Shown here: positions 1-64,000 of the stretch, piece by piece
How the letters are laid out: each line of letters starts with the position of its first letter
Position numbering within the stretch: position 1 is the stretch's first letter
NCBI RefSeq assembly: GCF_900108185.1
Contig: NZ_FNVA01000003.1
Span: 124,001 to 188,000 of the forward strand
Length of the DNA stretch: 64,000 bases
Source: Bryocella elongata
GTDB taxonomy: Bacteria; Acidobacteriota; Terriglobia; Terriglobales; Acidobacteriaceae
Reading direction: 5' to 3'
Position numbers and translations under genes: made by a program
Notes under the pieces: model-generated
Seen by the model: the letters and a program-made list of their open reading frames with translations, nothing else
Databases searched by the model: none
What the model was told of the DNA's origin: nothing

Positions 1-1
1 C

Positions 2-1864
2 CTGGGCACCAAGCGGCCTGCACCGACCTATGAGGATCTGCTAAAGACGCCTGAAGATGCCGCGATCTTTGAGTACTATGCAACATCGCAGCTGGCGGTG
101 GTATCGCTGGGCGGCGTGGTAAAGCCGCTCGCGGTGAAGGGCGTAGTCGAAGGCGCAAAGCCTTCGCCGGATGGCCACTATGCGATGGTGTCCCTGATCC
201 ATCGGCCGTTCAGCTACACGATTCCCTACGAGCGGTTTCCTCAGCTGACGGAGATTGCGTCGCTGAAGGGTTCAGCGTCGCCGCATGTTCTGCAGGACCG
301 CCCTGCGGTGGACGATCTGCCTATCAGCCGCGACGCGGTGCAGCCTGGGCCGCGCGACTATAGCTGGCGCTCGGATGCACCTTCGACTGTGGTGTGGGTG
401 GAGGCTGCGGACAACGGCGATCCCAAGATGAAGACCAATGTGCGTGACCGCGTGAAGGCTCTGCCTGCACCGTTTACCGGCGAAGCGACGACGCTGGTGG
501 AGCTGGCGATGCGTGTGCAGCGCGGCTTTGGTGCGGCAGCAGCTGGCCCTGTGCAGTGGGGCAATGAGCACCTTGCTCTGGTGACGGAGTCGCGCTGGGC
601 GGACCGCAAGACTGCGATTGTGGCGTTCGATCCGAGCACTCCGGACAACACGACGATGCTGTACGAGGGGTCATCGCAGGATCGGTATCACTCGCCGGGA
701 CGGCCGATGACGGAGTCGAATGCGGCTGGGCATCCCGTGCTGCAGCTCACACCGGATGGCTCGGGGATCTACTTCTCATCGGAGGGCGCTTCGCCCAAGG
801 GCGACTTCCCCTTCGTGGGCGTGATGCCGATCGCAGGAGGCAAGGAGTCGGTGCTGTTCCACTCTGTCGATCCTTACTATGCGCAGCCCGTGGCCCTGCT
901 GGCCGGCAACACGCAGCTGCTGGTGCGCCGCGAGGCTGCGACGGAGTCTCCCAATTACTTTGCCGCGACGTTGAAGGCAGGTGCAGCGGACTTCCGCCAG
1001 GTGACGCACTTCGCTTCACCGTATGCGGGCATCGCGATGCCTACCCACCAGCTGCTGCACTACAAACGCGCCGACGGCGTGGAGCTGACGGCGACTTTGT
1101 GGCTGCCTGCAGGCTATGACAAATCGCAAGGCCCGCTGCCGACGCTGATCGAAGCCTATCCGGCGGAGTTCAAGACACGTGCCGCTGCGGCGCAGGTGAC
1201 AGGTTCCACCAACCGCTTCCCGAGCTTCGGTTGGGGCGGCTCACCGGTGTACTTTGCGCAGAACGGCTATGCGGTGATGGAGAACGCCGCGATTCCGATC
1301 ATCGGGGAAGGCGACAAGGAGCCGAACGATACCTACGTCGAGCAACTGGTGGAAGGTGCGAAGGCTGCCGTAGAAGCCGGTGTCGCAACCGGCACGGTGG
1401 ATCGCAATCGCATCGGCGTGATGGGCCACAGCTATGGCGCGTTCATGACGGCGAACCTGCTGGCGCATACGGACATCTTCCGCGCGGGCATCGCTCGCTC
1501 GGGAGCGTACAACCGCTCGCTGACGCCGTTCGGCTTCCAGAACGAAGAGCGCACCTACTGGCAGGCGCCGCAGGTGTACTTCGAGATGTCGCCGTTCAGC
1601 TACGCCGACAAGATCAAGACACCGATCCTGTTGATTCATGGCGAGGCCGACGACAACACCGGCACCTTCCCGATCCAAAGCGAGCGGTTGTACGCGGCGC
1701 TGCAGGGCCAGGGAGCAACGGTGCGGCTGGTGTTTCTGCCGCTGGAGCCGCATCACTACGGAGCGCACGAGAGCCTGCAGCACATGCTGTGGGAGATGAA
1801 TCGCTGGCTGGACACGTACGTGAAGCCGATGACGCCAGCGGTTGCTCCTGCGAAGAACGACTAG
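2..1864 (+). CDS. S9 family prolyl oligopeptidase-like (glutamyl endopeptidase type), 5' truncated
   Basis: The reading frame is open to the left edge, so the true start lies outside the window and about 620 residues are visible. The C-terminal half is an alpha/beta hydrolase of the S9 (prolyl oligopeptidase) superfamily. The nucleophile Ser is in GHSYGAF (Ser codon at 1430), the acid is in GEADDNTG, and the His is in the PHHYGAHES segment. The N-terminal part is the expected beta-propeller. The segment GTKRPAPTYEDLL at the left edge and the overall layout resemble the plant and bacterial glutamyl endopeptidase branch rather than dipeptidyl peptidase IV. A signal peptide cannot be judged because the N-terminus is missing. 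It probably hydrolyses peptides in the periplasm or outside the cell. A strong hairpin follows the stop codon. Family assignment is firm; substrate preference is inferred. Confidence 0.9.
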   Translation: MGTKRPAPTYEDLLKTPEDAAIFEYYATSQLAVVSLGGVVKPLAVKGVVEGAKPSPDGHYAMVSLIHRPFSYTIPYERFPQLTEIASLKGSASPHVLQDRPAVDDLPISRDAVQPGPRDYSWRSDAPSTVVWVEAADNGDPKMKTNVRDRVKALPAPFTGEATTLVELAMRVQRGFGAAAAGPVQWGNEHLALVTESRWADRKTAIVAFDPSTPDNTTMLYEGSSQDRYHSPGRPMTESNAAGHPVLQLTPDGSGIYFSSEGASPKGDFPFVGVMPIAGGKESVLFHSVDPYYAQPVALLAGNTQLLVRREAATESPNYFAATLKAGAADFRQVTHFASPYAGIAMPTHQLLHYKRADGVELTATLWLPAGYDKSQGPLPTLIEAYPAEFKTRAAAAQVTGSTNRFPSFGWGGSPVYFAQNGYAVMENAAIPIIGEGDKEPNDTYVEQLVEGAKAAVEAGVATGTVDRNRIGVMGHSYGAFMTANLLAHTDIFRAGIARSGAYNRSLTPFGFQNEERTYWQAPQVYFEMSPFSYADKIKTPILLIHGEADDNTGTFPIQSERLYAALQGQGATVRLVFLPLEPHHYGAHESLQHMLWEMNRWLDTYVKPMTPAVAPAKND

Positions 1865-1885
1865 TCGCACTGGCTAAGAAAGATT

Positions 1886-1921
1886 GGGCCGTACAGAGGG
1901 TAACTCCAATCTGTACGGCCC
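1886..1921. terminator. Hairpin terminator between convergent genes
   Basis: A perfect 12-bp inverted repeat, GGGCCGTACAGA with TCTGTACGGCCC, has a 12-nt loop and is followed by a short T-rich stretch. It lies between the convergent peptidase and histidine kinase genes and could serve both. Confidence 0.75.
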
Positions 1922-1966
1922 TCATCTTGTCTGCGGGCTCACGTCATAGACGAGCCAGGGAGCGGC

Positions 1967-3808
1967 TTACTTCACGGTTGAGTCATCGGGGAAGAAGACC
2001 ACGAAGATCGTCCCGCTGTTGACTCCTCGCCGACTGCGAACGCGAACGGTGCCCGAGTGCTTGGCGATGATCTCCGCGCTGACCCAAAGGCCAAGGCCTG
2101 TGCCTGTCGCATCCTTCGTCGTGAAAAAGGGCTCGAAGATTCGCTGCAGCGCATCCTCCGCGATGCCTTCGCCCGTATCGGCGACTGAAACACATACCCC
2201 CTCGCACCAAACGCCGTCATTGCGCCGTCCCGAACCACGGCGAACGCTCAGCGTCAGGCGACCGCCGCGGGACATGGCATCCAGCGCATTGCCTACGAGG
2301 TTGGCGAAGAGCTGACGCATCTCTCCGGCGTAACCGAAGACCTCCGGAGTCCCGCGATACTTCTTCTCGACGACGATGTTGAGCGCGGCAAGTCGGGACT
2401 TATACAGCGTCAGGAGAGAATCCAACACTTCGCCGACGCTGGTCTGTCGCGGCGAGGTGGACTGGCGGTAGAAGCGGAGCGTCTGTTGCGTGATCTCGGA
2501 GACCCGCGCGAGTTCGGACTGGGCGGTGGCGATGTACTCCTGCGCTTCGGCATCCAGCGGCTCATGCAGGGACAGCAGGTAGAGAAGGTTCGTGACGGCC
2601 TCGAGAGGATTGTTGACCTCATGCGCTACGCTCGCGGCCAAACGCCCGGCAGCGGCAAGCTTCTCGGTCTTGCGCAGCGCTTCTTCTGTGCGCAGGCGCT
2701 CCGTGGTCTCGACCACGATTGCGCCGACCCAGCGAACAGATTCTCGTTCGGTGCGCACGGGATAAAAGTGCATGTGCCAGCTTCGACGGGTCCCAGGGGA
2801 ATTCGGTGGTTGCCCGGACAGCTCGACATCGCGCACCGCTTCGCCGGTCTCGAAGACCTGGCGAATGCACGACTCCTTGCGGGACGCGACCTCGGCGCTG
2901 TAGAAGTCGCTCACCGGTCTGCCCGAATGAAGATCCGGCGCCAGGCCGTGGGTGTCGGCGAGAAAGTCGTTCACGCGCACGTAGCGGAGATCGCGGTCGA
3001 AGAACGCGAAGCCGATGGGCGCGTTGCCCAGCATGGAGTCGAGCAGGGCAACGGTCTCCATCAGGCCGTTGCGGCGATCTTCGAGCTCCCACACCATGGA
3101 GTTGACGCTGGTGGTGAGTTCGCCTGCCTCGTTGTTCGTGGTGACGGGAAGAGGGAAGGCCGACTTCGCGTCGGGATTCTGAATGAGTCGCTGCGTGGCT
3201 TCGCCGAGCCGGCGCAGGGGCCTCGTGATGCCGCGCACGAGCAGAAAGATCGGCAGCAGGTTGGCAAGGAGAGCAAATCCACCATAGGTGAGGCAGACGC
3301 GGAGGATCATCCGCAACGTGTTCTGCGTCGAATCGTGGTTCGGTTCGAGCCACAAGAGCGCAATCGGCTGCCCATCGTGGATGACGGGCGTAACGCCCTC
3401 CAGCAGCCCGTTGCTGATCTTGAAGACCTTCTGCTGCGTTGAGGTGCCGAGGAGGGCCTGCTCCGACGGATCGAGCTTGCGGCTGCTTCCTCGTCCGACG
3501 GCGTCGATGGTTGTTCCGGTGAGATCGGTCAACCGTGCTGCATCGATGGACGGGGTGAGCTGCGACATCTCGAGGATGCGCTTTACCGAGTCGTCATCGC
3601 CCTTTGCCAGGTCTTCGGCGCAGCCGGTGGAGAGAAGAGCGAGCTCCTGGATCAGCCGCTGACGCGATCGCTCTTCCGCGGTTCTTCGTTGTGACGTGAT
3701 GATGTACGAGACGAAGACCACGAGGAACAGCGTCTGCACCAGAATTGTGCTGAAAACCAGCTGGCCGAAGAAAGTTCTTGGCGCGAGTCGACCCATGGGC
3801 CTTCCCAT
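1967..3808 (-). CDS. Membrane sensor histidine kinase with HAMP and PAS domains
   Basis: The 613-residue protein has a transmembrane segment near residues 13-38, an extracytoplasmic region of about 130 residues, a second membrane segment near 167-192, a HAMP linker (about 190-245), a PAS domain (about 250-370), a HisKA dimerisation domain with the phospho-acceptor His in SVAHEVNNPLE (about residue 396), and a HATPase_c domain. The ATPase N box is NLVGNALDAM and the G boxes are ADTGEGI and GTGLGL. It should autophosphorylate in response to an external or PAS-sensed signal. No response regulator is adjacent on its 3' side. The gene lies 65 nt downstream of the SDR gene on the same strand, so it may be read with the glycan operon. 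A second ATG five codons in is an equally good start. Confidence 0.93.
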   Translation of the reverse strand: MGRPMGRLAPRTFFGQLVFSTILVQTLFLVVFVSYIITSQRRTAEERSRQRLIQELALLSTGCAEDLAKGDDDSVKRILEMSQLTPSIDAARLTDLTGTTIDAVGRGSSRKLDPSEQALLGTSTQQKVFKISNGLLEGVTPVIHDGQPIALLWLEPNHDSTQNTLRMILRVCLTYGGFALLANLLPIFLLVRGITRPLRRLGEATQRLIQNPDAKSAFPLPVTTNNEAGELTTSVNSMVWELEDRRNGLMETVALLDSMLGNAPIGFAFFDRDLRYVRVNDFLADTHGLAPDLHSGRPVSDFYSAEVASRKESCIRQVFETGEAVRDVELSGQPPNSPGTRRSWHMHFYPVRTERESVRWVGAIVVETTERLRTEEALRKTEKLAAAGRLAASVAHEVNNPLEAVTNLLYLLSLHEPLDAEAQEYIATAQSELARVSEITQQTLRFYRQSTSPRQTSVGEVLDSLLTLYKSRLAALNIVVEKKYRGTPEVFGYAGEMRQLFANLVGNALDAMSRGGRLTLSVRRGSGRRNDGVWCEGVCVSVADTGEGIAEDALQRIFEPFFTTKDATGTGLGLWVSAEIIAKHSGTVRVRSRRGVNSGTIFVVFFPDDSTVK

Positions 3809-3873
3809 TATGCAGGATGCCGCGCGACGCCGCTTGCTTCCACGAAGGGGCTATTGGATAGCGCCAACCGCTC

Positions 3874-4635
3874 TCAACGAGGGGGCGTGCCCATATTTCG
3901 GACCGTCATCTGCACGACGCGCACGTTTGCAGGCTGTGCGCAGGCGTACCAGATCGCATTCGCGACCTCGATGGGATCGAGCATGGAGGACGTTGCCACC
4001 GACTCTTCTGTCCGGCCCTTGCCTATGGCGAACTCCGTCTTGATTCCGCCCGGGCAGAGGACACCTACCTTGATGCCGAAGGGACGCAGCTCGGCGTCGA
4101 GCGCCTGCGCAAAGCCGACCTGGGCAAACTTGGTGGCGCAGTAGACGCTTTCGTTTGCCGCGCCCGCCAGGCCGGCTACAGAGGAGATGAACAACAGTGT
4201 CCCCCTGCGCTGCGCGAGGAAGTGCGGCGCGGCAAAGCGCGCAAAGAGAAACGAGCTGCGCATGTTGCTGTTCATCAGCTCGTCGAACTCCTGCGGAGAG
4301 GTATCGACCAGCTGCTTGTAGTTGCCCTGCCCCGCGTTGCAGATGACTGCGTCGAGGCGACCGAACCTTCCCAGGGCGAGGCTGATGGCAGACTTCGCCG
4401 TCTGCACGTTCGCGGCGTCTCCGCTGTGGAAGACGGCCTCGCCGCCCTCATCGGCGATCTCGCGGCAGAGCTGGTTCAGCCGATCCTCGCGACGGGCCGT
4501 TGCTACCACCTTCACGCCGCGGCTCGCGAAGAGCTTTGCGGTCGCCCAGCCCACACCGGAGCTTGCGCCGGTGACGATGGCAACGGTGCCCTTGAGCAGA
4601 GCTTCGTGGGTGCTATCCAAGACTTCGACCTCCAT
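3874..4635 (-). CDS. SDR family NAD(P)-dependent oxidoreductase
   Basis: Classical short-chain dehydrogenase of about 253 residues. It has the Rossmann motif TGASSGVG near the N-terminus, the NAG element in ICNAGQGN, and the catalytic YxxxK in YCATK, preceded by the Ser of ISSVAG. The substrate is unknown; an alcohol or sugar-derived ketone is likely given the glycoside hydrolases upstream. An ATG at 4635 puts the TGASSG motif at the usual distance from the start. A TTG at 4677, which overlaps the stop codon of the preceding hydrolase, would add 14 residues and implies translational coupling. In either case the gene is tightly linked to the upstream gene and is probably cotranscribed. Confidence 0.92.
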   Translation of the reverse strand: MEVEVLDSTHEALLKGTVAIVTGASSGVGWATAKLFASRGVKVVATARREDRLNQLCREIADEGGEAVFHSGDAANVQTAKSAISLALGRFGRLDAVICNAGQGNYKQLVDTSPQEFDELMNSNMRSSFLFARFAAPHFLAQRRGTLLFISSVAGLAGAANESVYCATKFAQVGFAQALDAELRPFGIKVGVLCPGGIKTEFAIGKGRTEESVATSSMLDPIEVANAIWYACAQPANVRVVQMTVRNMGTPPR

Positions 4636-4673
4636 CACTGTCCGTGCATTTTCGCGCTGCGCTTGCAGGGCAT

Positions 4674-6896
4674 TCAATGTGCGCCTTGCTTCACGATGAT
4701 CACCAGCGTCGCGTATGGCTCTAGTGCCAGGGGCACCGTGACCTGCTCCTTGCCGACGATGGCGCTGGGAGCTGGCATGCTGGATCCCGCCTGCGGGTCC
4801 CAGAGCTCCACGGTGTTGCCCGCAGCACGAAGCTTCAGCTCATTGTGCATCGCCACGCTGGACTCGTTGAAGAGCAGAAACACGGTCGCGTCCTTGAGCT
4901 TGCGATGCGTGTAGCGCAGAGCGGCATCGGGGGTTGCCAGAGTCAGTTCACTCGAAGGCACGGCACGGTATAACGCCGAGAGGAGCTCCGCTGGAACGAC
5001 CTGCGGTAGCGGCGGAGCCATCGGTGGCTGCGCCGGAGGCGTCGGCGTGGGTTCGAGCGTCGCAAGGCTGATGCTCGCCCAGGCGAAGTCCTTCGCCGTG
5101 ACGACGTGATCATCGATGTAGGTGCGGCCCGCGACCTGGGTTGGTGTGCCACCGACGAACAACACGTGCCCGCCTCCGGCAACAAGAGCTTTGAGGCGAG
5201 CGATCGTCGCTTCGGAGAGAACGCTTGCGCTGGGCACGATGATGGTGTGCAGATCATTGCCACTAAGTGTCTCCAGCGTGCCGTGGCCTGGCTTCAGCAC
5301 CATCGCGATCGCGTCCTCGTCGACGATGTCGAAGTCCACCTGGTGTTCAGAGAGAAGCCGCTCCGTGGAGACGAAGGTGTTGTCAGCCGTCGCGTCTCCC
5401 ATCCACAGCGAAGCGGCGGGGAGCAGAAGACCAACCGAAGCTGCGGGCCTGCCCATCGACATCAGGTAGCTCAAGCGGCTGGTGTACTGCATCAGCGCGG
5501 GGTAGGCAGGGTCGCGCATGAAGGCTGCGGGGCCACCGCGTCCGGGTGTGCTCGTCGCGGGGTAGTACATGGTCTCGACGAGATTCACGCCGCGCACGAA
5601 CTGCTCGTTGAGAATGTAGTGGGCCATCGTGACGTCAGGCGCTGGCCGATAGGCTGCGAAGCTCTCCGTGAAGGCTCGTGGATGCCCATACACGTGTGCT
5701 GCCGAGCTGGCGAGCCGCGGGAAGTCGGAGATCGTGTCCGTCCAGATCTGGTGCCAGATCGTATCGATGCCGGGAACCTGCACGTAACGCATGTCGCGGA
5801 AGAAATCGCCTTCGCTGTGCACCAGCTGCAGCTGCATCTCTTCATGGTTAAGATGGACCTGGTACTCGAGGTGATTGGCTGCGCACCAGTCCCCCTGCGG
5901 CTTGAAGAAGCCGTCACGGAAGAGGTTGGCGAAGACATCGTAGTAGTCGGCCTTGGCCTTCAACTCGCGCGGCGTGAGAGCTACGTCCTTCGGCTGGAGG
6001 AACGTTGCGACAAAGGGACGAATGTCATAGCCCTTGGTGGCACGGAACGCATCGAAGAACTTCGGCGTCCACGGCAGGCCGTTCAGCGAGTAGTCAGGCT
6101 CGTCGCCGCGAAAGCCGAGGATGGTCTTGCCGAACTCGTCCCCGACCGCTGCCTTGTAGGCCTCGTGCGTGTACTTGAGATACTGCGCTGTTGCCGCGGG
6201 GTTGAGATAGTCCTCAAGGGTCTGCGTGCCGTCCTTCACCCGCCTGGGGTTTGTGTCGGAGCGGGTTGGCGATGTCTTGAACGCATGCGTGATGAGGTAG
6301 ATGACCCACGAGTCGCCTGTGGCCACCCAGTGCATGCGCCCATTCGCAATGGGCAACTGAACAGCTTCACCCGACTTCGAGTCGATCGCTGTCGCTGCGA
6401 CCTGGTCAGCCGACGCAGCCTGATCGAAGGTCTCGCCATTCTTCATGGGTATGCGTTGCGCGACGAGCGCCTGCATGCCCAACTCGGGATGCTCCGCGGT
6501 GAAGCGGCCACCTGCGAAGCCGCTGGGATAGCCCGCGTCATCGACGATCCACACACGCATGTTGCGCTTCTTCGCTTCGCCTACAAAGCTGCGGAAGAAG
6601 GCGAGGTACTCGGGCGAGAGATATTCGTACTTCGAGCCGAAGCCATACTGCACCGTCACGGCACGGAATCCCAGCGCTTGCATACTATCGAGATCACGCT
6701 GCACGGTGGCCAAATCGAAAGGACCATTCAAGCCGTAGTACGGCTCAGGGCCATACTCGGGCGGCGGCGTCTTCCAACTCGCGAACACCTGCTCGGCGGT
6801 AGGGTTCTGCAGTTGCTGCCAAGCCTGCGCATGCGCGAGCTCCGTGGCTGCCACAGCAGAGAGGAGGAAGGCCGCAGTAATACAGATGCGTTTCAA
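4674..6896 (-). CDS. Secreted GH106-like glycoside hydrolase (putative alpha-L-rhamnosidase type)
   Basis: The TTG at 6896 is chosen as start because GAGG lies about 9 nt upstream and it begins a clean signal peptide (LKRICITAAFLLSAVAA, cleavage near AHAQ). This gives about 740 residues. The mature protein opens with a TIM-barrel-like region in which GPFDLATVQRDLDSMQALGF and DDAGYPSGFAGG resemble GH106 rhamnosidases and related uncharacterised hydrolases. A Rossmann-like glutaminase-fold region (LLPAASLWM, IIVPSASVLSE) and a C-terminal beta domain follow. I cannot identify the catalytic acids with certainty. It sits between the HTH gene and the SDR gene in what looks like one operon. The role is probably hydrolysis of rhamnose-like or other deoxy-sugar linkages in plant or bacterial glycans. 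The exact family should be treated as provisional. Confidence 0.75.
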   Translation of the reverse strand: MKRICITAAFLLSAVAATELAHAQAWQQLQNPTAEQVFASWKTPPPEYGPEPYYGLNGPFDLATVQRDLDSMQALGFRAVTVQYGFGSKYEYLSPEYLAFFRSFVGEAKKRNMRVWIVDDAGYPSGFAGGRFTAEHPELGMQALVAQRIPMKNGETFDQAASADQVAATAIDSKSGEAVQLPIANGRMHWVATGDSWVIYLITHAFKTSPTRSDTNPRRVKDGTQTLEDYLNPAATAQYLKYTHEAYKAAVGDEFGKTILGFRGDEPDYSLNGLPWTPKFFDAFRATKGYDIRPFVATFLQPKDVALTPRELKAKADYYDVFANLFRDGFFKPQGDWCAANHLEYQVHLNHEEMQLQLVHSEGDFFRDMRYVQVPGIDTIWHQIWTDTISDFPRLASSAAHVYGHPRAFTESFAAYRPAPDVTMAHYILNEQFVRGVNLVETMYYPATSTPGRGGPAAFMRDPAYPALMQYTSRLSYLMSMGRPAASVGLLLPAASLWMGDATADNTFVSTERLLSEHQVDFDIVDEDAIAMVLKPGHGTLETLSGNDLHTIIVPSASVLSEATIARLKALVAGGGHVLFVGGTPTQVAGRTYIDDHVVTAKDFAWASISLATLEPTPTPPAQPPMAPPLPQVVPAELLSALYRAVPSSELTLATPDAALRYTHRKLKDATVFLLFNESSVAMHNELKLRAAGNTVELWDPQAGSSMPAPSAIVGKEQVTVPLALEPYATLVIIVKQGAH

Positions 6897-7033
6897 GGTT
6901 TCAATCCTCGTGTGAAGGCGCGTCAGGTTCGCAGGCAGTCGCGTTCGCAGGCATGAGACTCGACGTGCGCTCGGTTCCAATCTACTGCAAGGCTGCGGGC
7001 TCGCAGTTCTCTGCGAGTCGCGTCCTCCAAACC

Positions 7034-7408
7034 TCACCGGCCCGAAGCCAGGCCATTGTCTTGCGGCGTGGGTTGCGTCATCGACGCCCAGTACTTGCCT
7101 TCCACATCCTGCCGCAACATGTTGGTAAATGCGAGCGTGCGGAGGATGCGGTAGATCGTCGTCCTTGCGAAGCGGGTCTCCTCGTGGATCTCCGTCACGG
7201 TGAGACCACGGTTGCGCCGGGTGAGGATCTTGAGGATCACCATGGCACGGAAGACCGTCGGGATGATGTATTCACGGCGATGGATGTTCTCGGTATAGGC
7301 CGCGTCTTCGCAGGGTGAATCGGACGCATGAACCGCCCTGCTGACGCTGTCGGGGCCGCGCTCTGGACCGTTGAAGGAAGCCAGTTTCTTGGTTGGCAAT
7401 GTCTTCAT
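7034..7408 (-). CDS. Solitary IclR-type helix-turn-helix protein
   Basis: About 124 residues, starting at an ATG with AGGAG 4 nt upstream. Residues from about 45 onward (AMVILKILTRRNRGLTVTEI and ARTTIYRILRTL) match the N-terminal winged-helix domain of IclR regulators. IclR proteins usually have about 250 residues with a GAF-like effector domain after the HTH. Here the protein stops soon after the wing, with a short Ser/Gly/Pro tail. The first 40 residues are polar and probably disordered. Its position between two glycosidase genes suggests local control of the operon. No frameshift remnant of an effector domain is visible downstream, so it looks like a genuine short form rather than a broken gene. 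Confidence 0.8.
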   Translation of the reverse strand: MKTLPTKKLASFNGPERGPDSVSRAVHASDSPCEDAAYTENIHRREYIIPTVFRAMVILKILTRRNRGLTVTEIHEETRFARTTIYRILRTLAFTNMLRQDVEGKYWASMTQPTPQDNGLASGR

Positions 7409-7432
7409 CGCACTCCTCTCGAAGCTCATCGG

Positions 7433-9808
7433 CTAGTGGACGTGGAGGGTCAGATCGGCAGTCGTAAGACCCGGAGACTTTGCGAGCAGATGCACCTCTC
7501 CCGCAGCGCTCCCGCGGAGCAGGACCAGGGCGCGGCCATCGTAGGTCGACCGCTGCGTGCTGCTGAAGGGAGCAGAGTAGCTGTAGTCTGCATCGTCGGT
7601 TGCGAGGATGGAGCCCGCGCCAGTCGAAGAGAATGCGACGGGCACAACCGCACCAGGCACCGGAACCCCGCGGGAATCCACCACCATCAGTCGCACTCTT
7701 GCGACATCATCGAATCCCCTGCCCGGCTCAGAGCCTTCGAGTGTGAGGCGAAGCGCAGAAGGTGGCCCTGCGGTTCGAAGTGTCTCCACGACTGCGGGAT
7801 GATCGGTGCACCGAGCCTCCAGCGCCCCGGCACGAAATGACACCTCCCAGACTCGCGGTGACGCATCGGCATTGAGTGACTTGCTGCCCAGGCTGCTTCC
7901 ATTGAACTGCAGCGCCACTTCCTTGCAGTTGCTATAGACCTCGACATGTTCTGTATGAGGAGCTGAATCGGCGGGCGTCCAATCGTGAAGCGCAGTGGGC
8001 TTGGGGCGATACTGCTCCAGCTCATAGCCGGGATCCGTGGGGGCCTTTGGCGCGAGTGCGACTCGGCGCACGACGTGCACCACAGGATGATCCGCCCACC
8101 AGCTTTCGCGCTCCAGCGAGTCGGGCTTGGGATAGTCGGTGCGATCGTTCATCCCTGAAGCATCGGCGAAGAGCGGCCAGTGACGGCTCTCTCCGAGATA
8201 GTCCACACCGGCCCAGAGAAACATCCCGGAGTACGGTGGATTGTCACGCACCGCAAGCCACGTCGCGCGGTCGTGAATATTCTCCGTGCCAAGAATCCTG
8301 CGCGTCGGCTTGGCCTCGTGCGCCGCGAGGATCTCGTTCGGCCGATAGTTCTGGCCGATCACGTCGAGCAGATCCGCAAGACCATCGTCGTAGTCATGCG
8401 AAGCATTGGGACGAAAGAGCGCCTGCGTGACAGGCCGCGTCGGATCTTCTTCGTGATACGCAGCGACGAGGCTCGCGAGGATCGGCTTCGCGATCTCGGG
8501 ATGCGGCGTGTCGTGGATCTCATTGCCTGCACTCCAGGCAATGATGCTGGGATGATTGCGGTCGCGCCGCACGGTGTCTCGCGTTTCCTTCAGGTACCAG
8601 TCGCGGAAGTACAAGTGGTAGTCGTAGCGGTTCTTTGCGACGGTCCAGGTATCGAAGAACTCGTCGAGCACGAGGATCCCCATGCGGTCGCAGAGGTCGA
8701 GGAGCTCGGGTGCGACCGGGTTGTGCGCGGTGCGGATCGCATTGGCGCCCATCGCCTGCATGGCACGCAGGCGGTGTTCCCACAGCGACAGCGGTGCTGC
8801 CATGCCAAGAGCACCAATGTCGCTATGAAGCGCGACGCCCTTGATCTTGATGTTCTTCCCGTTGAGCCAGAAGCCGGTGGCAGCATCGAAGTGAGCATCG
8901 CGGACGCCGAAGGTCACGACTTCGCTGTCGCCGTGCCTGCCGGCTTCGACGGCATCGACATGCACGCGATAGAGTGCGGGGTCGTCGAGGTTCCAGAGAT
9001 GAGGGTGCGGGAGACTGAGCGTTGCCGTGTAGGCCGATGTGGCTCCGGCTGGGATCGAAGCTGCGGCCATCGTGGTGTGGGCAATGGCGCGGCCTGTAGC
9101 GTCGAACACCGTGACCACCACACCAGCGGTCTTCGGGGACACGTCGTCATTGCGCAACACCGTCGCGATTCTCAGCGTTGCAGAGGCGTGCGTGATGTTG
9201 GAAGACGCCACCACAGTCGACCATCCCTCGACATGGACAAGCGGAAGCTGCTGCAGGTGGACATGCCGATAGATACCCGCGCCCTGATAAAAGCGCGAGG
9301 AGGGTTGCTGGCTGTTGTCCGCGCGCACGGCGAGGACGTTATCGGCGCCAGGCGTGGAGTTGAGGAATGGTGTGAGGTCGTAGCGGAAGGTGACGTAGCC
9401 GTTGGGCCTGTGCCCCAGCAGGTGGCCATTGAGCCAGACGTCGCTGTTGGCCATCACACCATCGAACTGGATGACCGTGCGAACGCACGATATCGCTGGT
9501 GTGGGCAGGTGCTTGCGGTACCAGCCAATACCCATAGGAGCGAACGCTCCCGCTCCGCCCGACGGGTTGGAGGCATCCGCGCCGGACTCGATCGCCCAGT
9601 CATGCGGCAGAGACAACGTGCGCCAGGCATGATCGTCCGCGGAGGGCTGCTCACCTCCGGGAGCGTCACCGAGGTGAAACTTCCAACCTTGATCGAAGAG
9701 CACTTCGGTGCGTGTGCATGGAGATGCAGCATGGGCTGCTGACGTTGCCGCAGCCAGCAGCGCGACGAGGAACAGCGAGATCGGGAGCCTCCGACGATTG
9801 ACGATCAT
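7433..9808 (-). CDS. Secreted GH2 family glycoside hydrolase (beta-galactosidase-like)
   Basis: The ATG at 9808 begins a signal peptide (MIVNRRRLPISLFLVALL, cleavage near AHAAS) and gives about 791 residues. Domains run in the GH2 order: a sugar-binding jelly roll (DQGWKFHLGD, LPHDWAIE), an immunoglobulin-like domain, and a TIM barrel. The acid/base Glu is in SAGNEIHD (about residue 430) and the probable nucleophile Glu is in LGTENIHD (about 509), with FLWAGVDYLGE after it. C-terminal beta domains follow, including an invasin-like one (DSRGVPVPGAVVPV). It should remove beta-linked galactose or a similar sugar outside the cytoplasm. It follows the TonB receptor gene and precedes the HTH gene on the same strand, consistent with one glycan-use operon. 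No clear Shine-Dalgarno was found at this start. Confidence 0.9.
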   Translation of the reverse strand: MIVNRRRLPISLFLVALLAAATSAAHAASPCTRTEVLFDQGWKFHLGDAPGGEQPSADDHAWRTLSLPHDWAIESGADASNPSGGAGAFAPMGIGWYRKHLPTPAISCVRTVIQFDGVMANSDVWLNGHLLGHRPNGYVTFRYDLTPFLNSTPGADNVLAVRADNSQQPSSRFYQGAGIYRHVHLQQLPLVHVEGWSTVVASSNITHASATLRIATVLRNDDVSPKTAGVVVTVFDATGRAIAHTTMAAASIPAGATSAYTATLSLPHPHLWNLDDPALYRVHVDAVEAGRHGDSEVVTFGVRDAHFDAATGFWLNGKNIKIKGVALHSDIGALGMAAPLSLWEHRLRAMQAMGANAIRTAHNPVAPELLDLCDRMGILVLDEFFDTWTVAKNRYDYHLYFRDWYLKETRDTVRRDRNHPSIIAWSAGNEIHDTPHPEIAKPILASLVAAYHEEDPTRPVTQALFRPNASHDYDDGLADLLDVIGQNYRPNEILAAHEAKPTRRILGTENIHDRATWLAVRDNPPYSGMFLWAGVDYLGESRHWPLFADASGMNDRTDYPKPDSLERESWWADHPVVHVVRRVALAPKAPTDPGYELEQYRPKPTALHDWTPADSAPHTEHVEVYSNCKEVALQFNGSSLGSKSLNADASPRVWEVSFRAGALEARCTDHPAVVETLRTAGPPSALRLTLEGSEPGRGFDDVARVRLMVVDSRGVPVPGAVVPVAFSSTGAGSILATDDADYSYSAPFSSTQRSTYDGRALVLLRGSAAGEVHLLAKSPGLTTADLTLHVH

Positions 9809-9914
9809 GCAGGACGGGTCCCATGCCTTGGTGAAAGAGATTATGTTTCGCCCGAGTTCCTGGAAGGATCTGAGCACGGCAGCTCTTCCCTGCTGGAGCA
9901 GCAGGAGTAGATCG

Positions 9915-9943
9915 GGCGGAATGAGCGCTGCTCACTCCGCCCG
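9915..9943 (-). terminator. Hairpin downstream of TonB-dependent receptor
   Basis: A 13-bp inverted repeat with one mismatch (GGGCGGAATGAGC and GCTCACTCCGCCC, 3-nt loop) lies just after the receptor stop codon when read on the minus strand. There is no strong U tract. It may attenuate rather than end transcription into the GH2 gene. Confidence 0.5.
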
Positions 9944-9959
9944 GTGGGTTGGGTCGCGA

Positions 9960-12900
9960 CTAGAAACTGATGCGACCGGAGAATTGAAAGTCGCGGCTAT
10001 CAGAAGACGCACTGGTGAGCGTACCGAACGTCGATGCGTTGATGTTCTGACCGATGCCGGAGGCGCTGCCACCACCACCGCCGCCGAAGGTCACCGAGTT
10101 CAGAATGTTCTGGCAATCGACGCCAAACTCAAACTTCACCAACTCGGTGATGTTGAAGTTTCTGCGCAGGCCTCCATTGATGCGGCCGTTGCTGGGAGCG
10201 CGGAGGTTGAAAGCCCCACCGCGAGGAGCATCACCGATCATGTAATTTCCGGAGTTGCAGAACGGCCCGGTGCTGGCCGTGCAGGCTGCGCCGCCCGCGC
10301 CCTCACCAGGTACCGTGTTGGTGACCGCACCGCTGAGGTAGCTGACCGTGCCGAGTGTCAGCGCCGTGACGCCATTGCCCCACTTGCCATTCTGGCGAAT
10401 GCTCTTGCCGGTGAAGTTCGGGTTGACGTCAGGCATGCAGGTCCCCTGGCCAGGAAGTGTGGTCGAGGTGCAGGCCGATGAGGTGATGAAGAGCGGCACA
10501 CCGGAGAGATACGTCGCTGTTCCGGAGAACACCCAGCCGCCCGCGAGCGCCCGCACCAGGAAGTTGTTGCCGCCGAGGTGCCCCTTGCCGAAAGGCAGCT
10601 TGTAGACACCGAAGACTGCGAGGTTCTGCGGTTGATCGAGCACCGAGATGGACCGGTCGATGCGATCGGCCTTCCAGGACTTGCCGCTGAGGATCGCGCT
10701 GCCGGGGATGTCATAGCCGGTGCGGATGGTGCCCGCGTCGTCGATCTCCTTGTTGTAGGTGTAGTTCACGTTAAGCGTCAGGCCGTGGGTGGGGCGGATC
10801 GCGAGCGAGAACTCGAAGGCGTTGTACGCGGCGTTGGCGGAGTAGAGGCCCCACGTATCGCCTGTGCTGGAGTACTGCGGCATCCACTTGAGGCCCTGGC
10901 CGATGGTCGCAATGCTGGAACCTGCGGTGGTAGCGGCAGCAGCGGCGAAGCCAGGGTAGGGAGTCGCGCAGCACCCAGCGACGATAGCCTGTGCCGCAGC
11001 GATGTTGGTGGGCGTCGCGGCCTTGGTGAGCAGCGCACCCAGCGGAAGGTAGATGGGATTGATCTCACCGGACTGCAGACCGCGAAGACCGGATGCGCCG
11101 GCGATGAAGTGGCTGATCGTTCCCGCGTAGTTGACCGTCACGGTGATGCTGTCCGTGATGGAGCGCTGCAGGCCGGCGTTGTAGAAGTAGAAGGTCGGTG
11201 TGCGGTCTCCGTAGTACGGATCCCCATAATTGATGCCCGCGGTGGACTTTACAAAGGCCCCCGAGCTGTTGACGAAGTTGCCCACGAGGCCTGTGCTCAA
11301 CTGGCTCGTCGCCGACGGAGGTGTGATCGCCGGAAGGCTGTATCCAGGGCCGCCGAAGTTGGTGTTGTTCAGGTTGGCGTTGTAGCCGCTGTTGTTGAGA
11401 TAGAACACCGGGCCAGCCGTGGGGCCGGCAGCATTCGCGGTAAAGCTTACAGGCTGGCTGAAGCCTGTTTGACCCGTGGCGTTGGCTGCCGCACCGCCGG
11501 TGCCTCCACCGTGCGAGTAGAGGATCGCTCCGCCAGCGCGCAGCACGGTCTTGCTGTCCATCGAGTAAGCAAAACCGAGTCGCGGACCGAAGTTCTTCCA
11601 GTAGGTATGCACCGGCGTATCGCAGCCGCAGCTTGCGCTGGAGCCGCCATAGTTACCGGCAAACTGGAATGAGCCCATGTTGCCCGTGTACGGGTTGGTG
11701 ATGTTCGGGTTGAGGAACGACCAGCGATCCAGTGCTTCGCGGAAGCCCGGCATGTAGTCCCAGCGAAGGCCAACGTTGACGGTGAGCTTGGGCGTGACCT
11801 TGAAGTCGTCCTGGAAGTAAGGCGACATGGGGTGGTAGCGATCGCCAATGTCGGAGAACGGCTGCAGCGTGGTGCTGGTGCTGCCTACCGCACCGAGCAT
11901 GTAGCTGGCGTAGGAGAAGCCGGTCGTCGCCGTCGCATAAGAGGTGCCCGTCACCTGCGCAGTCTCGTTGTTGCTCCACGCATAGGTGGTGGGCGAGGAC
12001 GGGCTGTTGAAGCTGCTGAAGTTCTCCATCAGGTCCTGGAACTGGAAACCGATGTTGAGCGCGTGACGCCCGATGACCCACTCCACGTTGTCGAGAAGAT
12101 CGTAGGTGTGCGTCACGGTCTTGTTGGTGATGTCCGGCTGCGACCACGCGGTCGGAGCGTTGGTGCCAGCGAAGCTCGAGCCGGGGAACTCGTCCGACGC
12201 CTGGCCGGGCGGGAGGCCCGTAATCCCCAGCGTTGTGGCTTCGTACTTCGAGATGCCCTCGGTGCTGTTCTGCGTCGGCGGCCCACCGAAGTACTGGTAG
12301 CCGATCTTGAACTGGTTGACGAGGTTCGGCCGGATGGTGAACGTGTGCTCGAGTTCGAGATAGTCGCCCACGACCGTGGACAACGTGGCCGCGAGGTAAG
12401 GAACCGGGAGATTCGCCGAGCCCGAGGTGTAGGGAACCGCATGACGGCGGCCGCTCGTGTAGGCCGCAGACAAGCGTTGGCGCGGAGAGATGTCCCAGTC
12501 CATCTTGTCCGAGACAATGTAGTTCTTGTAGCCGGTCGGGATGCCGCCAACATAATTGTTGGTGAGGTTCGTGTTGATCGGGGCAGGAAGGAACTGCTGC
12601 ATCGCCTTGGCGAGAGGCGAGATCTGCGCAGCGGGGATGACGTTGCCTGGGAAGGCCGTGCGGGTGCACGTGGTGCCGTTGCAGCTCTGCGTGGAAGGAT
12701 CGTAGATCACATAGTTGGGGGCGGTACCGGTGACGCCGCAGCCACCGTGAGCGGGATCGAGCAGCTCGCAGAAGTTGCCCTGACGCATCAGGGCGGTGGG
12801 CAGGGTATCGAAGCCATACGTAGGCGCCGACTGGGCGTGCACCTTATCCAGCGTGAACTGGAAGAAGAGCTTATCGCGGCCATCGAAGAGGTGCGGAATG

Positions 12901-13871
12901 CGGACCGGCCCGCCGAAGCTGATCGAAAGCTCGTTCTGGTGGTCGGCAGGCTTGGAGATATGCCCGTAGGAGTTGGGCGTTGAGTTCTGCGGGCCCTTCA
13001 CGCCGGACGCATTGGTGATGGTGGCCCAGGGAGCGGAGAAGCCCCAGGTATCGAAGGCTGTGTTGCGGATGAAGTCGGCGACGGTGCCGTGGTACTTGTT
13101 GGTACCGGACTTCAGGTTGTAGTTCTCCAGCCCTGCGCCCTGATACTCGGCGGAGAAGCCGCTGGTAACGACCTTGATCTCGTCGATAGCCTCAAGAGGA
13201 ATGACGTTGAACACGGGGCGGTTGTCGCCCTGTTGCGAGATGGTGGTGAGCGGAAGGCCGTCGACGTACAGCTCGCCAAGGCGGGTTGCCGTGCCACCGA
13301 TGACCGACGAGCGGCTGCCCGGCTGCGCGCCGGGAAGAAGATTCGAGAACTGCGTGATGTCGCGCTGCTGATTGCCGGAGACGAGCAGCGGAAGCTCGAG
13401 GTACTCGGAGCCCTGGATGGTGCCGCCCAGCGTTGCGTTGGTGGTGTCGAGCGCCGGAGGTGCACCGGTGACGGTGACCGTCTCTGTCTGGCTGCCGGTC
13501 TTCAACGTCACGTTCAGGCCGAAGACATCGAGTGCGTTCACCTGAATGTTCTGTTGCGCGTGGGTCTGGAAGCCCTGCGCCTGGACCTCGACCGTGTAGT
13601 TTCCGGGCTGCAGCGGTGAGATGTCATAAAGTCCGCCCGAGGACGTGGGCCGCTCCGTCTTGACGCCGGTGTCAACGTTGGTCGCGATCACCCTGGCATT
13701 GGGAATGACGGCGCCGGTCGAATCGGTGACGGTTCCCTGGATCGCACCCTGACCGCCCGACTGGGCGAAGGTTGCAGTCGCTGGAAGCAAGATCAGAATC
13801 AGGACGCCGAGCCATGCCACGAGCTGCCTGGACAAGGGGGGAACAGGGGTGGTGCGATTGCGGAAATACAT
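9960..13871 (-). CDS. TonB-dependent receptor with carboxypeptidase-regulatory-like N-terminal domain
   Basis: The 1303-residue outer-membrane protein has a signal peptide (cleavage near TFAQSGG). A CarboxypepD_reg-like beta-sandwich follows (QGAIQGTVTDSTGAVIPNA), then a plug domain (about 120-260) and a long beta-barrel ending in the typical C-terminal aromatic strand (FQFSGRISF). GAGGAG lies 8 nt before the ATG. This Oar/Cna-like architecture is greatly expanded in Acidobacteriota and usually takes up oligosaccharides or other large nutrients. The genes that follow on the same strand encode glycosidases, and a propeller sensor with its regulator lies immediately upstream. A substrate from plant or microbial glycans is therefore the natural reading. 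The actual ligand cannot be read from sequence. Confidence 0.93.
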   Translation of the reverse strand: MYFRNRTTPVPPLSRQLVAWLGVLILILLPATATFAQSGGQGAIQGTVTDSTGAVIPNARVIATNVDTGVKTERPTSSGGLYDISPLQPGNYTVEVQAQGFQTHAQQNIQVNALDVFGLNVTLKTGSQTETVTVTGAPPALDTTNATLGGTIQGSEYLELPLLVSGNQQRDITQFSNLLPGAQPGSRSSVIGGTATRLGELYVDGLPLTTISQQGDNRPVFNVIPLEAIDEIKVVTSGFSAEYQGAGLENYNLKSGTNKYHGTVADFIRNTAFDTWGFSAPWATITNASGVKGPQNSTPNSYGHISKPADHQNELSISFGGPVRIPHLFDGRDKLFFQFTLDKVHAQSAPTYGFDTLPTALMRQGNFCELLDPAHGGCGVTGTAPNYVIYDPSTQSCNGTTCTRTAFPGNVIPAAQISPLAKAMQQFLPAPINTNLTNNYVGGIPTGYKNYIVSDKMDWDISPRQRLSAAYTSGRRHAVPYTSGSANLPVPYLAATLSTVVGDYLELEHTFTIRPNLVNQFKIGYQYFGGPPTQNSTEGISKYEATTLGITGLPPGQASDEFPGSSFAGTNAPTAWSQPDITNKTVTHTYDLLDNVEWVIGRHALNIGFQFQDLMENFSSFNSPSSPTTYAWSNNETAQVTGTSYATATTGFSYASYMLGAVGSTSTTLQPFSDIGDRYHPMSPYFQDDFKVTPKLTVNVGLRWDYMPGFREALDRWSFLNPNITNPYTGNMGSFQFAGNYGGSSASCGCDTPVHTYWKNFGPRLGFAYSMDSKTVLRAGGAILYSHGGGTGGAAANATGQTGFSQPVSFTANAAGPTAGPVFYLNNSGYNANLNNTNFGGPGYSLPAITPPSATSQLSTGLVGNFVNSSGAFVKSTAGINYGDPYYGDRTPTFYFYNAGLQRSITDSITVTVNYAGTISHFIAGASGLRGLQSGEINPIYLPLGALLTKAATPTNIAAAQAIVAGCCATPYPGFAAAAATTAGSSIATIGQGLKWMPQYSSTGDTWGLYSANAAYNAFEFSLAIRPTHGLTLNVNYTYNKEIDDAGTIRTGYDIPGSAILSGKSWKADRIDRSISVLDQPQNLAVFGVYKLPFGKGHLGGNNFLVRALAGGWVFSGTATYLSGVPLFITSSACTSTTLPGQGTCMPDVNPNFTGKSIRQNGKWGNGVTALTLGTVSYLSGAVTNTVPGEGAGGAACTASTGPFCNSGNYMIGDAPRGGAFNLRAPSNGRINGGLRRNFNITELVKFEFGVDCQNILNSVTFGGGGGGSASGIGQNINASTFGTLTSASSDSRDFQFSGRISF

Positions 13872-14020
13872 CCGTAGGTCTCCTCGAAGGACTTGCGATC
13901 ACCCGATCTGTTCGCAGGGAAAACCCCTGCGCGAGGTCAGCATGGACGACGATTCGCCGAGCTCTGATCGGTGCTTGTTTGTGCGAGGAGAATCTTAGGA
14001 GCGGGATTTTGAGACGGTCA

Positions 14021-14036
14021 TCTGACTTTAGTCAGA
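14021..14036. promoter_or_regulatory. Palindrome, candidate operator upstream of the TonB receptor gene
   Basis: TCTGACTTTAGTCAGA has 7-bp arms around a TT centre. It lies about 150 nt upstream of the receptor start, in an AT-richer gap directly behind the gene for a LuxR/NarL-type response regulator. Such regulators bind short dyads of this size, so it may be the regulator's site. The assignment is inferred from position and symmetry only. Confidence 0.4.
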
Positions 14037-14136
14037 GTGGAGTGAAAATAATTTACCTATTGCAGAACACACGACACGGCGCGTTAGGGAAAGTATCCGG
14101 GTGGCACCCTAGCTTCCGAAATAGTTCTTTATTTTC

Positions 14137-14769
14137 TTAGAGATGGACAAATCCGCGTCGCAGGGCGATGAGCACAGCCTGGGTCCGGTCTTTGACGCCC
14201 AGGCGCGACAAAATCACCCCGACATGGCACTTCACCGTGCCTTCGGTGACGCCCAGCTGCTCGGCGATGGCGCGGTTGCTGTTTCCACCCGCCATCAGCC
14301 TGAGGACCTCGCGTTCGCGGACGCTGAGCTCGTCGTTGTCGGTGCGCTTGCGGACGGCCCGGGAGATCTCTGCGGGCAGGTACACCTGCCCCTGCTGGAC
14401 GCTGCGGATGCCCTGCAGCAGCTGCTCGTGCGGCATGCCCTTGATGATGTACGCGGCAGCTCCGGCGAGCAGCGCCTGGTAGATGTCCTCGTCGCCCTCG
14501 TAGGTGGTGAGGACGAGCACCTTGACGTCGCCAAAGCGCTTGCGAAGCTCGCGGATTGCCTCGACGCCGGTGATTCCGGGGAGCTTGAGGTCCATCAGCG
14601 TCACGTCCGGCCGGAGCTGTTCGTAGAGACCGAGCGCGTCACGTCCACTGCCGGTCTGCGCGACGATCTTCATGTCCGGCTGGGAGCTGATGATGGCGGC
14701 CAACCCGGCGCGAACGATGGGGTGGTCGTCGACCAACAGGATGCGCGTTGGTTCCGGGGCTTCGCTCAT
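14137..14769 (-). CDS. NarL/LuxR-family response regulator
   Basis: The 210-residue protein has a receiver domain (acidic pair in VDDHP, phospho-acceptor Asp60 in LMDLKLPG, Lys in YIIKGMP) followed by a LuxR-type HTH (LSVREREVLRLMAGGNSNRAIAEQL split over about residues 148-175, then VTEGTVKCHV). Its start overlaps the stop of the propeller histidine kinase as ATGA, so the two are translationally coupled and form a cognate pair. The regulator should bind DNA as a dimer after phosphorylation. The nearest downstream target is the TonB receptor, whose upstream gap holds a matching-size palindrome. Confidence 0.95.
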   Translation of the reverse strand: MSEAPEPTRILLVDDHPIVRAGLAAIISSQPDMKIVAQTGSGRDALGLYEQLRPDVTLMDLKLPGITGVEAIRELRKRFGDVKVLVLTTYEGDEDIYQALLAGAAAYIIKGMPHEQLLQGIRSVQQGQVYLPAEISRAVRKRTDNDELSVREREVLRLMAGGNSNRAIAEQLGVTEGTVKCHVGVILSRLGVKDRTQAVLIALRRGFVHL

Positions 14770-17700
14770 CGGCTCTCCTGTTCGGGACGGACGGTACGAA
14801 CGTTGCGCTCGTAAGGCACGTGAAGCTCCACCATCGTACCTCGGTCGCGGGCGCTGTCGATGCGGCAGGTTCCGCCAATGCGCTCCATGCGCTCGTGCAT
14901 GCCGAGAAGACCGAAGTGCTCTCCGCGGTCGTCAGTCGATCCTGCCGTGAAGCCGCTGCCGTCGTCGCGGATGCTGACCAGGACCGAGTCCGTGACGTAA
15001 CGCAGGCTGAGCCGGATGTGCTCTGCGCCCGCGTGAACAAGGGCGTTGTGCAGGGCTTCGCGGACGGTCATAAAGAGCTCGTGCTCGGCCTCGACGTTGA
15101 GCGAGAGCGCCGTGCCATCGCTCTCGAACTCCACCCGTTTGCCCTGGATGGTGGTGATGCGGTCCAGAAGCGACCGCAACGAGTTGGAGAGATTGCCACC
15201 TTCGTGCGGATGCCGCAGGTTCCAGATGGCGTCGCGAGCTTCGAGGATGGTGACGGCGATCTGCTCGCGGGCGCTGTTGAGCAGGTTGGCCTCGTCGGTG
15301 GGGACGTCATCGGCGCCCACCGGTGCGTGGCGAATGGCAATCGCCTCGAGGAGCGACGACACACCAATGCAGCCCTGCACGACCGTGTCGTGCATCTCGC
15401 GAGCGACGCGGTTGCGCTCCTCGGCGACAAGCCGGAACCGCAGCATGACCTGCCGAACACGCATCCGGTGGCCCGCCCAGATCGCGAGCAGCAACGCAAC
15501 GAGGCAGGCAACGAGGAATGCGGGCTGGCGATAGAAGTGCGTCCGTTGAACGATGGGAAGCTCCAGCACCGTCGCTCCCGGAGCGTCCTTCCAGCTGGCT
15601 TCGACGCGATAGGTGTAATGGCCCGCGGGAAGGTTGGTATACGTCGCCGATTGCAGCGGCGAGATCGCAACCCAGTCCGGGTCGAAGCCGATGAGCCTCC
15701 GGCGGAGCTGGAGGCCGGGCCGGGCACTCAGCGCGATGGGTGGAGCATCGATGACCAGGGTCTTCGCGGAGGGCTGCAGAATCACTGGCCCCTTGACGGC
15801 GACGCGCTCGCCATCGACGAGCACCTGTCCCAGCATGATGGGCGGAGGCGCACCGTCGTGCCTGGGGTTCGAAGCCTGGATATGAAGCGGGCCCTCATTG
15901 GTGGTGAACCAGGCGCCTCCGGAGCGATCCAGCTCCGCGGTCGAGGCCGCACCGCTGCCCAGCTCGGCACCCGTCTCGAGCGAGACGGCGAAGATCTCCG
16001 GGTTGAAGAGGCGCTTGTCCTTGCCTGCGGCGAGGCTTTCGAAGCTGGAGCGATCGGCCCGGACGACGGTGGTCGGGCCGCCCAGCCACATGCGGTGGTG
16101 CCCGTCCTCGAGAATGGTGAGGATGGCCGGGGCGTTCATGTCGGCTTCCAGCCGGATGTGCTGGAGCTGGTTGTCGTGCCAACGAAACAGACCGCTCTCG
16201 GTTCCGATCCAGAGCGCGCCGTCATCGCTGACATGAATGGCAGAGACGGCGTGGCTCCCAAGGGCGTCCGCTGCGGGCGCGGCAACGAACGCGCCGTTCC
16301 GAAGCAGCGAAAGCCCGTGGTAGGTTCCCACCCAAAGTTCGCCGGGTGCTCCGGCAGCCATGGACAAGGTGGGCGCGTGGGGGGCTCCGGGAACGTTCTG
16401 GAAGCTGGTGACGTGCCCGTCGCGCCAGTTGGCGACGCCGCCGTCGGAGGCGATCCAGACGCCGTCAAAGGGTGTCTCGAGGAAGCCACGAATGTAGTTG
16501 GTGCCGATCTCGGAGGTGTAGTGGTCGATGTGTCCGCCCGGCGCAATACGATAGGCGCCTCGGCCCAGCGTTCCGACCCAGAAGGCGCCGGAGCGTTCGC
16601 GCATCACGCTATGGATGGCGAAGCCCGTGATGGAGGGAAGGTTCACCGGTTCCATGCGGCCGTTCCGGATGTGCGTCAACCGGCGCGAGCAGACCCAAAG
16701 TGAGTCGTCGGCATCCACGGCGACCGAACCGAACTCGGAGTCGATCGCGCCGGGAACCCGGGTAAGGTGCATCCCGGTGGCGCTGAAGCGCGTGAGACCG
16801 GACTGCGTGCCTGCCCAAAGGTCATGGCTGCGGTCCTCCGCAAGGGCCAGCACGGAGTTGCTGGCGAGCTGGTCGGGAGCGCGGGCACGGGTCACGGAGC
16901 CGTTCTCGCTGAGCAGATAGAGCCCTTCGTCCATGGTGCCGACCCACAGCTGGCGGTGGCTATCGACGAGCAGAGACAAGGCGCTGCCGAGGACGCGCGG
17001 CTCCTTGGTCGCGACGGAGCCAACGCCATCCGGCAGGTGGTAGAGACCACCGAGCGTGGCTATCCACAGCGACTCACCCGAACCCTTCGCCATCGACCAG
17101 ATACGGAGCGAGCCCTTCTGCTGCGGCAACGCAACCTCCTGCCAGGAGATCGTGCCAAGGCCGGCCGAGGCGTCAATATGGAGCAGCCGGCTGCCACCGG
17201 CCCACACGCCGCCATGACCATCGCCGACGATCGCATGGACGGCCGCGCCGTGGATACCACCCCTGTCATCGATGCGGGAGAAGTGCTCTCCGGAATCGAG
17301 CCGGTAGAGGCCGTTATCGGTGCCGGCCCAGATGCGCCCAGCCTCGTCCTGATAGAGCGCTCGAATCAGGCCGTTGGCGATACCGGCCCTGGTGTTGTAC
17401 GTGCGGCCGCCGCCGGGAAACAGATGCACCACGCCCCCGCCCTGCGTGCCAAGCCAAAGGCTGCCGTCGCGGACGACCAGCACGCAGTCGACGCCAAAGT
17501 CGTGCAGTGCGGGCGCGAGATCCGCGCCGTAGTCGATGAAGTGATAGCCGTCAAAACGGACGAGCCCGAGTCGCGTACCCAGCCATAGATATTGGTCCGG
17601 CGTCTGCGCCATCGACAGGATCACCTGGTCGGGCAGGCCATCCTGGATGCTCCAGACGCGGCTGGTCATCCAGTCCAGCCTGCTCTGCGCGTGGATGGGC

Positions 17701-17885
17701 CCGGCTGAAAAGAAACCTGCAACGAGCGACGCGAAGCACACGAAGAAACGGCTGATGGCGAGGCCCAGGGAAGACGATCTCTTGCGTCGCAGTGGAGCTC
17801 TCCGACACTGGAAGCTCTGGCCGGGGCGTGATGCCGGAGGGCCCGCCAGGGAGGTGGGCGGCCCTGCTCGTGACAGGCGGGCCAT
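14766..17885 (-). CDS. Histidine kinase with extracellular beta-propellers (Reg_prop, Y_Y_Y, HisKA_3)
   Basis: The ATG at 17885 has GAGGAG about 10 nt upstream and gives about 1039 residues; an upstream in-frame region would overlap the NRPS gene and looks unreal. After an N-terminal membrane or signal segment come about fourteen repeats of the LWxGTxxGLxR type (for example LWLGTRLGLVRFDG, LWAGTQSGLTRF, LWIGTESGLFRW). This is enough for two seven-bladed propellers. A Y_Y_Y domain (YTNLPAGHYTYRVEAS), a single transmembrane helix, a HisKA_3 domain with His in REMHDTVVQG and a HATPase_c domain with DDGSGF follow. This architecture is used by Bacteroidota and Acidobacteriota to sense oligosaccharides in the periplasm. 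It is coupled to the LuxR-type regulator and follows the NRPS gene by about 120 nt. Confidence 0.93.
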   Translation of the reverse strand: MARLSRAGPPTSLAGPPASRPGQSFQCRRAPLRRKRSSSLGLAISRFFVCFASLVAGFFSAGPIHAQSRLDWMTSRVWSIQDGLPDQVILSMAQTPDQYLWLGTRLGLVRFDGYHFIDYGADLAPALHDFGVDCVLVVRDGSLWLGTQGGGVVHLFPGGGRTYNTRAGIANGLIRALYQDEAGRIWAGTDNGLYRLDSGEHFSRIDDRGGIHGAAVHAIVGDGHGGVWAGGSRLLHIDASAGLGTISWQEVALPQQKGSLRIWSMAKGSGESLWIATLGGLYHLPDGVGSVATKEPRVLGSALSLLVDSHRQLWVGTMDEGLYLLSENGSVTRARAPDQLASNSVLALAEDRSHDLWAGTQSGLTRFSATGMHLTRVPGAIDSEFGSVAVDADDSLWVCSRRLTHIRNGRMEPVNLPSITGFAIHSVMRERSGAFWVGTLGRGAYRIAPGGHIDHYTSEIGTNYIRGFLETPFDGVWIASDGGVANWRDGHVTSFQNVPGAPHAPTLSMAAGAPGELWVGTYHGLSLLRNGAFVAAPAADALGSHAVSAIHVSDDGALWIGTESGLFRWHDNQLQHIRLEADMNAPAILTILEDGHHRMWLGGPTTVVRADRSSFESLAAGKDKRLFNPEIFAVSLETGAELGSGAASTAELDRSGGAWFTTNEGPLHIQASNPRHDGAPPPIMLGQVLVDGERVAVKGPVILQPSAKTLVIDAPPIALSARPGLQLRRRLIGFDPDWVAISPLQSATYTNLPAGHYTYRVEASWKDAPGATVLELPIVQRTHFYRQPAFLVACLVALLLAIWAGHRMRVRQVMLRFRLVAEERNRVAREMHDTVVQGCIGVSSLLEAIAIRHAPVGADDVPTDEANLLNSAREQIAVTILEARDAIWNLRHPHEGGNLSNSLRSLLDRITTIQGKRVEFESDGTALSLNVEAEHELFMTVREALHNALVHAGAEHIRLSLRYVTDSVLVSIRDDGSGFTAGSTDDRGEHFGLLGMHERMERIGGTCRIDSARDRGTMVELHVPYERNVRTVRPEQESR

Positions 17886-18006
17886 CGTATGGAAGCTCCT
17901 CATCCTGGACAGAGATTTCACTCTATCTATACAGCATGTCGTTGAGCCACATTCCGCCGCGCAGCCTTCGGCGATCGGACGATTGCGAAACGCCCCGACG
18001 CCGGAC

Positions 18007-21000
18007 TTACCTGCCGTTCTGTCGTTCGGCCAGAGCGGCCCGGAGCGTCTGCGCGACCGATGGGAGATGCTGCGAGTCGAGGATGTCGGCGTGCCTGCCG
18101 GAGACCGGGTGATAACGCACTCCCTTGCGGGCAAGGCGGTTCCAGTAGCCCGGCCAGCGGCCGAACGAATCTTCCGCGACGAACATGTCCAGCGTGCACG
18201 AGAGGGGCCTGGGCTTATAGGGCAGCGCCAGCACCCGGTAGAAGTCCGTGAGCAGTTCCTGGATGTCCTTCGCGGGGTCGAGGGGCGCGGCCTCTGCGCC
18301 GTGGGCGCGGCTGAGTCGGCGGAGGACGGCAGTGGTCACTCTCGGGGCCCGCGCGCGAACGTACGCCACGCGCTTGCTCCAGGGGAGATGACTGAGCCTT
18401 CGCAGGTGGATCATGGCGCGCGAGGGTGGATCCATCATCGCAATGCGCGTGTACAGCGCCCAGAACTTCGATCCAACGGGTCGCGTGTCGAACAGCCCCA
18501 GCATACCGACCTCGCGACCGGCCGCCTCGAGTTGGCGGGCGACCTCGATCGCATAGACGCCTCCGAGCGAAAAGCCCAGAAGGAAAAACGGCCCTTCCGG
18601 CTGGAAGCTGAGCATCTCCGGGATATAGCGCGCCACTGCGTCTTCAATCGAGGCCGGCAGGCTGCCATCGGGGTCCACTCCCTGCAGGCCAAAGATGGGC
18701 TGATCCTCGCCGAGGAGCCCGGAGATGTTGCGGAAGACGTAGAGGTCGCCCTTGAGGCCGTGTACGCAGAAGAGCGGGGGACGCGTCCCAGCGGCATGCA
18801 GCGGCACGATGTGACGAGGCTCCGCTCGCCACCTCTCGCTGCCGAGCCGCTGCGCGAGCTGCTCGATGGTGGGGGACTGGAAGAGAGCCGCAATGGGGAG
18901 GCGGATCTTCAGGCGGCGATCGATCTCCGCAATGAGGCGCGTAGCCAGCAGGGAGTGCCCACCAATCGCAAAGAAGTTGTCGTCTCGTGCAATCCCCTCC
19001 ACCTCAAACAGCTGCCGCCAGATGAGGGTGAGCTCGCGCTCCAGAGGTGTGACGGGGCGCGCGACAGATTCTTCCGGGATGGACTGTTCCGGCCGAGGTG
19101 CCGGCAATGCGTTGCGGTCGAGCTTGCCGTTCAGCTTCAGCGGGAGCGACTCCACCCAGACGAAGTAGCGGGGCGCCATATACGCCGGAAGGCTGGACGC
19201 GACGCGTGCGCGAAGAGTCTTCGATTCAGGCCGATCGTGACCGGAAGCAACGAGATACGCCACCAGCTCCTTTTGTCCTGCGGTCGGCGACCAGGTAACG
19301 ACGGCCACGTCGCGCACCTCGGGCTGCGAACGCAGAGTGGCCTCGATCTCATACAACTCCACCCGGAAGCCGCGGATCTTCACCTGCGCGTCGGAGCGCT
19401 CCAGGAACTCGAGGTTGCCGTCCTCGCGCCAGCGGGCACGGTCTCCGGTGCGATAGAGCTTCGCACCGGGATGGGCGATGAAGGGATCGGCGATGAAGGG
19501 ATCGGCGATGAAGCGCTCCTCCGTGAGCTCCGGCTGGTTGAGATACCCAATGGCTACGCCGTCGCCGCCGGTGTAGAGCTCACCGGCTACGCCGATCGGC
19601 ACCGGCTGCAGGACTGCGTCAAGAAGATAGACCTGCGTGTTGGCGATGGGCCGTCCGATGGGCACGCTGGGAGTGAGGTCCTCGGTACCGGTGAACGGGT
19701 AGCAGGTCGTGAACGTGGTGTTCTCGGTAGGACCGTAGGCGTTGATGATTCTGCAACCGGGAAGAGCCTCGAAGGCGCGGCATGCATGCGTTGGCGAGAG
19801 GATATCCCCACCGGTAATGAGCTGCCGCAGCGGTCTCAGGTCGTCGAGCCGCTCGTCCACCAGGGCGTGAAAGAGGCCGGTCGTAAGGAAGGTCGAGGTG
19901 ACCTTGTGAGCGCGGATCGTCTCGCCGATGTCGAAGAGGCTGAGTGGGCCGGGAGGAAACAGGACGACGCGGCCGCCATTCAGCAGAGCTCCCCACAGCT
20001 CAAAGGTCGCGGCGTCGAAGGAGAGCGGTGAGATTTGCAGCAGCGTGTCGCCGGAGCCAAGGGGTACCGCAGCATTGTTCCGCACAAGACGGACGACACC
20101 CCGATGTGGCACCAGCACAGCCTTGGGCACGCCAGTCGAGCCCGACGTGTAATTCACATAGGCTGCGTCAGTCGCGACGACGGAACGTGTTTCGACGAAC
20201 TCTCGAGGTGTTGGCGACTCCAACAGATCTTCGACTGCCAGCACGGTCTGGCCATTTAGGGCGGCTGGTGTTTCGCTTCCGCGGGGTACAAGGATTGCCA
20301 GCGGTGCGGCATCGTCGAGCATGCCCCGCAGGCGCTCCTCGGGGATGTTCTCTTCGAGCGGCCAATACGCCGCGCCGGACTTCAGAACTCCCAGCAGTGC
20401 GATGACCGCGTTGAACGAACGCGGAATGCTGAGGCCGACCAGCTTGCCCGGCCCCGCACCACAAGCCTTCAGCTGCAGCGACAAGCGATCCGTGAGCCGG
20501 TCGAGCTCGCCGTAGGTGAGAGTCTCGCCCCCGGCAACGACAGCAACTGCACCCGGAGCCTTCGCCGCCTGCTCCGTGAACAGCTCATGCACGCAAGCAT
20601 CGCGCGGGTACGCGGTGGCGGTGCGGTTCCACTCCGTCACCACGAGCTGGCGTTCGTGCGCGGGCAGAAGGTTCAGCGTAGCGATGGACTGGTGTGGATC
20701 CGCCGCGATGGAGCGCAGCAGCTCCTGCCAGTGCTCCAGGATTCTCGTGCCGTGCTGCGGAGAAAAGAGGTCGGTGCTGAACTCGAGCTGCGCCGCGAAG
20801 CCATCGCGGTGTGGGCGCATGGAGAGTGCGAGGTCGAACTTCGCGGTATGCGTCGGAACGGCATATTCACAGGCGTCCACGCCGGGCAGCGTCAACGCCA
20901 GGCTGGAGTTCTCCTGCAGAGCGAAGCTCGCCTGAAATAGGGGCGTGCGGGATGGATCGCGCACGGGATCGCAGAGCCTGACGAGGAGGTCAAACGGCAT

Positions 21001-22257
21001 CGCCTGGTGCTCGTAGGCTTCGAGCGCAGTCGGCTTCACGCGCCCGAGCAGATCGACGAAGCTGGGCGCACCCGAAACATCAGTCCGCAGGACCAGCGTG
21101 TTTGCGAGGTAGCCGATGAGCCCTTCGACCTCCGGCAAGGGGCGATTGGCCGCGGGCACGCCGACAGTCAGATCCGTCTGGCCGCTATAGCGCCACAGCA
21201 GCACATCATACGCAGCGAGCAGCACCATGAAGAGCGTCGAACCGTGCGCGTTCGCCAGCGACTTCAACCGGTCCATCAGCGCGTGGTCAAGAGGTAACGC
21301 ACACGTCTCTCCGCGATAGCTCTTCACCGCTGGCCGGGGATGATCGCCGCCCAGATCCAATGGCTCCCCGAGGCCCTTCAGCTGCCGCTGCCAGTACTCC
21401 GTGGCGGCGGCGAGGGTTCCACTCCTGGCGTGTTCTGTCTGTAGCGCCGTGTAGTCGGCCAGCTGCACCGGCAGCGCCGGCAGTGCATCGGGAGAACCTT
21501 GCAAGAGGGCTGCGTAGGCGACGGAGAGGTCGCGGCAGAGGTTGGCACCGGACCAGCCGTCGGAGACGATGTGGTGCGACGCGAGGAGAAGGTAATGCTC
21601 GGTCGTCGAGAGGGAAGCGACGCTTGCTCGCAGCAGGGAGGGGCAGGACCGAGCACCAGCGGTGAGATTGAAGGACCGCGCGGCCGCGGCTTCGATCCAA
21701 CGCTCGGCGAGTTCCCGACGTTGCGCTTCGGCCAGGCTGGCCTCGGCCGGCGGCATGCATTCGAGCTTGAAGTTGCAAGCGATGGAAGGCGGCGAGACCC
21801 GCTGAGTGAGTCCTCCCTCTTCGCTGGCAAAGGTGGTGCGCAGAGAGTCATGACGCTCCACCACGCGTTGCAGGGCCAGTTCCAGCAGGTCGAGCCGCAG
21901 TGCACCGTGGAGGCGAAACGCGCGCGGTGTGGAGTAGAGCGGAAGACCACCCGTCAGCTGCTCGAGGAACCACATCCGCTCCTGATCGCTGGAGGCTGGG
22001 TAGATGGAGACCTCGAAACCTTCCGGCGTAACCTCAACGCGCTCCGGAACCGCGCGAGGAATTGCGGTAGCGGCCTCAGAGGTCCGCTTCGCAGCCCGCT
22101 GCTCGCCGGAGGCTTTTTCCTGCAGCCTGCGAGCCAGGAGCGCCCGCTGGGCGTCGTTCAGTGCGGCCAACCGGCCCTTCAGGTCGCGCGCGTCGCTGTC
22201 AGGATTCATGTCGCTCTGGTGGCGGGCGCCCGGAAAAGCTCGATCACCCGCTGTCAT
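18007..22257 (-). CDS. Single-module NRPS: condensation, adenylation, carrier, thioesterase
   Basis: The 1416-residue protein carries one full module plus release. A short polar N-terminal segment is followed by a condensation domain with HHIVSDG (about 228-234). The adenylation domain (about 550-1050) has A3 YTSGSTGVPK, A5 NAYGPTENTTF and A10 NGKLDR. The carrier domain has its Ser in GGHSL (about 1102), and the thioesterase has GFSLG (Ser about 1230) and a late His in SGRHAD. Read by eye, the substrate pocket is DAFFIGATFK, close to Val and Ile codes. A 15-bp tandem duplication adds five residues before the A8 region. The acyl ligase-PCP gene ends 55 bp upstream, so the C domain probably joins that acyl group to the activated amino acid and the TE releases the product. 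A Met at 22209 is an alternative start. Confidence 0.93.
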   Translation of the reverse strand: MTAGDRAFPGARHQSDMNPDSDARDLKGRLAALNDAQRALLARRLQEKASGEQRAAKRTSEAATAIPRAVPERVEVTPEGFEVSIYPASSDQERMWFLEQLTGGLPLYSTPRAFRLHGALRLDLLELALQRVVERHDSLRTTFASEEGGLTQRVSPPSIACNFKLECMPPAEASLAEAQRRELAERWIEAAAARSFNLTAGARSCPSLLRASVASLSTTEHYLLLASHHIVSDGWSGANLCRDLSVAYAALLQGSPDALPALPVQLADYTALQTEHARSGTLAAATEYWQRQLKGLGEPLDLGGDHPRPAVKSYRGETCALPLDHALMDRLKSLANAHGSTLFMVLLAAYDVLLWRYSGQTDLTVGVPAANRPLPEVEGLIGYLANTLVLRTDVSGAPSFVDLLGRVKPTALEAYEHQAMPFDLLVRLCDPVRDPSRTPLFQASFALQENSSLALTLPGVDACEYAVPTHTAKFDLALSMRPHRDGFAAQLEFSTDLFSPQHGTRILEHWQELLRSIAADPHQSIATLNLLPAHERQLVVTEWNRTATAYPRDACVHELFTEQAAKAPGAVAVVAGGETLTYGELDRLTDRLSLQLKACGAGPGKLVGLSIPRSFNAVIALLGVLKSGAAYWPLEENIPEERLRGMLDDAAPLAILVPRGSETPAALNGQTVLAVEDLLESPTPREFVETRSVVATDAAYVNYTSGSTGVPKAVLVPHRGVVRLVRNNAAVPLGSGDTLLQISPLSFDAATFELWGALLNGGRVVLFPPGPLSLFDIGETIRAHKVTSTFLTTGLFHALVDERLDDLRPLRQLITGGDILSPTHACRAFEALPGCRIINAYGPTENTTFTTCYPFTGTEDLTPSVPIGRPIANTQVYLLDAVLQPVPIGVAGELYTGGDGVAIGYLNQPELTEERFIADPFIADPFIAHPGAKLYRTGDRARWREDGNLEFLERSDAQVKIRGFRVELYEIEATLRSQPEVRDVAVVTWSPTAGQKELVAYLVASGHDRPESKTLRARVASSLPAYMAPRYFVWVESLPLKLNGKLDRNALPAPRPEQSIPEESVARPVTPLERELTLIWRQLFEVEGIARDDNFFAIGGHSLLATRLIAEIDRRLKIRLPIAALFQSPTIEQLAQRLGSERWRAEPRHIVPLHAAGTRPPLFCVHGLKGDLYVFRNISGLLGEDQPIFGLQGVDPDGSLPASIEDAVARYIPEMLSFQPEGPFFLLGFSLGGVYAIEVARQLEAAGREVGMLGLFDTRPVGSKFWALYTRIAMMDPPSRAMIHLRRLSHLPWSKRVAYVRARAPRVTTAVLRRLSRAHGAEAAPLDPAKDIQELLTDFYRVLALPYKPRPLSCTLDMFVAEDSFGRWPGYWNRLARKGVRYHPVSGRHADILDSQHLPSVAQTLRAALAERQNGR
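19475..19513. repeat. In-frame 15-bp tandem repeat inside the NRPS adenylation domain
   Basis: The 15-mer GCGATGAAGGGATCG occurs twice in exact tandem and then for a further 9 bases. In the protein it reads FIADP, FIADP, FIAHP. Related adenylation domains have a single such segment just before the LYRTGD motif. Confidence 0.85.
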
Positions 22258-22312
22258 TGGTGTGAGGATTCTATCGTCACACCCCGGCTGCGCGCGGTGA
22301 CGGGATCACAGG

Positions 22313-24169
22313 CTAGGTTGTGGGAGGCGTTTCGCCCAGCAGCTCGGCCTGCTCTTCCGGCGTGAGGTCGGCGATGGCTGCGGCCAGCGCCTCCAGCTCG
22401 CGCTCCACCACCAGAGCATCCAGCCGGGCGGCCAACAGCTTCGGCGTCGGTTCATGGAAGAGCAGGGATGCGGCGATGGCGACGCGGAGCTCCCGGGCAA
22501 GCCGTGATGCCACCTGTGCGCCGCGGAGCGAATCGCCACCGAGCATAAAGAAGTTGTCGTTCCGGCCCACGCGATCAAGCCCGAGGACCTGAGCGATCGT
22601 TGAGGCGACGAGCTCCTCTGTGGAGGTCGTGGGATCTTCATAGGCGATGCCGAGGAAAGCCTCCAGCCTCGCCGCCATGCCGATGCGCTGGATCTTGCCG
22701 GTGGGCCCAAGGGGAATGGCGTCGACCTTCACGACGCGGCTGGGAACCTTGAAGTCGGCGAGCCGTTCCAGGAGGAAGGCACGCAGCTCAGCTTCCGTCA
22801 CCGAGGCGCCGGCATGCAGCACCACAGCCATGGCGACATCTTCGCCGAGCGACGGATGCGCCACCGCAAAGGTGACGGCCTGGCGCACCGCGGGATGGCA
22901 GAGCATCACCTCGTCGATCTTACGGGGAACGATCTTCTCGCCGCCGCGATTGATGAGCTCCTTGAGACGACCCGTAAGGAACAGGTAGCCCTCGGGATCG
23001 AAGTAACCCTGGTCGCCGGTACGAAACCAGCCATTCGTGAAGGCAGCCTCGTTCGCGGAGGGATTGGCTTCGTAGCCACAGGTCACGTTCGTCCCGTGGA
23101 TGCTGACCTCACCCGTCGCGCCTTGGGCGAGCTGGTTGCCCTCTTCATCCAGGATGACGATGCGCGGCCCCGCAGGCAGACCCACCGAGCCGGGCTTCCG
23201 CGCAGCAGGGGGCAGCGGATTGGATGCCATCTGGTGCGCCGCCTCGGTCATGCCGTAGGCCTCGATGACAGGAACGCCAAACGCGTCCTCGAGCCCTGCC
23301 ATGACGGCCGGTGGAAGCGAGGCGGAGGAGGAGCGAATCAATCGCAGGGACTTCGTCCGCAGAGGCGTGGTGCGTGCCACATCAAGGAGCGCCTGGAAGG
23401 CCGTCGGAACGGAGCTGAACCATGTGGGCTGCCAGCGCTCGAGCCATAGCGGGAACTGGTCCGCCCGGAATGGCCCGGTACAGACGCAGCTGCCACCCAC
23501 GCTGAGAGCAGCCAGCATGCAGACGAGCCCATGCACGTGGAACAGGGGCATCGTCGAAAGGCTGACGTCGGCCTCGGTGAGGTGCAACGTCGCGGCGACG
23601 TTGCGAGCGGAGGCGCAGAGGTTCCGGTTGCTGAGCGGCACACGCTTTGGCCGGGACGTCGTACCGGAGGTGTGGAGCAGCAGAGCGACGTCCTCGCTAT
23701 CGCTGAAGTCCAGCAGAGCATCGACGCCCTGAAGAGCATGGCCATCGGCCACCACGCGACCGCCATCCTGCAGGAGAGCGAGCTCGAGGACGGGGATCCC
23801 CAGTGTTTGCGCTGCAGCGCGGGCGGGAGTCTGGAAACCCTTGGGGACCAGCAGGGCCTGCGCGGAGAGATCCTGCAGGTTGAACTGGAACTCGGCGAGA
23901 GAGTAGGCGGGGTTGAGCGGAGCGGCAGCAGCTCCTGAGCTCACAGCGAGGAACGCGACGGCGAGGTCCGGGCTCTGAGGAAAGACCATGGCGACGCGGT
24001 GTTCGCGGCGGATACCCGCTTCGCGCAGATCGCGCAAGACTGTACCGACGTGCTCGCGGAGTCGCCGGTGAGACAGCTCGACTCCGCCGTCTCCCGCGAT
24101 TGCGATGCGCGAACCGAACAGCTCCGCGCTCTGCTTCAACTGACCTTCAAGACTGCTCTGATCCAGCAT
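22313..24169 (-). CDS. Acyl-CoA synthetase-like AMP ligase fused to a peptidyl carrier domain
   Basis: About 618 residues from the Met at 24169; a Met at 24211 would add 14 residues, and neither has a well-spaced Shine-Dalgarno. Residues 1-510 form an ANL-family adenylating enzyme with P loop HTSGTTSRPK (about 166-175), YGMTEAAHQ, and GRLKELINRGGEKI near the hinge. The sequence resembles the Pcs60/AAE3 (oxalyl-CoA synthetase-like) branch more than fatty acyl-AMP ligases. The C-terminal carrier domain has its phosphopantetheine Ser in LGGDSL (about 547). It should activate a carboxylic acid, possibly a small or dicarboxylic one, and load its own carrier. The NRPS gene follows on the same strand after 55 bp, so this protein is the likely loading module. 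The acid is unknown. Confidence 0.88.
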   Translation of the reverse strand: MLDQSSLEGQLKQSAELFGSRIAIAGDGGVELSHRRLREHVGTVLRDLREAGIRREHRVAMVFPQSPDLAVAFLAVSSGAAAAPLNPAYSLAEFQFNLQDLSAQALLVPKGFQTPARAAAQTLGIPVLELALLQDGGRVVADGHALQGVDALLDFSDSEDVALLLHTSGTTSRPKRVPLSNRNLCASARNVAATLHLTEADVSLSTMPLFHVHGLVCMLAALSVGGSCVCTGPFRADQFPLWLERWQPTWFSSVPTAFQALLDVARTTPLRTKSLRLIRSSSASLPPAVMAGLEDAFGVPVIEAYGMTEAAHQMASNPLPPAARKPGSVGLPAGPRIVILDEEGNQLAQGATGEVSIHGTNVTCGYEANPSANEAAFTNGWFRTGDQGYFDPEGYLFLTGRLKELINRGGEKIVPRKIDEVMLCHPAVRQAVTFAVAHPSLGEDVAMAVVLHAGASVTEAELRAFLLERLADFKVPSRVVKVDAIPLGPTGKIQRIGMAARLEAFLGIAYEDPTTSTEELVASTIAQVLGLDRVGRNDNFFMLGGDSLRGAQVASRLARELRVAIAASLLFHEPTPKLLAARLDALVVERELEALAAAIADLTPEEQAELLGETPPTT

Positions 24170-24247
24170 CTGCTCCGGGCCCCAATGGCAAAATCGTCCG
24201 TCTGTGCACATCGCGAGCCGGGTGTATCTGAGGCTACTCTGTGAGGT

Positions 24248-24376
24248 ATGCCTGCGGCAATGTTGCGTCGTGCACTGCTGGCTTCGTTGGCGGCTGCGTC
24301 TTACGGCAGCTGGGCTTCGCAGGCCGCTGGCCTGATCTCACCCGTTGGAGGACTGCTCGATGATTGCTCGGTCTGA
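24248..24376 (+). CDS. Possible 42-residue leader ORF overlapping the PPTase start
   Basis: A short ORF opens at ATG 24248 (second ATG at 24260) and stops 17 bases inside the phosphopantetheinyl transferase gene. The predicted peptide has a basic, Ala/Leu-rich N-terminal part (MLRRALLASLAAASYG) like a secretion signal and ends GGLLDDCSV. The GAGG upstream is too close to the first ATG (1 nt) and rather far from the second (13 nt). It may be a coupling leader, a small exported peptide or chance. It is listed because it fills the divergent promoter gap and overlaps a real start. Confidence 0.25.
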   Translation: MPAAMLRRALLASLAAASYGSWASQAAGLISPVGGLLDDCSV

Positions 24377-25049
24377 CACTGCAGCGGGCACTTCGTTTGA
24401 GCCCTTCAGGTTAACGTCAGCCGCACTCCAGAGGGTCGTTCGGATCGATACTGCTCCGGACAATGGTGTGAGGACAAGCACGTTCAGCAGCCGGGAGCAG
24501 GCGATGCAGCGACGACGCGGCGAGTTTGCTCTGGGCAGGGAGATCGCTGCGCAGCTGCTTGCAGAGCTGGGCAGTGCGGAGACGGCTGTCGGGGTAGCGG
24601 AAGATCGCTCGCCTCTATGGCCCGCTGGCTTCATCGGTTCGATCACTCACACAACGACGTGGTGTGGCGTGGCCGTTGCGCTGCGTGATGAAGTCCGTGG
24701 GATCGGAATCGACATCGAGCGGATGGTAAGTGAGAAGGACTCGGCTGCGGTCTCGGCGGTGTGCCTGAACGCGGCCGAGCGGCGGCTCATCGCGAGCTGT
24801 GCCGACCCTCTGCGGGCCATCACGATCTGCTTTGCTGCGAAGGAGTCACTTTTCAAGTGCCTGAATCCGGTGACGGGCACATGGTTCGACTTTCTCGAGG
24901 CAGAGGTCACGGGCCTCGACATGGAAGGCGGCAATGTTGCATTGCAGCTGCTGCGATCGCTCAATGCCGAATTTCGCGAGGGTTCTGTGTACGCCGCGCG
25001 CTGCAACGTCATCGACAAGCATGTCTTCCTGTCCGTCGAGCTGATGTAA
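24360..25049 (+). CDS. 4'-phosphopantetheinyl transferase (EntD/Sfp-like)
   Basis: The 229-residue protein starts at the ATG at 24360, with GGAGG 9 nt upstream. Family motifs are present: FIGSITHT, then GIGIDIE (about 114-120, Mg-binding Asp and Glu), then FAAKESLFK (about 158-166). The length and layout match the EntD-type cell-associated PPTases. It transfers the phosphopantetheine arm of CoA to the Ser of carrier domains. Being divergent from the ligase-PCP/NRPS operon and near the acyl-AMP ligase-ACP-reductase gene, it is the obvious activator of all three carriers in the window. A strong hairpin follows the stop codon. Assignment is firm. Confidence 0.93.
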   Translation: MIARSDTAAGTSFEPFRLTSAALQRVVRIDTAPDNGVRTSTFSSREQAMQRRRGEFALGREIAAQLLAELGSAETAVGVAEDRSPLWPAGFIGSITHTTTWCGVAVALRDEVRGIGIDIERMVSEKDSAAVSAVCLNAAERRLIASCADPLRAITICFAAKESLFKCLNPVTGTWFDFLEAEVTGLDMEGGNVALQLLRSLNAEFREGSVYAARCNVIDKHVFLSVELM

Positions 25050-25071
25050 GCGCTCTGCCTGGCACAAGAAA

Positions 25072-25106
25072 GATGGTGTGGCGCAAAGCTGCCGCGCCAC
25101 ACCATC
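25072..25106. terminator. Bidirectional hairpin terminator
   Basis: A perfect 13-bp stem, GATGGTGTGGCGC with GCGCCACACCATC, has a 9-nt loop. It lies between the convergent PPTase and M20 hydrolase genes. Confidence 0.75.
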
Positions 25107-25127
25107 GTCGATTCCCCGGGTTTGCTG

Positions 25128-26828
25128 CTACTTGAGGCCGTGCTTCGCTGGCGTGGTGTTGTTGTTGGCGAAGTTGTAGAGCTCGTCGACGATAGACTTC
25201 TCCGCACCGGCCATGCCGTAGACCTTGCCCGAGCCTTCGATCACCCAGAACTCGTTCGCTGCGTGAGCGCGGCCACCGTAGCCTGCAGAGCCACCAGCGA
25301 TGGGAAGCCCGATCGGCGTGGTGCCGGGGTCGCCCTGCTTGCCGTTGGTGAAGAGATAGCCGGGCCACGCGCCACCCATGTTCGTGTCCTCGGCGTCCAT
25401 GGTGGTGGTCTTGCTCAGCGGCGGAGTCCACGGGATGCCGAACTTGTCGAACATCTGCTCGACAGAGTGGGCGACGTCGGTGTCGAAGTCCATGGAAGAC
25501 CAGGGCTGGTCGCCGATGAGACGAAGCTGTACGTCCTTGTAGCCCTGGCTGTCGAGCCGCGCGCGAATCTTCTTGAGGATGTCACCGCTGTTCATGTCCG
25601 GCACGTAGCGGATGCTGTGCTTCGACGTGATCTTGTTCGGAAGGATCGCGCCCGAGCCGCCGGCATACATATTGCCGCCCCAGATGCCATCGAGGTTGAA
25701 GGCGGTGCCGAAGCTCGACATCTTGAGGACGGTATAGGGATCGTCGGAGATGAAGCGGGCGACACCGACGTTGTCGGCCATCTTCTTGAGATCGACCTTG
25801 CCGGCGGCTTCGTGGAGACGCTTGTCGGTGGCGGGATCGATGGGCTTGATGTTGTCCATGAAGCCGGGGATGGTGGGGGTGTTGCCGTCCTTGCCGATGA
25901 GGCTGCCCAGCATGAGGATGTGACGCCACGCCGGAGAATCGGTGGAGCGCTTGAAGATGCCATGGATGTCGGACACCGTGGGACCGCGGCCCCAGGCCGT
26001 GCCGCTGGTGGTGAGCTCGATGTACATCAGGCCTTCGGACGCGCCCATGATGGAGGCCGCGCGTGCGCCGTTCTGGCCGCCGAACATGAGCATCGCATCG
26101 GCGCGCTTCAGCAGGTCAGGATGCGTGGTGACGAACTTGTTGAGACCCATCGACATGCGTTCTTCGTCGCCCTCAGCGATGACGATGAGGTTGACCGGGA
26201 GCTTGCCGTTCGCCGCTTTGATGGCCTGGAAGGCGTTCCACTGCGTCATCTCCGGGCCCTTGGAGTTGACCGCGCCGCGACCGATGAGCACCTTCTTAAA
26301 GCCGGGATCGATGCCCGCAGTCTTGCCGTCGACGAGGCGCGCCTCAAACGGAGGAGCCACCCAAAGCTCAGGCTGCGTGACGGGCATGGTGTCGTACATC
26401 CAGTAGACGAGCAACGTCTTGGGAGCGCCTTCATTGCACTCAGCGTAGACGACGGGGTTACCGGGCTGGCCCCACTTGGTGATGCCGACGTCGTTGATCT
26501 GAGTCTTCTGGCAGCCGAGCTTGTCGAAGAAGCCCTTCACCATCTCGGGCGACTCCTGCATGCCTTCGCCGGAGTTCGAGATGCTGGGCTGCTGGATCCA
26601 CTTCTGCAGGTTCTCGACGTGCTCATCAATGTGGGCATCGATGTAGTCGAAGGCTTTCTTTTCTTCGGCCGGCATCTTGCTGGTGTCGATCTTTACGGTT
26701 TCATCGCCGTAGGGGCGAATGCCGAGCTTGTGCACGGGAGCGGAAGCCACAGATTTGGCCTTCTCCTTCGTACAGCCACTCAGTCCAGTGGCGGCGATAA
26801 GGCATGCTGCAAGATACCGATGGCGCAT
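25128..26828 (-). CDS. M20-family metallohydrolase-like lipoprotein
   Basis: About 566 residues. The ATG at 26828 is preceded by GGAG at 5 nt and begins a lipoprotein signal ending in LSGC, so the protein is probably anchored to a membrane facing the periplasm. The fold is the M20 peptidase type (carnosinase/ArgE/CPG2) with GRGAVNSKGP, IAEGDEER, a dimerisation domain in the middle and GRAHAANE near the C-terminus. Two expected metal ligands differ: the His of the GHxD motif is replaced by Met in YWMYDTMPV, and the Asp before KG is Asn in GAVNSKGP. The late His and the EE pair are kept. This pattern may define a subfamily rather than a dead enzyme. It might hydrolyse a peptide or N-acyl amino acid, which is of interest beside the NRPS, but that link is inference. 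Confidence 0.85.
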   Translation of the reverse strand: MRHRYLAACLIAATGLSGCTKEKAKSVASAPVHKLGIRPYGDETVKIDTSKMPAEEKKAFDYIDAHIDEHVENLQKWIQQPSISNSGEGMQESPEMVKGFFDKLGCQKTQINDVGITKWGQPGNPVVYAECNEGAPKTLLVYWMYDTMPVTQPELWVAPPFEARLVDGKTAGIDPGFKKVLIGRGAVNSKGPEMTQWNAFQAIKAANGKLPVNLIVIAEGDEERMSMGLNKFVTTHPDLLKRADAMLMFGGQNGARAASIMGASEGLMYIELTTSGTAWGRGPTVSDIHGIFKRSTDSPAWRHILMLGSLIGKDGNTPTIPGFMDNIKPIDPATDKRLHEAAGKVDLKKMADNVGVARFISDDPYTVLKMSSFGTAFNLDGIWGGNMYAGGSGAILPNKITSKHSIRYVPDMNSGDILKKIRARLDSQGYKDVQLRLIGDQPWSSMDFDTDVAHSVEQMFDKFGIPWTPPLSKTTTMDAEDTNMGGAWPGYLFTNGKQGDPGTTPIGLPIAGGSAGYGGRAHAANEFWVIEGSGKVYGMAGAEKSIVDELYNFANNNTTPAKHGLK

Positions 26829-27278
26829 ATTCACTCCAGGAATCACTTCAGAGACGTGGGTTTACGCAACACTGACAAGGCAGAATGAGGCTCTGGACTG
26901 CACGGCGAGAGCAGACGGGCAAGGGTCCCCCAGCGGCGCACGCGCGCGGAGGCCCGATAGAACAACATGAGTTGCAAGCTTGCCGAGAAGTGTATCGCAT
27001 CGCCGGACGGCGCGGGGCGCAGCCCAGGCTTCAACGGCAGCGACAAGTTTGGCGAGCGCCGGGCTCCCTGGCTCCCTGCAACGATGTGTCATCCCGAGCG
27101 AAGTCGAGGGACCTGCAGTTTGCCAGCACAGGCAAAGATGCCGGTTTCTCCACTACGCGGGACGAGCAACCGCCGGGTTGACGTCCACGTGAGCCGCGAA
27201 CGTTGGCACAGGTTCGTCCCGCTCCGGTCGAAAGGACACATCGGGTGGTGGCCGGAGATTGCCGGGGCGGCGCGGGCC
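26829..27278. other. Intergenic region with one dispersed repeat, no gene seen
   Basis: This 450-bp gap between the M20 gene and the 3' end of the P450 gene has no ORF with a convincing start or family match. It holds the M20 promoter side and the repeat listed separately. The remainder shows nothing I recognise. Confidence 0.6.
27088..27178. repeat. Dispersed intergenic repeat of the GAGCGAAGTCGAGGGACC type
   Basis: The segment begins TCATCCCGAGCGAAGTCGAG and continues GGACCTGCAG, then after about 45 bases ends in CTCCACTACGCGGGACGAG. This arrangement matches a short noncoding repeat that I recall as scattered through Acidobacteriota and several other phyla. Identification is from memory of the motif. 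Confidence 0.55.
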
Positions 27279-28670
27279 CTAGACGCCGGCGGGCACAGGT
27301 TCAGGCTCACGCGTGACCGCGGCAGCCGGTTTGAAGCTCATGCGGATGCCGTTCTTCGGGCGGAGGATGACCATGGCGCGCTCTTCGATGTCCTGCCCGG
27401 GGGCCAGTACGAAGTCGTACCGGCGCAGCAGCGTGCTCAGGATCATGAGGATCTGGAGCATCGCGTACTGGTTGCCGATGCAGATGCGCGGGCCGCCGCC
27501 GAAGGGCAGGTAGGTGAACGGCGTGCGCAGCTTGTCGTTCTCTTTGGCCATGCGCTCAGGCCGAAACTCTTCAGGACTGTCCCAGCGGCTCTTCGCATGG
27601 TGTGCGCCGTAGACGTAGACGATGACCATCGCCCCTGCGGGAATGACGGTATCGCCGATGCGGTCTTCGTTGATCGCCATGCGGTCGACCATCCAGAACG
27701 GCGGATAGAGCCGCAGCGCCTCGGCGATGACCTGCGAGGTGTACGGGAACTTCATGACATCGCCATGGGTGAGCAGGTTGTCGCCCAGGACCGCGTAGAA
27801 CTCCTCGCGCACGCGGGCGAGGCACTCGGGATGCTGACTCATGAGGTAGAGGAGCCATGAGAGGCCGTTGGACGAGGTCTCGTGTCCGGCGACGAGCAGC
27901 TGCATGCTCTCGCTGAGGACCAACTCATCGGTCATGCCTTCGCCGTCGGCGTAGCGTGCATCCATCAGGCTTTGCAGCATGTCGCTGCCGGGCGGCTGGT
28001 GGCGACGCTGCTTGATGATCTCGAGCAGCACGTTGTCCGCGCTGACGCGCATATCTTCGTGCTTCTTCAGCTCTCCTGAGGCCGCGAACCAAGGATTCAG
28101 ATAGGGTTGCAGCGTCTGGCGGACGATGAACTCCTGCACGGTGCAGATGGTGTGGCTGACGAGATCGATGTCCTTGCGGTCCAGCTTGGCGCCAAAGAGC
28201 GACCGCGCCACCATCGCGAAGGTCATCTCCATCAGCTGCGGATAGATGTCGACCGGCCCAGCCTGGATGCGGCGGTCGAACTCGGCCATGGAGGCGTCGA
28301 GCGAGTCCTGCATGATGGCCGTGAGGGCGTCGAGTTGCTTGCGGTCGAAGCCCTTCTGGATGAGGCGGCGCTGGTCGCGCCAGGGCTGGCCTTCGGTCGT
28401 CAGCAGGCCCTTGCCGAGGAAGTGGCCCATGCGCTTCACCTGGATCTCGGACTTCTGGTAGTTCTCGGCGTTGGTCTTCAGCACGTGCTGAATGACGGCC
28501 GGATCGATCGTGACGATCGCTTCCTTGAGGCCGCCGAGATAGAACCGGAAGGTGTCGCCAAACTCCTCGGTATAGGTCTGAAGGACCGTGACGGGATTGC
28601 GCGCGATCGCGGGCGAATCCTTGAAGGAGCGGAAGCGGGAGACTGCTGGTATGGATGCGGACAACGTCAC
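27279..28670 (-). CDS. Cytochrome P450
   Basis: The 463-residue P450 has the I-helix oxygen-binding motif AGHETSS (about 261-267), the ExxR motif EALR (about 317-320), PERM of the meander, and the heme-binding loop FGGGPRICIG with the thiolate Cys at about 397. The sequence type is close to bacterial enzymes related to the CYP102 and CYP4 branches, many of which hydroxylate fatty acids. No reductase or ferredoxin is fused or adjacent, so electrons must come from elsewhere. GAGG sits 1 nt before the GTG at 28670 and 7 nt before a TTG at 28664, so the TTG may be the true start. The desaturase gene lies 119 nt upstream on the same strand, suggesting they act on the same lipid. Confidence 0.93.
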   Translation of the reverse strand: MTLSASIPAVSRFRSFKDSPAIARNPVTVLQTYTEEFGDTFRFYLGGLKEAIVTIDPAVIQHVLKTNAENYQKSEIQVKRMGHFLGKGLLTTEGQPWRDQRRLIQKGFDRKQLDALTAIMQDSLDASMAEFDRRIQAGPVDIYPQLMEMTFAMVARSLFGAKLDRKDIDLVSHTICTVQEFIVRQTLQPYLNPWFAASGELKKHEDMRVSADNVLLEIIKQRRHQPPGSDMLQSLMDARYADGEGMTDELVLSESMQLLVAGHETSSNGLSWLLYLMSQHPECLARVREEFYAVLGDNLLTHGDVMKFPYTSQVIAEALRLYPPFWMVDRMAINEDRIGDTVIPAGAMVIVYVYGAHHAKSRWDSPEEFRPERMAKENDKLRTPFTYLPFGGGPRICIGNQYAMLQILMILSTLLRRYDFVLAPGQDIEERAMVILRPKNGIRMSFKPAAAVTREPEPVPAGV

Positions 28671-28679
28671 ACCTCGCCG

Positions 28680-28738
28680 CAGGTACGGGGCTGCCGGTTA
28701 TGGCGAAGGACAGAAGTCTTGCCTTGCAGCTGTACCTG
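28680..28738 (-). promoter_or_regulatory. Imperfect hairpin in the P450 leader
   Basis: CAGGTAC plus GCTGC on one side pairs with GCAGC plus GTACCTG on the other, giving about 12 paired bases with a small internal loop. It lies between the desaturase stop and the P450 Shine-Dalgarno. It could slow readthrough or affect translation of the P450. Confidence 0.35.
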
Positions 28739-28789
28739 GGGCCTTACATCGGAGATCAAGCTCGGGAGATTGGGAAGCCCAGGACGGGA

Positions 28790-29941
28790 TCAGGACCAGG
28801 TTCCGTCGCCCAGTTGCTTCAAAAGTATCAGGTGATGCCAGATCGCGCGCGTCATGGTGGGGTGCTGGCGGTAGGGCACATTGAACTCGGCTGCGGTCTC
28901 CTTCACGATCTTCGTGAGCGGAGCGTAGTGCGTGTGGCAGACGAACGGGCAGAGGTGGTGGACGACGTGATGGTTGAGGCCACCGGTCAACCAGCCGACC
29001 ATGGGGCTGGTCGTGGCGTAATCGGCCGTCGTCGCGAAGATGTGGTACACCCCGTTCTCGAACTCGTTGCGGCCCTCGGGGAAGTAGGTGCTGTCCACCG
29101 TGTGGGTCGTCTGGAAGACCAGCGCCACACTCAAGCCGACGATCAGGTGCACCATCAGGAACGCTCCGGCGACTACCAACATCGGCATGTGCAGGAGGAG
29201 CACCGGGAGAACCAGCATGTACGTGAGGTAGAAGGCTTTGCCGGCGAACAGGATGACGTACTCGCGGGCCGGGTGCCTGGTGCGGGTCAGGTAATCGTGC
29301 TCGGGCTTGAAGAAGCACTCGAAGTCTCGGACAAAGACGTAATCGAGCGAGAACACCGCGTACAGGAAGAGCGCGTAGATGTGCTGGAAGCGCTGCAGGG
29401 GCCGGAGCGGCTCGTGGGGCGTAAACCGGAGCAGGCCGCGTCCCGTCAGAGCATCGTCCTCCCCGTGCACATTGACGCACGAGTGGTGGCCACGATGATG
29501 CAGGATCCGCCACATATACGAGTTGATCCCACACACATCGAAGACGTAGTTGAGCGCCTTGTTCACGGTCGCGGTGGAGGAGATGGCGTTGTGGTTGCTG
29601 TCGTGCGCGATATTCAGCAGGAGGAAGGTCTGGGCAAGCCCACCGAGAAGATAGAGAGCCAGAAACGAGGGCGTTGCGGGGTGAATCGCGTAGATCGCGA
29701 CCCAGCTGCCAGCGAGCACCGCCAGGCCGACGCCGATCTTGATCCACATGGCGCTATTGGCTTTAGGCGAGAGGTTCTGGTCGGCGAAGTAGCGATCAAG
29801 GCGGCGACGGAGCACCTTGGGGAACGATGGATCGCCCGCAAGATAGACGCTCTCCGGCAGGGTCTCGTGGGAAACGAGGTCTTCCACGGCAGCGTTCGAA
29901 GCAATCGGGGTGCCAATGGGGGAAGTCACTGCCTGGGACAT
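28790..29941 (-). CDS. Membrane fatty acid desaturase
   Basis: The ATG at 29941 has GGAG about 10 nt upstream and gives 383 residues. The three histidine boxes of the di-iron membrane desaturase/hydroxylase family are present: HDSNH (113-117), HHRGHH (148-153) and NHHVVHH (323-329). Hydrophobic segments for about four transmembrane passes lie between them. The third box has His rather than Gln, unlike typical front-end enzymes with a fused cytochrome b5, and no b5 domain is present. It should insert a double bond (or another di-iron modification) in a lipid-bound or carrier-bound acyl chain. Divergent from the acyl-AMP ligase gene and followed by a P450 gene, it is a good candidate for tailoring the acyl group handled by that megasynthase. 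Confidence 0.92.
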   Translation of the reverse strand: MSQAVTSPIGTPIASNAAVEDLVSHETLPESVYLAGDPSFPKVLRRRLDRYFADQNLSPKANSAMWIKIGVGLAVLAGSWVAIYAIHPATPSFLALYLLGGLAQTFLLLNIAHDSNHNAISSTATVNKALNYVFDVCGINSYMWRILHHRGHHSCVNVHGEDDALTGRGLLRFTPHEPLRPLQRFQHIYALFLYAVFSLDYVFVRDFECFFKPEHDYLTRTRHPAREYVILFAGKAFYLTYMLVLPVLLLHMPMLVVAGAFLMVHLIVGLSVALVFQTTHTVDSTYFPEGRNEFENGVYHIFATTADYATTSPMVGWLTGGLNHHVVHHLCPFVCHTHYAPLTKIVKETAAEFNVPYRQHPTMTRAIWHHLILLKQLGDGTWS

Positions 29942-30473
29942 TACGGCCGTCTCCACAATCCTGTTGAAGGTTCTTCTGATTCCCGGTCCGGGCTACGAGT
30001 ATTCTGTGCAATCAGCGGCCGGGGCGCAGCCAACCGTGGCCTGCAAGTGCTGATCGTAGCTGGGACGAGGACACGGATCAAGGTGTTTCACCCGGCGGTA
30101 GCGGGGTTTCCCGTTCCGACGAAAGATGGGGCCGGGTATCGGCACGGAGCGCCACAGGCTTGTAGCCTTTGATCTTGCCTCTGCTAGCATGGTCGGATAC
30201 TGCACACGAATGGAGTGGCTCAAACCGCATCCGGAAACCCCGGAACCCGTCCGGCCGTCTGCTTTGTTTTCATCCGCAACTTGTTCGCCGCGGACACGAC
30301 GGAAGATGCGAACCGAGTCCATTCCGTCCGTTTGTCCGATCCGGATTTGCCTGCATCCCCGTCTTTGTTCGACTCTGTAGGGAGATGCCGTGGGCTCTGG
30401 AAGCAGCGAAACACTGCAAGACTTCGGTTCAGGTATACCTATTCAACGCTCGAAGGGGCTTAGCTGATCTACT
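29942..30473. promoter_or_regulatory. Divergent promoter region between desaturase and acyl-AMP ligase genes
   Basis: The 532-bp gap separates two divergent genes and must hold both promoters. No ORF in it has a credible start or composition. It contains a nested inverted repeat at 30090-30137 (ACCCGGC with GCCGGGT, enclosing CGGGG-TTT-CCCG). I found no convincing -35/-10 pair. Confidence 0.5.
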
Positions 30474-33400
30474 ATGGCGTCGATTTTAGATGAACTGGAC
30501 CGGCTGGGAGAGGAGCAACCACATAAGCTCCTGTTCTCCTATCTCGATCTGAACGGCAACACGCTCGAGAGCTACACGTATGCCTCGTTCCTGGCGCGCA
30601 CCAAGGCGATCGCCGGCCACCTGCTGAAGGATGGCCGCTTCGTGGCGGAAGATCGTCTGCTTCTGGCATACCCTGCTGGTCTTGAGATGATCTGCGCGTT
30701 CTTCGGATGCATCCGCGCGGGATTAATTCCTGTGCCGGTGTACCCGCCGAGCTCCCGCGGCTTCCAGAGTGCGCTCTACAAAATGGTGCACATCGCCAAG
30801 GACTGCCAGGCTGCCGGGGTGCTGACCAGCAGCGAATACCATGCGTCGCTGAAGATCAACATGGCTCGCAGCGGCGTTGCGACCTCTGGCGTGGATATCG
30901 ACTACATCTCCGGGATGCCGTGGATCGTGACCGAGACGTTTGAAGACCTCGTCCCGGGCGCCACCTATCCGGCCCCCGCGAAGATCCTGTTCCTGCAGTA
31001 CACGTCCGGCTCCACGATGGAGCCCAAGGGCGTGATGGTGACGCACGAGAACATCGTGCGCACGGCCCCGCTGGTCATTGACCATTCGTCGCCGGTGATT
31101 GTCTCCTGGCTGCCGCAGTACCACGACATGGGCCTGATCGGTTGCTACCTCTACCCGGCCCTGCGTGGCGGAACCACCTACGGCTTCTCGCCGACGGACT
31201 TTATCCAGCGCCCCGTGCTTTGGTTCGAAACCATCAGCACCTATAAGGCGACCCACACGGCTGCTCCCAACTTCGCCTATGAGTACTGCCTCCGCGCAGG
31301 ACGCATTCCGAAGGAGAGCATGGAGCTGTGCGACCTGAGCACGCTGCATGTGCTGATGTGCGCCGCCGAGCCCGTGAAGGCGGACACCTATACCCGCTTC
31401 CTCGAGGCGTTCCAGCCCTACGGACTCAAGGCCGAGGCCTTCTACGCAGCCTATGGGCTGGCGGAGAATACGCTGGCGGTCTCGCTGGAGGGCCGCAGGA
31501 TCATCGCGGTCAGCAAGCAGGCACTGGCCATGGGCCGGGCGCGGCTCACGACCGAGGTCTCCGAGATCACTTCGTCCGCGCAGGTCGTGAGCTGCGGCAG
31601 GACGCTGCCCGGCATGGATGTTCGCATCGTCGAGCCCGAGCTCCACAAGGTGCTGCCGGACGGCGGTATCGGCGAGATCTGGATCGCGGGCCTCGGCAAG
31701 TGTGCGGGCTACTGGAACAACCCCGAGCTGACGCTGAAGCAGTTCCGCGCGCGACTGACCGACGACACACCGTACGATGATGGCTTCCTCCGCACCGGCG
31801 ATATGGGCTTCTTCCATGAGGGCGAGCTGTACGTCTGCGGCCGCATCAAGGACATGATCATCCTGCGCGGACAGAACTACTATCCGCAGGACATCGAAGG
31901 CGTGGTGGAGCGGGCGTCTCCGCTGATCCGCGCGCATTGCGTGGCAGCGTTCCAGATCCACGAGGAGAGCGAACCTGCGCTGGCTATCGTCGCCGAAGTC
32001 AAGAACCCGTCGCAGATTCCCGACGCGCGCAAGATCGCCCAGGCGGTGCGTAACTTCCTCAACGTCGAAGTCGCGCTGATCTCCTTCATCGCGCCGCGTG
32101 CGATTCCGCGCACCAGCTCCGGCAAGATCATGCGCCACAAGGCCAAGCAGCTGTGGGTGGCAGGTGAGTTCAAGGTCCTGAACGAGTTCTCGCGCGAGAA
32201 GGATGCCGGAGCCTCTTCGGCTGGCTTTGAAAAGCAGACGCCGTTCGATGAACTCAAGGCTCGCTACAACCTGACGGGCAATGAGACTTACAACCTCGTC
32301 GACGCTGGGCTGGACTCTCTTGACCTCGTGGTCTTCATGCATGAGATCAAGGAGCTGCTGAAAGACAAGGGCGCCGATGTGCTGGCGCGGCAGGTCGATA
32401 TCGGCGTCATCCAGCGGGTGAGCGTGGCCGAGCTGTTCCAGCTCGCGGAGCACCTGGAGAGCGCGCCCGAAGAGGCGATCGAGCATCTTCGTCAGTCGCT
32501 GCACGTCTTCCGTGAAGAGCAGCGCGAGACCGAGCGCAGGATGATGAGCGAAGATCGCAAGCTCGTCTTCGATCCTCCCGCACCGCTCCCGGTTCCAGTG
32601 GTGCCAGAGTCGCATCACATCCTGCTGACCGGCGGTACCGGCTTCATTGGGCCATTCCTGATCAAGAGCCTGCTGGAGCAGACGCGCGCGAAGATCTACG
32701 TTCTCGTGCGCGCCTCGGATGACGAGCAGGGCAGGCAGCGTCTGCGCGGCGCGATGGAGTCCATGGGCCCGTGCAGCCATTCGCTGATGCAGATGTTCGA
32801 ATCGCGTGTGACGCCGTTGTGCGGTGATCTGAGCCAGCAGAATCTTGGCCTCGCCGCCGATGCGTGGGACTTCCTCGCGAGCGAGTGCGACACGATCTAT
32901 CACAACGGCGCCACGGTGAACTACCTGTTCAACTACGACCGCATGCGCGACGCGAACGTGATGGGGACGAACGAAGTCCTGCGGCTCGCCTTTGAAGGCC
33001 GCGCGAAGGAGTTCAACTACGTTTCGACGACGTTCGTCTTCGGCTGGGCGGTGAAGGACGTGCTGTGGGAGACGGACTTCAACGAAGATCTGGAGCTGCT
33101 GGACTTTGGCTACAGCCAGACGAAGTGGGTCGCAGAGCAGGTGGTCGCAGATGCCCGCGCCAAGGGGCTTTCGACGCGCATCTTCCGCCCAGCTCTCGTC
33201 AGCCCGTCGGTCGATGGCGGAGGCAATAACTTCGACATTGCGGTGCGGCTGGTGGCCTTCATGGTGAACCACGGCATCGGTGTGGATGCGTTGAACCAGG
33301 TGAGCTTTGTGCCGGCGGACATCGTCGCGAACAACATCGTGTCGATCTCCAACTCGGCAGGCACGGCCGGCAAGACGTACCACATCGTGCGCGACGACTA

Positions 33401-33746
33401 CGCGAACATGATGGACATCACCAACCTGATCACAAAGTCGACCGGGAGGCAGTTCGATATCTTCGCCGTGAATGACTTCGTGCCGGAACTGATCCGCCGC
33501 TGCCGCAAGGAGGACCTGCTGTTCCCGCTGCTGGACTTCCTCGTCGGCTCGGTGGACAACATCACGGGGATGGAGTTCAAGCGCTACGACAACTCGACCT
33601 ACCAGGCAGCCCGCGATGCTTCAAAGTGGGGACAGCCGGATCCTCCGCTCGACGATGTGGTGAACGGCATCCTGAAGTTCATGCACCGCAAGGGCATCAT
33701 TTCGGTCGCGCCGCGTGAGGTCGATGCAGCGGTTCCTGCGGACTGA
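30474..33746 (+). CDS. Fatty acyl-AMP ligase / acyl carrier / thioester reductase megasynthase
   Basis: The 1090-residue protein has three domains. Residues 1 to about 580 form a fatty acyl-AMP ligase with PPSSRGFQ, the P loop QYTSGSTMEPKG (about 175-186), and GRIKDMIILRGQNYYPQDIE, typical of FAALs rather than CoA ligases. A carrier domain (about 590-680) has its Ser in AGLDSLDL (Ser615). From about 710 to the end lies an NAD(P)H thioester reductase of the extended SDR type, with TGGTGFIG and a catalytic YSQTK (Tyr880, Lys884). The expected chemistry is fatty acid to acyl-AMP to acyl-ACP to aldehyde, or on to alcohol. The layout parallels carboxylic acid reductases but with a FAAL front end. 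A desaturase, a P450 and an MMPL exporter flank it. No good Shine-Dalgarno is visible before the ATG. Confidence 0.92.
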   Translation: MASILDELDRLGEEQPHKLLFSYLDLNGNTLESYTYASFLARTKAIAGHLLKDGRFVAEDRLLLAYPAGLEMICAFFGCIRAGLIPVPVYPPSSRGFQSALYKMVHIAKDCQAAGVLTSSEYHASLKINMARSGVATSGVDIDYISGMPWIVTETFEDLVPGATYPAPAKILFLQYTSGSTMEPKGVMVTHENIVRTAPLVIDHSSPVIVSWLPQYHDMGLIGCYLYPALRGGTTYGFSPTDFIQRPVLWFETISTYKATHTAAPNFAYEYCLRAGRIPKESMELCDLSTLHVLMCAAEPVKADTYTRFLEAFQPYGLKAEAFYAAYGLAENTLAVSLEGRRIIAVSKQALAMGRARLTTEVSEITSSAQVVSCGRTLPGMDVRIVEPELHKVLPDGGIGEIWIAGLGKCAGYWNNPELTLKQFRARLTDDTPYDDGFLRTGDMGFFHEGELYVCGRIKDMIILRGQNYYPQDIEGVVERASPLIRAHCVAAFQIHEESEPALAIVAEVKNPSQIPDARKIAQAVRNFLNVEVALISFIAPRAIPRTSSGKIMRHKAKQLWVAGEFKVLNEFSREKDAGASSAGFEKQTPFDELKARYNLTGNETYNLVDAGLDSLDLVVFMHEIKELLKDKGADVLARQVDIGVIQRVSVAELFQLAEHLESAPEEAIEHLRQSLHVFREEQRETERRMMSEDRKLVFDPPAPLPVPVVPESHHILLTGGTGFIGPFLIKSLLEQTRAKIYVLVRASDDEQGRQRLRGAMESMGPCSHSLMQMFESRVTPLCGDLSQQNLGLAADAWDFLASECDTIYHNGATVNYLFNYDRMRDANVMGTNEVLRLAFEGRAKEFNYVSTTFVFGWAVKDVLWETDFNEDLELLDFGYSQTKWVAEQVVADARAKGLSTRIFRPALVSPSVDGGGNNFDIAVRLVAFMVNHGIGVDALNQVSFVPADIVANNIVSISNSAGTAGKTYHIVRDDYANMMDITNLITKSTGRQFDIFAVNDFVPELIRRCRKEDLLFPLLDFLVGSVDNITGMEFKRYDNSTYQAARDASKWGQPDPPLDDVVNGILKFMHRKGIISVAPREVDAAVPAD

Positions 33747-33764
33747 TCGCGCGACACAGAAACA

Positions 33765-33797
33765 GCAAAGAGCCCACCGCAGCGGTGGGCTCTTTGC
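33765..33797. terminator. Perfect bidirectional terminator
   Basis: A perfect 16-bp inverted repeat (GCAAAGAGCCCACCGC and its complement around one A) has A-rich left and T-rich right flanks inside the stem. It lies between the convergent megasynthase and secreted-protein genes and should stop transcription both ways. Confidence 0.9.
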
Positions 33798-33847
33798 ATT
33801 AGGACGCCTGATCGATTGCAGCACTGGCGCTACTTCTTCTGTGATCG

Positions 33848-34663
33848 CTACTTCTTCTGAAAGACAAGCTTCTCCGTGAAGTGCTGACCGGTCTCGAGCG
33901 AACCCGTGCTCGTAACCGTCATGGTCCTTCCGTCCGGCGTTACTGCCCAGCGGTCTTTCTGCGTAGGCTGTTGATCGCGGCGATAGGTCGCGTCCACGGT
34001 GTGTGCGTCGGGTTGCGCCAGCTGCACGGTGTCGTTGCGCGAGTTTCTGAGGTCGTACGGCTTGCCGTCGAAGTGCGCGGTGTAGCTGTAGTCGCCTTCG
34101 AAGTGCACACCATCCCCGCCTACGGCGGAGATCGTCAGGGTCATGCCCTGCCGCATGCGGGTCTTGCTTACATCCTGAGTCCAGTCTCCGGCGAAGGGAT
34201 CGGGAGCCTGTTTCGCGGCCTTCGCGCGCGTCCAGACCGAGATCTGGTCGGGATGCCCGGGGCGCGAGGTGGTCAGTGTCAACTCGCTGCCATCCTTCGA
34301 CAGGCCATTGCGAATCGTCGAAACGACCGTGCCGTTCTTCTTTTCGATGACCTCGACCTGCTTCCTGTTGATGCGGTGAAGCTGGACCTGATCGAAGGCG
34401 GGATTGGCGGCGACGGGTGACTGCTTCCCGTTGGCCTGGGTGGTGAAGTCGAGATGCGTCTCGCCGGTCATGATGACGTGCACCATCTCTTTCGTGGAGA
34501 CGATGGTGAGCTTGTCGGGAGGCGTGAGCGTCGAATCGGCAGAGACCAGCGTCCATGCGCCGATGCGAGGATCAGCTGCGAAGGCCGGGGACGCCGTAAG
34601 CAGGCCGAGGAACGCGCCGATGGCGAGGCTGAGGATCGAGGTTCTGGTCGTGTTGGGGTTCAT
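33848..34663 (-). CDS. Secreted protein of unknown function with an internal duplication
   Basis: About 271 residues from the ATG at 34663, starting with a clear signal peptide (TSILSLAIGAFLGLL, cleavage near AFAAD). Two similar halves follow, each about 110 residues. The first starts IGAWTLVSADST and the second FAGDWTQDVSKT. Each later has an FDGK- or NGK-like turn, a DxVQL element and a strand of the type DGxxLTxTxxG. This looks like a pair of small beta-barrel or lipocalin-like domains; related repeats occur in secreted Acidobacteriota proteins. I cannot assign a function. Its place between the acyl-AMP ligase gene and the MMPL gene raises the possibility of lipid binding, but the gene is on the opposite strand and this is only a guess. 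Confidence 0.75.
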   Translation of the reverse strand: MNPNTTRTSILSLAIGAFLGLLTASPAFAADPRIGAWTLVSADSTLTPPDKLTIVSTKEMVHVIMTGETHLDFTTQANGKQSPVAANPAFDQVQLHRINRKQVEVIEKKNGTVVSTIRNGLSKDGSELTLTTSRPGHPDQISVWTRAKAAKQAPDPFAGDWTQDVSKTRMRQGMTLTISAVGGDGVHFEGDYSYTAHFDGKPYDLRNSRNDTVQLAQPDAHTVDATYRRDQQPTQKDRWAVTPDGRTMTVTSTGSLETGQHFTEKLVFQKK

Positions 34664-34897
34664 CGCGGTTGTCACAAACTGTAGGATGCTGCCTCCTGAA
34701 CCGCCGCGCGGTTTCCACAATGTAGCAGACCTGCATGAGCTCAAAGCGTGAGGCGCAACACGGTGTATCCTGACGACGATACGAAGCGTGAGGGCCCGCT
34801 TCGGTTGCCCGTCGCGAACGCGATTCGCCCTCTGTAGTCTTGTACCAATCCGGTCGCCGTCTCAGACCTTGAACGTGCGACCCCCTTGTCGACCATC

Positions 34898-37150
34898 ATG
34901 AGTTTCAAGCCATCGCGACGCATCTGGGCCGCCGGCGCCGTCTTCGCGGGCGTCCTCGCGCTGCTCCCGTTTTCCTTCCACTCTGAGCGTCATCTCGAGA
35001 CCGCCACGCGCGTGGAAGGGAGCGATGCCCAGACCGTCGTGCAGGAGCTGAAGACACGCTTTCGCTCGCCGTTCGTAGACCAGGTGGTGGTGGTCGTCCA
35101 GGGGCTGCCGGCCGCCGATACCGATGAAGGCGCACAGGCGCTGACGGCCATCGTGAACGGCTTGAAGGACCAGCCGGGCGTCTCCGGCATCGTCTCGTAC
35201 CTCGACCTGCATGACTCCATCTTCCTGGGCAAAGGGGGCGGGACCTACGTGGTGCTGGGACTCGCGTCGCCGGATGGCCCGGTCGAGAACCTGGTGCCTG
35301 CGATCTCCGCGCAGTCGCGTTCGCTGGCGAACCAGCTCCGGCCACGCTACCCGAAGATCAGCCTGGAGCTGACCGGCGAGATCCCGCTGAACTTCGACAT
35401 CCGCAAGGCCAGCGCGGATGAGGTGCAACGCAGCGAAAGCCTGGTGATCCCGGCGACACTGGCGCTGCTGCTGCTGGCCTTCGGCAGCCTGGTCGCCGCG
35501 CTGATTCCGCTGGCCGTGGGACAGCTCGCCATTGCGACGACGCTGGCGATTGCTTCCCTTCTGGCCGCGCGCTTTCACCTCTCCATCCTGGTGCAGAACC
35601 TGGCCACGATGCTGGGGCTGGGGCTGGGCATCGACTACACATTGCTCATGGTGAGCCGCTTCCGAGAGGCTGTCGCGGCAGGCAACGACGGGCCCACGGC
35701 GGCGGCCATTGCCGCGCGGCGCGCGGGGCGCACGCTGCTGATTTCGGCTTCGACCGTGGCGATTGGCTTCGTTGCGCTGCTCACCGTGCCCATCAGCGAG
35801 ATTCGCTCCATCGGCGTCGCGGGATGTCTCGTGGCCGCGACGAGCGTACTGCTCGCCAACACGTTAGTGCCCGCCGTGCTTGCGCTCCTGGGCCGACGCA
35901 TCGATTTATGCCGCCTGCCGTTCAAGCCGAAGCTGGATGAGTGCGCTTCGGAGCGCGTGGGCAAAAAGTGGCGGAGCTGGGGCCGGGGCATTGTGGCGCA
36001 TCCGTGGCTGGCGATGCTCTTTGCCGGGCTTCCGATGCTGGCGCTGGCGTGGCAGGCTACCAAGCTCGACACGAGCCTGCCGAAGGGCGACTGGCTGCCG
36101 AAGGCGGCCGAGTCCGTGCACGCGCTGCACACGCTGGAGCAGATGGATCGGGCGGGCATCGTGCAGTCGATGCGCGTCATCGTAGAGTTGCCGAGCCAGG
36201 CTCACGAGTCGATCTCCGAGAGCGATGCAGGCTGGGCCGCGATCGACAAGGCCAGCAAGACGCTGGCGAGCGATCCTCGGAGTGAGCGGGTGATCTCGCT
36301 GACGACGGTTGCGGGCGGTGACCGGAGTTTCCTGACCGATGTCTCCCGCGACACGCGGCGGACGTTTCTCAGCAGCGATGGTCACGCTGCGCTGATCGAG
36401 GTGCTGCCGAAGACTTCGGTCACTCTGCGGGAGCAGGTGGACTGGGTGCGCGAGGTGCGGAGGTCGGGCGGCGAGGCGCTGACCGGAGTACCCGGAACCA
36501 CGCTGCTGATCGGGGGAATCCCCGCGCTGAACGGCGACTATCAGACGATCATTGAGAAGCGTTTCCTTCCGGTGATGGAGCTGGTGGTGGCCGGGACGCT
36601 GCTGGCACTCCTGGCGGGCTTCCGCTCGATCTTCGCAGCGATAAAGGCGATCCTGCTGAACCTGCTCTCGGTGGCCGCGTCGTTTGGGGCGCTGGTATTG
36701 GTTTTTCAGAAGGGGTTTGGCAGTGGGATGCTGGGGGTGCCGGGTGGGACGGGGAGCGTCTTTCCGCTTGTGCCGATCGTGACGTTTGCGATCACCTTCG
36801 GGCTGAGCATGGACTACGAGGTCTTCCTGGTGGCGCGGGTGCTGGAGGCCCGGCGCAGCGGGCTGAGCGAGGATGAGGCTATTCCCGAGGCTCTGGCTCG
36901 TACAGCGGGGCTGATTACGAGCGCGGCGGCGATCATGATCGTGGTCTTCGCGGCGTTTACCTTCGGCAACTTCCTGGTGGTGAAGATGATCGGGTTCACG
37001 CTGGCGGTCGCGGTGCTGATCGACGCGACGCTGGTGCGGATGGTGATTGGGCCGGCGCTGCTGTGCGTCGCGGGCGACTGGAACTGGTGGCCAGGTGGGC
37101 TGGCAAAGGTCAAGGCCGCGCCGGAGAAATCGCTGGCTCCCGGAGATTGA
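34898..37150 (+). CDS. MMPL/RND-superfamily lipid exporter
   Basis: About 750 residues from the ATG at 34898 (a TTG 12 nt upstream is possible). The protein has the duplicated RND layout: one N-terminal helix, an extracytoplasmic domain, a block of about five to six helices with GLGLGIDYTLLMVSRFREA, a second extracytoplasmic domain, and a second helix block with FGLSMDYEVFLVARVLEA. The paired GxxxDY motifs in the TM4 and TM10 equivalents carry the proton-relay Asp of MMPL proteins. With about 750 residues it is MMPL/YdfJ-sized, not AcrB-sized. MMPL proteins export lipids and lipopeptides, often from loci that also encode FAALs. It is therefore the likely exporter for the product of the neighbouring megasynthase, though this is inference from position. 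Confidence 0.9.
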   Translation: MSFKPSRRIWAAGAVFAGVLALLPFSFHSERHLETATRVEGSDAQTVVQELKTRFRSPFVDQVVVVVQGLPAADTDEGAQALTAIVNGLKDQPGVSGIVSYLDLHDSIFLGKGGGTYVVLGLASPDGPVENLVPAISAQSRSLANQLRPRYPKISLELTGEIPLNFDIRKASADEVQRSESLVIPATLALLLLAFGSLVAALIPLAVGQLAIATTLAIASLLAARFHLSILVQNLATMLGLGLGIDYTLLMVSRFREAVAAGNDGPTAAAIAARRAGRTLLISASTVAIGFVALLTVPISEIRSIGVAGCLVAATSVLLANTLVPAVLALLGRRIDLCRLPFKPKLDECASERVGKKWRSWGRGIVAHPWLAMLFAGLPMLALAWQATKLDTSLPKGDWLPKAAESVHALHTLEQMDRAGIVQSMRVIVELPSQAHESISESDAGWAAIDKASKTLASDPRSERVISLTTVAGGDRSFLTDVSRDTRRTFLSSDGHAALIEVLPKTSVTLREQVDWVREVRRSGGEALTGVPGTTLLIGGIPALNGDYQTIIEKRFLPVMELVVAGTLLALLAGFRSIFAAIKAILLNLLSVAASFGALVLVFQKGFGSGMLGVPGGTGSVFPLVPIVTFAITFGLSMDYEVFLVARVLEARRSGLSEDEAIPEALARTAGLITSAAAIMIVVFAAFTFGNFLVVKMIGFTLAVAVLIDATLVRMVIGPALLCVAGDWNWWPGGLAKVKAAPEKSLAPGD

Positions 37151-37368
37151 GCGGGGGCCGCTCTCTCCTAATGTGATTTCCGCAGGGATCTGCTGCACAT
37201 CCGAGTCGCAGGGAACCATCTCCGGATGGTGTGCGTACCTCTGTTCACGACCTGAAGTTCTGTTTGCCTGACTCCTGCGCCAAGATTTTGCATCCGCGCT
37301 CCATCGCAGCAACGTTATAGCGAGTAGCCTGCCGCAGCTTTCGGCAGCGGCTATCTCCCGAGGACCCC

Positions 37369-40134
37369 ATGCGACTTTCCTGCGCCGCCGCCATGATTGC
37401 GGCGATGACACTTCCCTGCGTTCTGCATTCAGCCGCTGCGCAGACCGCGTGTGCCACGGGCGCGCCGCTCGCGGGCCTGGTGCGCGATACGACCCTGGCG
37501 ATTATCCCCGGGGCATCGGTGCAGGTGGATGGCGGCAAGGCTGTCACCTCCGGCTCGGACGGCCGTTACCGCTTCCCTTGCGTTGCGCCCGGGAAGCATA
37601 CGTTGCATGTGACGGCCGACAGCTTCGCCGTGCTGGACATGGCCGTGACGACGCCGCGCCCGGCGGAGTTGAACCTGACCCTGCAGCCGGGGGATGTGAA
37701 GACCACCGTCGATGTTTCCACCGACGCCGAGGAGATTGAGCAGCCCTCTGCGACATCGACGGGCGCCTCGAAGACCATCACCAGCAAGCAGCTTTCGACG
37801 CTGGCGGATGATCCGGACGACCTGTTGCGGGAGCTGCAGCAACTTTCGGCGGCGTCCGGTGGATCGCCCTCAGCGGCGACCGTAGCCGTGGATGGCTTCG
37901 ACAATGGTGAGGGCGGAACGCATCTTCCGCCGAAGTCGTCGATCGCGTACATCAAGGTGAATCCGGACCTGTTCTCGGCGGAGTACCGCAACCCGCCGTT
38001 CGGCGGCGGACGCATTGAGATCTATACGAAGCCGGGGCAGTCGACCTTTCACGGGGCGCTGTTCATGACGAACTCCAGCTCTTTTATGAATGCGCGCGAT
38101 CCTTTCTCGACGGCTCCCGCTTCGCTGGGCAAGCAGCGGTATGGATTCGAGCTGACGGGGCCGATCCGGAAGAAGGGTTCGGACTTCTTTACGTCGCTGG
38201 AGCATCGCGACATCTCGAACGCTGCCGTGGTGAACGCTGTTGGCGTGAACGCCGCGGGAGTGCAGACTCCGATTCTGCAGACGGTAGCGGCTCCGCAGCA
38301 CATGTTCATCGGCAACCTGAAGACGGACTGGCAGCTGGGCGAGAAGAACACGCTGATTGCGAGCTTCGACCACTGGAGCAACGATCGGCCGAACTTCAAC
38401 GTGGGCGGAACGAATCTGCCGGAGAACGGCTACGACAACAGCCAGTATGACGAGAACTTGCACCTGGCGCTGGTGACGACGATCTCGCCGAAGATCATGC
38501 ACGAGGGCCGGATCGGCATGGAGTGGGACGGGTATACCTACGCGCCCAACTCGACGGCCCCGCAGGTTTCGGTTGCGGGAGCGTTCACGGGCGGAGGATC
38601 GGCGCTGGGAGCGGCGCATGAGCACGAGATCTGGTCATCGATCATCGACGACATCATCATCCAGACGAAGAACCACCTGATCAAGGTGGGCATTCAACCG
38701 GAGTTCGTGCACCTCAACACGTATTCGCCGACGAACTTCAACGGGGTTTACACGTTTGGCGGCGGGACGACCTCCACCGGCCAGACGCTGACGGGAATCC
38801 AGCAGTATGTGAACGCGCTGAACGGCGCGGCGAATGGTTCGCCGACCAGCTTCAACAACACGACGGGCAGCCCGTACGTGGAGGTGTTCCAGTTCCGCAA
38901 TGCGTTGTTCGTGCAGGACGACTGGAACATCCGGCCCAACGTTCATTTCTCGTCGGGTGTGCGGTACTACGTGCAGGAGAAGCCTTCCATCACGGCGGCG
39001 GTGCAGCCGCGCTTCGGGTTCTCCTATACGCCGGACAAGAAGGCGACGTGGAACCTGCATGCCCATGCCGGTATGTTTGCAGGCCGCTGGGGAGCGCATG
39101 GATGGGAGTCGATGGTGTTCTACAACGGCACGGACCGCAGCGTGAACACGGTTTATACGCCGACGTGCGCGGGAGCGTTCGACCCCACCACGTGCCAGCC
39201 TTTGAGCACAGGCAGCGTGATCCGCTCGGTGCGGACGCTGCAGCCGGGTTTCCGAGAGACCTACTGGTCGATGGAGAACCTCGGCTTCAGCAAGACGCTG
39301 CCGCAGAAGTTCACTCTCAGCGGCGATTACTACATCACGCAGATGTGGCACTATGCGCGGACGCAGAACATCAACTCGCCGACGAACGACCTGCCCACGG
39401 GGCCGCGGCCTTATGGAGCGAACCTGAACATCCTGCAGATGCAAAGCTCGGGTCGAGGCTATGGCAACGTGGTCTTTGTGGGACTCACGAACCAGTCGCT
39501 GAAGAAGGTGCAGTTCTTTGCGGGTGCGGTGCGCGTGGACATCATCGACAACACGGACGACAACCAGTACTTCACGCCGCAGACCACCGGTGTGACCGCG
39601 GGCGAGTATGCCCGGCGCGATAACCAGGGGCTGTGGCAGATCTTCGGCAACGCCACGGTTCACCTGCCGGAGAAGATCCAGTTCAGCGCCAACTACAACG
39701 GCACAGGGCTGCAGGCTTACAACGTGACCACCGGGTTCGACAACAATGGCGATGGCGACTTCAACGATCGGCCGCAATACGCGGTCGCGGGCACCCCGCT
39801 TTGTTCGGTGAATCCGAAGGCCAGCCCGTGCGGCTACAACACGCCATGGGGAGAGCTTGTGGCTTCGGGTGGCGTGGGTTCGCTTTCACGCGACAAGGGT
39901 GAGATGCCGTGGACGTTCTTCCTCGACACGAACCTGCAGCGGACGTTCAACCTGACCAAGAACACGAAGGCCGATCATCCGCAGACGCTGATGGTGAACC
40001 TTCGCAGCTCAAACGTGCTGAACCATCTGAACGCTTCGGCGGTGGGTTCGGTGCTGGGCTCTCCGAACTTCGGGCAAGCGTACGCGGCGAACCCGGGACG
40101 CCGCGTTGAAGTGGGGCTGCGGTACAGCTTCTAG
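37369..40134 (+). CDS. TonB-dependent receptor-like outer membrane protein
   Basis: The 921-residue protein has a signal peptide (cleavage near SAAAQTAC), a carboxypeptidase-regulatory-like domain (PLAGLVRDTTLAIIPGASVQ, DGRYRFPCV), a plug region (about 110-230, with VAVDGFDNGEG) and a beta-barrel ending VEVGLRYSF with the terminal Phe expected of outer membrane barrels. GAGGA precedes the ATG by about 5 nt. It belongs to the same broad family as the larger receptor on the other strand but is about 380 residues shorter. It follows the MMPL gene by 218 bp on the same strand and could bring in, or release, a compound made by the lipid cluster, though nutrient uptake is equally likely. A terminator hairpin follows. 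Confidence 0.9.
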   Translation: MRLSCAAAMIAAMTLPCVLHSAAAQTACATGAPLAGLVRDTTLAIIPGASVQVDGGKAVTSGSDGRYRFPCVAPGKHTLHVTADSFAVLDMAVTTPRPAELNLTLQPGDVKTTVDVSTDAEEIEQPSATSTGASKTITSKQLSTLADDPDDLLRELQQLSAASGGSPSAATVAVDGFDNGEGGTHLPPKSSIAYIKVNPDLFSAEYRNPPFGGGRIEIYTKPGQSTFHGALFMTNSSSFMNARDPFSTAPASLGKQRYGFELTGPIRKKGSDFFTSLEHRDISNAAVVNAVGVNAAGVQTPILQTVAAPQHMFIGNLKTDWQLGEKNTLIASFDHWSNDRPNFNVGGTNLPENGYDNSQYDENLHLALVTTISPKIMHEGRIGMEWDGYTYAPNSTAPQVSVAGAFTGGGSALGAAHEHEIWSSIIDDIIIQTKNHLIKVGIQPEFVHLNTYSPTNFNGVYTFGGGTTSTGQTLTGIQQYVNALNGAANGSPTSFNNTTGSPYVEVFQFRNALFVQDDWNIRPNVHFSSGVRYYVQEKPSITAAVQPRFGFSYTPDKKATWNLHAHAGMFAGRWGAHGWESMVFYNGTDRSVNTVYTPTCAGAFDPTTCQPLSTGSVIRSVRTLQPGFRETYWSMENLGFSKTLPQKFTLSGDYYITQMWHYARTQNINSPTNDLPTGPRPYGANLNILQMQSSGRGYGNVVFVGLTNQSLKKVQFFAGAVRVDIIDNTDDNQYFTPQTTGVTAGEYARRDNQGLWQIFGNATVHLPEKIQFSANYNGTGLQAYNVTTGFDNNGDGDFNDRPQYAVAGTPLCSVNPKASPCGYNTPWGELVASGGVGSLSRDKGEMPWTFFLDTNLQRTFNLTKNTKADHPQTLMVNLRSSNVLNHLNASAVGSVLGSPNFGQAYAANPGRRVEVGLRYSF

Positions 40135-40164
40135 AGCGGATTTCCTGATGATGTGCCAGTGGTC

Positions 40165-40232
40165 GATATGTCGGGCTTTCAGCCCTCGGCCTATCGCTGG
40201 TACCTTACCCAGGCCTTCGGCCCTGAGATGCA
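40165..40232. repeat. REP-like palindromic intergenic repeat
   Basis: Two GC-rich palindromic units, CGGGCTTTCAGCCCTCG and CAGGCCTTCGGCCCTG, flank a short spacer with GGTACC. On the minus strand it reads as the GGGCTGAAAGCCC plus GGGCCGAAGGCC repeat that I recall as scattered in Acidobacteriota and relatives. Identification is by pattern, not by search. Confidence 0.6.
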
Positions 40233-40255
40233 CACCTGAAGGGAGATGTCCAAGG

Positions 40256-40288
40256 GAAGCGCTGCTCATCTCCAGTGAGCAGCGCTTC
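40256..40288. terminator. Bidirectional hairpin terminator
   Basis: A perfect 13-bp stem, GAAGCGCTGCTCA with TGAGCAGCGCTTC, has a 7-nt loop and lies between the convergent receptor and aldolase genes. Confidence 0.75.
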
Positions 40289-40309
40289 GTCGTTGAGGAC
40301 CAGAGGCCG

Positions 40310-41374
40310 TCAGGACGTCAACGCGCGCAGGTCTTCCACCAGCGCGGTCACTCGCTCGGGTGAGCTATCCCACGCGAACATGAAGCGGGCACCGCCGCCG
40401 ATGAAGGTATAGAACAGCCAACCGCGCGCGCGGAGGCCTTCTGCGATCTCGCTAGGCAGTGTGAGGAAGACTGCATTGGCCTGCGCCTTGAACATGAGCT
40501 TGATACCAGGGAGCGATTCGACGCGATGCGCGAAGTCCTGCGCGCACGCGTTGGCATGCGAGGCATGGCGAAGCCAGGCACCACTCTCCAGCATCGCGAC
40601 CCAGGGCGCGGCGAGGAAGCGCATCTTCGAGGCGAGTTGGCCTGCCTGCTTGCAGCGATAGTCGAAGTCTTCAGCGAGCTTCGTATCGAAGAAGATGACG
40701 GCCTCGCCGACGGCCATGCCGTTCTTCGTGCCGCCGAAGCACAGCACGTCGACGCCGGCCTTCCATGTCATCTCCGCAGGGGAGCAGCCGAGCGAAGCGC
40801 AGGCGTTGGCGAAGCGGGCGCCATCCATATGCAGCTTGAGTCCGAGGCTGCGGCACTCGGCGGAGATCGCATGGATCTCGTCGAGGGTATACAGCTCGCC
40901 GGTTTCCGTGGGCTGCGTGATGGTGACGGCGCGGGGCTTCGGGTAGTGGATGTCGGTGCGCTTGAGCGCGATGGAGCGGATGGCTTCGGGCGTGAGCTTG
41001 CCGTTGGAGGAAGGCGCGACGAGGAGCTTGGAGCCATTGGAGAAGAACTCCGGCGCGCCGCATTCGTCGGTCTCGACGTGGGCCGACTCCGAGCAGATGA
41101 CGCTGTGATAGCTCTGGCAGAGTGACGCCAGAGCGAGCGAGTTGGCAGCGGTGCCATTGAAGGCGAAGAAGACCTCGCAGGGAGTTTCGAAGAGGGTGCG
41201 GAACGCCTCCGAGGCGCGCGCGGTCCACTGATCGCCACCGTATGCGGGCTCATGGCCGCTGTTGGCCTCGTTCATCGCGGCCCACGCTTCGGGACACACT
41301 CCGGCGTAGTTATCGCTGGCAAATTGCTGGGGCTGCTGCATGGATTGGGTCCAAGCCTTTCGTTCGTCAATCAT
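40310..41374 (-). CDS. ltaE: Low-specificity L-threonine aldolase-like PLP enzyme
   Basis: About 354 residues from the Met at 41374; the longer frame to 41548 adds a segment without family character. The fold is the fold-type I beta-eliminating lyase/threonine aldolase type. The N-terminal FASDNYAG is the typical start, with EVFFAFNGTAAN next, LHMDGARFANA carrying the PLP-contacting Asp, and FGGTKNGM carrying the Schiff-base Lys. The enzyme splits L-threonine or L-allo-threonine to glycine and acetaldehyde. The gene is isolated, with a terminator on each side. No strong Shine-Dalgarno was found, and a Met at MQQPQQ is another possible start. Confidence 0.9.
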   Translation of the reverse strand: MIDERKAWTQSMQQPQQFASDNYAGVCPEAWAAMNEANSGHEPAYGGDQWTARASEAFRTLFETPCEVFFAFNGTAANSLALASLCQSYHSVICSESAHVETDECGAPEFFSNGSKLLVAPSSNGKLTPEAIRSIALKRTDIHYPKPRAVTITQPTETGELYTLDEIHAISAECRSLGLKLHMDGARFANACASLGCSPAEMTWKAGVDVLCFGGTKNGMAVGEAVIFFDTKLAEDFDYRCKQAGQLASKMRFLAAPWVAMLESGAWLRHASHANACAQDFAHRVESLPGIKLMFKAQANAVFLTLPSEIAEGLRARGWLFYTFIGGGARFMFAWDSSPERVTALVEDLRALTS

Positions 41375-41552
41375 CAAGAACTGCTCGCTAACTTCTCGTT
41401 GGGAGCGTTCGGTGACGCGCGGCTGGAACCCGAGGTTTGCCGGATCGGCCACATCTCCCGGAGCGGGACGCCACCTTGCCCGGGAGCAGGTTGGCGTTGG
41501 GCATGCAGCCCAACTCTTGATGTCATTTCTAGGATAGCCGAAGGCCACTGAT

Positions 41553-41591
41553 AGCGCACGCCGCGCTCGTTATTCGAACGCGGCGTGCGCT
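41553..41591 (-). terminator. Hairpin terminator of the hexosaminidase gene
   Basis: A perfect 13-bp stem, AGCGCACGCCGCG with CGCGGCGTGCGCT, has a 13-nt loop and lies just downstream of the hexosaminidase stop codon on the minus strand. Confidence 0.75.
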
Positions 41592-41604
41592 GCGACCTTC
41601 GCTG

Positions 41605-43647
41605 CTACTTCGAAGCAGCTTCGAGGAGTGAGCGCAAGGGGGCGGCTCCTACGAAGTGCACCAGCGTCTCGGGCCTGGGCTTCGTGAAGGATTCAAGGCG
41701 AGCCACAGCCTGCTGCTTCCATGCAGGAGAAACGGCTGTGCCCTGGGAGAGATGATGTACGGCCGTCTCCGCATCGCTCAGCACATGCTCAAGGTCATCC
41801 GCGCGCTGGCTCATCGCTGCAAGTTGTGGCGAGGTCTTCATCAGCAAGCGCACGGCGGGGATGGACTGCTTCCACTCGGCAAACTTCGCGAGCAGAGCAT
41901 CGCGGTCTGCAACGTCGGCGCGTGGGTCTGCGAGGAAGCGCTTCATCGTGCTCTCCAGCCAATACTGCGAAGGTGGATCGGGTACGACTGCATCGACGAA
42001 GCCATCCAGCGGCGTGAGCTGATCGGTGCGCTGCACATGGTAGCGCTCGCCAAAGCTGACGGGAGCGAAGGCCTGCGCGAAGGTGCGGAGCGGGCCGATC
42101 TGCGTGCTGTGGGCCATGGCGCGAAGGCCAGCGTCCTCCGACGTGAGATGCGTGAGGCCAAGTGCCTCAAGCTGTACCGACACGGGCCCGAGACGGCGAT
42201 ACATGTCGGGCACATCGCGGACTTCAGCGGGCGACCAGAGGCGCTCGGCGATGGCGGCGGTGCGGGGCCAGATGCGGGAGTCGATGTTGCGTGCGCTCAC
42301 GTGCTCGCCCCACATGGTGACCTCGCCACCGAGCACGCGGGCGCGCTCGGCTGGGGTGAGGGACGAGTCGGACGGAACGGGGTCGGCGAGGTAGACCTTG
42401 CCGGCGGGGTCCATGTGGTCGAGGTAATACGGCGCGGAGAGTATGCCCGGGTAGCCAAGCTGTGCTCCCTTTGCGAGCGACTCGCTCCCGCGCCATGACT
42501 GCACGACGACGTCCTTCGGAAGGCCGGGAGTGAGGACCTCATCCCAGCCGATCATGTGTTTGTGCAGGCCCTTCAGGATCTCGAGCACGCGGGTGTTGAA
42601 GTAGGCCTGCAGCGCGGCGTTGTCCTTGAGGTTATGAGCACGCATGAAGGCCAGGATGCGCGGGTTCGTCTTCCAGTCGGTCGCGGGCGACTCATCGCCA
42701 CCGATGTGGACGTACTCGTCGGGGAAGACGGTGGCCATCTCGCCGAGGAAGCGAGCGATGAAGGTGTAGGTCTCGTCGCGCGTGGGATCGATGGCGTAGT
42801 TGCTGACACCGAACTCGCGTCGGATGCCATCAGGGACGGTTCCGCTGGCGAGCTCGGGATACGCGACGAGCCAGGCGCTGCTGTGGCCGGGCATCTCGAA
42901 CTCGGGCACGACGCGCACGCCGCGAGCACGGGCGTAGGCGACGAGGTTGCGCGCCTGCTCCTGGGTATAGAAGAGGCCATCGGAGCCCTTGGCGGTCAGC
43001 TCGGGATAGAGCTCGCTCTCGATGCGGAAGCCCTGGTCCTCGGTGAGGTGCCAGTGGAAGACGTTCATCTTTACGGCGGCGAGGGCATCGATGTTGCGCT
43101 TGAGGACGTCGATGGGCTCGAAGTGGCGGCCGCAATCGATGAGCAGACCACGCCAGGGGAAGCGAGGCGCATCCTGGATGCTGACGGCGGAGATCTCGTA
43201 GTGGTCACCCGCCGGTTGCACTAACTGGATGAGCGTCTGGAGGGCGTGCATCGCGCCGAGTTCATTGGGCGCCGTGATGCGAATGCCTGAGGCGGAGACA
43301 TCGAGTTTGTAGCTCTCGTCCTCGTCCACTGCCTGTACAGCATCGGCGGGATGTTCGATCTCTACATGCAGCGGCGTCGCGGGGGTTACGCCCGTGCCTG
43401 CGTGGCGCAGATCGGCGAGGGAATCGATGCGAGTGACTGCCCGCGCGATGGCATCGCGCAGGCGATCGTTCGCGTTGGCGGAGGTCTCGACGAGGAAGGT
43501 CGAGCGGAGGACAAGTGCGCCCTCCTGACGCTGCACGTGTGCTGGGACCGGCATCAGGGTGAGCGGACCGGACGGGGGCGCGGCCAGGGCAGGAAGAGAA
43601 AGGACTGACATCAGCAGTACCGGAACAACGCTAAGTGCTTTCATCAT
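41605..43647 (-). CDS. Secreted GH20 beta-N-acetylhexosaminidase
   Basis: About 680 residues from the Met at 43647, starting with a signal peptide (MKALSVVPVLLMSVLSL, cleavage near ALAAPP). A GH20b alpha/beta domain with LGAMHALQTLIQL is followed by the GH20 barrel: FPWRGLLIDCGRHF, FHWHLTEDQGFRIE and the catalytic Asp-Glu pair in HIGGDESP. In GH20 the Glu is the acid/base and the Asp assists the substrate acetamido group. The C-terminal 150 residues are helical and unrecognised. It should remove terminal GlcNAc or GalNAc from chitin fragments, peptidoglycan or glycoproteins in the periplasm. The truncated BadF-type kinase at the right edge could act on the released sugar, though far away. Confidence 0.92.
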   Translation of the reverse strand: MMKALSVVPVLLMSVLSLPALAAPPSGPLTLMPVPAHVQRQEGALVLRSTFLVETSANANDRLRDAIARAVTRIDSLADLRHAGTGVTPATPLHVEIEHPADAVQAVDEDESYKLDVSASGIRITAPNELGAMHALQTLIQLVQPAGDHYEISAVSIQDAPRFPWRGLLIDCGRHFEPIDVLKRNIDALAAVKMNVFHWHLTEDQGFRIESELYPELTAKGSDGLFYTQEQARNLVAYARARGVRVVPEFEMPGHSSAWLVAYPELASGTVPDGIRREFGVSNYAIDPTRDETYTFIARFLGEMATVFPDEYVHIGGDESPATDWKTNPRILAFMRAHNLKDNAALQAYFNTRVLEILKGLHKHMIGWDEVLTPGLPKDVVVQSWRGSESLAKGAQLGYPGILSAPYYLDHMDPAGKVYLADPVPSDSSLTPAERARVLGGEVTMWGEHVSARNIDSRIWPRTAAIAERLWSPAEVRDVPDMYRRLGPVSVQLEALGLTHLTSEDAGLRAMAHSTQIGPLRTFAQAFAPVSFGERYHVQRTDQLTPLDGFVDAVVPDPPSQYWLESTMKRFLADPRADVADRDALLAKFAEWKQSIPAVRLLMKTSPQLAAMSQRADDLEHVLSDAETAVHHLSQGTAVSPAWKQQAVARLESFTKPRPETLVHFVGAAPLRSLLEAASK

Positions 43648-44149
43648 GGGAGGATCAAAGTCCTGTGGCCAGCGCGGTGATTGGAGCGGTGACAGCAACA
43701 TCTTACGAAATTGAGGAGCGGGGAAGATCGCTTTGGCTGTTTCATACACCTCGACTCTGAAGATGCTGCGTGGAAAGGGCAGGCTGAGCGAGCGTGACGT
43801 CGGTCCTCGCGGTGTTGAGTGTCGCCGGTCTGTAACAGCGGGCCGCGGTTGGAGTTATAGCTCATCGGCTGGGCGCGGACGGCTGAGGGCGGCCCGCTGA
43901 GGGCGAGGCGAGCCTTCGCTGGAGAGCCGGGAGCAAGCGAGGAGGCAGGGAGCTCCGAGGTGTGTCTCATTCTGGGTCAGCCGGGAGCCATCGGCGCCGT
44001 TCCGCACGCGCTGTTCGGGCTGTGCAGGCGTTGGCAGGTGAATTTCCAGTACGGCAATCGGGAAGGTCTGAAAGATTGCTGGCGTAAAACCCGGAGGGAA
44101 AACTGTAGGGGGCTGTCCAAGTGTCGATAAGTAGGCATATGCTGTCGGC
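43648..44149. other. Intergenic region, no gene recognised
   Basis: About 500 bp between the divergent hexosaminidase and small hypothetical genes. Reading frames here are antisense-type with poor composition and no ribosome sites. I saw no repeat, tRNA or convincing promoter box. Confidence 0.5.
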
Positions 44150-44596
44150 ATGGACTTTGAACCTACTCTGCACAAGATTGACGCGGAGATCGCCAAGCTT
44201 CAGCTGATTCGAGATATCGTGCAACGCCTGGAAAGCCCCTCCCCCTTGCCCAAAGTGAAGCGGACCAAGAAGACCCCCGCGCCAGCCGAAGCGAAGCCTT
44301 TGGCTCTCGCTCCGCCTTTGGTCGTGGCCCCTGCGCCGATTGCCGCCAAGCCCGAGCCCTCTGTGGTTGTGCTCCCGCCGCGGATTCGGCGCGAGTATCA
44401 CCCGCGCGCCAAGCATGCCGCTGTCGATCAGCGTGCCCTGGCTCCTGCCCGGAGCGACCGTCCGGTTTTTGTATCGCGCGCGAACATGCAGGCCGCAGTG
44501 GTCTCCGTTCCCAAGCAGGTGATTCCCGATCAGCAGTCGCTCGAAGCGCTTGTGCGGTCGAACCTGCTCGGTTCCCCGGTTCACGCTGCGCGCTGA
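44150..44596 (+). CDS. Hypothetical protein with Pro/Ala-rich linker
   Basis: The 148-residue protein has no recognised family. It begins with a short helical segment (MDFEPTLHKIDAEIAKLQLI) that could form a coiled coil. A Lys/Pro/Ala-rich region (about 30-85) likely to be disordered follows, then a basic stretch RIRREYHPRAKHAA and a C-terminal segment ending in LVRSNLLGSP. There is no signal peptide or membrane segment, so it is cytoplasmic. The basic, disordered character would suit nucleic-acid or partner binding, but this is not evidence of function. Codon use matches the neighbours and the opposite frames look poorer, which supports it as a gene. No obvious Shine-Dalgarno precedes the ATG. 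Confidence 0.6.
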   Translation: MDFEPTLHKIDAEIAKLQLIRDIVQRLESPSPLPKVKRTKKTPAPAEAKPLALAPPLVVAPAPIAAKPEPSVVVLPPRIRREYHPRAKHAAVDQRALAPARSDRPVFVSRANMQAAVVSVPKQVIPDQQSLEALVRSNLLGSPVHAAR

Positions 44597-44636
44597 GCGC
44601 TCCGGCAACTTGATGCCTGCTCTCTGAAGGTCTTTA

Positions 44637-44660
44637 CGCAGCGGTGAGGTTACCGCTGCG
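44637..44660 (+). terminator. Weak hairpin after the hypothetical gene
   Basis: A 9-bp perfect stem, CGCAGCGGT with ACCGCTGCG, has a 6-nt loop but no U tract after it. It lies 40 bp past the stop codon. Confidence 0.4.
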
Positions 44661-44871
44661 CGATGCCGTGCGTGCGCCCTGGAACATCGCGGGCCCGATG
44701 GCCAGGTAGATCGCGGCGGTGCGCTCAGGCATATGCCCAGTCTCAGGCGCTCGGACGCAACCGGAGCGCGAATATTGCAGACCGGTGAATGCGTCTTCAG
44801 GCTGGCTTCAGGATCAGGGTGCTACCTTGCCTTCACGTCCATGCAAGGGCGGCAAATCCTGGAGGTGCGTA

Positions 44872-45882
44872 GTGAAGATGCGCTCGTGCGTTGCGAGTGG
44901 TGCGGTTCAGCTCTTGATGGTGACGGCTCTCGCCGCCCATGGACAGAGCACGTGGCATGTAGAGAAGACGTTTGCGGTGGGTGGTGCGGGCGGCTTTGAC
45001 TACATCACCGTCGATGCGAAGGGGCATCGGCTGTTTGTGCCGCGCGGCACGCATGCGCAGGTGATCGATTCCGAGTCGGGCAAGCTCCTCGGCGACATTC
45101 CCGGCATCAAGGGAGCGCACGGCATCGCGATTGTGCCCGGTGTGAACCGCGGCTTCGCGACGCAGGGCCAGGGCGAAGGCGGTCTGCTGGTGTTCGACCT
45201 GAAGACCTACGCTGTACTGGGCAGCCTTCCTGCGATGGCCGATGCCGATGGCGTGATCTACGACGAGGCCGCGGACCGTGTGCTGGTCTCGGCCGGCGAC
45301 AGCGAAGCTCTGCTGGTCTACAAGCCTTCTGCGGATCTCAAGACCGGCAAGCCCGAGGTGGTGAAGCTGGGCGGCAAGCCGGAGTTTCTTGCGGCCGATG
45401 GCGACACGGTCTTCGTGAACCTCGAGGACAAGGACCTGGTCGCGAAGGTCGATCTGAAGACGCTGAAGGTGATCGCGAAGTACCCGGTCGCTCCTGGCGG
45501 TAAGCCGGTGGGTCTGAGCATCGACCGTGCCGCGCACAAGCTGTTCATCGGCTGCCGTGGACCGCAGAAGCTGGTGGTGATGAGCACGGTGGACGGCAAG
45601 ATCGAAGGCTCGGTGGACATTGGCGCGGGCGTGGATGCGACGGCCTATGGCAAGGGCGAGGCGTTTGCGAGCTGCCGTGACGGCTCGCTGACGGTGGCAG
45701 GCGACAAGGGTGGAAGCTTCGCGGTGATCCAGACGGTGCAGACGGCTGTGGGAGCGAAGACGCTGGGTATTGATGCCGAAGCGGGCAAGATCTACCTGCC
45801 GACCACGGACTATGTAACGGTCGCGAATGGCAAGCCCGCGGCCAAGCCTGAGGGCTTCAAGATCGTCGTCGTCAGCAAGTAA
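44872..45882 (+). CDS. Secreted YVTN/YncE-type beta-propeller protein
   Basis: The GTG at 44872 is preceded by GGAGG at 6 nt and gives about 336 residues; an ATG two codons later is the alternative. A signal peptide (cleavage near AAHGQST) precedes a seven-bladed propeller built of about 40-residue repeats, such as FDYITVDAKGHRLFVPRG, LLVFDLKTYAVLGSL, LVAKVDLKTLKVIAKYPV and KLFIGCRG. The family includes E. coli YncE and surface-layer YVTN proteins; members bind peptides, DNA or metals or serve as scaffolds, and some carry quinone-dependent activities. No catalytic residues can be assigned. The gene stands alone with a strong terminator after it. Confidence 0.85.
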   Translation: MKMRSCVASGAVQLLMVTALAAHGQSTWHVEKTFAVGGAGGFDYITVDAKGHRLFVPRGTHAQVIDSESGKLLGDIPGIKGAHGIAIVPGVNRGFATQGQGEGGLLVFDLKTYAVLGSLPAMADADGVIYDEAADRVLVSAGDSEALLVYKPSADLKTGKPEVVKLGGKPEFLAADGDTVFVNLEDKDLVAKVDLKTLKVIAKYPVAPGGKPVGLSIDRAAHKLFIGCRGPQKLVVMSTVDGKIEGSVDIGAGVDATAYGKGEAFASCRDGSLTVAGDKGGSFAVIQTVQTAVGAKTLGIDAEAGKIYLPTTDYVTVANGKPAAKPEGFKIVVVSK

Positions 45883-45915
45883 GCGCCGCCGGCAAGAGAC
45901 TATGTTTTGCAGCAG

Positions 45916-45950
45916 GGGCACGATCCTACTCCGGATCGTGCCCACTTTTT
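45916..45950 (+). terminator. Rho-independent terminator
   Basis: An 11-bp perfect stem, GGGCACGATCC with GGATCGTGCCC, has a 6-nt loop and is followed by ACTTTTTGC. The U tract makes this the most classical terminator in the window. Confidence 0.9.
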
Positions 45951-46028
45951 GCTTTGCTTATAGCGTGAGCGGTGATGGCGAAGAAGAGATGAGGTACCGG
46001 GATCGGTGTCGGGATTCGGGTTGCGGGC

Positions 46029-49000
46029 TTATTCCGGTTGTGCGCCGTGTGGCTTGTTGAGTACGTAGAAGACCAGCGGCGTGACGAGCAGCGAGAGTAC
46101 CAGCGAGATCATCAGTCCGCCGATGACGGCGATGGCGAGCGGCTGCAGCATTTGAGAGCCTGCACCGAGCGCGAAGGCCAGAGGCAACATGCCAGTGATG
46201 GCCGCGAGCGCCGTCATGAGGATGGGACGGAGGCGGCGACGGCCAGCGTGCACGACGGACTCAAGCAGCGTCTGGTGGGCGGCTGCGTTGCGCTGCTCGG
46301 CATCGAGCAGCAGGATGCCGTTCTTCGCGACGATGCCGATGACCATGATGAGGCCCATGAACGAGGCCACGTTGAAGGTGGTGCCCGTGATGAGCAGGGC
46401 GAAGACCACGCCTGAGACTGATAGCACCGACGAGGTGAGGATCGCGATGGGTGCGGAGAAGCTGCCGAACTCGGCGAGGAGCACGGCGAAGACAAGCATC
46501 AGTGCAACGAGCAGCACTCGGGTGAGCTCGGCGAAGGACCTCTGCTGCTCCTCGTAGGTGCCGCCATAGTGCACGTGGATGTCCGCGGGAAGATGGAGCG
46601 CATCGACGCTCTTCTGTACGGCGGCGACGCCGGTGCCGGTGTCGACGTTCTCCAGTCGGCCGGTGACGACGACCTCGCGCTGGAGGTTTTCGCGGCGGAT
46701 CTCCATCTCACCGGGATTCTGCGTGAGGGTTGCGAGCGAGCCGAGGGTACCGAGGTGGCCTCCGGTCCCGACGAGTACCGCGTTCATCACAGCTTCCTGC
46801 GAGACGCGCGCCTCTGCGGGATAGCGCAGGCGAATGTCATACGGGCGAGCGTTCTGGATGAGGGGCGTCGTGAGTAAGAGGCCTTCGACGACGGCGTCGG
46901 CGTCGTTGGTCACGTCCTGCACGGAGAAGCCGAGGCGCGTTGCGAGCTCGGTGTTTACCTGCCACGTCGATGACGGGCCGCTGATGGTGTTCTCGACGCC
47001 ATTCTCGACATCAACCACGCCGGGCTGCTGTTTGATGGTGCTGGCCACGCGTTCGGCTACGTCGGAGAGGATCGCGGGATCGTTGTTGAAGAGCTTGATC
47101 TGGATGGGTTCGGGGGCGTTGGAGAGATCGCCGATCATGTCCTGCAGGACCTGCGTGAACTCGACGTCGAGTTCTGGCTCGGTCTTCTTAATCTCGGCGC
47201 GGACGTCGGAGATGACGTCGTCGATGGCGCGGTCGCGCTTGTCCTTGAGCTTGACGGTGATGTCGCCGGTGTTGGCTTCGGTGACGGCGGCGAGGCCCAT
47301 CTGCGCGCCGGTGCGGCGGGAGATCGATTCGACCTCGGGGGTCTTCTGGAGGATGGCCTCGACGTGGTTGAGGACGCGGTCCGTCTCCTGCAACGAGGTG
47401 CCGGCGGGCATGATGTAGTCGAGGACGAAGCCGCCTTCGTCCATCTCGGGCAGGAGGTCGCTACCGAGCTTCTTGTAGCCGAGGAAGGTGACGAGCAGCA
47501 GCAGGGCACAGCCGGCGAAGACAATGACCGGGCGCTCCAGCCCGAAGCGCAGCCAGCGCTCGTAGAAGTCGAGCACGTGGAGCATGAAGCCGGAGTCTTC
47601 GTGCTTGTGCGCTTCGTTTCCGGTTGACTCCTTGAGCAGCAGATAGCTGAGTGTCGGAGTCCAGGTGACGGCGAGCAGCAGCGAGGCGAGCAGCGCGGAG
47701 GCCATGGTGATGGCGAGCGCGCGGAAGAAGCTTCCCGTAACGCCCGACACCCAGATGAGCGGAAGGAAGACGACGATGGGCGTGATGGTCGAGCCGATGA
47801 GGGGCACGGCGATCTCGCGCAATGCGAGGCGGATGGCCTGGCCACGGTCTTCGCCCGCGGAGCGGTGCAGGACGATGTTCTCGACGACGACGATGGCATC
47901 GTCGATGACGAGGCCGACCGCTGCGGCGAGGCCGCCGAGCGTCATGAGATTGAAGGACGCGCCGAAGACATAGAGCAGGATGAAGGTGAGCGCGACGGTG
48001 ACCGGGATGACGAGGCCAGCGACGAGAGACGAGCGCCAGTCGCGCAGGAAGAGGATGATGATGCCGGTGGCGAGGATGAGGCCGATGAGGATGGCGTCGC
48101 GGACGCTCTTGATGCTCTCGCGGACGAGGTGCGACTGGTCGTAGTAGGGGCGGATGGTGATGCCGGGGGGCAGCGAGGGCTTGAGCTGCTCGATCTCCGC
48201 GGCGACCTCGTCGGCGACCTGCACGGTGTTGCTGGTGGGCTGGCGGGTGATGTTGAGCAGGACCGCCTCGCGGCCCTCGGCGCGGATCATCGTGTAGGTC
48301 GGCGAGGTCGCAGCTTGTACTGTCGCAACGTCGTTGACGGTGACAGGAATGCCTGCGGTGGTGGTCTTGATGACGATGCGGCCTAGCTGTTCGGGATCAT
48401 GTACCTGGCCGCCGACGAGGCCGAGCACGAGGTGCTGGCGATCGCGATAGAGGCCGGGGGAATCGACCGTGTTGGTGTTCTGGACGGCGTTCTGGATATC
48501 CGTGACGGTGACGCCGGAGTTCTGCATGCGGCCGGTGTCGAGGACGATCTCATAGTCGGGAATCTGATCGCCCTGGACGCCGACGGCGCTGACACCGGGC
48601 AGGCGATTGATGGGCGGCTTGAGGTCGTAGGTCGCGACCTCCCACAGCTTCGAAAGCGGCACCGTGTCCGAGGTGAGGCTGTAGCCGAGGATGGGGAAGG
48701 TGGCGAAGGTGAGGCGGTTGGTGGTGATGTTGGCCGTGGCTGGAAGCTGCTGGCGCACGCGGGAGATGGCTGCATCGACAAGCTGCAGCGTGCGGAACAT
48801 GTCGACATCCCAGCTGAAGAAGAGGCTGACTTCGGCCTGACCTCGGCTGGTGGTGGAGCGCACGGTCTCGAGGCCGGGGACGGTGTTGACCGCGTCCTCG
48901 ATGGGCTTCACGACGGTGACCTGCATCTGCTCGACGGGCATGACGCCGTTGTCGATGCCGATGACGACGCGCGGGAAGTTGGTCTCCGGGAAGACGGAGA

Positions 49001-49154
49001 TGGGGACCTGCGCGGCGAAGTAGACGCCAAGCATGGCCGCGACGATGAGGAGAAAGATGAGCGTGGAGCGGCGGCGCAGGATCCAGAGCAGGCCTGCTGG
49101 CTCAGTGTGCGAACGCTCGTCGTTGCCTTGAGGACGTGAGTCAGGAGCGCTCAT
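46029..49154 (-). CDS. RND efflux transporter, HAE/AcrB-like inner membrane pump
   Basis: The 1041-residue protein has the full RND layout of twelve helices and two large periplasmic loops. The first helix is followed by VPISVFPETNFPRV, a hallmark of the family. GLAAAVGLVIDDAIVVVENI contains the paired Asp residues of the TM4 proton relay, and GLIMVIGIVAKNGILLLD marks the TM10 region with the essential Lys. It exports drugs or other toxic compounds by proton antiport through the adaptor and TolC partner encoded directly upstream. Its ATG overlaps the adaptor stop codon as TAATG. The family branch is between multidrug (HAE1) and metal (HME) pumps; the TM4 motif with DD favours the drug type. 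Confidence 0.95.
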   Translation of the reverse strand: MSAPDSRPQGNDERSHTEPAGLLWILRRRSTLIFLLIVAAMLGVYFAAQVPISVFPETNFPRVVIGIDNGVMPVEQMQVTVVKPIEDAVNTVPGLETVRSTTSRGQAEVSLFFSWDVDMFRTLQLVDAAISRVRQQLPATANITTNRLTFATFPILGYSLTSDTVPLSKLWEVATYDLKPPINRLPGVSAVGVQGDQIPDYEIVLDTGRMQNSGVTVTDIQNAVQNTNTVDSPGLYRDRQHLVLGLVGGQVHDPEQLGRIVIKTTTAGIPVTVNDVATVQAATSPTYTMIRAEGREAVLLNITRQPTSNTVQVADEVAAEIEQLKPSLPPGITIRPYYDQSHLVRESIKSVRDAILIGLILATGIIILFLRDWRSSLVAGLVIPVTVALTFILLYVFGASFNLMTLGGLAAAVGLVIDDAIVVVENIVLHRSAGEDRGQAIRLALREIAVPLIGSTITPIVVFLPLIWVSGVTGSFFRALAITMASALLASLLLAVTWTPTLSYLLLKESTGNEAHKHEDSGFMLHVLDFYERWLRFGLERPVIVFAGCALLLLVTFLGYKKLGSDLLPEMDEGGFVLDYIMPAGTSLQETDRVLNHVEAILQKTPEVESISRRTGAQMGLAAVTEANTGDITVKLKDKRDRAIDDVISDVRAEIKKTEPELDVEFTQVLQDMIGDLSNAPEPIQIKLFNNDPAILSDVAERVASTIKQQPGVVDVENGVENTISGPSSTWQVNTELATRLGFSVQDVTNDADAVVEGLLLTTPLIQNARPYDIRLRYPAEARVSQEAVMNAVLVGTGGHLGTLGSLATLTQNPGEMEIRRENLQREVVVTGRLENVDTGTGVAAVQKSVDALHLPADIHVHYGGTYEEQQRSFAELTRVLLVALMLVFAVLLAEFGSFSAPIAILTSSVLSVSGVVFALLITGTTFNVASFMGLIMVIGIVAKNGILLLDAEQRNAAAHQTLLESVVHAGRRRLRPILMTALAAITGMLPLAFALGAGSQMLQPLAIAVIGGLMISLVLSLLVTPLVFYVLNKPHGAQPE

Positions 49155-50506
49155 TACTTGTCGTCCTTGTCTTTCGTGTCGCCTGCCTTCGGGTCGCCCG
49201 CTGCGGGCTTGGTATCGCCTGCTGCGGGCTTCGCATCGTCGTCATCGTCGGCAAGACCGACCTTGACCTTGGTGCCGTTTTCGAGGCTCTGCGAACCGGT
49301 GGTGACGATCATGTCGCCGGGCTTCACGCCGTCGAGCACCTGGGTGTCTTTGCCATCGGTGATGCCGAGCTTGACGACGGTCTGGTGGGCTTTGCCGTCG
49401 GCACCGATGATCATGACGGCAGTGGCGCCGGTCTTGGTGGTGATGATGCCTTCGTTGGGTACGGTGGTTACGTTGTCGAGTGTGCGGACCTCGATGCTGA
49501 CGTGGACGGGTGTGCCGGGCTTGAGTTTGGCCTGGGCGTTAGGGATCTTGAGCCAGACCTCAACGGTAGTCGAGCCAGCGTCGAGTGCAGGGCTGATGAG
49601 GCTGATGACGCCGTCGGCGGTCTGGTCCGTGCCCTGAACGCTGACGCTGCCTTTGTCGCCGACCTTGAGTGTCGCGACTGTGGCCTGCGGCAGATGCACC
49701 TTCGCGAGCAGCACGGAGGTGTCCATCACAGTGAGCAGGGGCTGACCGGCCTGCGCCATCTCGCCGGCGTAGAGCGGGCGGTCCGTGATGACGCCGTTGA
49801 TGGGCGAGCGGACGGTCGCGTAGCCGAGGGCGGACTGGGCTTCTTCATACTTGCCGCGAGCGGAGGTGAGGCCGCCCTGTGCGCCCTGCACGGTGGCCTG
49901 CTGGCTTACGTGCTCGACGGAGCTGAGGTGCTGCACGGCGATGTCATACGCGGCCTGGGCCTGCACGAGAGCGGACTTCGATGTCTCGTAGTCGCGGCGT
50001 GGGATGGCGCCTTGTTGCAGGAGGTTGGCGCGCGAGTCGGTCTGCGCCTTCTGCACCGCTAGCGCGGCTTTCGTCTGATCGACGTTGAGCTTCGCGAGTT
50101 GCAGGTCTTCGACGACCTGGGCCTTGGAGGTGGTGTTGAAGCTGGCCTGAGCCTGTTCGAGCGAGCCGCGCGTATCGACCACCGCAGCGGCGAGGTCGGC
50201 GCCTTCAAGCTCAGCGAGTGCCTGGCCCTGGCGGACGCGGTCGCCGCGCTGGACCAGGAACTTGCGGATGGGCGAAGAGATCTTGGGCACAAGCGCGGCC
50301 TGGGCCACGGGCACGAGCACCGTGTCGGACTTCACAGTCTCGGTGAGGCTGCCACTGGCGGCCTTCTCAGCCGCAACGCTGACGACCGGAGCGGTGTCGG
50401 CATCGTCGGCGGCTTTCTTGCAGCCTTGCACGAGGGTGCAGGCAAGCAGTGATGTGAACAGGACGGCAGCGGCCGTTGCGCCGCGTCGACTTGCAGGGAA
50501 GGTCAT
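49154..50506 (-). CDS. RND periplasmic adaptor (membrane fusion protein), lipoprotein
   Basis: The 450-residue protein begins with a lipoprotein signal ending in VQGC, so it is lipid-anchored and periplasmic. Domain order is that of HlyD/AcrA-type adaptors: a lipoyl half (KISSPIRKFLVQRGDRVRQGQ), an alpha-helical hairpin (about 110-220), the second lipoyl half (YATVRSPINGVITDRPLYAG), a beta-barrel domain and a membrane-proximal domain. An Asp/Lys/Ala-rich C-terminal tail (DDDDAKPAAG repeats) is unusual and probably disordered. It links the RND pump to the TolC channel. The start overlaps the TolC stop as ATGA and the stop overlaps the pump start, so the three genes are one operon. Confidence 0.94.
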   Translation of the reverse strand: MTFPASRRGATAAAVLFTSLLACTLVQGCKKAADDADTAPVVSVAAEKAASGSLTETVKSDTVLVPVAQAALVPKISSPIRKFLVQRGDRVRQGQALAELEGADLAAAVVDTRGSLEQAQASFNTTSKAQVVEDLQLAKLNVDQTKAALAVQKAQTDSRANLLQQGAIPRRDYETSKSALVQAQAAYDIAVQHLSSVEHVSQQATVQGAQGGLTSARGKYEEAQSALGYATVRSPINGVITDRPLYAGEMAQAGQPLLTVMDTSVLLAKVHLPQATVATLKVGDKGSVSVQGTDQTADGVISLISPALDAGSTTVEVWLKIPNAQAKLKPGTPVHVSIEVRTLDNVTTVPNEGIITTKTGATAVMIIGADGKAHQTVVKLGITDGKDTQVLDGVKPGDMIVTTGSQSLENGTKVKVGLADDDDDAKPAAGDTKPAAGDPKAGDTKDKDDK

Positions 50507-51903
50507 GGCAGGGTTCCTGTCAGCGTTTGCAGGTTGGCAAGCGCGGTGTAGTAGCGGACGACGCCGTCGGCCTGTGCGGTCTGCGCGCCGACGAGCGTGT
50601 TCTGCGCGTCGACGACTTCGAGGATGGCGCCCTCGCCGTTGCTGTAACGCAACGTGGTCAGGCGCAGGGCTTCCTTCGCATCGTCGACGCTGCGCTGGAG
50701 TGAGGTGATCTGGCGCGAAGCGACGTCGGCCTCGTTATAGAACTGCTGAAACTGTGCGATGACGCGGCGTTGCGCGATGGTGAGGTCGGCCTTGGCGAGG
50801 TCACGCTGCAACTCGCTCTCCTTCACCTTGGCGTGCGTCGCGAACCAGTCCCAGACCGGGATATCGAGCGTGGCCTGGGCGGAGTAGCCGAGGTTGCGGA
50901 TGCCTTCGGAGTCGGTGATGGTGAAGTGGTCGGAGTCGATGCCGTAGTTGTAGGCGAGCGCGAGGTCGGGAAGGTAGGCGGCGCGGCTGGAGGTGACGCC
51001 GAGGTCGGCGGCTCGCAGAGAAGCGAAGGCGGCACGGACATCGGGGCTGGAGGACTTCGCATTGGCTTCGATCTCGGCACGCGCTGGGAGTGCGGAGGGA
51101 TGTTCGAGGTCTGCTGCGACCGTGTAGGGCGTGGTGGGATCGGCGAAGAGGAGCACGCCGAGATCGAGCCGGGCGCTCTCAGCGGCAAGTTGCGCATCCT
51201 GCTGCTCGCGCTCGCGCTGCTGCTGTTGCAGGCGGGCCTTGATGGTGTCGGCGTGGGCGACCTCACCACCTGCTTCCAGCTGGCCGGTGAGCCTGGAGAA
51301 GCGGTTGGCTTCGGCGAGCGCTTCGTTGGACACGCGAGCCTTTTGCTCCGCGGCGAGCAGGGTGTAGAAGTCGCCGACTACGGTGGCCACGAGGCCACGG
51401 CGGGCGATCTCCAGGCGGGCCTTGGCGGCGGAGGCTTCGGCGCTGGCGCGGCGCAGTTCGGTGACGCGGCCCAGGCCCACGGTCTCGGTGACGATGCCCT
51501 GGCTGACGTACTCGCGCACGGTGTTGTTCGCGATGAAGACGGGGTTCGCGCTGGTGGTGCCGGCCTTGGTGTTGGCGGCGGCGTAGGGCTTCTGCGGCGA
51601 GGTATAGAGGGCCTGGTTGTGATAGTCCACGTTGGGCAGCAGGTCCGCGCGAGCGATGGTCTTCTGCGCGTCGGCCGTGCCTTTATCCGCCAGGGCAGAG
51701 ACGTAGCTATGATCCACGGCCTGGGCGCGGTGGAGGGCTTCGTCGAGCGTGATGGCGGGTGTTGCTGCCTGCTGGGATGTTGCGGTTGCGGCCGCCGTCT
51801 GCGCGTTGGCTTGCGGCAGTGCGCTCGCGACAGAAAGCACGAAGGCAGCCGGGAGCACAAAAGCGCGTGGGAGCGCCCATAGAAATTGAGTCTTCATCGC
51901 CAT
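50503..51903 (-). CDS. TolC-like outer membrane efflux channel
   Basis: About 466 residues from the ATG at 51903, with a signal peptide (AFVLPAAFVLSVASAL, cleavage near ANAQT). Two OEP repeats follow, each with long amphipathic helices (EALAEANRFSRLTGQLEAGG and RQITSLQRSVDDAKEALRLT). The LRYSNGEGAILEVVDAQ motif is typical of the second half. It forms the trimeric exit duct of the efflux system. It is the first gene of the operon and shares a 107-bp divergent promoter gap with the OmpR-type regulator gene. A Met two codons downstream is an equally possible start; the nearest AAGGAAGG is too distant to decide. Confidence 0.94.
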   Translation of the reverse strand: MAMKTQFLWALPRAFVLPAAFVLSVASALPQANAQTAAATATSQQAATPAITLDEALHRAQAVDHSYVSALADKGTADAQKTIARADLLPNVDYHNQALYTSPQKPYAAANTKAGTTSANPVFIANNTVREYVSQGIVTETVGLGRVTELRRASAEASAAKARLEIARRGLVATVVGDFYTLLAAEQKARVSNEALAEANRFSRLTGQLEAGGEVAHADTIKARLQQQQREREQQDAQLAAESARLDLGVLLFADPTTPYTVAADLEHPSALPARAEIEANAKSSSPDVRAAFASLRAADLGVTSSRAAYLPDLALAYNYGIDSDHFTITDSEGIRNLGYSAQATLDIPVWDWFATHAKVKESELQRDLAKADLTIAQRRVIAQFQQFYNEADVASRQITSLQRSVDDAKEALRLTTLRYSNGEGAILEVVDAQNTLVGAQTAQADGVVRYYTALANLQTLTGTLP

Positions 51904-51918
51904 CACTAACGTAGCGTG

Positions 51919-51937
51919 ACCTTCCTTAAGGCAAGGT
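51919..51937. promoter_or_regulatory. Inverted repeat, candidate operator between efflux operon and its two-component genes
   Basis: ACCTTCCTT is followed at once by AAGGCAAGGT, a 9-bp dyad with one bulged base. It lies 16 nt before the TolC start and about 74 nt before the response regulator start, where an OmpR-type regulator controlling both directions would be expected to bind. This is inference from position. Confidence 0.4.
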
Positions 51938-52010
51938 GAAGATGCCATCCGGACGCGTGGGATACTGACTGAGCTTCGCACGGCTGCTGCCGGCGGGCGA
52001 GTTGTGACGT

Positions 52011-52697
52011 ATGCGCGTACTAGTGATTGAAGACGAGACCCGGCTGGCGGAGAACATCGCCGAAGCGCTTCGCGAGAGCGCGGGCTTTGCGGTGGACTGT
52101 GCCGACAATGGCAAGGACGGCGCCATGCTCGCCGAGTTTCAGCACTATGACCTGATTCTGCTGGACCTGATGCTGCCGGGGCTGGATGGGATGGGAGTGG
52201 TCGAGTATCTGCGCCGCAAGGCGTGTTCGACGCCGATCCTGGTGCTGACTGCGGTGGGTAGCGTGGCGACGAAGATCGAGCTGATCAACGCGGGCGCGGA
52301 TGACTACCTGACGAAGCCGTTTGACCTGGGCGAGTTGCTGGCGCGCACCAAGGCTCTGATTCGGCGCAGCCGGGGAGCTCCGCAGCCGACGCTCGCGGTG
52401 CATGGGTTGGCGGTGAACACGATTGAGCAGACGGTGCGGGCGGGTGAGCGATATGTGGACCTTTCGCCGACGGAGTACCGCATCCTCGAGTACCTGATGT
52501 TCCGGCCGCGGGTGATTGTCTCCAAGCAGGAGCTGCTGGAGCACCTTTACGACTTCACGTGGGAGCATCACTCCAATGTGATTGAAGCGCATGTATCGAA
52601 CCTGCGCCGCAAGCTGAAGGAGCAGAGCGGGTCGTCGGTCGTGGAGACGATTCGTGGGCGCGGGTACAGGCTGGCGCAGCCGGAGCCTGGAGCATGA
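52011..52697 (+). CDS. OmpR-family response regulator
   Basis: The 228-residue protein has a receiver domain (EDE near the N-terminus, phospho-acceptor Asp52 in LLDLMLPG, Lys in DDYLTKPFD) and a C-terminal winged helix of the OmpR/PhoB type (LSPTEYRILEYLM, VIEAHVSNLRRKL, IRGRGYRL). It overlaps the histidine kinase gene by four bases (ATGA). Divergent from an RND efflux operon, the pair resembles CusRS/CopRS-style local control of a pump. The inducing signal is unknown. Confidence 0.95.
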   Translation: MRVLVIEDETRLAENIAEALRESAGFAVDCADNGKDGAMLAEFQHYDLILLDLMLPGLDGMGVVEYLRRKACSTPILVLTAVGSVATKIELINAGADDYLTKPFDLGELLARTKALIRRSRGAPQPTLAVHGLAVNTIEQTVRAGERYVDLSPTEYRILEYLMFRPRVIVSKQELLEHLYDFTWEHHSNVIEAHVSNLRRKLKEQSGSSVVETIRGRGYRLAQPEPGA

Positions 52698-54121
52698 GCG
52701 GAGCCCGGAGTATGAGCGGGGCCACGATGAAGAAGCGATCCCTGACGGTGCGGCTGGTTCTCACGGTCGTGCTGGCGGAGCTTGCCTGTGCGCTGGTGCT
52801 GGGGGCGATCACGCTGCTGCATCAGCGGCACGAGAGTTACAAGGCGTTTGATGTGATGCTGCAGGGGCACGCCGATACCGTCATCGGAGCGCTACAGGAT
52901 GCGGAAGATCCGGGTGACAACCTGATGTTGACGCCCAGCGAGCTGAGCCTTCCGCGTGAGGACGCTTTCCTCGTTGTTACGCCCGAGGGCAGGCAGGTGG
53001 GAGCGCGGAACTGGCAGGCAGGCTTCCCCATGCCAGCCACGCCTGGGTGGAGCAACTTCAAGTGGAATCACCATCGCTATCGGGAGCTGCGCATCGATAG
53101 CGTAAAGCTGATCGATGCCGGGGTTGCGGGCAAAGGGGGCGGGATCTCGCGGCCTGTCGAGGTGCTGTATGTGGCTGCGACGGGCCACGTATGGCACGAG
53201 GTGCTCGAGGGTGTGCGGTATTTCCTGCTGGCGTCGCTGGTGGTGCTGACGCTGACGGCGCTGGCGCTGGCATGGTTTGTGAGGCGATCGCTGGAGCCGC
53301 TGCGCGGCCTGGCGGAAGAGGCCTCTCGCGTGACAGCGGATCGCTGGGAGTTCACGCCGGCAGCCGAGGTGATGCAGACGAGTGAGCTGGCGCCTCTGGC
53401 CTCGTCGATTGCAACGTTGCTCGGCGATCTGGAGGCGGAGTTCGCTGCGCGGCGTCGTTTCGTGAGCGATGCCGCGCATGAGCTGAAGACGGCTGTGGCC
53501 GTGACCAAGTCCTCGCTGCAGCTGCTGACCTTGCGGCCACGCACGGCAGAGGAGCTGACGTCGGCGATTGCACGCCCGTTGAGCGACAACGACCGCATGG
53601 AGGCACTGGTGATGCGGATGCTGACGTTGGGCCGTGTCGACGAACAAGCTCCGGGGGCGATGGAGGTGTGCGATCTTTGCGGTATCGCGAAGAGCTCAAT
53701 CGAGGCGCTGCTGCCGCTTGCGGAGCTTCATGGCGTGCGTGTGGAGGCTCGGTGTGGCGGAGACGCCGACGCAATCGGCGCGCGGGTTGCCGAGGACGAC
53801 GCGGTGATCCTGTGCACGAACCTGCTGTCTAACGCGATCGAGCACAGCGCACGCGACGGGCAGATCGTTGTGGAAGCGGTGCGCGAGCAAGGGATGCCTG
53901 TGCTGCGGGTGATCGATCATGGCGAGGGCATTCCTGCGGAAGCGCTGCCGCACCTGTTCGAGCGGTTCTATCGCACGGACAAGTCGCGGTCACGGCGGAC
54001 AGGCGGTTCGGGGTTGGGGCTGGCGATCTGCAAGGGGATCGTGACGCAGGCTGGGGGAACGATCGAGATTGCGAGCGAAGCGGGCCGAGGGACGACGGTG
54101 ACTGTGCGGCTGCGCGCGTAA
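52694..54121 (+). CDS. Sensor histidine kinase partner of the OmpR-type regulator
   Basis: The 475-residue protein has a transmembrane helix near 18-43, a periplasmic region of about 130 residues with no known ligand domain, a second helix near 175-195, a HAMP linker, HisKA with the phospho-acceptor in DAAHELKTAV (about His262), and HATPase_c with NLLSNAIEHS, DHGEGIP and GGSGLGLAI. The layout is that of QseC/CusS-like kinases. It is translationally coupled to the regulator. A Met 11 codons further in is another possible start. Confidence 0.94.
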   Translation: MSGARSMSGATMKKRSLTVRLVLTVVLAELACALVLGAITLLHQRHESYKAFDVMLQGHADTVIGALQDAEDPGDNLMLTPSELSLPREDAFLVVTPEGRQVGARNWQAGFPMPATPGWSNFKWNHHRYRELRIDSVKLIDAGVAGKGGGISRPVEVLYVAATGHVWHEVLEGVRYFLLASLVVLTLTALALAWFVRRSLEPLRGLAEEASRVTADRWEFTPAAEVMQTSELAPLASSIATLLGDLEAEFAARRRFVSDAAHELKTAVAVTKSSLQLLTLRPRTAEELTSAIARPLSDNDRMEALVMRMLTLGRVDEQAPGAMEVCDLCGIAKSSIEALLPLAELHGVRVEARCGGDADAIGARVAEDDAVILCTNLLSNAIEHSARDGQIVVEAVREQGMPVLRVIDHGEGIPAEALPHLFERFYRTDKSRSRRTGGSGLGLAICKGIVTQAGGTIEIASEAGRGTTVTVRLRA

Positions 54122-54204
54122 GGCCGCAGGGTTGCGGGCGGCTTTGACAGCGCCCTATGCAAACCTTTACATTTTGGCCGACCGAAGCTTCGGGAGGCGT
54201 TCCC

Positions 54205-55959
54205 TTGACCAACAGGCGTGACTTTCTCAGGATGGGCGCCGGGATGGCCGCCGCGGGTGCAGCGACAGGGGTTGAGGCGGCGACGGGTGAGCCTGCCGCA
54301 CGCACGAATGCACCTCGGCCGAACATCATCCTGATCCTCGCGGATGATATGGGCTTCTCCGACATTGGCTGCTTTGGCTCGGAGATTGCGACGCCCCACC
54401 TGGACAAGCTGGCCCAGCGCGGGATGCGGCTGACGGAGTACTACAACAATCCGCGCTGCTGCCCTTCGCGGGCGTCCATCATGACGGGGCTGTACTCGCA
54501 CCAGGCGGGCATGGGCAATATGGTGGTGGACCACAATCGCTACCCGTTCCCGGCGTATGCAGGCATCCTGAGCGCGCAGACGATCACCATACCGGAGGCC
54601 CTGAAGACCGCAGGCTACAACACGGCGATGGTGGGCAAGTGGCACCTTGCGCCGGAGACCGAAGAGAGCAAGCCGCAGTGGCCGCTGCAGCGGGGCTTCG
54701 ACAGGTTCAGCGGCATGATCTCGGGCGCGTCGGTGTACTACGAATCTCCGCATCTGTTCGACGGCAACACGACGCTGCCTCCTCCGCCGAAGGATAAGTA
54801 CCTGACAGACATCTGGGCAGAGAAGGCTGCGGGTTATGTGACCGAGCTTGCAGCCGAAGGAAAGATGCCGTTCTTCCTTTATGCGGCGTTCAATGCTCCG
54901 CACTGGCCCATCCAGGCTCCGGAAGAGGATGTGAAGAAGTACGCCGACCGCTATCGCGAGGGTTGGGACAAGCTGCGCGAGGAGCGGCATGCCAGGCAGA
55001 TCGCGGAAGGCATTGTGGATCCGAAGTGGCCGCTCTCCCCGCGGGATCCGCGCGTGCCTGCGTGGGAGAAGGCCGAGGACAAGGAGTGGGAGATCCGGCG
55101 CATGGCTGTCTATGCAGCGATGATCGACAAGCTGGACCAGGGCATCGGGCGCATTGTGGATGCGGTGGAGAAGGCGGGCGTGATGGAGAACACGCTGATC
55201 GTCTTTATGAGCGACAACGGCGGCAATGCTGAGGAGCTGGGGCGCGGACAGCGCACGCTGCCGGTTACGGATTCGCCCGAAGGCCCGCTGCATGGGTTCG
55301 ATCCCAAGGGCAGCATTCCCTGCGAGAACGGGATGACCTGTGCGGGGAACATTCCGGGAGTGATGCCGGGCGGGGAAGAGACGTTTCAGAGCATCGGAAT
55401 CCCGTGGGGCAACTGCGCGAATACGCCATTCCGGCTGTATAAGCACTACGCGCAGGAGGGCGGCATCAGCTCGCCGTTCGTGGCGTGCTGGCCAAAGGTG
55501 ATCAAGCCGATGGGACGCCCGATGGCGGCGGTGGGGCACGAGACCGACCTGATGCCTACGTTCCTGGAGGCCGCGGGTGTGACCTATCCGACGCATGTAG
55601 CTGCGGGGCCGATTCCCGCATTTGTGGGCCAGAGCCTGATGCCGCTGTTCGAAGGGAAGAAGCGGACGCGGCAGCCGATCTTCTGGGAGCACGAGGGCAA
55701 CAGGGCCGTGCGTGACGGACAGTGGAAGCTCGTCTCGCGCTTCCCGGACGCATGGGAGCTGTATGACATGGAGGCCGACCGCACGGAGCTGCATGATCTT
55801 GCGGCGGCACAGCCAGCAAGGACGAAGGCGATGGCAGCGATGTGGGACGAGTGGGCGAAGCTCGTCGGAGCGCAGCCCTGGCCCATGCCGCAGACGCCTC
55901 CGGGCGAGCGCACGGGCGAGATGGGCACTCCGCCGTATCTGCGAAGGTACAAAGCGTAG
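54205..55959 (+). CDS. Tat-exported arylsulfatase (sulfatase family, Cys type)
   Basis: The TTG at 54205 is chosen because GGGAGG lies 7 nt upstream and it starts a twin-arginine leader (TNRRDFLRMGAGMAAAG). This gives 584 residues. Sulfatase features are present: NIILILADDMGFSDIG with metal-binding Asp residues, CCPSR, in which the first Cys is the formylglycine precursor, MTGLYSHQAGMG, VGKWHL, and a late metal site in FMSDNGG. The active-site Cys must be oxidised to formylglycine by a maturase; no such gene is in the window. It cleaves sulfate esters, probably from sulfated glycans or aromatic sulfates. The length and C-terminal domain fit the arylsulfatase A-like group. Tat export of a folded, already modified enzyme is plausible. 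Confidence 0.92.
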   Translation: MTNRRDFLRMGAGMAAAGAATGVEAATGEPAARTNAPRPNIILILADDMGFSDIGCFGSEIATPHLDKLAQRGMRLTEYYNNPRCCPSRASIMTGLYSHQAGMGNMVVDHNRYPFPAYAGILSAQTITIPEALKTAGYNTAMVGKWHLAPETEESKPQWPLQRGFDRFSGMISGASVYYESPHLFDGNTTLPPPPKDKYLTDIWAEKAAGYVTELAAEGKMPFFLYAAFNAPHWPIQAPEEDVKKYADRYREGWDKLREERHARQIAEGIVDPKWPLSPRDPRVPAWEKAEDKEWEIRRMAVYAAMIDKLDQGIGRIVDAVEKAGVMENTLIVFMSDNGGNAEELGRGQRTLPVTDSPEGPLHGFDPKGSIPCENGMTCAGNIPGVMPGGEETFQSIGIPWGNCANTPFRLYKHYAQEGGISSPFVACWPKVIKPMGRPMAAVGHETDLMPTFLEAAGVTYPTHVAAGPIPAFVGQSLMPLFEGKKRTRQPIFWEHEGNRAVRDGQWKLVSRFPDAWELYDMEADRTELHDLAAAQPARTKAMAAMWDEWAKLVGAQPWPMPQTPPGERTGEMGTPPYLRRYKA

Positions 55960-56085
55960 GCTGCGGGTGCCTGAGGCGGGTGGCACGGCGAATTCCCGCG
56001 TTCACGAATTCTTCAAACTACCGGGGCGCTCTGAGGGCCCGGATGGCCCCTCTGCGGGCTCCGGGGCAGTAGCATAGAGAACGGT

Positions 56086-58407
56086 ATGAATGAAGCCCGC
56101 TGGGTCCTGCTGATCGCAGGAGAGATTGGTCAGACGGACTCCGTCTCGGACCGCGCTATGGAGCGTCTGGTCGGAGCGATCCGTGATGAAGGTTATGACG
56201 TTGTACGCACCTCCACGCCGGAGGATGGACTGTCGCTGGTGACCAGCGATCCTTCGTACTCGGCGATCCTGCTGGATTGGGATCTTGAGGGCGACAACCA
56301 GCTTGGCGAACACGCGGCGCTGCAGATCCTGCGCGCGGTGCGTCGCCGCAATACGAAGGTCCCGGTCTTCCTGATCGCGGACCGCACGCTGGTCTCCGAG
56401 TTGCCGCTTGAAGTTGTAAAGCAGGTGCATGAGTACATCCACCTCTTTGGCGATACGCCGGCGTTCATCGCGAACCGCGTGGACTTCGCGGTGGAGCGTT
56501 ATCACGCGCTGCTGCTGCCGCCGTACTTCCGTGAGTTGAAGAAGTACACCGACCAGGGCGCTTATAGCTGGGACGCGCCGGGACACATGGGCGGCGTTGC
56601 GTTCCTGAAGCATCCCGTAGGCATGGAGTTTCATCGCTTCTTCGGCGAGAACCTGTTTCGCAGCGATCTTGGCATCTCCACGGCGCAGATGGGCTCGTGG
56701 CTGGATCACCTGGGGCCTCCGGGAGATTCCGAGCGCAATGCGGCGCGCATCTTTGGTGCGGACTGGACGTTCTACGTGCTGTCGGGCTCGTCGACCTCGA
56801 ACCAGATTGTGGGCCACGGCATCATCGCGCAGGACGACATCGTGCTGGCGGATGGCAACTGCCACAAGTCGCTTTGCCACTCGCTGACGGTGACCGGAGC
56901 GCGGCCTGTGTACTTCAAGCCGACGCGCAACGGCTACGGCATGATTGGGCTCGTTCCGCTGAAGCGGTTCAGCAAGGAGAGCGTGCAGGAGCTGATTGCG
57001 CGCAGCCCGTTTACCAAGGGCGCTTCTTCGCAGGAACCGCGCTGCGCGGTGGTGACGAACTCCACCTATGACGGCCTTTGCTACAACGTGGATCGCGTGG
57101 TGGAAGAGCTGGCGCCGAGCGTGGCGCGCATCCACTTCGACGAGGCGTGGTACGCGTACGCGAAGTTCCATCCGCTGTACAAGGGCCGCTATGCGATGGG
57201 TGTGCCGGACGAGATGCCCAACCGTCCAGCGATCTTCAGCGTGCAGTCCACGCACAAGATGCTGACGGCGTTTTCCATGGGCTCGATGGTGCATGTGAAG
57301 CTGAGCGACCGCGCTCCGCTGGACTTCCACCAGTTCAACGAGGCGTTCATGATGCATGGGACGACCTCGCCGTTCTATCCGCTGATCGCCTCGCTGGATG
57401 TGGCGGCGGCGATGATGGACGCGCCGGCCGGTCCGACGCTGATGACGGAGACGCTGCAGGACGCGATTGCGTTCCGCAAGGCGATGGCATCGGTGGCGCA
57501 TCGTCTGCGGGCTTCGGCGGTGAATGGCGATGGCTGGTTCTTCAGCCTTTTCCAGCCGGAGACCGTAACCGACCCACTCACGGGCGAGACCAAGGTCTTC
57601 GAGGATGCTTCCGATCATCTGCTGGAGACCGAGCAGAGCTGCTGGACGTTGAAGCCCGGGCAGGACTGGCATGGCTTTGCCGACGCCGACCTGGAAGGCG
57701 ACTACTGCATGCTGGACCCGACGAAGGTGACGATCCTGACGCCGGGTGTGAATGCGCAGGGCAAGGTGGACACCGAGTGGGGCATCCCGGCGGCGATCGT
57801 GACCGAGTTCCTGGACTCGCGCCGCGTGGAGATCGCTCGTGAGGGCGACTACACGATCCTTGTGCTGTTCTCGGTGGGTACGTCCAAGGGCAAGTGGGGC
57901 GCGCTGCTGGAGAACCTGTTCGAGTTCAAGCGGCTGTATGACTCGGAGGCCGCGCTGGAAGAGGCTCTGCCGGAGCTGGTGGCCAAGCACCCGGTGCGGT
58001 ATCGCAACACCACGCTACGTGAGCTTTGCGACGAGATGCACCAGGCGATGCTGGAGCTGAACCTCGCGGACCTGGTGAACCAGAGCCAGGACGAAGACTT
58101 CGATCCGGTGATGACGCCGTGGCAGACGTACCAGAAGGTGATCCGCGGCGAGACCGAGCGCATTCCCTTCCGCGAGATGGCGGGTCGCATCGCTTCGGTG
58201 ATGCTGGTGCCGTATCCTCCGGGCATCCCGATGAGCATGCCGGGTGAGCGGCTGGGCGCAAGCAACACGCCGGTGATGAAGCTGATCCTGGCGATGGAGG
58301 AGTTCGGCAAACGCTTCCCCGGCTTCGAGCGCGAGACGCATGGCATCGAAGTGGATGAGGACGGCGAATACTGGATGCGCGCTGTGCTCGAGGAGTATCA
58401 GGACTAG
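56086..58407 (+). CDS. PLP-dependent Orn/Lys/Arg decarboxylase with N-terminal receiver-like domain
   Basis: The 773-residue protein has an N-terminal response-regulator-like domain (about 1-130, with AILLDWDLEG) typical of inducible acid-stress decarboxylases, although the domain is not a phospho-receiver in known members. The main fold-type I PLP domain follows, with DAPGHMGG, DGNCHKS, HFDEAWYAY (PLP-contacting Asp) and the Schiff-base Lys in QSTHKML. The C-terminal domain has PYPPGIP. The family makes cadaverine, putrescine or agmatine from Lys, Orn or Arg while consuming a proton. Substrate cannot be told by eye; Arg or Lys is most likely. No antiporter gene is next to it. A strong terminator follows. 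Confidence 0.94.
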   Translation: MNEARWVLLIAGEIGQTDSVSDRAMERLVGAIRDEGYDVVRTSTPEDGLSLVTSDPSYSAILLDWDLEGDNQLGEHAALQILRAVRRRNTKVPVFLIADRTLVSELPLEVVKQVHEYIHLFGDTPAFIANRVDFAVERYHALLLPPYFRELKKYTDQGAYSWDAPGHMGGVAFLKHPVGMEFHRFFGENLFRSDLGISTAQMGSWLDHLGPPGDSERNAARIFGADWTFYVLSGSSTSNQIVGHGIIAQDDIVLADGNCHKSLCHSLTVTGARPVYFKPTRNGYGMIGLVPLKRFSKESVQELIARSPFTKGASSQEPRCAVVTNSTYDGLCYNVDRVVEELAPSVARIHFDEAWYAYAKFHPLYKGRYAMGVPDEMPNRPAIFSVQSTHKMLTAFSMGSMVHVKLSDRAPLDFHQFNEAFMMHGTTSPFYPLIASLDVAAAMMDAPAGPTLMTETLQDAIAFRKAMASVAHRLRASAVNGDGWFFSLFQPETVTDPLTGETKVFEDASDHLLETEQSCWTLKPGQDWHGFADADLEGDYCMLDPTKVTILTPGVNAQGKVDTEWGIPAAIVTEFLDSRRVEIAREGDYTILVLFSVGTSKGKWGALLENLFEFKRLYDSEAALEEALPELVAKHPVRYRNTTLRELCDEMHQAMLELNLADLVNQSQDEDFDPVMTPWQTYQKVIRGETERIPFREMAGRIASVMLVPYPPGIPMSMPGERLGASNTPVMKLILAMEEFGKRFPGFERETHGIEVDEDGEYWMRAVLEEYQD

Positions 58408-58437
58408 CTCCGCAGCTGATTGTCTGCATAAACAACA

Positions 58438-58478
58438 AGCGCCGCCACTCGAGAGATCGAGTGGCGGCGCTTTCGTTT
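58438..58478 (+). terminator. Strong hairpin terminator
   Basis: A perfect 15-bp stem, AGCGCCGCCACTCGA with its complement, has a GAGA loop and is followed by TTCGTTT. Confidence 0.88.
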
Positions 58479-58697
58479 GAGCTTCACGGCGGATATATGG
58501 ACGGTTCGGCGATCACCGCACAGCACGGCTCTCGCAAGCGCCACGATGACGCGTGGACGACATCCATAGTCTTGTGTGCCCCATCAATCGTAAGGTGTCT
58601 CGACCACACGAAATGGGGATGGATTGAAACCATCGAGAAGGCAGACTAAGGCTGTTCTCCCAAAGGCTAGAGAGGCGCTGCGGCGCAAGGAGGTTGC

Positions 58698-60428
58698 ATG
58701 GCAAACGTTGCTGACGTTCTTATCGATACTTTGATTGCAAACGGAGTGGAGCGCATCTGGGGCTTGCCCGGGGACTCGCTGAACGGTGTTACCGATGCGA
58801 TGCGTACTCGTCCCGAGATTGCATGGCTACATGTGCGAAATGAAGAGGCTGCGGCCTTCGCGGCTGGCGCCGAAGCGCATGTGAGCGGCAAGCTCGCGGT
58901 ATGTGCGGGGAGCTGCGGGCCAGGCAATCTGCACCTGATCAACGGGCTGTTCGATTGCCAGCGCAGCCGCGTTCCTGTGCTTGCGATTGCCGCTCAGATT
59001 CCGAGCTCGGAGATGGGCACCAACTACTTTCAGGAGACACGGCCTGAAGAGTTGTTCAAGGACTGCAGCGTGTACACCGCGGTGGTCACCGAGCCTGGGC
59101 AGCTGGAGCGGGTGCTGCCTATCGCGATGCGTGCGGCGATCTCTCAGCGCGGAGTGGCCGTCCTCGTGATCCCGGGCAATATCGCATCGATGCACTCGAG
59201 CTGGGAGGCACGGTCGATTGGCCTGCTGGAGAACGACTCGGAGATTGTGCCTTCAAAGTCAGCGCTGCAGCGGGCTGCGGAGATTCTCAACAGCACAGAG
59301 AAGGTCGCGATTCTCGCGGGTGCTGGCTGCATTGGCGCTCATGCGGAGCTGCTGGCCTTTGCCGAAGCGTTGCAGTCTCCGATTACGCACGCGCTGCGTG
59401 GCAAGGAATTCGTCGAGTACGACAATCCCTATGACGTGGGCATGACGGGCCTGCTGGGATTCAGCTCGGGCTACGCCGCGATGGAGGGTTCCGAGGCGCT
59501 GGTCATCCTCGGGAGCGACTTTCCATATTCGGCATTCTTCCCCAAGCATGCCAAGGTGATCCAGGTGGATTCGCGCGGCGAGCAGATTGGCCGGCGCACG
59601 CATGTGGATGTAGCGCTGATCGGAACGGTCAAGGGAACGATCGACGCTCTATTGCCGTTGCTGAACAAGGGCCGCAGCTCTGCGTATCTCGAGAAGGCGC
59701 AGAAGCACTACGTCAAGGCACGCCAAGGGCTCAACGACCTTGCCACGGCCGACACGGGCGACGGTCCGCTCCGGCCCGAGTTTGTGACGCAGGTACTGGA
59801 TGACCTGGCGAGCGACGATGCGGTCTTCACGTGCGATGTAGGGACACCCACGGTCTGGGCCGCACGCTATCTCACGATGAATGGCAAGCGCAGGCTCATT
59901 GGATCCTTCAACCACGGCTCGATGGCTTGTGCTCTGCCGCAGGCGCTGGGCGCACAGGGTCTGGACAGGAAGCGGCAGGTCATCTCGATGTCCGGCGATG
60001 GTGGCCTGGCGATGCTGATGGGCGAGTTGCTGACAGCGAAGCAGAACAAGCTTCCTGTAAAGGTCGTGGTCTTCAATAACGGCGCCCTCGCGTTCGTGGA
60101 GTTGGAGATGAAGGCCGCAGGCTACGTGAACTTCGGCACCGATCTTGATGATCCGAACTTCACGCAACTCGCGACTTCGTGCGGCTTTCTGGCGCGCAAG
60201 GTCACGCGCGCGGAAGACCTTCACGAAGCTGTGCGCGAGATGCTCGCGCATGATGGCCCGGCGTTACTGGATGTAGCTGTACAGCGGCAGGAGCTTTCGA
60301 TGCCCCCCACGATCACGCTCGAACAGGCGAAGGGCTTTGGCCTTTATCTGCTGCGTGCGGTGCTGACCGGACGCGGTGACGAGGTGCTGGATCTTGCAGA
60401 GACGAATCTGCTGACGCGCCTGCTCTAG
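58698..60428 (+). CDS. poxB: Thiamine pyrophosphate-dependent pyruvate dehydrogenase (quinone) / pyruvate oxidase
   Basis: The 576-residue protein has the three-domain layout of PoxB-type enzymes. An N-terminal pyrimidine-binding domain has WGLPGDSLNG and the catalytic Glu in VRNEEAAAF. A central FAD domain follows, then a pyrophosphate domain with the ThDP motif starting MSGDGGLAM and ending VVFNNGALA. AAGGAGG stands about 6 nt before the ATG. The enzyme decarboxylates pyruvate to acetate and passes electrons to quinone, or to oxygen in the oxidase form. The C-terminal membrane-anchoring helix of E. coli PoxB is present only in part (LLRAVLTGRGDEVLDLAETN). It is probably expressed alone after the terminator upstream. 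Confidence 0.93.
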   Translation: MANVADVLIDTLIANGVERIWGLPGDSLNGVTDAMRTRPEIAWLHVRNEEAAAFAAGAEAHVSGKLAVCAGSCGPGNLHLINGLFDCQRSRVPVLAIAAQIPSSEMGTNYFQETRPEELFKDCSVYTAVVTEPGQLERVLPIAMRAAISQRGVAVLVIPGNIASMHSSWEARSIGLLENDSEIVPSKSALQRAAEILNSTEKVAILAGAGCIGAHAELLAFAEALQSPITHALRGKEFVEYDNPYDVGMTGLLGFSSGYAAMEGSEALVILGSDFPYSAFFPKHAKVIQVDSRGEQIGRRTHVDVALIGTVKGTIDALLPLLNKGRSSAYLEKAQKHYVKARQGLNDLATADTGDGPLRPEFVTQVLDDLASDDAVFTCDVGTPTVWAARYLTMNGKRRLIGSFNHGSMACALPQALGAQGLDRKRQVISMSGDGGLAMLMGELLTAKQNKLPVKVVVFNNGALAFVELEMKAAGYVNFGTDLDDPNFTQLATSCGFLARKVTRAEDLHEAVREMLAHDGPALLDVAVQRQELSMPPTITLEQAKGFGLYLLRAVLTGRGDEVLDLAETNLLTRLL

Positions 60429-60693
60429 GGAAGCTCTGCAACTGTAGCCGCCTGTTCACGGATCCGATGCCCCGGAGGCCAAAGCCCGGTGATTGTGGGC
60501 CGTAACAAAGCGCAACATGTGCAGAGGTTTTCTGCACCACACGCGGCATTGCCTCCCCACTACTCAAAAGAGGCACGAGGGTGGCCCTCCAACGAGGGTG
60601 GGGAAAGCAGCGAACCGCAAGTCCAATAGCAGATGTGCCCAGGAGCTGCGGTCATGTGAACTGCAGCGAACCGGAGCCCTACAGGAGAAAGCA

Positions 60694-61515
60694 ATGCCTA
60701 CGATCACAGCGAAAGACGGAACGAAGATCTACTACAAGGATTGGGGCACTGGACAGCCAGTCGCCTTTTCTCATGGCTGGCCGTTGAACGCCGATGCCTG
60801 GGACGCGCAGATGATGTACCTCGGTGCACGCGGCTATCGCGTCATCGCACACGATCGTCGTGGCCACGGGCGTTCCGAGCAGACGTGGCACGGCAACGAG
60901 ATGGACACCTATGCCGATGACGTTGCTGCTCTCCATGAAGCGCTGGACCTGAAGGACGTGATCATGGTGGGCCACTCGACGGGTGGAGGCGAGGTCGCGC
61001 ATTACATTGGGCGTCACGGAAGCGCCCGCGTCGCAAAGGCCGTGCTGATCAGCTCGGTGCCTCCGGTCATGCTGAAGAGCGAGAGCAATCCTGGCGGTCT
61101 GCCCATCGAGGTGTTCGACGGCATCCGCACCGGCACGCTCACGGATCGTTCGCAATACTTCAACGACCTCGCGGTGCCGTTCTATGGATACAACCGCGAA
61201 GGAGCCAGCATCTCGAAGGGTGTGATTGAGAACTTCTGGTTCCAGGGCATGCAGGGTGGCATCAAGCCGCTGTATGACTGCATCAAGGCCTTCTCCGAGA
61301 CAGACTTCAACGAAGACCTGAAGAAGATCGATGTCCCGACGCTGGTGATGCACGGCGACGACGATCAGATCGTGCCGTTCGCGGACGCGGGCGCTCTCAC
61401 GGCGAAGATCGTGAAGGGCGCGCAGCTGAAGGTCTATAAGGGCTATCCGCACGGCATGGCGCAGATTCATGCCGACGTGATCAACGCGGATCTGCTGGCC
61501 TTCATCCAGTCGTAG
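60694..61515 (+). CDS. Alpha/beta hydrolase, non-heme chloroperoxidase-like
   Basis: The ATG at 60694 has AGGAG 6 nt upstream and gives 273 residues. The enzyme is a cofactor-free haloperoxidase/esterase of the alpha/beta fold: oxyanion segment FSHGWPLN, nucleophile Ser in GHSTGGGE, acid Asp in [10 protein letters not shown], His in YPHGMAQIH. Members catalyse perhydrolysis (making peracids that oxidise halide) and ester hydrolysis; the true substrate in cells is usually unknown. No signal peptide is present. A terminator follows directly. Confidence 0.92.
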
Positions 61516-61536
61516 ACTTGTGGTTCAGGGCGTACA

Positions 61537-61570
61537 CGCGGGAGGCTCGCAGGCCTCCCGCGCCTTCGTT
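61537..61570 (+). terminator. Hairpin terminator after the chloroperoxidase-like gene
   Basis: A perfect 10-bp stem, CGCGGGAGGC with GCCTCCCGCG, has a 6-nt loop and is followed by CCTTCGTTT. Confidence 0.75.
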
Positions 61571-61610
61571 TGTGACAATCGAATCATCTTCAGGAAACAG
61601 GACGGGGATC

Positions 61611-62501
61611 TTGAGAGGCACACTTCTTGCATTGGCGTTGGTGGCGGGCACGGCAACTTTGCCCACCGGAGCACAAACTCCTGGGGCACAGGAAGGCGTC
61701 GCCGTTGGCCCTCAGTATGACTCCACGCACGTCTATGTTGCGGCAGCCGACGTCGATGCCTTTGCGAGGTGCTTCCTTGCGACCTTCGGAGGCAAGAGCT
61801 CAAAGCAGACGCTGGTGACGGTGACTCCGACTCCGAGCAAGACGACCTCGCAGCTGCTCCAGACGCCCGTGGGTATCGTGTCTCTGTTTGGCTTCACCAC
61901 GCCGATTCCTTTTGGTTTTGGTGAGGAGCGCAACGGGTACCTGGTGCGGGACCTGGATACTGCTTTGACCGAAGCTCGCAAGGCCGGAGCGGACGTGATC
62001 GTCGCACCGTTCCCGGATGCCATTGGGCGCGACGCGATTGTGCAGTGGCCCGGCGGCGTAGATCTCCAGCTCTACTGGCATACGACCCCGCCCTCCTACC
62101 CAGCTCTCGTGCATGTACCGGAGAACCGCGTGTACGTCTCGCCGGAGCGGCTGGCCGCGTTCGTCCAGGCATTTGTCGCGTTCTCCCATGGCAAGGTCGT
62201 GGACGACCGGCGTGATGCAGCCGGTGAAGAGATCGGTCTTCCCGGAAAGCTGATTCACCGTGTGCGGATTGAATCGGGCTTCGGGAAGATGGTGGTCTTC
62301 GCCACCGACGGTCACCTGGTGTACCCCTATGGCCGCGAGACTACGGGGTTCGAGGTAGACGACCTGGATGCGGCGCTCACGCGCGCTGCGGCAGCCGGGG
62401 GAACGGTGCTCGTGGCACCGTTCGCAGTGGCTGGACGACGGAGCTCCATGGTGCTCTTTCCTGGTGAGTATGTCGCCGAGATCCATGCTCCGAAGAGTTA
62501 G
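61611..62501 (+). CDS. Secreted VOC-fold (glyoxalase-like) protein
   Basis: The TTG at 61611 is favoured: AGGA lies about 8 nt upstream and it opens a signal peptide (LRGTLLALALVAGTATL, cleavage near TGAQT). This gives about 296 residues. Two vicinal-oxygen-chelate repeats follow, one from about residue 40 (YDSTHVYVAAADVDAF) and the other in the second half (PENRVYVSPERLAAFVQAF), each ending with a segment such as NGYLVRDLDTALTEARKAG or TGFEVDDLDAALTRAAAAG. VOC proteins include glyoxalases, dioxygenases and resistance proteins; their metal ligands are His and Glu. No specific subgroup could be assigned. A periplasmic location is unusual for this fold. Confidence 0.8.
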   Translation: MRGTLLALALVAGTATLPTGAQTPGAQEGVAVGPQYDSTHVYVAAADVDAFARCFLATFGGKSSKQTLVTVTPTPSKTTSQLLQTPVGIVSLFGFTTPIPFGFGEERNGYLVRDLDTALTEARKAGADVIVAPFPDAIGRDAIVQWPGGVDLQLYWHTTPPSYPALVHVPENRVYVSPERLAAFVQAFVAFSHGKVVDDRRDAAGEEIGLPGKLIHRVRIESGFGKMVVFATDGHLVYPYGRETTGFEVDDLDAALTRAAAAGGTVLVAPFAVAGRRSSMVLFPGEYVAEIHAPKS

Positions 62502-62572
62502 TACCTGCGGCGCGCGCGAATACAGGGTTGGCCCGTACGGCCGGCGCGGCATACGCTGTTTCCAGAGCCTCC

Positions 62573-63352
62573 ATGTCCACCGTCCCAGTTCCCACATCTC
62601 TGCCTGCGCGAGAACGGCCTCGAGAGTTTGAGCTCTGCGGCGAGTCGCTGCAGGCTTGTATCGCCGCCAGCGAGGGCGGCGCCGACCGCATCGAGCTCTG
62701 CACCGCGCTTGGCGTCGGAGGCGTAACGCCTCCGACGTCACTGCTTCGCGCAGCCCTCGAGCTGACAACACTGCCGGTACATGTGCTCATTCGGCCAAGA
62801 AACGGCGAGTTCCGGTATTCGCCAGCTGAGTTTTCGCTGCTGCTCACCCAGGTTGAGGACGCGCTTGGGCACGGAGCCGCCGGGGTTGTCACCGGTGTGC
62901 TGGATGTGGAGGGACGCATCGACCTGGATCGCATCCGGAAGGTCATGGTCGCCGCAAACGGCAGGCCGGTGACCTTCCACCGTGCCTTTGACCTCACCCC
63001 CGATCTCTCGCAGTCTCTGGAGCAGGTCATCGATCTGGGTTGCGCGAGGGTGTTGACCTCGGGCGGCGCGGCGGACGTGATGGCGGGGCTGCAGGCACTC
63101 CGCGGCCTGACCTCGCAGGCAGCGGGAAGAATCCGCATTGCAGCGGGGGGCGGCGTGCGCCTGGAAAATGCTGCTTCCCTGCTTGCGGTGCACGGGCTGG
63201 ATCTGCACGGATCGCTGCGTACGATCGAGCCACCGGAAGGACATATGGGCGCAGTCCATCCGCTCACGACGCAATTTGGGCAGGCCTATCGTGTCCTCGC
63301 GGAGAATGTCTGCGCGATGACCGAGCTTGTTCACAGCGCCGACCCGCGATAA
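62573..63352 (+). CDS. cutC: CutC-family protein
   Basis: About 259 residues from the Met at 62573. The TIM-barrel family markers are present: FELCGESLQACIAASEGGADRIELC near the N-terminus (in two stretches), GGVTPP, HVLIRPRNGEFRYS, TFHRAFD, VLTSGG and IAAGGGV. CutC was named for copper homeostasis in E. coli, but its molecular activity is not settled and it is cytoplasmic. A TTG at 62528 would add 15 residues without family character. It lies 9 bp upstream of the kinase gene, so the two are probably cotranscribed, a pairing that fits a sugar-related role. Confidence 0.93.
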   Translation: MSTVPVPTSLPARERPREFELCGESLQACIAASEGGADRIELCTALGVGGVTPPTSLLRAALELTTLPVHVLIRPRNGEFRYSPAEFSLLLTQVEDALGHGAAGVVTGVLDVEGRIDLDRIRKVMVAANGRPVTFHRAFDLTPDLSQSLEQVIDLGCARVLTSGGAADVMAGLQALRGLTSQAAGRIRIAAGGGVRLENAASLLAVHGLDLHGSLRTIEPPEGHMGAVHPLTTQFGQAYRVLAENVCAMTELVHSADPR

Positions 63353-63361
63353 TGGTGGGCG

Positions 63362-64000
63362 ATGCCTCTCTATCTTGCCGTCGATGCCGGCGGCACCAAG
63401 ACCGACTTTGCCCTTGCCGATGAAACGACCACCCTTGCCCGCACGCGCGCCGGCAGCATCAAGCGCATGCGAGTGGATGCCACCACGGCAGAAGCGAACC
63501 TCGACGCCGCGCTCACCGAGCTGACCTCGGCCAGTGGCCTCTCGCTGCAGCACGTCGTGCGCACCTGCGTAGGTACGGCAGGCGAGACGGTGCCAATGGT
63601 GGTCGACTGGATTCGCGGAGCCTTCGGCGCCCGTGTCGCCGGAGAGCTGGTGATTCGCGGCGATGTCGAGATTGCCCTCGATGCGGGCTTTCGCGGTGGT
63701 GAGGGCATCCTGGTGCTGGCGGGTACCGGATCGAATGTGATCGCGCGCGGAGCGGATGGAAAGCTGCAGGGCGCGGGCGGCTACGGGCCTGTGCTCGCCG
63801 ACCAGGGCTCCGGACATCGCATCGGCCAACGGGCGCTGCGACGCATCTTCCTTGCGAAGGATGAGCGGGTGCCTACGCTGCTGAGCGAAGAGGTGTTGCG
63901 GTTCTGGCAGCTGGGATCGCTGAATGAGCTGATCGCATTTGTCCACGCGGATCCGCGGCCGGACATCTCGAAGCTCGCGCCGATTGTGCTGCGCTGTGCC
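63362..64000 (+). CDS. BadF/BadG-type ATPase, N-acetylglucosamine kinase-like, 3' truncated
   Basis: The frame opens at ATG 63362 and runs off the right edge, leaving 213 residues. The ASKHA fold phosphate-1 motif is AVDAGGTKTDFAL near the N-terminus. The phosphate-2 region LVLAGTGSNV and the GGYGPVLADQGSGHRIG segment match eukaryotic and bacterial N-acetylglucosamine kinases of the BadF/BadG/BcrA/BcrD family. It probably phosphorylates GlcNAc or a related amino sugar from cell-wall or chitin turnover. Only 9 bp separate it from the CutC gene. Confidence 0.88.
   Translation, partial: MPLYLAVDAGGTKTDFALADETTTLARTRAGSIKRMRVDATTAEANLDAALTELTSASGLSLQHVVRTCVGTAGETVPMVVDWIRGAFGARVAGELVIRGDVEIALDAGFRGGEGILVLAGTGSNVIARGADGKLQGAGGYGPVLADQGSGHRIGQRALRRIFLAKDERVPTLLSEEVLRFWQLGSLNELIAFVHADPRPDISKLAPIVLRCA

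Follow-up and report, generated by a model that had tools for sequence, protein, structure and literature searches.

What does a bacterium make with a single polypeptide that joins a fatty acyl-AMP ligase (FAAL), an acyl carrier protein (ACP) and a thioester reductase (TR), and do the genes around it act on the same chain? Such a megasynthase is encoded in the window (the whole 64,000-nt stretch of DNA analyzed here), for which the original prediction was a locus producing an unsaturated and/or hydroxylated fatty aldehyde, alcohol or derivative. The genes and sites on which the answer depends are the following.

27279..28670, minus strand: cytochrome P450, 463 aa (PF00067, 7.3e-84)
28790..29956, minus strand: membrane fatty acid desaturase, 388 aa (PF00487, 7.9e-27)
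30474..33746, plus strand: FAAL-ACP-thioester reductase megasynthase, 1090 aa (Pfam, NCBIfam, aligned homologs)
30480..32189, plus strand: FAAL domain, spanning about residues 3-572 (by PDB hits of residues 1-575)
32235..32462, plus strand: carrier domain, about residues 588-663, with phosphopantetheine Ser615 at 32316-32318
32616..33602, plus strand: thioester reductase domain, residues 715-1043 (TIGR01746 above cut-off)
33111-33113, plus strand: reductase Tyr880, in 71 of 71 homologs
33123-33125, plus strand: reductase Lys884, in 71 of 71 homologs
33848..34744, minus strand: U298, a conserved protein with a signal-like N terminus (by eye) and a modeled β-barrel like that of fatty acid-binding proteins (FABPs)
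34886..37150, plus strand: MMPL/RND-type transporter, 754 aa (PF03176, 1.9e-73)

The predicted union of ligase, carrier and reductase in one chain is evident from the Pfam and NCBIfam matches within 30474-33746, with the carrier below the reach of PF00550, and Ser615, Tyr880 and Lys884 lie at the positions given for them and do not vary in the alignment of 71 homologs (71 of 71), each longer than 1000 residues, 42 of them from the acidobacterial group (counting the window's own) and 29 from outside it. Pfam places an AMP-binding domain (PF00501) at residues 14-414, a DIP2-like AMP C-domain (PF23024) at 460-568 and NAD_binding_4 (PF07993) at 718-955. The top PDB match to residues 1-575 is 7r7e (named a polyketide synthase; 347 bits over 3-572), followed among the best by 3kxw and by FadD32 and FadD23 entries. 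The FAAL structures FadD32, FadD23, FadD28 and 3kxw score 166-318 bits against this region, whereas the CoA ligases (4-coumarate, malonyl, FadD13) reach just 74-90 bits; by these scores the adenylation domain is nearer to FAALs than to CoA ligases. Region 340-372, which we take to be the place of the FAAL-specific insertion, aligns with 7r7e with no sizeable gap; of the CoA-ligase alignments, some, not all, begin only at about residue 373.

In the carrier region PF00550 found no match at E 1e-3. The assignment follows from the invariant Ser615, its position in the chain and a modeled helix, 615-631, that begins at this residue with modest local confidence (pLDDT about 60-75, in an AlphaFold model of mean pLDDT 79 built with 33 sequences). 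The serine is part of a DSL-type motif, here GLDSL, where helix II would begin, and the region is probably a divergent carrier domain. Codon composition supports the strands called for the cassette genes: GC3 is 0.80-0.87 in the five genes, versus 0.62 in the antisense ORF 30723-33383.

The reductase domain scores 239.6 bits with TIGR01746 (thioester reductase; curated cut-off, 213.35) and displays the Y-x3-K and TGGTGF-x-G motifs. Its closest PDB reductase domain is that of MxaA (4u7w, E 7.6e-52), the terminal reductase of the myxalamid system, which ends a polyketide/peptide assembly line and yields an alcohol. Ala907 aligns with the position of Asp998 of carboxylic acid reductases, a residue that restricts those enzymes to aldehyde products. 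In the homologs residue 907 is Ala in 69 of 71, Ser in one and Gly in one, and never Asp. This departure from the Asp of carboxylic acid reductases hints weakly at alcohol release, and an alcohol may tentatively be considered at least as likely a release form as an aldehyde.

The prediction of a three-His-box desaturase and a P450 divergent from the megasynthase is confirmed, both genes lying on the minus strand with their family matches and motifs. The desaturase carries HDSNH at 118, HHRGHH at 153 and HHVVHH at 329, and has no sequence relatives in the PDB at E 0.1. The P450 has FGGGPRICIG at 390 with the heme ligand Cys397, and AGHET in the I-helix; its nearest structures include CYP4B1, and it is one of two P450s in the window's genome, where PF00067 matches at two places. 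A consensus search found no sigma-70-like promoter between the divergent genes. One terminator-like site was found, where chance would give 0.7. An MMPL protein had been placed just downstream of the megasynthase; it is indeed downstream, but with the conserved opposite-strand gene U298 in between. The transporter scores 247.7 bits with PF03176 (cut-off, 20.5) and falls below the equivalog cut-offs of MmpL3 (241.5 versus 1400 bits), HpnN (61.1 versus 751.85) and BstA (22.8 versus 1400). U298 reaches no Pfam cut-off; the Foldseek hits of its predicted FABP-like β-barrel are weak (best E 2.9e-4, TM 0.28). Its start is perhaps the ATG at 34663, which would give 271 aa.

The cohesion of these genes was assessed in public species genomes, where a scan gave 220 pattern matches and 164 relatives, the best 80 of which were analyzed as loci: 48 acidobacterial ones with megasynthase identity of at least 72% and 31 outer ones at 47-56%, with an acidobacterial fragment at 74% (L104) in neither group. 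A simple rule on composition served to call the ORFs; many loci are cut short by contig ends, and none reaches beyond 10 kb. One member of the acidobacterial group, L071 (86%), is labelled Verrucomicrobia and is probably mislabelled. Among the 48 loci and the window (49 in all, from the best 80 of 164 relatives), five ORF clusters only occur in at least four loci, namely, FAAL-TR (49), desaturase (43), MMPL (42), P450 (41) and U298 (40). Where the locus offers room, the association is nearly without exception: in the acidobacterial loci from the best 80 of the 164 relatives, P450 and desaturase are both found in 34 of 34 with at least 3.5 kb upstream, U298 and MMPL both in 35 of 36 with at least 3.7 kb downstream (the sole exception, L050, has no U298 match), and all five genes in 27 of 27 with room on both sides, some of these loci being near relatives and so not independent events. 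Lack of synteny in related genomes would have spoken against the original prediction; what we found is the whole cassette in each of the 27 loci that have room on both sides, with U298 as an additional member. In L051, L053, L068 and L069 other genes lie between the megasynthase and U298, and those inserted in L053, L068 and L051 have no common theme. No recurrent P450 redox partner or phosphopantetheinyl transferase (PPTase) was found in the cassette among the 49 loci (best 80 of 164 relatives). Divergence between loci is correlated in all ten pairings of the five genes (r 0.54-0.82, from 26-39 loci per pairing), most tightly for MMPL and U298 (r 0.816), and for each pairing 0 of 999 permutations were as high, in values that ignore phylogeny. 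P450, desaturase, FAAL-ACP-TR, U298 and MMPL form a sharply bounded five-gene cassette, and these data support its being one functional unit.

A second view comes from 298 genomes of the window genome's order. Megasynthase matches at E≤1e-60 occur in 50 of the 298, with 40 orthologs at 70% identity or more and 10 matches at 31-41% that were set aside; the P450 (E≤1e-130) is found in 39 and U298 (E≤1e-10) in 61, the best U298 match being at least 51% in 41 genomes and at most 31% in 20, an ortholog split drawn after the gap was seen. Of the 40 megasynthase genomes, 38 also have the P450 and 39 also have U298 (co-occurrence Fisher p ~1e-44, which ignores relatedness). The two lacking a P450 at E≤1e-130 (G211 and G235) correspond by coordinates to loci (L061 and L048) that stop inside a P450. 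One genome, 84% complete (G295), lacks the megasynthase and has the P450 and the U298-MMPL pair at the ends of two contigs. Another (G043) holds MMPL and U298 only, adjoining ftsQ/A/Z, and a third (G113) has two short U298 fragments only; this pair without the enzymes and these remnants indicate that the export link is not absolute. The gene set is present in, among others, named strains of Granulicella, Edaphobacter lichenicola and Terracidiphilus gabretensis.

We propose, with a probability of roughly 0.6, that the five genes encode a self-contained pathway to an exported, oxidized fatty alcohol or aldehyde. Judged by its family, the FAAL domain would adenylate a free fatty acid and load it onto its own carrier at Ser615. 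The desaturase would put a double bond into the chain and the P450 would hydroxylate or epoxidize it, each while the chain is carrier bound or just before or after. The C-terminal reductase would cut the thioester with NADPH, whereupon the product may be extracted by the MMPL pump and ferried in the periplasm by U298, putatively exported and FABP-like. The original prediction is supported in part, namely, in one functional unit (27 of 27 loci with room on both sides, co-occurrence) of a kind that would activate a fatty chain, modify it, release it by reduction, as aldehyde or alcohol, and export it.

The cassette resembles several known systems. Carboxylic acid reductases have adenylation, carrier and reductase domains in the same order, but the megasynthase has a FAAL-type adenylation domain and Ala907 at the Asp998 position, and it scores 134.5 bits with NF041592 (carboxylic acid reductase) against a cut-off of 1300. 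MmpL3, HpnN and BstA are likewise MMPL/RND-type inner membrane lipid pumps, from which the cassette MMPL differs in lying under their curated cut-offs and in having U298, with no Pfam cut-off match, as its partner. Polyyne clusters comprise a FAAL, a carrier, three desaturases, a thioesterase and a rubredoxin (PMC8406139); jamABC and the polyyne systems (caryoynencin, protegencin) share with the cassette the joint use of FAAL, carrier and desaturases, with a P450 in some variants. In those systems FAAL, desaturase and ACP each have a gene of their own, whereas here FAAL, carrier and reductase are fused, and polyyne clusters need three desaturases and a thioesterase, whereas the cassette has one desaturase. 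Membership in the polyyne group was rejected, the five recurring genes including one desaturase and no thioesterase or rubredoxin. A search of the open-licence PMC literature found no description of a FAAL-thioester reductase-desaturase-P450 gene set, and other papers may exist; in our judgment the enzymes are of known kinds and their combination in one gene set is new.

Another of the closest known systems is ElbD of Myxococcus xanthus, which functions in ether lipid synthesis and consists of an N-terminal reductase-like domain, a ligase, a carrier and an acyltransferase-like domain (PMC9131029). As acyl activation, carrier and reductase-like domains thus act on fatty acids in one polypeptide there too, and ElbD-like clusters are reported from sponge-associated Acidobacteriota (PMC9426513), the cassette might, like ElbD, provide precursors of ether lipids or membrane-spanning lipids. 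We regard this as very unlikely. The reductase of the megasynthase is C terminal, not N terminal, none of the five cassette proteins showed an acyltransferase domain in a Pfam search, and ElbD has other partner genes (PMC9131029). ElbD membership was rejected on this domain order and content, and a core membrane lipid is made less likely by how few genomes of the order have the megasynthase (40 of 298); the ether lipid fate offered by the original prediction is, in its ElbD form, not supported. As to a wax ester, another fate that it offered, a WS/DGAT acyltransferase search of the window's genome gave no match, nor did any control genome match.

Some of the other readings involve genes near the cassette.

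18007-25049: NRPS (C-A-PCP-TE), A-PCP protein and Sfp-type PPTase, about 5-12 kb from the megasynthase
40310-41548: PLP aldolase-like gene

That the reductase stops at an aldehyde (two-electron) product, taken on by a transaminase, an aldolase or a P450 deformylase toward an amine, an amino-alcohol or a hydrocarbon and not a free alcohol, is unlikely. The aldolase-like gene would suit it, as would the presence of CYP4B1 among the nearest P450 structures, insect CYP4G enzymes being known to deformylate aldehydes. Thioester reductases also make aldehydes according to a review (PMC10947199). However, in the acidobacterial loci from the best 80 of 164 relatives no sixth gene recurs in four or more of 49 and the aldolase-like gene is unmatched outside the window, and residue 907 is Asp in 0 of 71 homologs. 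Rather improbable is the notion that the MMPL-U298 pair constitutes an independent envelope system and a mere neighbor of the lipid pathway: the pair beside ftsQ/A/Z in a genome without the enzymes favors it, as does its having no match in the non-acidobacterial loci (best 80 of 164 relatives), but the pair follows the megasynthase in 35 of 36 acidobacterial loci with room for it (best 80 of 164 relatives), and 39 of the 41 genomes with a U298 ortholog have the megasynthase. The proximity of the NRPS genes, together with PPTase-type genes near relatives in 10 of 31 non-acidobacterial loci (best 80 of 164 relatives), could place the cassette within a larger lipopeptide pathway. This strikes us as the most improbable reading, given that the NRPS, A-PCP and PPTase genes cluster with no ORF from the 48 further acidobacterial loci (each extending 10 kb at most, which only partly covers the NRPS position; best 80 of 164 relatives), that two close loci (L038 and L071, 85-86% identity) have none of these genes in their locus sequence and that the reductase already releases the chain; the NRPS partnership was set aside on the lack of clustering. 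The neighboring PPTase may serve the megasynthase carrier. The window has no tRNA genes as insertion sites.

Relatives of the core enzymes also occur together beyond Acidobacteriota. The 31 outer loci (from the best 80 of 164 relatives) are labelled Bacteroidota, Gemmatimonadota, Verrucomicrobiota, Calditrichota, Planctomycetota and, in one case, Acidobacteriota, and 19 of them contain a P450 with 35% identity or more. In 27 non-acidobacterial megasynthase genomes searched whole, the P450 is found at E≤1e-40 in 22, as the single match in 18 of these, with identity of at least 38% in 20 (35% in G301 and 32% in G302), and is absent at that threshold from five. In four Saprospirales-type genomes the P450 and the megasynthase-linked desaturase are on separate contigs. 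Five P450 neighborhoods away from the megasynthase (L128-L132, one of 4.4 kb) have no second shared family at E 1e-8. Among the outer loci (best 80 of 164 relatives), nine have desaturases with 43-48% identity, all nine belonging to Bacteroidota such as Saprospiraceae, Cytophagales and their relatives; the linked desaturases of Flavobacteriales, at 30-34%, are no nearer than other desaturases there and not clearly orthologous, and 7 of the 27 genomes have no desaturase at E≤1e-15. The desaturase is not universal beyond Acidobacteriota. MMPL and U298 have no match in the 31 outer loci (best 80 of 164 relatives). Recurring there, within the same best 80 of 164, are a PPTase (10 loci), a PF13469 sulfotransferase (9), a second, DesA-like desaturase (9) and a 249-residue Pfam-less protein (9), families set from one to three representatives each (two for the PPTase). 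In a PF13469 search that matched 2 of 14 control genomes, the genome of the window gave no hit, and a sulfated product in its organism was set aside on this ground.

A broader proposal, which we offer tentatively and hold to be possible rather than probable, is that the cassette represents the acidobacterial form of an undescribed trans-phylum pathway to secreted oxidized fatty alcohols of a diol or hydroxy-alkenol type. FAAL-ACP-TR and a dedicated P450 would be its old core, the desaturase and the MMPL-U298 pair would be lineage modules, and in some Bacteroidota and a Verrucomicrobiota the sulfotransferase might lead to fatty alcohol sulfates. If true, hydroxylated long-chain alcohols or diols would have a bacterial source in this pathway. 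As a lipid gene set, the cassette itself is sharply delimited and recurs in a phylum common in soil, with its core in genomes labelled as six phyla. It may lead to a lipid class for which we found no description in the open-licence literature and to a candidate export route comprising an MMPL pump and an FABP-like protein.

The NRPS, the A-PCP protein and the PPTase constitute a small, separate NRPS locus, which adjoins genes for a histidine kinase and a response regulator. These and further neighbors in the window are as follows.

9960-13871, large outer-membrane beta-barrel protein (OMP_b-brl_4 and carboxypeptidase-regulatory domains)
14137-18134, histidine kinase carrying propeller repeats of the two-component-regulator type, and LuxR-type response regulator
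within 18007-25049, NRPS (C-A-PCP-TE, 1416 aa)
within 18007-25049, A-PCP protein (632 aa) whose adenylation domain is FadD7-like
within 18007-25049, Sfp-type PPTase (234 aa)
37369-40134, second large beta-barrel protein with the same two domains
40310-41548, beta-eliminating lyase/threonine aldolase type of PLP enzyme

The two beta-barrel proteins lie one on each side, and the PLP enzyme is unmatched among the other cassette loci compared.

Although its record is titled Verrucomicrobia, locus L071 encodes a megasynthase 86% identical to that of the window and is probably a wrongly titled acidobacterial contig. PF13469 sulfotransferases adjoin megasynthase relatives in Flavobacteriales (L098:14608-15696), Verrucomicrobiota (L100:15290-16402) and Saprospiraceae (L086:8823-9941). 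Genes for an FkbM methyltransferase and a protein resembling spermine synthase lie in an insertion that separates the megasynthase from U298, the predicted exported protein, in one acidobacterial locus (L053:6995-13627). In the cassette of genome G113 (L136), U298 is reduced to two short fragments between the megasynthase and the MMPL gene, and in G043 (L133), the cassette enzymes are absent from the locus and ftsQ, ftsA and ftsZ adjoin MMPL and U298.
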